Shown here piece by piece: positions 1 to 21,327 of a stretch of DNA of 21,327 bases. The position numbers were made by a program, and so were the translations under genes. The stretch is taken from IMG/VR virus record IMGVR_UViG_3300013131_003860, positions 1-21,327 of that record, one strand, 5' to 3'. Under the pieces are notes generated by a model. It worked only from the letters and a program-made list of their open reading frames with translations. It was not told where the DNA came from and ran no database searches. Numbering within the stretch: position 1 is the first letter of the stretch; every line of letters starts with the position of its first letter. This DNA comes from a virus.

Positions 1-1
1 G

Positions 2-766
2 ACACCATCTCCAACAAGTCCGACAAGGACCGCATTCTCAGTGTTTTCGGGACTTACTGAATTGGAAGCTTGTTCTGAATTATATGGGTCTACAACAATT
101 TATGGGGTTGAATCAATATTTGATGAAAATGTACAATTCTATAATTCTGCGACGGGACCTGTTACGGTTAATATGCAGGGTTACTACGAATACAACAACC
201 TTGTTGTTGAGTTAAATTCATCGGGTGCTATTGTTGACTATATTTTGTGTCCTACATTAACACCAACACCAACTAATACGCAAACCCCAACAAACACTGC
301 GACTAATACATCAACACCAACTAATACACCAACAAACACTGCGACTAATACGCAAACCCCAACAAACACTGCGACTAATACGCAAACCCCAACAAACACT
401 GCGACTAATACACCAACACCAACTAATACACCAACAAACACCACAACTAATACGCAAACTCCAACAAACACTACAACCAATACACCAACACCTACTAACA
501 CACCATCTCCAACTCCTACAAGAAGTCACTACGTATATTCGTTAGGAACTGGCGCTACTGCGAACGATGCTTGTATTAACTATGTGTCATCACCAGTAAA
601 CATTTACGCGCCAGCATCTGGCGGACCAGGTCCAAACGTGGGAGAATTCCTGTACACAAATATTGAAACAACCAACCCAGTACCTAATGGTTACTACTCA
701 AATGGTACTTTTGCTTACTCAGTGACAGGTGATTTAGGTCAAATTACAGGAAGTGTCCCTTGTTAA
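2..766 (+). CDS. Modular fibre/adhesin-like structural protein with mucin-like Thr/Pro repeat (3' part)
   Basis: The reading frame is open to the left edge, so this is the C-terminal part of a longer protein; the GTG at 41 is only an internal codon. Visible order: the end of a Thr/Pro linker, a domain of about 65 residues starting near ELEAC, a linker of about 87 residues built on TPTNT units, and a second domain of about 75 residues ending the protein. The two domains share spaced features: an early AC..Y, a central aromatic stretch, a GYY, and a final Cys preceded by a G.I-type strand. This suggests diverged copies of one module. No family was recognised with certainty. The modular plan with Thr-rich linkers, inside a phage structural and glycosyltransferase region, suggests a tail fibre or adhesin (inference). 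A strong terminator follows at once. Confidence 0.75.
260..520 (+). repeat. In-frame Thr/Pro/Asn-coding tandem repeat (30-bp and shorter units)
   Basis: The DNA encodes overlapping TPTNT-type units, most clearly a 10-residue period [10 protein letters not shown]. Bases 351-380 and 381-410 are a perfect 30-bp tandem duplication, and flanking copies differ by a few bases or by shorter units. All units are multiples of 3, so gain or loss of copies would keep the frame. Roughly half of the encoded residues are Thr, as in mucin-like O-glycosylated linkers. Confidence 0.95.
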
Positions 767-794
767 TTCAGAATTTAATTATCATTTTTAAAAG

Positions 795-824
795 AACCCT
801 CCACTTTAATGGAGGGTTTTTTAT
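795..824 (+). terminator. Rho-independent terminator after the repeat protein
   Basis: AACCCTCCA (795-803) pairs perfectly with TGGAGGGTT (810-818) around a 6-nt loop, and a T-rich tract follows. An ATG at 809 lies inside this hairpin, which argues against that codon as the start of the next gene. Confidence 0.88.
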
Positions 825-841
825 TTTTAAAAAAAAATGTA

Positions 842-2104
842 ATGAAAATATTTGTACAAATTGCAAGTTATAGAGACCCACAATTGATTCCAACAATTGA
901 AGATATGTTAAAAAATGCAAAAAAACCTGAAAACTTGGTTTTAGGTATTGCAAGACAATACTCTGAAAAAGACGGGTTTGATAACTTAGACGAGTATAAA
1001 AAAGATAAAAGATTTAGAATATTAGATATTCCATACCAAGAAGCGAAAGGTGTTTGTTGGGCAAGACATTTAGTGCAACAATTATACAAAGGTGAGAAAT
1101 ATACAATGCAAATTGATTCTCATATGAGGTTTGTTAAAGATTGGGATGAAATCCTAATCAATATGATAAAGGGTCTACAAAAAGACGGGTATAAAAAACC
1201 TCTACTTACGGGTTATGTACCCTCTTTTGACCCTGAGAATGACCCTGCGGGTAGAGCACAAGATGCGTGGAGAATGGTATTTGATAGATTTATACCTGAA
1301 GGAGCAGTATTCTTCTTACCCGAGACAATACCAGGTTGGGGAGAAATGACAAAACCCGTACCTGCAAGATTTTACTCGGCACACTTTTGTTTTACAATCG
1401 GTGCTTTCTCAAAAGAGGTACAACACAATCCTGAGTATTATTTCCACGGTGAAGAGATTTCAATTGCCGCAAGAGCATACACTTGGGGTTATGATTTGTT
1501 CCATCCACACCTTCCAATCGTATATCATGAGTATACTAGAAAAGGTAGAACTAAACAATGGGACGATGACAAAACATGGGGAGACAAAAATAAACATTCT
1601 CATTTAACAAATAGAAAGTTATTCGGAATGGATGGAGAAAAACAAGAGGGTCATGATGGTCCTTATGGTTTCGGAACAGTCAGAACCCTTAGGGAATATG
1701 AAAGATATTCTGGATTATTATTTGAAAAAAGAGCAGTAGACCAAAATTGTATTGATAAAAAATATCCACCAAGTCCAAGAATTGAGAACGAAGAAGATTG
1801 GAAAAAAAGTTTTTCTACAATATTCAAACATTGTATTGACGTGGGATACCCAAGTGTTCCTGAAAAAGATTATGATTTTTGGGTTGTCGCATTTCACGGA
1901 CCTGATGACCAAACCTTGTTCAGAAAAGATGCAGATAAAAATGAAATCGCAGGATTTATGAGAGACCCTGATAAGTATTGTAAAATTTGGAGAGAGTTTC
2001 CAACTACTGTATTGCCTAAGTATTGGGTGGTTTGGCCTCACTCAGAATCTAAAGGCTGGTGTGATAGATTAACAGGTCAATTAACCCATAATCACGTAAG
2101 TTAA
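842..2104 (+). CDS. GT60-like (PF11397-type) N-acetylglucosaminyltransferase
   Basis: Predicted glycosyltransferase that would move GlcNAc, or a related sugar, from a UDP-sugar to an acceptor. The N-terminus (KIFVQIASYRDPQLIPTI) and the stretch around YTMQIDSHMRF (Asp92, His94) match the hallmark of the Skp1 GlcNAc-transferase family, where the DSH acts as the DxD-like metal/nucleotide-sugar site. Later conserved-looking parts include FCFTIGAF and the HGEEISIAARAYTWGYDLF stretch. The ATG at 842 is preferred over the in-frame ATG at 809, because 809 lies inside a terminator hairpin and 842 begins exactly at the conserved strand; the product is 420 residues. There is no Shine-Dalgarno sequence. 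Its stop codon overlaps the next ATG by one base, so it is the first gene of a four-gene operon. Known relatives act on polypeptide (hydroxyproline of Skp1; Thr in trypanosome mucins). The acceptor here is unknown. Confidence 0.82.
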   Translation: MKIFVQIASYRDPQLIPTIEDMLKNAKKPENLVLGIARQYSEKDGFDNLDEYKKDKRFRILDIPYQEAKGVCWARHLVQQLYKGEKYTMQIDSHMRFVKDWDEILINMIKGLQKDGYKKPLLTGYVPSFDPENDPAGRAQDAWRMVFDRFIPEGAVFFLPETIPGWGEMTKPVPARFYSAHFCFTIGAFSKEVQHNPEYYFHGEEISIAARAYTWGYDLFHPHLPIVYHEYTRKGRTKQWDDDKTWGDKNKHSHLTNRKLFGMDGEKQEGHDGPYGFGTVRTLREYERYSGLLFEKRAVDQNCIDKKYPPSPRIENEEDWKKSFSTIFKHCIDVGYPSVPEKDYDFWVVAFHGPDDQTLFRKDADKNEIAGFMRDPDKYCKIWREFPTTVLPKYWVVWPHSESKGWCDRLTGQLTHNHVS

Positions 2105-2847
2105 TGAAGTTTAAAGATATACCTAAGTTTGTTGTCAATTTGGATAGAAGGGTTGATAGACTCGAAAGTATTACTTTTGAGCTTTCCTATTTGGGTTGGG
2201 AATGGGAAAGATTTTCAGGAATTGATACCAATTCATACATGGGAATAACTCGCTCTACTTTAGAGATAATAAAAATTGCTAAAGAAAGAAATTACCCTCA
2301 AGTTATGATTATCGAGGACGATTGTTCTGTGATGCCGTATGCAAATAGTTTATTGGATAAAATAGAATCCGAATATCCTAATTTGGAGTATGCAATTTTT
2401 AATTTGGCACCTACACAGAACCGCGAGATAAAAATATCTGACAAATATCCATTATTACTTGATATGACGAATACACCGCCTGCACCTGAAGATGCCCGTG
2501 GTATATACGCCGCGAACATGATTATTTATGACCAATCGATATATGATGAAATGTTTGACATTGCTCTCACAGGGTTTTCAAGTGGTGATTTCTTCCATGC
2601 GTTAGATGATTTTACGTGGAAGTTTATTGTTCAAAACAAACAAAGTTATTGTCCTATTTTACCGATAGCACCACAAAAGGCGGGATATTCTAATATTTCT
2701 GAAGGTATGTATGGTAATTGGTATCTTCAAACATATAATTGGAACAGGTGGACTGAGGTTAAAATACCCAATGAGTTTATGGATGAAGGAAGAGTCATGG
2801 AAATGAAAAGAAAAAAAGAATATAAAGATTTTTATTATGTCAGTTAA
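2104..2847 (+). CDS. GT25-like glycosyltransferase
   Basis: Predicted glycosyltransferase of the LPS/collagen galactosyltransferase type (GT25, LPS-biosynthesis family). The N-terminus FVVNLDRRVDRLESI matches the family opening, in which a VINL strand is followed by a basic DR.dR. It is followed by GWEWERFSGIDT, a G.T.S segment, and the VMIIEDDC motif (Glu71-Asp72-Asp73) expected to bind metal and nucleotide sugar. At 247 residues the length is usual for the family. The start ATG overlaps the upstream stop codon by one base, and the end overlaps the next gene by 11 bases, so translation is probably coupled. Sugar and acceptor cannot be told from sequence. The C-terminal third (KAGYSNISEGMYGNWY onward) is less family-like. 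Confidence 0.75.
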   Translation: MKFKDIPKFVVNLDRRVDRLESITFELSYLGWEWERFSGIDTNSYMGITRSTLEIIKIAKERNYPQVMIIEDDCSVMPYANSLLDKIESEYPNLEYAIFNLAPTQNREIKISDKYPLLLDMTNTPPAPEDARGIYAANMIIYDQSIYDEMFDIALTGFSSGDFFHALDDFTWKFIVQNKQSYCPILPIAPQKAGYSNISEGMYGNWYLQTYNWNRWTEVKIPNEFMDEGRVMEMKRKKEYKDFYYVS

Positions 2848-3718
2848 GTTTATTACTTCAATATACAGTGATTTATATGGAACGGAGTTTGGAGGTAGAC
2901 CAAACAGGGGTGGTCACTATAGATTCAGTTTATTATCACTTCTAAAAATGACAGATGCGGACTTTCTCTGTTATACTTCCGAAAGAGAAATAGATTCTCT
3001 TAAAAGATTTTTTTACGAAGAACATTCTATTGACTCCTCAAAATTGAAGTTCAAAGTTTTCGATATCTCAAATACAAAGTTCAAAGATTTAATTAACCAA
3101 TACAAAGTTGTTGAGGATATCAAAAAAGGAGACAGATGTATAGAAATCCAATATTGTAAGTTCCATTGGTGGTGGAATGAGGATAAATCATATGACTATT
3201 ATTATTGGATTGACGCTGGATTATCACATTGCGGGTTGATACCTTTGAAATATCTCAAGAGTGAACATATGACTGCGAGATATTACGAGAGCACCCTTTT
3301 CAATAATGATTTTCTAAAAAATGTAATTGAAGATACAAAAGAAAAGTTCTTGATATTGGGAAAAGAAAACGTGATGAATTATTGGTCGGGAACTGTAGAT
3401 GCGAAGTGGTATAAAGAATATGATAGGTCTATACATATCATAGGTGGACTTTTTGGCGGACATAAATCCAAATGGGATGAGATTGTTAACTTGTTCGAAG
3501 ACTATACGAGTAAAATAATGTCGGAAGATAAAGGTTTACCACATGAGGAAAATGTTATGACTTTGATGTGGTACAACCACCCTGAATTATTTGAAAGAAA
3601 ACATTTTGATATTTGGTGGTGTAGGGATAATGCACCGAGAGGTACATCTGAAGAGTTGTTTCAAAACAATAAAAGTTTCTTTAGAATCTTAGAAGAATTC
3701 AATAGGATATATGAGTAA
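2837..3718 (+). CDS. HtrL/YibB-like putative glycosyltransferase
   Basis: 293 residues with the layout of the HtrL/YibB (WlaTC) family. There is an N-terminal beta strand with a long segment before the nucleotide-sugar region, then YYYWIDAGLSHCG (Asp126), where the family has a W.D.G-type motif. A GGLFGGHKSKWDE stretch and a HEENVMTLMWYNHPELF stretch follow. The same three landmarks recur in the downstream protein (FWIDGGI, GGFFGG, GTEESIFSIM.YKH), so the two are related in tandem. The family is associated with LPS and surface-glycan loci; its biochemistry is poorly defined. The ATG lies within the end of the preceding gene (11-base overlap), and its own stop overlaps the next ATG by 8 bases. 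No membrane segment or signal peptide is visible, so it is probably cytosolic. Confidence 0.7.
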   Translation: MSVKFITSIYSDLYGTEFGGRPNRGGHYRFSLLSLLKMTDADFLCYTSEREIDSLKRFFYEEHSIDSSKLKFKVFDISNTKFKDLINQYKVVEDIKKGDRCIEIQYCKFHWWWNEDKSYDYYYWIDAGLSHCGLIPLKYLKSEHMTARYYESTLFNNDFLKNVIEDTKEKFLILGKENVMNYWSGTVDAKWYKEYDRSIHIIGGLFGGHKSKWDEIVNLFEDYTSKIMSEDKGLPHEENVMTLMWYNHPELFERKHFDIWWCRDNAPRGTSEELFQNNKSFFRILEEFNRIYE

Positions 3719-5381
3719 TATTACTTTAGTAACTGGTATATGGGATATTGGTAGGTCTGAGCTTTCTGAGGGATGGTCAAGACCTTACAAACATTATTTA
3801 GATAAGTTTGAACAATTATTAAAGATAGATTGTAATCTGATTATATTCGGTAGTAGGGAATTGGAACAATTTGTTTTAGACAGAAGAGATATTTCCAAAA
3901 CTCAATTCATATTCAGAGACTTATCTTGGTTTAGAGAGAATGAGTTTTTCCATAAGATTCAAGAAATTAGAACAAATTCAGATTGGTTCAATATGTCTGG
4001 TTGGTTGAAAGATTCGACGCAAGCTAAGTTGGAAAATTATAATCCTTTGGTTATGTCCAAGGTTTATCTTTTACATGATGCGAAGATTATGGATAGATTC
4101 GATTCTGAACATTTATTTTGGATAGACGGAGGTATAACAAATACTGTTCATCCGGGTTATTTCACACATGACAAAGTGATTGACAAACTTTCGAAATATA
4201 TTTCAAAGTTTTCATTCATATGTTTCCCATATGACGCGAACAACGAAATACATGGATTTGAGTATAATCAACTGAATAGTTTAGCGGGTGCGAAGGTCAA
4301 CAAAGTTGCAAGAGGGGGGTTTTTCGGTGGACCAAAAGATTCGATTTCGGATATCAACTCAATTTATTATGGCTTGATGAAAGACACCTTATCAAACGGG
4401 TTGATGGGTACTGAAGAGTCAATCTTCTCAATAATGACTTACAAACATGCCGATTTGATAAACTACTTTGAAATAGAAGGAAATGGTCTAATTGGAAAAT
4501 TTTTTGAGGATTTGAAGAACGATGAGTTGAAACCAAAGAGTGAGTCTGTTGTTAAGAGTGTCAACAAATTGGATATAAATAAAGTTGGTTTGTATGTTAT
4601 AACTTTCAATAGTCCCAAACAATTCAAGACATTGATTGATTCTATGTTGGCTTATGATAAGGATTATATAAATAAAACAAAAAAGTTCCTATTAGACAAC
4701 TCGAGTGATGAATCAACTTTTGGTGAATATAAATTATTGTGTGACGAATACGGATTTGAACATATTAAAAAAGATAATTTGGGAATATGTGGTGGCAGAC
4801 AATTTATAGCAGAACACTTCAATGACACGGATTTAGACTATTATTTATTTTTTGAAGATGATATGTTCTTCTACCCTGACGAAGGAGTATGTAGAAATGG
4901 ATTCAACCGATACGTTCAAAACCTTTATACAAAATCTTTAGAAATTGTAAAAAAAGAAAACTTCGATTTTATTAAATTGAATTATTCTGAGTTTTATGGT
5001 GATAATGGAACTCAGTGGTCTTGGTACAATGTTCCTCAGGATGTAAGAACAAAATTTTGGCCATTTAACCCAAGACTTCCACAAATGGGATTAGACCCGA
5101 ACGCACCAAAAACAACCTTCGAAAAGATTCTGAGTTATAAAGGTGTACCATATGCTTGTGGTGAAGTTTATTATTGTAATTGGCCTCAGATTGTGAGTAG
5201 AGACGGTAATAAAAAAATGTTCTTAGACACAACTTGGGCACATCCATTTGAACAAACGTGGATGAGCCATATGTATCAGTTGACGAAGAAAGGTGATTTA
5301 TCTAGTGGTTTACTATTATTAACACCTACTGAACACAACAGGTTCGAACATTACCAAAGAGAATTACGTAAAGAGTCATAA
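3711..5381 (+). CDS. Bifunctional glycosyltransferase: HtrL/YibB domain fused to GT2-like (GT-A) domain
   Basis: 556 residues in two parts. Residues 1-265 look HtrL/YibB-like: ITLVTGIWDIGR at the start, FWIDGGIT (Asp139), RGGFFGG near 201 and MGTEESIFSIM near 232. A linker of about 25 charged residues leads to a second domain from about 292, VGLYVITFNSPKQFKTLIDSM, which is the opening strand and helix of a GT2-type GT-A fold. It is followed by DNSSDES, DNLGICGGRQ and the metal-binding FFEDDMFF (Glu382-Asp383-Asp384). A late DTTWAHPFEQTWMSHMYQL stretch may hold the base or acceptor site. Both catalytic regions look intact, so two different transfers by one polypeptide are likely. It is the last gene of the overlapping four-gene operon; the gap to the next gene is a palindrome of 24 bp. 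Confidence 0.75.
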   Translation: MSNITLVTGIWDIGRSELSEGWSRPYKHYLDKFEQLLKIDCNLIIFGSRELEQFVLDRRDISKTQFIFRDLSWFRENEFFHKIQEIRTNSDWFNMSGWLKDSTQAKLENYNPLVMSKVYLLHDAKIMDRFDSEHLFWIDGGITNTVHPGYFTHDKVIDKLSKYISKFSFICFPYDANNEIHGFEYNQLNSLAGAKVNKVARGGFFGGPKDSISDINSIYYGLMKDTLSNGLMGTEESIFSIMTYKHADLINYFEIEGNGLIGKFFEDLKNDELKPKSESVVKSVNKLDINKVGLYVITFNSPKQFKTLIDSMLAYDKDYINKTKKFLLDNSSDESTFGEYKLLCDEYGFEHIKKDNLGICGGRQFIAEHFNDTDLDYYLFFEDDMFFYPDEGVCRNGFNRYVQNLYTKSLEIVKKENFDFIKLNYSEFYGDNGTQWSWYNVPQDVRTKFWPFNPRLPQMGLDPNAPKTTFEKILSYKGVPYACGEVYYCNWPQIVSRDGNKKMFLDTTWAHPFEQTWMSHMYQLTKKGDLSSGLLLLTPTEHNRFEHYQRELRKES

Positions 5382-5400
5382 CAATATATTTATTGTTATG
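5377..5400. promoter_or_regulatory. Perfect 10-bp inverted repeat spanning stop and start codons, with TATTTAT core
   Basis: Arms CATAACAATA (5377-5386) and TATTGTTATG (5391-5400) are exact reverse complements around a 4-nt loop. The left arm carries the stop of the glycosyltransferase gene and the right arm ends with the ATG of the next gene. The centre holds TATTTAT (5387-5393), the motif seen ahead of other genes here. It could be a promoter, an operator or a start-codon hairpin; a terminator is unlikely because no T-run follows. Confidence 0.5.
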
Positions 5401-5775
5401 GAATTTTTTATCAAGCAAAACGCCACACTTCCAGTTTTAAAAATGCAAGTTGTAAAAGACGGTCGCGCTGGTTATATCCAACTTATGGAAGATATTCCCG
5501 TGTCAACAATTTTTTTTACAATGATTAACGAACAAACAGGTATTCCTAAAGTGGTATCTGCACCTTGTGAGTTTGTCAATTTAATTTTGGACTTAGGTGC
5601 TCCACCTGAATATTATATTTATTTCAAGTTTACAAAAAGGGATACAAATGAAGTTGGTAGATATGTGGGTCAATTTTTGATTAAAAACGATGAAGGTAAT
5701 TTGATTCTACCACTTAGAGAACAACTTTATATCAATGTTCAAGAAAGTTTCATTTCGGAAACCGCTTGTTGTTAG
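5398..5775 (+). CDS. Small beta-rich phage protein of unknown function
   Basis: 125 residues, no membrane segment and no signal peptide. The sequence is rich in alternating hydrophobic/polar strands (TLPVLKMQVVKDGRAGYIQL, STIFFTMINEQTGIPKVV, YYIYFKFTKRD, VGRYVGQFLIKND), which suggests an Ig-like or beta-sandwich fold, and it ends with a Cys-Cys. I recall similar short proteins opening with a 'TLP..KMQVV.DGR' pattern in Bacteroidota and marine phages, but no assigned function. It sits alone between the glycosyltransferase operon and the polymerase gene. The start ATG lies at the end of a perfect inverted repeat; a TATTTAT element ends 4 nt before it, so the mRNA could be leaderless. A virion role is a guess. 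Confidence 0.75.
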   Translation: MEFFIKQNATLPVLKMQVVKDGRAGYIQLMEDIPVSTIFFTMINEQTGIPKVVSAPCEFVNLILDLGAPPEYYIYFKFTKRDTNEVGRYVGQFLIKNDEGNLILPLREQLYINVQESFISETACC

Positions 5776-5810
5776 TTGATTATAATCTCACAATTTTTTA
5801 TATTTATTGA

Positions 5811-5817
5811 GGAAGGT
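5811..5817 (+). promoter_or_regulatory. TATTTAT promoter-like element ahead of DNA polymerase
   Basis: TATTTAT in the context TTATATTTATTGAGG, 48 nt before the ATG at 5866. The same element precedes other genes in the window. Its place downstream of the TTG at 5776 supports the later polymerase start. Confidence 0.4.
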
Positions 5818-5865
5818 AAATTTCACCAAAGCGTGAAAGCTAATAAACCACCCAACAAAATTGAT

Positions 5866-8655
5866 ATGATATCTAACACAGAAATTGAATCATTTCTGCA
5901 AGGAAATGACCCCGAACCTTTTATAGTTGCAATTGAGTTTGACTACGCATCTAATTCCATTTTCAAAATCAAAGAAGAACCCGGTAAAGGAAAAGAAATC
6001 CGAAAGGATACTTTTGTTCCTTTCGCGTGGGTTGGAGATTTACGTGGGCTGAACTTTTATAATGATTCCAAAATGGCCCAAAAAGAGGGTATGTCAAAAT
6101 ATGGTATTGTTATTGAAAAACTTGAAACCAAAGGTGATGAAAGACTTGAGAAAGGTTTGACCTTCATGGTAAAATCTCTCAAAGGATATAGAGAATTGAT
6201 TCAGTTTTTTAGAGATGGTGGTTGTGACCCTTGGGGTGAGAAAGCGAAGGATAGAATTATGATTTTACCGCCAGTAGAACAGTATTTTATCTCTAAAGAA
6301 AAAAGATTGTTCAAAGGATATGATGACTACGACCAAGTTACTCGTCTCGTATTTGACTTAGAGACTAACGCTCTTGACCCCAAAGATGGTCGAATCTTTA
6401 TGATAGGAATCAAAACAAACAAAGGTTATCATAAGGTAATTGAGTGTCTTGATGAGTCACAAGAAAAAGGTGCTATTATCGAGTTTTTCAATATTATTAA
6501 CGAAATCAAACCATCAATCATTGGTGGGTACAATTCCGCAAACTTCGACTGGCACTGGTTATTTGAAAGAGGTCAAAGATTGGGTATCGATTTGAGAAAA
6601 TCAATCAAATCATTACATCCACAACATTCATACACAAGAAAAGAAACAATCTTGAAGTTAGCAAACGAGGTTGAGGACTTCACTCAAACTTCAATTTGGG
6701 GTTATAATGTGATTGATATTATTCATGCGGTTCGAAGGGCTCAGGCCATCAATTCTAACATAAAAGCGGCCGGTCTTAAGTATATTACAAAATATATTGG
6801 TCAAGAAGCTCCTGACCGTGTTTATATCGACCACACGGATATCGGAAAAATGTATGCAGCTAAGGAAGAGTATTGGTTAAATACTCAAAATGGAAAATAT
6901 AAAAAGGCCTCTGAGTATGCGGATTTGGATATAAAGTTTCCTGGTGTATATATTAAGACCACAGGCGATAATTTAGTTGAAAGATATCTTGATGATGACT
7001 TAGAAGAAACCTTGGCGGTTGATAAAGAGTTCAACCAAGCGTCGTTTTTTCTCGCTTCTATGATTCCAACGACATATGAAAGAGTTGCTACTATGGGTAC
7101 TGCAACACTTTGGAAGATGCTTATGTTAGCTTGGTCATACAAACACAACTTGGCTATCCCCGAAAAACAACAGAAGACAGATTTTGTCGGTGGACTTTCT
7201 CGTCTACTAAAAGTTGGTTACTCAAAGAATGTTCTCAAACTTGACTTCTCCTCTCTTTATCCTTCTATACAACTTGTCCATGACGTGTTCCCCCAATGTG
7301 ATGTCTCAGGAGCCATGAAAGGAATGCTTAAATATTTCCGTGATACCCGTATCAGGTATAAACAACTTGCTGAAGAGTTTGAAAAAACTGACTTACAAAA
7401 ATCTGTATCATATTCAAACAAACAATTACCAATCAAGATTTTTATCAACTCGATGTTCGGTGCCTTATCTGCTCCACAAGTTTTTGCGTGGGGTGACATG
7501 TATATGGGAGAACAGATTACTTGTACGGGTAGACAGTATCTCCGTCAAATGATTAAGTTTTTCATGAGTAAAGGTTATACCCCGCTCGTTATGGATACGG
7601 ACGGTGTAAACTTTTCAAGTCCTGACGACGTTGATACACATAGGTATATTGGTCGAGGATTGAATTGGAAGGTCAAGGTTGGAAAAGAATACAACGGCCC
7701 TGATGCTGATGTAGCTGAATATAATGACATCTTTATGAGGGGGGAAATGGCTTTAGATACGGATGGCGTTTGGCCTTCATGTATAAACCTTGCCAGAAAA
7801 AATTATGCGGTCATGGATGCAAAAGGGAAGATAAAGTTGACTGGCAATTCCATTAAATCAAAGAAGCTTCCACTGTATATCGAAACGTTCTTAGATAAGG
7901 GTATCAAGATGTTACTTGAAGGTAAAGGAAAAGATTTTATCGAATACTATTACGAGTATCTCAAAGTAATATTTGACCAAAAGATTCCACTTTCTCAAAT
8001 TGCTCAAAGAGCTAAAGTCAAATTGACTTTAGATGACTATAAGAAAAGATTAACACAGAAAACCAAAGCGGGAAATAGTATGTCTCGGATGGCACATATG
8101 GAACTTGCAATTCAACAAAATCTAAGTGTAAATTTGGGTGATGTAATAATGTATGTTAATAACGGTAAGAAAGGTTCTCAGGGTGATGTTCAGAAGATGA
8201 CGGCTAAACAAATCAAGGACCTAAATGAATATAACAAAACTCAGAACCCTAAAGCTAAAATGGTTGAAGATGGAGTAATTGTAAATTGTTATATGTTAGA
8301 CCCAAGTACTTTTGAATCAAACCCAAATCTTACGGGGGATTATAATGTACCGAGAGCAATAGCCACTTTCAATAAAAGAATCGAACCTTTATTGGTTGTG
8401 TTTAAACAAGAGGTTAGGGATGGTTTGATTGTTGCTGACCCTGAGAACAGAGGTATTTTTACAACTGCTCAGTGTGAGTTGATTAATGGTATGCCGTTCG
8501 GAGAGGATGACCAAGATAAGTTAGAAGAAGACGTTCTTAAAATTACAGAACAAGAATTGGACTATTGGAAACGTAGAGGTTTAGAACCTACTTACATCTA
8601 TGAACTTGCTGAAAAAGATTGGGAAGGAAAATTAGGATTGTTTCAAACCGTCTGA
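5866..8655 (+). CDS. Family B replicative DNA polymerase with 3'-5' exonuclease (T4 gp43 type)
   Basis: Replicative polymerase that copies the phage genome and proofreads. Residue numbers are counted from the frame opening at 5776. Exo I is VFDLETN (Asp194, Glu196), Exo II is YNSANFDW (Asn253, Asp258) and Exo III is the YLDDDLEET region near 326. Motif A is LDFSSLYPS (Asp490), motif B is KIFINSMFG (Lys554, Asn558) and motif C is MDTDGVNF (Asp607, Asp609). All catalytic acids are present. Motif C has Gly where most family B enzymes have Ser (DTDS). The frame opens at TTG 5776, right after the previous stop, but ATG 5866 is preferred: the first 30 residues look non-homologous and a promoter-like TATTTAT lies between the two. 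From 5866 the protein has 929 residues, close to the size of T4 gp43. The 3' end overlaps a convergent gene by 24 bases. Confidence 0.93.
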   Translation: MISNTEIESFLQGNDPEPFIVAIEFDYASNSIFKIKEEPGKGKEIRKDTFVPFAWVGDLRGLNFYNDSKMAQKEGMSKYGIVIEKLETKGDERLEKGLTFMVKSLKGYRELIQFFRDGGCDPWGEKAKDRIMILPPVEQYFISKEKRLFKGYDDYDQVTRLVFDLETNALDPKDGRIFMIGIKTNKGYHKVIECLDESQEKGAIIEFFNIINEIKPSIIGGYNSANFDWHWLFERGQRLGIDLRKSIKSLHPQHSYTRKETILKLANEVEDFTQTSIWGYNVIDIIHAVRRAQAINSNIKAAGLKYITKYIGQEAPDRVYIDHTDIGKMYAAKEEYWLNTQNGKYKKASEYADLDIKFPGVYIKTTGDNLVERYLDDDLEETLAVDKEFNQASFFLASMIPTTYERVATMGTATLWKMLMLAWSYKHNLAIPEKQQKTDFVGGLSRLLKVGYSKNVLKLDFSSLYPSIQLVHDVFPQCDVSGAMKGMLKYFRDTRIRYKQLAEEFEKTDLQKSVSYSNKQLPIKIFINSMFGALSAPQVFAWGDMYMGEQITCTGRQYLRQMIKFFMSKGYTPLVMDTDGVNFSSPDDVDTHRYIGRGLNWKVKVGKEYNGPDADVAEYNDIFMRGEMALDTDGVWPSCINLARKNYAVMDAKGKIKLTGNSIKSKKLPLYIETFLDKGIKMLLEGKGKDFIEYYYEYLKVIFDQKIPLSQIAQRAKVKLTLDDYKKRLTQKTKAGNSMSRMAHMELAIQQNLSVNLGDVIMYVNNGKKGSQGDVQKMTAKQIKDLNEYNKTQNPKAKMVEDGVIVNCYMLDPSTFESNPNLTGDYNVPRAIATFNKRIEPLLVVFKQEVRDGLIVADPENRGIFTTAQCELINGMPFGEDDQDKLEEDVLKITEQELDYWKRRGLEPTYIYELAEKDWEGKLGLFQTV

Positions 8656-8967
8656 TGACAATATATACCAGTGGCCGTTAGCGAATAAGAACTCAACACA
8701 AGCAAACTTATCTAAAATAAGTTCATCATATTCTTCATCGATTTTACTTACATCAGGTAAAATTATTACCCTTGTCATGGCTTTGATAACTATGTGGTCT
8801 GTTGTAGAGGAATCCAAAATCACATTCGAATGAGCAATTCCTCTCACGATAATTTTAGATTCTCCATGTGTTCTATAATCTAATTCTGATACTACAGAAA
8901 TTTCCGAAGTATTGACTATGTTACCGTTGATGATTCTTTTTGCTGGAATAGTTCTTACAATTGCCAT
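8632..8967 (-). CDS. Small beta-rich protein with C-terminal WYILSSDGLK motif; unknown function
   Basis: 111 residues. Repeated short strands (RTIPAKRIINGNIVNTSEI, SKIIVRGIAHSNVILD, HIVIKAMTRVIILPD) are followed by an acidic turn and a C-terminal block, FLFANGHWYILSSDGLK. I associate this kind of ending (strand, gap, W.(I/V)LSSDG.K) with C-terminal domains of phage structural proteins, so a small virion or fibre-associated protein is likely, but I cannot name a family. It lies 3 bases after the gp13 gene on the same strand and is surely co-transcribed with it. Its 3' end runs 24 bases into the convergent polymerase gene, with no visible terminator between them. Confidence 0.72.
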   Translation of the reverse strand: MAIVRTIPAKRIINGNIVNTSEISVVSELDYRTHGESKIIVRGIAHSNVILDSSTTDHIVIKAMTRVIILPDVSKIDEEYDELILDKFACVEFLFANGHWYILSSDGLKQS

Positions 8968-8970
8968 AAA

Positions 8971-10098
8971 TTAAATTACATATATTTGACGGGGCATTGC
9001 TCTAAACCTCATTTGTTTATTCAAGTTTTCGGCAATATTAGCTTCCCTCTCCATTACTTTTTCGGGTCTCAATCTTGATAACCAACCATTCTCACCAATC
9101 AATTCCTCAAGTAACTTTGATTTTTCGTCTTTACCTTCAGTTGCTAAACTAGCGTAATCCATTGTGATTTCACTATCTGGTGTTTTTAGGTTACCTGAAT
9201 ATTTTCCTCTAACTCTTGATAGAGTTTCTTTACAATAAGCGGTGAACCATCTTCTTACCCATTGCTGACCTGGAACATTCAAATCCTCCCAACTCAATTC
9301 TGAGATTGGAACATCTGTTGGTAATTTGATAACATCTGGATTGTTTTTCAAACAATCGGCTCTGCTGTCAGGTTCTACATCATAGTACCAATACCAAACG
9401 GCTTTTCCTACGTATAAATTGTAATTTGACCAATTGAACTTACCACCAGGCGTGTTGTAAAGATGAATCATCTTTTTTCCGTCAGGTAATCCTGTAATTC
9501 TGTAAGTTAAGGAACCACCTAAGATTCTGTTTAGGATATTTGCTTCTTGCATTCTTATGAGATAGTCAAAACCTGACATCATAAAGTAAGAACCTTGATA
9601 TCCCATTTGGGCGTAACCTGCTTCGTTAGCACCTAATCCTATCCCACCAAATCCAAAACCACCTAAACCTCCGAGTCCGAAGGCGGTCCAAGCTTGGTTA
9701 CTGAACCATAAAAGTTCATTTACCTCACGACCTGCAGGTATTTCATAATCTTGTTTGTTGGCTTCAAGAATAAAATAGTCTTTCTTGAGGACCCAAGGAC
9801 CCTCTGTTTGTAGACCAACAATTTTGGAATAAGAGTAGCTGAACTGTTGTTCAAAATCCATCGTCCTTGTGATGAGAGCACGAGCAACAGACCTTTCATT
9901 CATGTTCAAATTGACCAAGTTTACCCATTGACTATCAATGAGCCATTGAAGAACATACTCCTCGTAATCTCCGAGCGATAGCTCAACCAAAGAGTCTAAC
10001 ATCTCGTCAGTAAGTTCAACACTTCTTAGAGGAGCACCTAATAGGTGTTTGATTCTTGTATAAAGTCGTGACCTTTCTGGTTCTGGAATTGCCGCCAT
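8971..10098 (-). CDS. T4 gp13-like neck protein
   Basis: Head-completion/neck protein that closes the portal vertex after packaging and joins head to tail. The N-terminus (RIKHLLGAPLRSVELTDEML, then a helix ending in DYEEYVLQWL) matches T4 gp13, which opens LRRLGAPIINVELT and continues with an ALELYGEYH helix. A Gly-rich loop (about residues 140-158) sits where T4 gp13 has its Gly-rich segment. The C-terminal part, QQWVRRWFTAYCKETLSRVRGKYSG, followed by an acidic helix (SKLLEELIGENGWL), mirrors [24 protein letters not shown] and the following helix in gp13. It has 375 residues against about 309 in T4, with the extra length in the middle. It is encoded on the strand opposite to the tail block. 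A TATTTAT element (coding sense) ends 5 nt before its ATG. Confidence 0.8.
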   Translation of the reverse strand: MAAIPEPERSRLYTRIKHLLGAPLRSVELTDEMLDSLVELSLGDYEEYVLQWLIDSQWVNLVNLNMNERSVARALITRTMDFEQQFSYSYSKIVGLQTEGPWVLKKDYFILEANKQDYEIPAGREVNELLWFSNQAWTAFGLGGLGGFGFGGIGLGANEAGYAQMGYQGSYFMMSGFDYLIRMQEANILNRILGGSLTYRITGLPDGKKMIHLYNTPGGKFNWSNYNLYVGKAVWYWYYDVEPDSRADCLKNNPDVIKLPTDVPISELSWEDLNVPGQQWVRRWFTAYCKETLSRVRGKYSGNLKTPDSEITMDYASLATEGKDEKSKLLEELIGENGWLSRLRPEKVMEREANIAENLNKQMRFRAMPRQIYVI

Positions 10099-10103
10099 AT
10101 TCT

Positions 10104-10110
10104 ATAAATA
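10104..10110 (-). promoter_or_regulatory. TATTTAT promoter-like element ahead of gp13-like gene
   Basis: Reads ATATATTTATAGAAT on the - strand, 5 nt before the ATG at 10098. The spacing resembles that of a -10 element for leaderless mRNA. Same core as other intergenic copies. Confidence 0.4.
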
Positions 10111-10116
10111 TATTCT

Positions 10117-11652
10117 TTATTCAATTTCGTGTAATAAAGCATTTTTTGGGAATATGTAACGACCGTTCAATATTTTACAATCGTTTTTGAAAATCAAAAC
10201 GTGATTAGACTTGGTTTGGAAAAATATCATCCAATTCACATTATATTCTTTCACATCTGCATCTGTGAAAATTATATATGTGTCTTTAGCTGTCTTGAAA
10301 TAATTGTAAGGTTTGACCTGACATGTGTGGACTCTGTCGTTTATCGTGATAGTTAAATCAACACCTTTGATAGCATCCAATTTTTTTCCCGCACCACTAG
10401 TTTTTTCGATTGTAGCGTCACCTTCAAAATATAAATCAATTTTTTTCAATACACTGTTTTCAGAATCCTCCCCACGTTTCCAAGTTTTCAACAAAACCTT
10501 AAGGATATTGATGAACTCAGAGTTTTCTTTCGAATAAAGTTTGTTTGCAAAATAATCCAAAGCTTTACCGAAACGAATAATTTCTTGAGGTGTTCTTTTC
10601 TTTTCATCGTAAAAATTGAAGATTTTTTCTGGTTTACCTCTTCCTTGAATTAGATTGTTAACCGCTTTTACCATTAAACAGAAAGTGTTATGGTTGGTAT
10701 TAAGATTGTTCAAAACAGACCTGCCCTCAGATTCCAAATTATAAAACCCAGACATAGTATCATTCGTTTGTTCCGCCCAAGCATCACCGAAAACTTTTCT
10801 CAAAGAATTGGTAATTGCTTTGATGTATATCCTTTTCATAGTCTCATCGAACAGGATTTCTTTGTATACCGAAACATCGTCCTTTGAACAAAATTGGGCG
10901 GTGTCTTTTTCATCAATCAATTTTTTGAACTCAATTTGTTCAAGTAATTTCGTTTCAACTTTCATTTCGAAAAGTTTAGACACAAACTCCCAATTGACTA
11001 CTTTCCAAAAGTTTGATATGTACTCGTCTCTTTTGTTTTTATATTTCAAATAGTATGCGTGTTCCCATAAATCTAACCCTAAGAGAGGAAACCCACCCCC
11101 CTCAATTACGTTCATCAAAGGATTGTCTTGATTTGGGGTAGACATAATTTTAAGTTGGTTTTTTGGTGTTAGTATAAGCCACACCCAACCAGAACCAAAT
11201 CTATCTTTAGCAATAGTCTCGAACTTTTTCTTGAAGTTAGTAAAGGTACCAAATTCTTTAGTTATCTTTTCGAATAGTTCACCTTCCAATTTTTTTGGTT
11301 TAGGTGTTAGCATGTTCCAAAAAAGTGCGTGGTTAAAAGCACCACCAGCGTTATTTCTGATTGTTTTATCGTATCTGTCGATATTCTTGATAATGTTTTC
11401 TAAATCAACATCACCCTTCTTTTTCTTTGACAACGCATCGTTAAGTTTATCAACATACCCTTTGTAATGTTTGTTGTAATGGAAGTTCATTGTCTCGGGG
11501 TCAATGAATTGTTTCAGGGCTGTGTAGGAATAAGGTAATTTCTCTATTCCGATTTTTTTCATTTCTGTAATCAACAAGGACTTTTCATTTTGTATGTGTC
11601 TCTCTTGAATTTGTTTTTCAATTTGTTGAATCCTCTTTTCTGTATTCTGCAT
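10117..11652 (-). CDS. Mn-type superoxide dismutase fused to C-terminal PD-(D/E)XK-like nuclease domain
   Basis: 511 residues in one open frame. Residues 1-36 form a charged, probably coiled-coil N-terminus. Residues 37-230 are a full Fe/Mn superoxide dismutase (2 superoxide to oxygen and peroxide). The metal ligands are His58, His108 (NNAGGAFNHALFW), Asp194 and His198 (LGLDLWEHAYY); Tyr66 matches the second-shell Tyr34. Gly104 and Gln175 (NQDNPLM) are the Mn-type signature. Residues 231-400 are helical and unassigned. Residues 405-490 look like a restriction-endonuclease fold: Glu415 on a helix, GAGKKLDAIKGVDLTI (Asp432), then a strand with CQVKP (Gln445, Lys447), a D...QxK arrangement like Mrr-type enzymes. 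The SOD core is clear; the nuclease call is moderate. It follows the SNF2 helicase by 41 bases and precedes gp13. DNA targeting or a role in oxidative host defence is inference. Confidence 0.85.
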   Translation of the reverse strand: MQNTEKRIQQIEKQIQERHIQNEKSLLITEMKKIGIEKLPYSYTALKQFIDPETMNFHYNKHYKGYVDKLNDALSKKKKGDVDLENIIKNIDRYDKTIRNNAGGAFNHALFWNMLTPKPKKLEGELFEKITKEFGTFTNFKKKFETIAKDRFGSGWVWLILTPKNQLKIMSTPNQDNPLMNVIEGGGFPLLGLDLWEHAYYLKYKNKRDEYISNFWKVVNWEFVSKLFEMKVETKLLEQIEFKKLIDEKDTAQFCSKDDVSVYKEILFDETMKRIYIKAITNSLRKVFGDAWAEQTNDTMSGFYNLESEGRSVLNNLNTNHNTFCLMVKAVNNLIQGRGKPEKIFNFYDEKKRTPQEIIRFGKALDYFANKLYSKENSEFINILKVLLKTWKRGEDSENSVLKKIDLYFEGDATIEKTSGAGKKLDAIKGVDLTITINDRVHTCQVKPYNYFKTAKDTYIIFTDADVKEYNVNWMIFFQTKSNHVLIFKNDCKILNGRYIFPKNALLHEIE

Positions 11653-11658
11653 ATTTGT

Positions 11659-11684
11659 GAGTTATTCGTTATTATAAATAACTC
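11659..11684 (-). promoter_or_regulatory. Inverted repeat with TATTTAT motif between helicase and SOD-nuclease genes
   Basis: GAGTTATT and AATAACTC form a perfect 8-bp inverted repeat around a 10-nt loop. On the - strand, TATTTAT lies at 11674-11680, 21 nt before the ATG at 11652. No T-run follows on the - strand, so an internal promoter/operator or a processing site is more likely than a terminator. Confidence 0.45.
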
Positions 11685-11693
11685 AATATTTTG

Positions 11694-13451
11694 TTATTTC
11701 CTCAGCTCGTTTATTCTTTTTAATATTTCTTCTGCAGCATCTGAGGAATCTACATGGTCACCTAATACAGTTGAAATGTTTTTTTTCTTATCATTCACAA
11801 TTGCGTAGATGATTCCTTCAATTGTGTTTTCAAAAATGGGATAATATACTAAAACGTTATTTTTTTGTCCGTATCTGTAAGCTCTGTCTTCGGCTTGACT
11901 CATGTCACCAGGAACAAATGATAAATCGTTAATAATCACAGCTTCGGCTGCGGTGAGGGTTAATCCGACACCAGCGGCTTTTATATTACCAACAAAGACT
12001 CTTATCTTATCGTTGTCTTGGAATGAATCAACACTTAGTTGTCTTTCCCCTTTGGATAGAGAACCATCAACTTTGACTGCGGTCTTACCGAAATGTTCAC
12101 AGATTTTGTTTAATGATTCGGTGAAATTACAGAATATGATTATTTTTTTTCCTTGTTCTATGATGTTTTCGGCAAGTTCAATTGTTTGGTCGATTTTCTC
12201 ATTAGCAATAATTTGGCGAACCTTTGTGAGTTTTGTAAATTGTACTGTCAATGATTTTGATTCTTCTGGTTTTTTATCTAACCAATTATAGTATTCACCC
12301 ATTACTTCCTCATAGTCCTTTGATTTGAGTCTTAGATATATTGGGGTAATTATTTTTTCAGGTAAATCCAATACGTCTTCTTTCAATCTCCTTAATGTCA
12401 GTCCTGAAGTACGGTCTCTGAGTTCCTCTAAGTTTGAGGCACCCATAACATTCCAAACTTTTCTCACACCTACCTTGAATTGATATCCACTACAATATCT
12501 TATTACATAAGCCATCCAATTTTTGGCAACAGGCGAATCAACCAAACTCAATAAATTGAAATAGTCGATAGGTCTTGATGTCATGGGTGTTCCCGTTAGT
12601 AACCAAAGTCTGTCAACTTTTTTTACTAAGTCATTTATTAATTTCGTTCTTTGCGCTTGAGCGTTTTTAATATAGTGTGCTTCGTCAATAACCACCAAAT
12701 CAAAACCGGCTCTAAGAATCTGTGAATCATCTTTCTTTTTCGAGTCATGGAAGTTTTTTAATATATCATAATTTATTATAACAAAGTCGTGTTCTGTACT
12801 AAAACTTTTACCTTCCGAAATATACACTGACCTATCGGTATAGTTTTCAATTTCTCTTTTCCAATTTATTTTTAAAGTTGCAGGACAAATGATTAAAACT
12901 TTTTTTGCTCCTGTCTCCAAAGCGGCTATAATTGTTGAGGTGGTTTTTCCCAACCCCATATCATCCGCCAAAATGAACTTTTTGTTTTCAACTAATTTTT
13001 GTATAGATTCTTTCTGATGATTAAGTGGTGGTCTATTGGAATATTTGTCATAATTAATTACCACATTTTTCACAGTGTTGTCTTTTATCACTGACGCCTT
13101 AGGTAACCAAAAATCGTAGAGTTCTTCTGTTTCCCAAACCCTTCCCCAAATATGAAACGCTTTATCTTTTTCTGCCAATATTTTTTCTACCCAAACTTTT
13201 TTGGGTATTTCGGTGTATAATTTATCATCCGCTAATTTTTGTGCAAAGTATGAATCGAGTATTACCCACTTTCTTGCGACTTTGGGGTTTTGGTCGTGAT
13301 TGTCAATTATGTATTGAGACTGAGCTCTTGTTGGGTAAAACCTTTTGTTCGTTTGAAACTTCCTTTTTAAGGACAAGATGTAGTTGTTGGCGCCATCGTA
13401 GGTTTCCAAATGTGTTATTGCTCTTGACTCTAATGAAAGATTACTACTCAT
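11694..13451 (-). CDS. SNF2-family (SMARCAL1-like) DNA helicase/translocase
   Basis: ATP-driven double-stranded DNA translocase of helicase superfamily 2, SNF2 group, 585 residues. Visible motifs: Q-like LNHQKESI near 143, motif I ILADDMGLGKTTS (160-172), Ia IICPATLKINW, II VVIDEAH (256-259), III WLLTGTPMTS (286-292), IV IIIFCNF, V AAGVGLTLTAA and VI QAEDRAYRYGQ (518-528). All key residues are present. The N-terminal 140 residues carry phage-type segments (FYPTRAQSQYIIDN, FHIWGRVWET) but no recognised nuclease or zinc finger. Possible roles are replication fork remodelling or recombination (as for T4 UvsW, which belongs to another SF2 branch), or displacement of proteins from DNA. The start codon overlaps the stop of the SET gene by one base, so the two are translationally coupled. 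Confidence 0.9.
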   Translation of the reverse strand: MSSNLSLESRAITHLETYDGANNYILSLKRKFQTNKRFYPTRAQSQYIIDNHDQNPKVARKWVILDSYFAQKLADDKLYTEIPKKVWVEKILAEKDKAFHIWGRVWETEELYDFWLPKASVIKDNTVKNVVINYDKYSNRPPLNHQKESIQKLVENKKFILADDMGLGKTTSTIIAALETGAKKVLIICPATLKINWKREIENYTDRSVYISEGKSFSTEHDFVIINYDILKNFHDSKKKDDSQILRAGFDLVVIDEAHYIKNAQAQRTKLINDLVKKVDRLWLLTGTPMTSRPIDYFNLLSLVDSPVAKNWMAYVIRYCSGYQFKVGVRKVWNVMGASNLEELRDRTSGLTLRRLKEDVLDLPEKIITPIYLRLKSKDYEEVMGEYYNWLDKKPEESKSLTVQFTKLTKVRQIIANEKIDQTIELAENIIEQGKKIIIFCNFTESLNKICEHFGKTAVKVDGSLSKGERQLSVDSFQDNDKIRVFVGNIKAAGVGLTLTAAEAVIINDLSFVPGDMSQAEDRAYRYGQKNNVLVYYPIFENTIEGIIYAIVNDKKKNISTVLGDHVDSSDAAEEILKRINELRK

Positions 13452-13846
13452 TAAATTATTTTAGTGTCAGACCTTCCGTCATTCCAGTAGTCATCACCTC
13501 CGTACCAGACAAATATTTCTTCATCGGGTAAGATTTCATTCAAGGCATAAAACTCAAATGCGTCTAATTCGTGGTTCGACCTCCAGCTTGCATTTGGCTT
13601 ATTGCTATGGTTATAGAAACTTGAAAACCCGAGACCAACGACTTGTTTGTCCCAATTGCTATTTCCTTGTGGCCAGTTAAATCTGTGATTTATTAAAGTG
13701 GCACTTGAAATTCCTTTGGGTATTTCAAGGTCTAAGTAAGGACATATTTCAAAAACCTCGTTTATGAATATTTTTTCTGAAGCAAATACTCCTTTTCCGT
13801 GAATTGGACTTTTTGCTAGGTAAATTTTCTTTGGGGGTCGTATCAT
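13451..13846 (-). CDS. SET-domain protein-lysine methyltransferase
   Basis: 131 residues, almost entirely a compact SET domain, which uses S-adenosylmethionine to methylate lysine in proteins. Motifs in order: KSPIHGKGVFASEKI (opening strand and G.G.FA), CPYLDLEIP, HRFNWPQ, GFSSFYNHSNKPNASW (the NHS..PN pseudoknot that binds AdoMet) and FYALNEILPDEEIFVWYG (E-E-I and the conserved catalytic-site Tyr before Gly). There are no post-SET cysteines, as in short bacterial and phage SET proteins. The substrate is unknown. It is the first gene of the - strand cluster and is coupled to the SNF2 helicase gene by a one-base stop/start overlap. A divergent gap of 49 bp separates it from the late + strand block. 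Confidence 0.88.
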   Translation of the reverse strand: MIRPPKKIYLAKSPIHGKGVFASEKIFINEVFEICPYLDLEIPKGISSATLINHRFNWPQGNSNWDKQVVGLGFSSFYNHSNKPNASWRSNHELDAFEFYALNEILPDEEIFVWYGGDDYWNDGRSDTKII

Positions 13847-13882
13847 AAGTTTTTTTATTACTAATAATAATAAATCTAAAAG

Positions 13883-13889
13883 TATTTAT
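13883..13889 (+). promoter_or_regulatory. TATTTAT promoter-like element in the divergent gap
   Basis: AAGTATTTATCAATAT, with the core ending 6 nt before the ATG at 13896. It lies in the 49-bp divergent gap between the SET gene and the late block. The - strand gene has no matching TATTTAT here (only GATTTAT). Confidence 0.4.
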
Positions 13890-13895
13890 CAATAT

Positions 13896-14408
13896 ATGGA
13901 TAAATTAGTTCCTATAACTCGACTTGGTAAATTCTTTGGTGGAGAGGATTATGCTCTCGATATTGATATGGGCGAGGAGTGGTTGATTGGTGACATGAAC
14001 TTCACGGTTATTCTTTATAGAATCGATAGATATAAAACTAAAACTGATGATGTTTATGGTGAGGTATTGGAAGATGGTATTCAGTTTTTAGCTCCTGTGG
14101 AGTTAAAAGGATATGTTCAAGTTTCCACTCCGACAAACAAGTTTATTGGTACTTCTAAAATTGAACAACAAGAACCTGGTAATATGAGGTTCTCAATTTA
14201 TCAAAAAACTCTTGAGGATTTGGGTGTTGAGATTTTCATGGGGGACTATATCGGATATTATGAAACTGAAGATAGAGTAAGATATTACGTTGTTGCAGAT
14301 GATGGATACGTAAGGTCAGATAATAAACACACTTATGGTGGATACAAACCATTCTACAGGACGGTTTTGGCCACTTACGTGAGTGAAAATGAGTTCAGAG
14401 GAATATAA
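13896..14408 (+). CDS. Phage structural protein, possibly gp14-like neck protein
   Basis: 170 residues, beta-rich, no signal or membrane segment. The first part has MNFTVILYRIDRYKTKTDDVYGE. The second half has MRFSIYQKTLEDLGVEIFMGDYIGYYETEDRVRYYVV followed by YKPFYRTVLATYVSENEF. The pattern 'GDyIgyye...v.YyVv...  pFY.tvlatyv' resembles the end of T4-type gp14 neck proteins (GDLIyfP...feI.fVe...pFYqlg.l...l..e.f.Y). It is immediately upstream of a gp15-like gene and then the sheath, matching the T4 order 14-15-18-19. The resemblance is weak, so gp14 is only a suggestion. Virion or morphogenesis function is likely from context. Confidence 0.6.
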   Translation: MDKLVPITRLGKFFGGEDYALDIDMGEEWLIGDMNFTVILYRIDRYKTKTDDVYGEVLEDGIQFLAPVELKGYVQVSTPTNKFIGTSKIEQQEPGNMRFSIYQKTLEDLGVEIFMGDYIGYYETEDRVRYYVVADDGYVRSDNKHTYGGYKPFYRTVLATYVSENEFRGI

Positions 14409-14420
14409 AAACTATTATAA

Positions 14421-15461
14421 ATGCCATTTCCTAAACAAATAAAACCAACTCTTCCTTTAGTGCCGAAAAAAACTTTATCTGCACGAAGGGAGCAACTTTT
14501 GGAGTACATCAAAAAAGATGGAACTTACTTACCTAAATCCGTTCTTCATGCAGATTTAGATAAAGGTATGTTGGATTTTGTTAAAGAAGAATTACAAGTT
14601 GTCACTGCAGGAAAAATCGTTCCGATGGTTGATATAATTTTGACAACACAGAATTGGAGTCAGTATGTTGAAACCGCACAATTTGTTAATTTTGATTTTA
14701 ATGCGGAACCACCATACATAACAGTTGTAAGACAACCTGAGGTAAAGTATGGTACAAATCCTGCATTAATTTATAACATACCGAATAGAAAACAATTTTA
14801 CTATGCTTCGGTTCCGACTTGGAATGGTAATGTACAAGGGATGGATATATATACTATTCCCCAACCTGTTCCTGTTGATATCACATATAATGTTAAAATA
14901 GTTTGTAATAGGATGAGAGAGTTGAATCAGTTCAACAAAGTTGTGATGCAAAAATTTGCTTCTCGTCAGGCATATACTTTTATCAAGGGCCAATACGTTC
15001 CAATAATTTCAACAAATATCTCCGAAGAAGGTCAAATGAATATTGATTCAAGAAAATACTATGTTCAAAATTATGATTTTCTGATGATGGGATATCTGAT
15101 AGATGAAGAAGAGTTTGAAATCAAACCCGCGGTTGCAAGAACAAGTTTGGTTTTCGAGATGGACACCTCGACAAGGATGAAAAAAGCTGAAAAATGGCCA
15201 AAGAATCCTGATGAATTTTTATCTAACTTTTTGTATGTCGTTGGTAATAATATTTTGGAAGAGTATATTGATTTTACTGCTAATATGAATTGGGCTAATT
15301 CAACAAACGTTCAATCTTATGATGTATTCATCAACGGTTATTATTTTGGTACGAATGTTAATAGAATTGAAATAACCACAAACGATTTGTTGAGGATTGT
15401 GGTTGTGAAAAATGATAATACGAAAGAAGCTTCGATACAGTTCGACAACACTTTAGTTTAA
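14421..15461 (+). CDS. gp15-like tail completion/sheath terminator protein
   Basis: 346 residues. The central and C-terminal parts (about 100-250) have the layout of T4 gp15, the protein that caps the tail tube and sheath and binds the neck. Shared features: an early loop NFDFNAEPPYITVVRQPEVK; PVPVDITYNVKIVCNRMRELNQFNKVVMQKF against the gp15 pattern P.(I/V)...YEL.I.TRY.DDMFQIVEQIL; then PIISTNISEEG..N..SRKYYVQNYDFLMMGYLI against the gp15 strand..AAIDE..DGDNL..RRIEW.LTFEVNGWMYPP. The N-terminal 60 residues (helical, SARREQLLEYIKKDGTYLP) and the C-terminal FINGYYFGTNVNRIEI beta domain are extra relative to T4 (272 residues). The position 5' of the sheath gene supports the call. Confidence 0.6.
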   Translation: MPFPKQIKPTLPLVPKKTLSARREQLLEYIKKDGTYLPKSVLHADLDKGMLDFVKEELQVVTAGKIVPMVDIILTTQNWSQYVETAQFVNFDFNAEPPYITVVRQPEVKYGTNPALIYNIPNRKQFYYASVPTWNGNVQGMDIYTIPQPVPVDITYNVKIVCNRMRELNQFNKVVMQKFASRQAYTFIKGQYVPIISTNISEEGQMNIDSRKYYVQNYDFLMMGYLIDEEEFEIKPAVARTSLVFEMDTSTRMKKAEKWPKNPDEFLSNFLYVVGNNILEEYIDFTANMNWANSTNVQSYDVFINGYYFGTNVNRIEITTNDLLRIVVVKNDNTKEASIQFDNTLV

Positions 15462-15619
15462 TCTTCCCCGTACAAGTCTTTCTTTTCTTTACACTTCTCA
15501 AGTATAATTTGTTCCAAGAACTTATATATTTTTAGACCTCTTTTGTCACAATACTTTTTTAAGGTTTCGTGTACTGCAGGGTCAATTTTTATATTCTTTA
15601 TTTCCTTCTTTATTTTCAT
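15458..15619 (-). CDS. Small ribbon-helix-helix-like DNA-binding protein
   Basis: 53-residue frame with ATG at 15619 and stop at 15458. After a basic N-terminus (MKIKKEIKNI) comes KIDPAVHETLKKYCDKRGL, then KIYKFLEQIILEKCKEKK. This is the strand-helix-turn-helix pattern of MetJ/Arc-type (RHH) proteins, in which the N-terminal strand pairs in a dimer to contact DNA. It runs antisense in the gap between the gp15-like and sheath genes; its stop overlaps the gp15-like gene's end by 4 bases. The 119 bp between its start and the sheath ATG could be a shared control region. Lys-rich composition, A-rich codons and a clean domain pattern favour a real gene, but no clear ribosome binding site is seen. 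Confidence 0.68.
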   Translation of the reverse strand: MKIKKEIKNIKIDPAVHETLKKYCDKRGLKIYKFLEQIILEKCKEKKDLYGED

Positions 15620-15697
15620 GGTAGAAAAAAGGTAGAATTAATTCTCACCGTTTACAAATAGATATCCAAAAGTCAAGTTTTTTCATCTTGATATGAA

Positions 15698-15704
15698 TAT
15701 TTAT
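15698..15704 (+). promoter_or_regulatory. TATTTAT promoter-like element ahead of tail sheath gene
   Basis: GAATATTTATCAATAAA, 34 nt before the sheath ATG. The sheath is a very abundant late protein, so a strong late promoter is expected here. The downstream flank TCAATA matches the copy at 13883. Confidence 0.5.
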
Positions 15705-15738
15705 CAATAAAATAAATCTGCAATAGAATAATTTAATA

Positions 15739-18700
15739 ATGGCAACAGCACAAGTTAATCAAAAAGTTTTTGTATCACCTGGTGTTTATACTTCTGAGAC
15801 GGACTTATCGTTCGTGGCACAGAGTGTCGGTGTTACAACCTTAGGTTTGGTTGGTGAGACAATTAAGGGTCCAGCTTTCGAACCAATTTTTATAACAAAT
15901 TACGATGAGTTTCAGGCCTACTTCGGTGGTTCTGAACCAACTAAATTTGTGAATACACAAATCCCAAAATATGAGGCGGCTTACATCGCTAAGTCTTATT
16001 TACAACAATCAAACCAATTGTTCGTTACAAGGGTGCTCGGTTTGTCAGGTTATGATGCGGGTCCTTCGTGGAGTATAACTGTAAATGCAAATGTAGACCC
16101 TACAACTATCGGTTTGTCTACAGGTGTCGGAACGGCTTTCACAGTTAATTTTGAGGGTAACTCAACAGGTAATACATTTAGTTTTACAACAGGGTCACTA
16201 CCTCCAGCGGTAACTGCAGAACTATTCCAACAATATAGAATGGCTGATGGTAGTACGTCTACTATCTTTGCTGATATATCATCACAAATTGGTTTAATTT
16301 TAGATACACCATCTTTATCCTCAACAACTTCCGTTTTTTACGGTGCAATTGATGAGACAGATTATTGGAATGTTGTTGACCAATTTTCAGCGGTTACAAA
16401 TCAATATGCTTGTGACTCTGTAAATTTGGCTCAAAACGATTTGACAGCGGCAAGTAATGACGCTTGGTATTACGCTAATTTCGGTAATTATTCTGCAGAC
16501 AATTATTCGGGATATTCTTGGTATTATACTGTATCAAGTCTATCAGGTGATGGTAATTCAAACTTTGTGGGTACTATAACAGGTATGTCTTATAATTTCT
16601 CAGGAACTGCTTTCGGAGAATATAATGGAATGGTAGTTGCTACACTTCGTTCGAGAGGTATTTCCTTATTCACAAATGATGCAGATAGTGATAATCACGG
16701 ACCTGTTTATCAGGTAACTGGTCTAACTGATGTTGTGCTTGTTTGTTCAAATCAGTATTCAGGAATTACAAATGACCCATTCAACGTCGCTGGTTTCTTG
16801 ATTTCAGGTATCACTAATGATAATGATACTTTCTCATTCGAAACTTCTTTAGCGGCTTCTTCATCGAAGTTCTTAACTAAAGTTTTGGGTGTTGATAATT
16901 TTGGTAAATCTAGAACTGAGGTTCCTTTGTTTGTAGAGGAAATATATCCAAGTAGTTTAGCTTACGCATATAATCAAGGTTATATTCGTGGTCTAAATTG
17001 TAATTTGATTGCTCTACCTGGTGCTAGAAGTGAAAACCCTCAATCTATTGCTTATAAAGTTACTCAATACAAATCACCAGAAACTCCTTTCTTCGTTTCT
17101 GAGTTGAGAGGTAATAAAGTTTATAATTTATTCAAGTTAATTTCTATATCTGATGGTGATTTAGCTAACACTGAAATCAAAGTTTCAATCACGAATATTT
17201 CTTTCAACAATATGTCTTTCGATATACTTGTAAGAAACTTCTTTGATACAGATGCTAATCCGATTGTGATTGAGAAGTTTACTAACTGTAACTTAGACCC
17301 TGATGATAATAATTTCATAGGTGTTAAAATCGGTACTTCAAATGGTGAGTACGCGTTACTTTCAAAATATATCATGGTTGAGATGGCGGATGAAGCTCCT
17401 ATTGATGCTTTACCTTGTGGATTCTATGGTTATAGACAAAGAGAATACGGTGATGTAACAGTGAATCCTTCTCCCTATATAAAATATAAAACTAAGTATG
17501 ATTTTCCTGGTGAGGTTATTTTGAATCCTCCTTTCGGTACAAGTACTGGTGGAAGTAATACTGTAGAATCTCCTGGCGATATCGTTAGAAGAAGTTATCT
17601 CGGTTTCTCTACTCAGATTGGTATTGATGAGTCTTTCTTGTCTTACAAAGGAGCTCAAAATCCTATCGATTGGGTTAACTCAGCATTACCTGTTGATGGG
17701 GCTAGATGGAATGTACTTTCAAAAGGTTTCCACATGGACTCAGGTGCTACGGTTGTTACAATTGCAAACAGCTTCTTGACTAGTGGTGAAACCGCTTTCG
17801 AGTGCGGAACCGCTGATTTTAGAAGCGACCCAGAGACACAAGAGAATCCATATTACTTCATCTATTCAAGAAAGTTCACTACATGTTTTGCAGGTGGTTT
17901 TGATGGATGGGATATCTATAGAGAGTTCAGAACAAATCAGGATAGATTCCAACTTGGTTCAAACGGTTATTTGGCAGGTTCTTCACCTTCTCAAAGATAC
18001 CCAACAGCAACAGGACAAGGTTTATTCAAGAGAATTGTTGTTCAGAATAATACACAAGATTTCGCAAACACTGACTACTACGCTTATTTGCTTGGTATCC
18101 TAACGTTTGCAAATCCTGAATCAACTAACATCAACGTGTTCGCAACTTCATCAATTGATTATGTAAATAACTCCAACTTGGTTGAAGAGGCAATTGACAT
18201 GGTACAATTCTCAAGAGCTGACTCTGTATATATTGCAACAACTCCTGACTACTTAATGTATACACCTGACGGAACAAACTCCTTGGATATAATTTATCCT
18301 CAAGAAGCTGTTGATAATTTGGACAATACAGGAATTGATTCTAACTATACTGCAACATACTATCCTTGGATTCTAACAAGAGATACGGTTAATAATACAC
18401 AAATATACTTACCACCAACGGGTGAGGTTTGTAGAAACTTAGCTTTAACTGATAATATTGCTTTTCCATGGTTCGCTTCGGCGGGTTATACGAGGGGTCT
18501 TGTTGATTCAATCAAAGCGAGAGTGAAGTTGACTCAAGAAGATAGAGATACATTGTATCAAGGAAGAATCAACCCTATCGCAACATTTGCTGATGTAGGA
18601 ACAGTTATTTGGGGTAATAAAACATTACAAGTTGCTGACTCTGCACTCAATAGATTAAATGTAAGAAGATTGTTGTTACAAGCTCGTAAATTAATTTCAG

Positions 18701-18960
18701 CGGTGGCTGTTAGATTGTTATTCGAACAGAACGACCAAATTGTTAGACAACAGTTCTTAGATTCGGTTAACCCAATCTTAGATGGTATCAGAAGAGACAG
18801 AGGTCTTTACGATTTCCGTGTAACGGTTTCTTCTTCACCTGAAGATTTGGATAGAAACACACTTTCAGGTAAAGTTTACCTTAAACCTACGAAGGCACTT
18901 GAGTTCATAGAAATTGAATTCTTTATAACTCCAACAGGAGCATCCTTCGAAAATATCTAA
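15739..18960 (+). CDS. Contractile tail sheath protein (T4 gp18 type), enlarged
   Basis: Forms the contractile sheath around the tail tube. The N-terminus (VFVSPGVYTSETDLSFVAQSVGVTTLGLVGETIKGPAFEP, then ITNYDEFQAYFGG and YIAKSYLQQSNQLFVTRVLG) is the usual sheath opening. The C-terminal 150 residues hold FPWFASAGYTRGLVDS, LYQGRINPIATF, VIWGNKTLQVADSALNRLNVRRLL and a final beta segment, all typical of gp18. At 1073 residues it is far longer than T4 gp18 (about 659). The excess lies mainly at about 115-385 (Ser/Thr/Asn/Tyr-rich, beta-like) and 450-560 (ISDGDLANTEIKVSITNISF onward), probably surface domains. There is no Shine-Dalgarno sequence; the leader carries TATTTAT. A strong terminator follows 8 bases after the stop, which allows high monocistronic expression. 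Confidence 0.95.
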   Translation: MATAQVNQKVFVSPGVYTSETDLSFVAQSVGVTTLGLVGETIKGPAFEPIFITNYDEFQAYFGGSEPTKFVNTQIPKYEAAYIAKSYLQQSNQLFVTRVLGLSGYDAGPSWSITVNANVDPTTIGLSTGVGTAFTVNFEGNSTGNTFSFTTGSLPPAVTAELFQQYRMADGSTSTIFADISSQIGLILDTPSLSSTTSVFYGAIDETDYWNVVDQFSAVTNQYACDSVNLAQNDLTAASNDAWYYANFGNYSADNYSGYSWYYTVSSLSGDGNSNFVGTITGMSYNFSGTAFGEYNGMVVATLRSRGISLFTNDADSDNHGPVYQVTGLTDVVLVCSNQYSGITNDPFNVAGFLISGITNDNDTFSFETSLAASSSKFLTKVLGVDNFGKSRTEVPLFVEEIYPSSLAYAYNQGYIRGLNCNLIALPGARSENPQSIAYKVTQYKSPETPFFVSELRGNKVYNLFKLISISDGDLANTEIKVSITNISFNNMSFDILVRNFFDTDANPIVIEKFTNCNLDPDDNNFIGVKIGTSNGEYALLSKYIMVEMADEAPIDALPCGFYGYRQREYGDVTVNPSPYIKYKTKYDFPGEVILNPPFGTSTGGSNTVESPGDIVRRSYLGFSTQIGIDESFLSYKGAQNPIDWVNSALPVDGARWNVLSKGFHMDSGATVVTIANSFLTSGETAFECGTADFRSDPETQENPYYFIYSRKFTTCFAGGFDGWDIYREFRTNQDRFQLGSNGYLAGSSPSQRYPTATGQGLFKRIVVQNNTQDFANTDYYAYLLGILTFANPESTNINVFATSSIDYVNNSNLVEEAIDMVQFSRADSVYIATTPDYLMYTPDGTNSLDIIYPQEAVDNLDNTGIDSNYTATYYPWILTRDTVNNTQIYLPPTGEVCRNLALTDNIAFPWFASAGYTRGLVDSIKARVKLTQEDRDTLYQGRINPIATFADVGTVIWGNKTLQVADSALNRLNVRRLLLQARKLISAVAVRLLFEQNDQIVRQQFLDSVNPILDGIRRDRGLYDFRVTVSSSPEDLDRNTLSGKVYLKPTKALEFIEIEFFITPTGASFENI

Positions 18961-18964
18961 TATA

Positions 18965-18994
18965 AGAGGGGGGGACAAAATCCCCCCTTTTTTT
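18965..18994 (+). terminator. Rho-independent terminator after tail sheath gene
   Basis: A run of seven G (18968-18974) pairs with six C (18982-18987) around a short A-rich loop, followed by an uninterrupted seven-T tract. It lies directly between the sheath stop and the next ATG. Confidence 0.9.
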
Positions 18995-19002
18995 AATTTC
19001 CT

Positions 19003-19830
19003 ATGAGAAGAATTGTTTTAGAGGCTTTTATTGATGAGAAAACTCCAGAGTTAAAGTATTACGCTTTCGATTGGGACGACAATATTGTTCACATGCCAAC
19101 TAAGATTTTAGTAAAAGATGATGAGGGTGAAGAGGTCGGTATGAGTACTGAGGACTTTGCTGAAAACAGACAGCAAATAGGAAAAAAAGATTTTGATTAC
19201 AATGGTCACACAATTGTTGGTTACTCCGATGAACCATTCAAGTTTTTTAGACGTGAAGGTGATAAACAATTTTTGATTGATGCAATGTCCGCAAAGCCAG
19301 GACCAGCATGGAAAGATTTTGTTGAGTCTATAAATAATGGTTCAATTTTTGCAATTATCACAGCTCGTGGTCATAATCCAAATATACTCAAAGAAGCGGT
19401 TTATAACTATATCATAAACGATTACGAAGGTATAAATAAAGGAGAACTATTAAAGAATCTTAGAAAGTATAGAAGTTTCACAGACGAAGAAAATCTAACT
19501 GATGAAGAATTAATAAGGTCTTATTTGGAGTTGAACAAATACCATCCAGTTTCTTTTGGGAATGAAGAGAGTGCTGCAAGTCCTGAACAATTAAAGGTCA
19601 TTGCGATGGATGATTTTGTGAGTTATATAAAAAGTATGGCTGCGATTCTTAATAAAAAAGCATTCCTCAAAAAAGATGTAGGAAATAAGTTTGTACCTAA
19701 TAAACCAGTAATAGGTTTTTCAGATGACGACCCTAAAAATATAGAAGTAATGAAAAAACATTTTGAAAATAAACCAGATGCTATTAAAACATATTCTACA
19801 GCTGGTGGAACAAAAAAAGAAGTGAGTTAA
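19003..19830 (+). CDS. HAD-superfamily phosphatase-like protein
   Basis: 275 residues with the aspartate-nucleophile hydrolase layout. Motif I is YYAFDWDDNIV (Asp23 nucleophile, Asp25 acid/base), motif II is FAIITARGHNP (Thr121) and motif IV is GFSDDDPKN (241-244, metal-binding acids). Motif III Lys is not certain (several Lys at 199-235). The inserted region at about 40-115 (STEDFAENRQQIGKKDFDYNG to AKPGPAWKDF) would form a cap. Likely reaction: hydrolysis of a phosphate monoester; the substrate could be a nucleotide, a polynucleotide 3' end (as in the phosphatase half of T4 PseT) or a protein. It lies alone between the sheath terminator and the tube gene leader. ATG at 19003 fits the domain start; a few leading residues before the first strand are normal. 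Confidence 0.8.
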   Translation: MRRIVLEAFIDEKTPELKYYAFDWDDNIVHMPTKILVKDDEGEEVGMSTEDFAENRQQIGKKDFDYNGHTIVGYSDEPFKFFRREGDKQFLIDAMSAKPGPAWKDFVESINNGSIFAIITARGHNPNILKEAVYNYIINDYEGINKGELLKNLRKYRSFTDEENLTDEELIRSYLELNKYHPVSFGNEESAASPEQLKVIAMDDFVSYIKSMAAILNKKAFLKKDVGNKFVPNKPVIGFSDDDPKNIEVMKKHFENKPDAIKTYSTAGGTKKEVS

Positions 19831-19877
19831 CGATATCATTTTTAAAAATTGAAGTAAATAGAAATATTTTCAATAAC

Positions 19878-19891
19878 CCTATATTTATAGG
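19878..19891 (+). promoter_or_regulatory. Palindromic TATTTAT promoter-like element ahead of tail tube gene
   Basis: CCTATATTTATAGG is a perfect 6-bp-arm inverted repeat holding TATTTAT (19882-19888), 35 nt before the tube ATG. The same spacing as at the sheath gene (34 nt) is notable for two abundant virion proteins. Confidence 0.5.
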
Positions 19892-19923
19892 TAATAAACA
19901 AAGAAAACAAAATCTAATATATT

Positions 19924-20412
19924 ATGGCTGATTTACTGATGAAAATGCCAATACCTTACGAACCGAAACGTCAGAATCGATTCATTCTAAGATTTCCTTC
20001 GAGCTTGGGTATTAATGAGTGGTTTGTAGAATCGACTGCAAGACCACACATCACAATTGTGGCAACTGAAATCCCTTTCTTGAACACATCTACGTATGTT
20101 GCAGGAAGATTCACTTGGCAAACCTTAAACGTTACATTCAGAGACCCAATTGGACCATCTGCAGCTCAAGCTCTAATGGAGTGGGTTCGTTTACACGCTG
20201 AATCAGTAACAGGTCGTATGGGTTACGCTGCAGGTTATAAGAAAGATATTGACCTCGAGATGTTGGACCCAACAGGAGTTGTTGTGGAAAAGTGGATTTT
20301 GTACGGAACGTTCTTGTCTGATGTTAACTTCAACAACCTAGCATACAATACGGACGGACTTGCAACAATCACAGCGACACTCAGAATGGACAGATGTGTT
20401 CTTGTGTACTAA
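19924..20412 (+). CDS. Tail tube protein (T4 gp19 type)
   Basis: 162 residues, the exact size class of T4 gp19 (about 163), which polymerises as the inner tube inside the sheath. Features: PIPYEPKRQNRFILRFPSSL at the start, PHITIVATEIPFLNTSTYVAGRFTWQTLNVTFRDPIG (the central strand pair of the tube fold), SAAQALMEWVRLH, DIDLEMLDPTGVVVEKWILYGTFLSDVNF, and a final ATITATLRMDRCVLVY strand. This is the PF06841-type pattern. The gene follows a 93-bp leader with a TATTTAT palindrome and no Shine-Dalgarno sequence. A strong terminator lies downstream, between it and the chaperone-like gene. Confidence 0.92.
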   Translation: MADLLMKMPIPYEPKRQNRFILRFPSSLGINEWFVESTARPHITIVATEIPFLNTSTYVAGRFTWQTLNVTFRDPIGPSAAQALMEWVRLHAESVTGRMGYAAGYKKDIDLEMLDPTGVVVEKWILYGTFLSDVNFNNLAYNTDGLATITATLRMDRCVLVY

Positions 20413-20415
20413 TAG

Positions 20416-20422
20416 TATTTAT
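20416..20422 (+). promoter_or_regulatory. TATTTAT promoter-like element after tail tube gene
   Basis: TAGTATTTATAAAAA, 61 nt before the next ATG. It lies upstream of the terminator hairpin at 20445, so transcripts from it would have to read through that hairpin. Confidence 0.35.
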
Positions 20423-20444
20423 AAAAAAAACAAATTAATTATAT

Positions 20445-20483
20445 TTAACCGTATAGGACTAAACTATACGGTTAATTTTTTTT
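20445..20483 (+). terminator. Strong terminator/attenuator abutting the next start codon
   Basis: TTAACCGTATAG (20445-20456) pairs perfectly with CTATACGGTTAA (20464-20475) around a 7-nt loop, followed by eight T (20476-20483). The ATG of the next gene begins at 20484, directly after the T-run. It should end most tail tube transcripts and limit expression of the gp26-like gene. Confidence 0.85.
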
Positions 20484-21227
20484 ATGCAAGACCAATCAAG
20501 AGAATACGGACAAAGAGAGATGACACTACCACATGACGTGGTACCTTTACCTTCTGGTGGAGTGTTTTATAAGAATAAAAAGAAATCACTTAAAGTAGGG
20601 TATTTGACCGCTCAAGATGAAAACATCTTGATGGCGGGTGGAAACGACCTGACTATAACACTACTCAGAAATAAAATCTACGAACCAGATGTAAGAATTG
20701 AAGATTTACTTCAAGGTGATGTAGAAGCTGTTTTGGTATTTTTGAGAAACACAGGATTCGGACCCGAAATGTCTTTATCCCTTAAAGACCCCAAAACTGG
20801 TAATCCCTTCAACGCAACCGTTATGTTAGACCAACTTTCAACAATTGAGGGTCAAAAACCAAACGAAGACGGGACATTTACAGTACAACTTCCAAAAACA
20901 AACTCAACAGTAAAATTGAGACCGCTCAGTTATGGTGAGATATTGGACATTGACAAACAAGTAGAAACATATCCACAAGGAAGAGTTGCTCCAAAGATTA
21001 CTTGGACATTGAACAAACAAATTGTTGAGGTCAACGGAACTACGGACAAAGGGGAAATCGCAAAGTTCATCGAATCTTTGCCGATTATGGATTCTAAACA
21101 TATCAGAAAGTTCTTGAACGAAAATGAACCGAGATTGGACATGGTCCGAGTTGTAATAGCCCCATCAGGAGAAAAACTAGCTGTCAACGTTGGTTTTGGG
21201 GTTGAATTTTTTCGCCCTTTCTTCTGA
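20484..21227 (+). CDS. gp26-type baseplate hub/tail assembly chaperone-like protein
   Basis: 247 residues with the pattern of the T4 baseplate protein family (PF12322; gp26 and relatives). Features: VVPLPSGGVFYKNKKKSLKVGYLTAQDENIL near the start, where the family has LPS.G..Y......i.v...t..dE.iL; KIYEPDVRIEDLLQGDVEAVLVFLRNTGFGPEM, where the family has LL.GDr.ail...Ri.gyG; and a strand-rich middle ending KLRPLSYGEIL. It is needed in small amounts for hub or tail assembly rather than as a major structural part (family knowledge). ATG 20484 directly follows a terminator T-run; a second in-frame ATG at 20520 is possible. The end (FGVEFFRPFF) overlaps a second coding-looking frame that continues past the stop, as in frameshifted tail assembly chaperones. 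Confidence 0.78.
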   Translation: MQDQSREYGQREMTLPHDVVPLPSGGVFYKNKKKSLKVGYLTAQDENILMAGGNDLTITLLRNKIYEPDVRIEDLLQGDVEAVLVFLRNTGFGPEMSLSLKDPKTGNPFNATVMLDQLSTIEGQKPNEDGTFTVQLPKTNSTVKLRPLSYGEILDIDKQVETYPQGRVAPKITWTLNKQIVEVNGTTDKGEIAKFIESLPIMDSKHIRKFLNENEPRLDMVRVVIAPSGEKLAVNVGFGVEFFRPFF

Positions 21228-21327
21228 GTATAGGAAAGGACAAATTGACGAATACTACTATCTTACAACACTGATGAATGTCAGTTATACAGATTTTGAA
21301 AAAATGCCAATTTTTATTAGGAAGTAC
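21190..21327 (+). CDS. Partial overlapping frame, probable second part of the chaperone (frameshift or gp51-like)
   Basis: In the +1 (equivalently -2) frame relative to the gp26-like gene, the sequence stays open from 21181 to the window end. After the run of T it reads FFALSSEYRKGQIDEYYYL, then NVSYTDFEKMPIFIRKY. This looks like real protein: a helix followed by a 'f..MPifiRky' ending typical of small tail-chaperone or gp51-like partners. No good ATG precedes it; only TTG codons (21190, 21196, 21202) or the ATG at 21286 are available, and the start given here is arbitrary. At 21207-21213 the T run (TTTTTTC) would let tRNA-Phe slip +1 into this frame before a CGC codon. It could be a frameshift product or a separate TTG-started gene; it continues beyond the window. 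Confidence 0.55.
   Translation, partial: MVLGLNFFALSSEYRKGQIDEYYYLTTLMNVSYTDFEKMPIFIRKY

Follow-up and report, generated by a model that had tools for sequence, protein, structure and literature searches.

In this work, we ask whether a phage may O-glycosylate the Thr/Pro-rich linkers of its own structural proteins. The question is raised by a gene for a protein with a mucin-like repeat, directly followed by a gene for a GT60-like glycosyltransferase. The window, i.e. the whole stretch of DNA analysed, is a 21,327-base viral contig with T4-like tail genes, and its first genes probably constitute a phage-encoded module for mucin-type protein O-glycosylation. The tail genes are located at its other end:

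15739-18960, tail sheath (family profile match)
19924-20412, tail tube
20484-21227, baseplate-like protein

The sheath protein is 1073 aa long, and the profile is matched by approximately its last 215 residues only, the N-terminal remainder making up most of the protein.

The gene with the repeat (TP, Thr/Pro-rich) opens the window and comprises the following features:

2-766, + strand, TP-linker protein, proposed acceptor, 5' end truncated by the contig edge
20-256, + strand, bead domain copy 1, with two conserved Cys (HMM match 5e-17)
254-520, + strand, mucin-like linker of 89 aa with T at alternate residues and most P within TPTx units
521-763, + strand, bead domain copy 2 (AlphaFold2 model, pLDDT 93)

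The open reading frame thus encodes two copies of one 71-aa domain connected by the linker. The layout of two domains and a TPTNT-type linker, given in the preliminary description, was confirmed, while the linker length had to be corrected from about 87 to 89 aa. The linker contains 46 T, 16 P and 16 N. T occupies 44 of the 45 even offsets and 2 of the 44 odd ones. As a Thr/Ser/Pro-rich tandem repeat with dense potential O-sites, the linker qualifies as a mucin-like domain. Its Thr codons (21 ACA, 16 ACT, 5 ACC and 4 ACG) include all four possible, hence the T pattern is held at the protein level. The linker DNA is also recognisable as a tandem repeat, and repeat expansion as its sole cause is ruled out by this codon usage. 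The flanking domains belong to one family, the match of copy 1 having been obtained with an HMM built from copy 2. The same HMM found 224 copies in related loci, distributed over 140 proteins which are all TP-rich, and C18 and C81 are invariant in an alignment of 49 copies. No Pfam match and, with Foldseek against PDB, no fold match was found for the bead domain; its matches in the viral library were uncharacterised phage proteins only.

Downstream of the TP gene we located:

791-822, + strand, intrinsic-terminator-like hairpin between the TP gene and the GT60 gene (13 pairs, 5 of them G-C, then a T run)
842-2104, + strand, GT60 (PF11397) putative polypeptide glycosyltransferase of 420 aa (PF11397 profile, AlphaFold2 fold)
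1115-1123, + strand, DSH metal motif
1526-1528, + strand, His229, third predicted metal ligand

The terminator reported earlier between the two genes is indeed present, and of 56 distinct intergenic sequences from relatives 50 have kept it; because it splits the TP gene from the GT60 gene, no operon argument can be made for their functional link. As the start of the GT60 gene we took the conserved ATG at 842, since the match of close relatives begins there; the ATG at 809 falls within the terminator. The IDSHMRF motif is present at residues 91-97, and the assignment to the GT60 family was confirmed by a profile search, in which PF11397 was matched with E 2.5e-69 (235 bits vs a cut-off of 21), and the same profile was matched by all 39 homologs scanned. 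In 39 GT60 homologs from phages and bacteria D92-S93-H94 and H229 do not vary, DxH replacing DxD.

The AlphaFold2 model of the enzyme (mean pLDDT 93) has a GT-A fold with GT27 structures as its top matches. In Foldseek, ranks 1-42 are polypeptide GalNAc-transferases, as are the 29 best VIA entries (Z 19.3-22.2), while other GT-A enzymes reached at most 17.7. GT27 enzymes share the DxH motif type with the window enzyme and differ from it in sequence, with 12-16% identity in structural alignments, so that a common function is suggested by the fold. At E 0.001 only PF11397 was found in the protein, with no GT27-type catalytic (Glycos_transf_2) or ricin-lectin profile. A sequence search of PDB gave no GT60 relative; its matches to fatty-acid-binding proteins (E 0.24-1) were dismissed as noise. 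At its C-terminus, beyond the common GT-A core, the model has a beta-rich region (residues ~320-415) predicted with confidence; the ppGalNAc-transferases carry their lectin domain at this end.

GT60 and GT27 have been placed in one clade, both using DxH and both modifying Ser/Thr of polypeptides (PMC7185993), and TcOGNT1, a GT60 member, forms GlcNAc-alpha-O-Thr in Trypanosoma cruzi mucins (PMC9472816). The published members modify polypeptide Thr or hydroxyproline (PMC7185993, PMC9472816, PMC6939170), in agreement with what the preliminary description states of the family. We therefore consider it very probable that the GT60 of the window acts on a polypeptide.

The GT60 gene is followed by three further genes of the same cassette:

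2104-2847, + strand, GT25-like protein, possible extender (PF01755, E 3.2e-6 over 38 residues; relatives in 70 of 81 loci)
2837-3718, + strand, conserved cassette protein (74 of 81 loci)
3711-5381, + strand, protein with an HtrL_YibB domain and a C-terminal GT2-like region, possible extender (PF09612, E 2e-18; 81 of 81 loci)

The GT2 match was seen in a Saprospiraceae homolog of the last protein, referred to below as YibB-GT, and a short and weak BLASTP match (E 8e-4 over 49 residues) connects it with the 2837-3718 protein. YibB-GT also shows a very weak similarity (E 0.003) to the phage DNA glucosyltransferase family phrog_842. Phage glycosyltransferases often modify DNA, and both observations would fit a cassette that glycosylates phage DNA with hypermodified bases in the manner of T4. 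We find this hardly credible for an enzyme whose family modifies polypeptides and whose nearest folds are polypeptide GalNAc-transferases, and it would leave the association with TP-rich proteins unexplained.

That association is found throughout the clade of the window: all 81 loci have a TP-rich ORF near GT60, and in 75 of them such an ORF ends shortly before the GT60 gene begins. Beyond the clade, TPTxTPT codon patterns occurred in 21/21 GT60-positive records of one sample and in 34/50 diverse GT60 records, the 16 negatives being fragments of 18-77 kb. The absence of co-occurrence across relatives, named beforehand as an argument against the idea, was not observed: each of the 29 GT60-sampled records that reach 100 kb contains TPTx repeats, vs a single TPTx match in one of 40 control phage records sampled on a DNA-polymerase motif, of which only three exceed 100 kb, limiting a size-matched comparison. 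PF11397 was found in none of these 40 controls, and in 15 of 48 records sampled on TP repeats (10 of 16 when only those of 100 kb or more are counted). A shorter TP pattern, applied to 17 GT60-positive fragments in which matches were few or absent, performed no better than its backwards control. All these counts are not independent, since the records share ancestry.

The same material can be read differently, with the TP linkers as unmodified flexible spacers, the GT60 cassette acting on some other virion or host protein and the association arising from the descent and lifestyle that large tailed phages have in common. TP linkers do exist in phages devoid of GT60 (6 of the 16 records sampled on TP that reach 100 kb), and no glycosyltransferase was present among the scanned neighbours of TP genes in GT60-negative records, which leaves unsupported the idea that another such enzyme always replaces GT60 nearby. 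Moreover, the clade of the window has inherited its GT60 gene order as a fixed block which includes polB. Nevertheless, we regard the spacer explanation as unlikely, for three reasons: the position of the TP genes, the recurrence of the association in distant phages, and the regularity of the linkers.

The position was analysed in 75 loci left after removal of redundancy at 90% GT60 identity. In 32 of them GT60 is directly preceded by a TP-rich gene, vs 7.0 expected from gene shuffling (maximum of 17 in 20,000 permutations), and in none is it directly followed by one. When the linkers are masked, these 32 upstream neighbours form 8 groups without BLASTP similarity at E 1e-4, which may still be distantly homologous. 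One-sided adjacency therefore recurs with dissimilar TP proteins, and the genomic link of GT60 to TP-rich proteins is a strong one.

Recurrence at a greater distance was seen in a collection of 50,697 phage records, only three of which (XacN1, RAS14 and CM1) contain a GT60 homolog at E 1e-5. XacN1 and RAS14, the two considered further, are both TP-rich. Their other genes are barely similar to those of the window. In XacN1 the identity is 48% for GT60 (ORF334), 41% over 557 aa for YibB-GT (ORF330) and 30% for the homolog of the 2837-3718 protein, vs 34% over 190 aa only for the sheath and 22% for the tube, and no match was found there for the polymerase, helicase and superoxide dismutase fusion of the window. 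Conservation with XacN1 is thus higher for the two glycosyltransferases than for any virion protein of the window, and RAS14 gives a nearly identical picture. The XacN1 cassette groups ORF334, 332 and 330 with a carbamoyltransferase, the latter being of NodU type and located after GT60 (11409-13706 of locus L083; PF16861, E 4.6e-57), which suggests carbamoylated glycans. XacN1, a very divergent phage, also differs from the window in that its many TP genes are dispersed and no GT25-like homolog was found. Sheath and baseplate genes of XacN1 are neighbours of its TP-rich ORFs 369-372 and 325, a position from which we regard the TP-rich proteins as putative virion proteins; the TP protein of our contig may be part of the virion too. 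Further linkers of this kind occur in XacN1 ORFs 232-237, 350 and 384. XacN1 is a jumbo phage in which, according to its description (PMC5852040), virion proteomics revealed at least two glycoproteins, for which its authors proposed phage glycosyltransferases as the makers; the text consulted makes no link between the enzyme and TP linkers. In that study the virion spectra (deposited as PXD008065) were searched with oxidation and deamidation as the only modifications.

As for the linkers, their (T/S)-x lattice and TPT core are kept across lineages, while x varies, being N/P/Q/E in the clade of the window vs P/V/I/A/R in XacN1. Arg makes up 3.3% of the XacN1 linkers, which should therefore yield some tryptic peptides. 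A persistent lattice with changing x would be expected if acceptor sites along an extended chain were under selection. Unmodified stiff linkers could likewise yield it, but the Thr lattice is stricter than a spacer role seems to require. It is thus likely, in our opinion, that the TP linkers are the acceptor of GT60.

GT60 genes are also present in many bacterial genomes. Among the neighbour proteins scanned, nearly all of them encoded immediately upstream, 28 of 40 are fimbrial adhesins, close species being over-represented in this count. Examples of GT60 genes directly after fimbrial tip adhesin genes are found at 8942-9949 in locus L604, 8732-9889 in L550 and 8870-9958 in L565; in the first of them, from Yersinia pekkanenii, a type VI secretion gene (TssF) lies just beyond. 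In a genome bin of Saprospiraceae, GT60 and a YibB-GT fusion are found together with a TP/Ser-rich protein that bears a secretion-sorting domain. Apart from this bin, TP-rich genes near bacterial GT60s are rare and most loci are without one. In Jiulongibacter sediminis (L554) apparently two GT60-like genes (7951-8868 and 9971-11230), the second recognised by eye, flank a TP-rich ORF. A quickly built tree, some branches of which are long, intermingles GT60s of phages with those of bacteria and places XacN1 and RAS14 in a supported group other than that of the window's clade. These neighbourhoods bear on yet another reading, in which the enzymes change host surface glycans (LPS or capsule), e.g. 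to exclude other phages. The PF01755 profile matched by the GT25-like protein is indeed annotated as LPS biosynthesis; still, we give this reading very little credence, as the genes co-occur with TP-rich phage proteins, beside tail genes in XacN1, and the bacterial homologs adjoin adhesin genes.

Own-linker O-glycosylation, as proposed at the outset, has passed the co-occurrence test and is supported computationally. It gains further from the ppGalNAc-transferase-like fold, from a cassette of several glycosyltransferases common to very distant phages, from the glycoproteins reported in the XacN1 study (PMC5852040) and from the bacterial GT60 genes beside adhesin genes. We propose that the GT60, a transferase with a predicted GT-A fold, a DxH metal site and no recognisable export signal, would work in the host cytoplasm before assembly, adding HexNAc to Thr in the T-x-T-x linkers of freshly synthesised phage structural proteins. 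The HexNAc would most likely be alpha-GlcNAc derived from host UDP-GlcNAc, a choice which we moderately favour by analogy with the precedent of the family. The GT25-like and YibB-GT proteins would then probably extend or decorate the first sugar. The expected product resembles beads on a string, with small two-Cys domains separated by stiff, extended and densely glycosylated linkers, and there is a good chance that such proteins are displayed on the virion, on its tail or another surface. The most likely role of the glycans would be stiffening and protease resistance; shielding or receptor engagement is possible as well.

The closest known systems are the retaining UDP-GlcNAc:polypeptide alpha-GlcNAc-transferases of family GT60 in protists (TcOGNT1 of T. 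cruzi, Gnt1 of Dictyostelium and Toxoplasma), with which the window enzyme shares PF11397, DxH and a predicted GT-A fold and, in the case of TcOGNT1, the association with Thr/Pro-rich mucin-like proteins. In contrast to them, it is encoded by a phage, presumably cytoplasmic in a bacterium and accompanied by other glycosyltransferases in a cassette, and its donor and acceptor are predicted ones. Phage virion glycosylation in general is known. For mycobacteriophages (Freeman et al. 2023, cited after PMC12619734) it was likewise proposed that the phage modifies its virion proteins and that the glycans act as a shield. Their glycans are located at the C-termini of capsid and tail-tube subunits, in contrast to the dedicated Thr-lattice linkers and the GT60 enzyme considered here. 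Searches of open-access literature that combined GT60 with phage, or were directed at phage glycoproteins of Thr-rich or O-linked type, returned nothing relevant, and no prior description of the GT60/mucin-linker version was found there.

On balance, we lean slightly towards a still broader system, widespread and horizontally exchanged among phages, in which a GT60 initiator and extenders place a glycan at about every second linker residue in many virion proteins per genome, in parallel to trypanosome mucins, a bacterial branch of the enzyme family being devoted to adhesins. If so, mucin-type polypeptide O-glycosylation by GT60 would be common in large environmental phages, and enzyme-acceptor pairs could be read straight from genomes. 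An acceptor would be proposed for phage and bacterial GT60s in a family whose characterised members in the literature consulted were all from protists, and the virion glycoproteins reported in XacN1 would be accounted for. Unexplained glycosyltransferase clusters in large phages would gain a testable reason, and compact enzymes with regular acceptor repeats might serve for making mucin-like polymers in bacteria.

Some minor observations were made along the way. In a 310-kb record (G055; locus L461, 7593-10052, - strand) a divergent GT60 is fused within an 820-aa ORF to an added C-terminal part. The superoxide dismutase fusion of the window (10117-11652, - strand) is a phage gene with Fe/Mn superoxide dismutase domains (PF02777, E 1.4e-39, and PF00081) followed by ~285 more residues. 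The SET domain is a lysine-methyltransferase fold usually encountered in eukaryotes and some bacteria, and a 131-aa SET-domain protein (PF00856, E 3.6e-12) is encoded in the window at 13451-13846 on the - strand.

Follow-up and report, generated by a model that had tools for sequence, protein, structure and literature searches.

A phage gene joining a Mn-type superoxide dismutase to a predicted PD-(D/E)XK nuclease, with conserved motifs that may mark prohead-protease sites

The window, by which we mean the whole 21,327-nucleotide stretch of viral DNA that was analysed (IMG/VR record IMGVR_UViG_3300013131_003860), encodes a 511-amino-acid protein in one unbroken open reading frame (ORF), which runs from ATG to stop on the minus strand (11652..10117). 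The protein begins with a charged helix (residues 1 to 30; 11563..11652) that ends in LLITE30, spans residues 2 to 32 in the structural model, and is a candidate capsid-targeting propeptide with a prohead-protease site. It is followed by a Mn-type Fe/Mn superoxide dismutase (SOD) with a full set of metal ligands (residues 36 to 226; 10975..11547) and by a linker (residues 227 to 248; 10909..10974), in which two conserved motifs, LLE238 and IDE248, are candidate sites for separating the SOD from the nuclease. The remainder of the protein consists of a helical middle region, delimited from the model and the alignment (residues 249 to 377; 10522..10908), and a PD-(D/E)XK-type nuclease domain (residues 378, an approximate start, to 511; 10120..10521) that contains G394xxxE398, G422xxxD426, G430xD432, and Q445xK447. 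The neighboring genes lie on the same strand. A gene for a head-tail adaptor-like protein, which served as the syntenic anchor, lies 18 bases after the fusion gene (8971..10098; PHROG 211, E = 9.4e−10), and a gene for an SNF2-type helicase lies 41 bases before it (11694..13451; Pfam, E = 2.6e−29). The start of the helicase gene is overlapped by a gene encoding a SET-domain protein (13451..13846; Pfam, E = 3.6e−12), relatives of which are present at many of the loci described below and beside the SOD-less module of a 735 kb phage. Elsewhere in the window, an ORF open at the window edge (2-766) encodes long threonine/proline repeats of the TPTNTPTNT type, ahead of glycosyltransferase-like proteins.

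The nuclease module was present in all 233 IMG/VR loci that we recovered, fused in frame to the SOD in 216 of them and SOD-less in 17. Because loci overlap between searches, these numbers count loci and not independent phages. Searching with the adaptor protein encoded downstream yielded 80 IMG/VR loci, all of which have a full-length fusion upstream of the adaptor, and a search with an alignment of the C-terminal region added 67 further loci, again all fused. A further search, based on a more divergent alignment, gave a mixed set; together with the 735 kb phage, which was added to it, the set comprises 79 modules, of which 62 are fused and 17 SOD-less. The distinct complete proteins number 111 fused and 9 SOD-less, of which 110 and 9, respectively, entered the alignment. 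A fusion that recurs at 216 of the 233 loci is neither chimeric nor a sequencing artefact; the identical ORF layout across many independent metagenomes rules out chimeric assembly and frameshift. An internal translation start at Met230 was rejected as well, because methionine occupies this position in just 93 of the 110 fusions. Values of dN/dS are low in both parts of the protein (∼0.02 to 0.03 for the SOD and 0.07 to 0.12 for the rest), indicating purifying selection on both halves. We are therefore highly confident, from sequence comparison, that a single gene encodes an SOD-nuclease fusion with two intact active sites.

The SOD half spans residues 36 to 229 and is a complete Mn/Fe-type enzyme, with strong matches to PF00081 (Sod_Fe_N; residues 36 to 115, E = 1.6e−22, 80.2 bits versus a cut-off of 27) and PF02777 (Sod_Fe_C; residues 123 to 226, E = 1.4e−39, 134.7 bits versus a cut-off of 20.9). 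The original prediction, which was made from the window alone, placed a complete Mn-type SOD here, and the residues that it named are where it put them: the metal ligands H58, H108, D194, and H198 and the Mn-type markers G104 and Q175 are invariant in all 110 distinct fusions. The further active-site residues H62, Y66, W112, W156, W196, E197, and Y201 are, like Q175, also invariant. Together with the low dN/dS (median of 0.027 across 39 pairs), this invariance is the pattern expected of a working SOD, and the two markers suggest that its metal is manganese. The best match of the SOD half in a sequence search of the PDB is 6gsc (E = 1.3e−59). This structure and 6gsb are bacterial MnSODs that match fusion residues 39 to 230 with all ligands but have neither a comparable N-terminal helix nor a nuclease domain; we take their source organism to be Sphingobacterium. 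SOD matches in our set of phage records were mostly in bacterial-looking records or were distant stand-alone SODs.

In contrast to the SOD, which is 81 to 89% identical to the window's protein in all relatives except the nearest one, the nuclease half is only 27 to 49% identical in those same relatives. Its 281 C-terminal residues have no sequence match over the cut-off in Pfam, NCBIfam, PHROGs, or the PDB, and no consistent PHROG. No matches were found for the window's C-terminal half in 50,697 phage records, and no bacterial homologues of it in two genome contig scans. Apart from the loci already known, a relaxed motif scan of viral contigs picked up nothing but unrelated frames. PDDEXK_5 (PF11645) was rejected because it gave no match; Pfam "Phage-Gp8" (E = 0.01 to 0.027) and scattered weak Pfam, PHROG, and PADLOC matches fell below the cut-off and were taken as chance; and phrog_5018 (15 members, best E-value of 5.7e−5) was dropped because the match did not recur on five members tested singly. 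A profile match is usual in the very diverse PD-(D/E)XK superfamily but is not required for membership.

Despite this divergence in sequence, none of the 119 aligned modules (110 fused and 9 SOD-less) departs from E398, D432, Q445, and K447, or from G394, G422, D426, and G430. AlphaFold models the nuclease half with a pLDDT of 86 when given an alignment of 36 diverse rows. In the structural model, D432 precedes the strand formed by residues 433 to 437, and the QxK motif lies within the strand of residues 440 to 448. Replacement of (D/E)-x-K by Q-x-K is known from several members of the superfamily. The top Foldseek matches in the PDB are PD-(D/E)XK enzymes (I-Ssp6803I, SPARDA nuclease subunits, Hjc, RecU, and NhoI), with probabilities of up to 1.00 and a best E-value of 1.6e−3, none being at or below 0.001, and matches in BFVD include annotated PD(D/E)XK domains. 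Because the Foldseek E-values are modest, the assignment rests on the fold together with residue invariance. We conclude that residue invariance, the AlphaFold model, and Foldseek confirm the predicted PD-(D/E)XK nuclease fold, and that the domain is a predicted DNA cutter. These three lines of evidence also confirm the original prediction that an SOD and a nuclease-like domain share one frame, and in no relative that we looked at are the halves encoded separately. All three outcomes named in advance as refuting that prediction (a non-nuclease fold, variable D432, Q445, and K447, and separate genes in relatives) thus failed to appear. The original prediction was right about D432, Q445, and K447, but its active-site acid "Glu415" was misnumbered: residue 415 is isoleucine, the nearby glutamate is residue 416 and is not conserved (71 of 110 fusions), and the invariant upstream acid is Glu398 (110 of 110). 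The likeness to Mrr-type nucleases that it proposed gave way to I-Ssp6803I (PDB 2ost), the SPARDA subunits, Hjc, and RecU as the closest structures. These share the PD-(D/E)XK core with the fusion at ∼7 to 16% identity and without a sequence-profile match, and they leave its helical middle region unmatched.

The SOD-less proteins (292 to 294 amino acids) occupy the same site, flanked by the SNF2 helicase and adaptor genes, and the loss of the SOD is clean. In a tree of the helicase and the adaptor, the fusion persists across deep clades, the SOD-less rows are nested among the fused ones, and the supported branches require two changes. The tree suggests that the SOD was lost at least once, and most simply twice; one gain and one loss would be the alternative if the root lay near locus L252. 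Twelve large records, possibly incomplete, were searched for a separate SOD gene, and none was found: the eight that contain SOD-less modules, which reach 309 kb, have no SOD elsewhere, and the four with a fusion have only the fused copy. In the 735 kb phage, LR756501, there is a distant SOD-less module that adjoins a SET-domain gene. Since the 17 loci with the module but without the SOD are nested among fused ones, the nuclease is the constant part, and we propose that it would represent the core function and the SOD an optional passenger. In one SOD-less locus, a second PD-(D/E)XK-like motif protein (GQDFDVIIDNINYYFQIK) and an HNH-like protein are encoded around the module (L247:6748-7830 and L247:5178-5837). 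In two other loci, the SNF2 helicase is enlarged to 961 to 967 amino acids (L216:1192-4092 and L238:2137-5019) by an insert with LAGLIDADG matches, plus Hint-type matches in L216; these inserts are probable inteins.

The prohead protease of phage T4 has the consensus (L/I)xE. Among the fusions, this motif is present at position 30 in 104 of 110, at 238 in 108, and at 248 in 103 proteins. Only five alignment columns (17, 30, 197, 238, and 248) have it in at least 60% of fusions; column 197 belongs to the SOD's own DLWEH, while the other four fall in the N-terminal helix or in the linker between SOD and nuclease. The motif is kept despite varied surroundings, with 44 different octapeptides around site 238 and 58 around site 248. 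The SOD-less proteins of 294 amino acids begin with a helix ending in LSE30|S, equivalent by sequence to fusion site 248, and the distant module of the 735 kb phage has no N-terminal motif. The motif alone, however, is weak and not decisive, because in unrelated neighboring genes 11 of 67 conserved glutamate columns also have it, versus 4 of 8 in the fusion (one of the four being DLWEH). In addition, the last SOD helix of the AlphaFold model runs on through residue 248 and could hide sites 238 and 248 from a protease.

Large records carrying these loci encode a candidate protease for such cleavage. An S77 protease (gp21-type, PF03420) and a gp23 capsid protein (PF07068) score over the cut-off in six of seven large records, and the gp23 of the lineage reads FLINE60|A at the expected end of its propeptide, which is where the T4 propeptide ends. 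In one 321 kb record, [LI][TSN]E occurs within the first 14 residues of 51 of the 326 ORFs, versus 8.7 expected (maximum of 20 in 1,000 shuffles). Given this excess, the N-terminal tags form a class, and we regard them as candidate capsid-targeting sequences, although they could serve another role. Short start tags such as MKYIITESQYNFLIEQ, MSKIVRLTESDLIRLVKKVIKEQ, and MNLNENISRVKELMG are found on dozens of otherwise unlike proteins. The tagged proteins of the 321 kb record (L273 to L292 of G010) are dense at ∼186 to 217 kb and also occur near gp23 at 100 to 103 kb; further tagged ORFs are L004:1872-2552 and L182:6596-7744.

The ribosomal protein gene bS21 is over the cut-off in all six large records in which it was scored; it lies ∼0.7 kb away from the gene for the S77 protease, on the other strand. 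The largest of these carriers, the 321 kb record, has a GC content of 35% and almost no Shine-Dalgarno motifs (7 of 178). Freshwater lake phages that encode bS21 are predicted to infect Bacteroidetes (PMC9723584), and they share with the large carriers the placement of bS21 near the S77 protease on the opposite strand, genomes of ∼320 kb, and the lack of Shine-Dalgarno motifs, a match made on these features. The carriers are a large and widespread group of freshwater phages, and given this resemblance they probably infect Bacteroidota. The main text of PMC9723584 mentions neither superoxide nor dismutase.

We hypothesize that the fusion is a head-packaged cargo polyprotein that is cut by the phage's protease and delivers an SOD and a nuclease into the host. 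This proposal draws on the (L/I)-x-E sites flanking the SOD, the gp21-type protease together with the gp23 LINE60|A site, the T4 precedent, and the class of N-terminal tags; packaging and cleavage are both inferred. The gene product would be ordered as an N-terminal propeptide, a Mn-type SOD, a linker, and a PD-(D/E)XK nuclease module. Its N-terminal helix would act as a capsid-targeting sequence, the protein would be packed into the prohead, and the gp21-type S77 protease would cut after E30 and after E238 or E248. Mature heads would then hold free SOD and free nuclease, to be ejected with the DNA, whereupon the SOD would keep superoxide from damaging the DNA as it enters and the cell early in infection, and the nuclease would cut DNA of the host genome, of a rival element, or of a recombination intermediate. 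The motif count in the control genes keeps our confidence in this mechanism slightly short of even. More tentative still is the wider claim that the phage's own prohead protease splits the precursor inside the head, that the resulting antioxidant enzyme and nuclease leave the particle along with the DNA, and that they belong to a larger N-terminally tagged cargo set in these jumbo phages.

T4 internal proteins IPI to IPIII and Alt have a short N-terminal propeptide and a glutamate-ended protease motif and are served by a gp21-type protease, features that have predicted counterparts in the fusion and its carriers. To our knowledge, none of these T4 proteins has an SOD or a PD-(D/E)XK domain. 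T4 gp21 cleaves after glutamate at short motifs, packaged T4 proteins bear short N-terminal targeting propeptides, and both capsid-targeting sequences and the packaging of foreign nucleases are known from T4 (PMC7411985, PMC9026906).

The fusion may instead act uncut, as a stable bifunctional enzyme in the infected cell, with the SOD tethered to the nuclease to clear superoxide where DNA is processed, and with expression probably late in infection, beside the head-tail genes. The maintenance of an in-frame fusion over deep divergence, purifying selection on both active sites, and the predicted continuous helix between the domains are consistent with such an enzyme. We nevertheless consider it rather unlikely, because the linkers exactly conserve protease-like motifs, the SOD is lost while the nuclease is retained, and the halves evolve at very different rates. 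The persistence of SOD-less modules also argues against the SOD serving mainly as a dimer or tetramer scaffold, bringing two nuclease domains together to cut both DNA strands, with dismutase activity secondary. Fe/Mn SODs are dimers or tetramers, many PD-(D/E)XK enzymes work as dimers, and E197 and Y201 at the interface do not vary, all of which would suit a scaffold, but the invariance of every metal ligand and second-shell residue in 110 sequences goes beyond what a scaffold needs, and we find this explanation improbable.

Couplings of the two halves had also been put forward in the original prediction, as a redox-controlled nuclease or as a DNA-bound SOD. Neither gained specific support, since the nuclease survives without the SOD in sister phages, and the conserved linker motifs suggest that a prohead protease may separate the halves. 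A nuclease switched by superoxide, peroxide, or Mn/Fe, sensed through the SOD half or through C255 and C325 (10888-10890 and 10678-10680), could account for the invariance of these cysteines in 110 fused and eight of nine SOD-less proteins; yet their equal conservation in SOD-less forms removes any tie to the SOD, nothing links one active site to the other, and such control appears very improbable. Least probable, in our estimate, is that an ordinary host-protection SOD, carried as an auxiliary metabolic gene, was fused to its neighbor by chance, with no functional link. SODs are discussed among the reactive oxygen species (ROS)-defence genes of freshwater phages (PMC6802176), and the SOD is dispensable here, but a chance fusion fits poorly with persistence across deep helicase/adaptor clades and with the lack of a separate SOD gene in the large records searched.

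The architecture has already been deposited, as A0A6J5L953 ("superoxide dismutase [uncultured Caudovirales phage]"; 501 amino acids), which Foldseek aligned to the full-length model over 486 columns (47% identity, E = 1.1e−35). The entry is named by its SOD half only, and we found no paper that mentions its C-terminal domain. Nor did the literature yield an account of the nuclease domain, of the conserved locus, or of the motifs in the linker. The original prediction knew of no described protein with this architecture, which holds for the literature that we found but not for the databases; new here are the (L/I)-x-E motifs before the SOD and in the linker between SOD and nuclease, and their recurrence in the phage's own capsid protein.

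SODs in freshwater phages have so far been read as metabolic genes that protect the host. Here, an SOD is joined to a predicted DNA-cutting domain, in a gene whose position next to a head-tail gene is constant throughout a widespread lineage of phages, and delivery in the particle is possible. If our hypothesis of a head-packaged, protease-cut cargo is correct, the phage genome would be protected by an antioxidant enzyme from the first minute after it enters the cell, and (L/I)-x-E tags would offer a sequence handle on the head cargo of uncultured giant phages.
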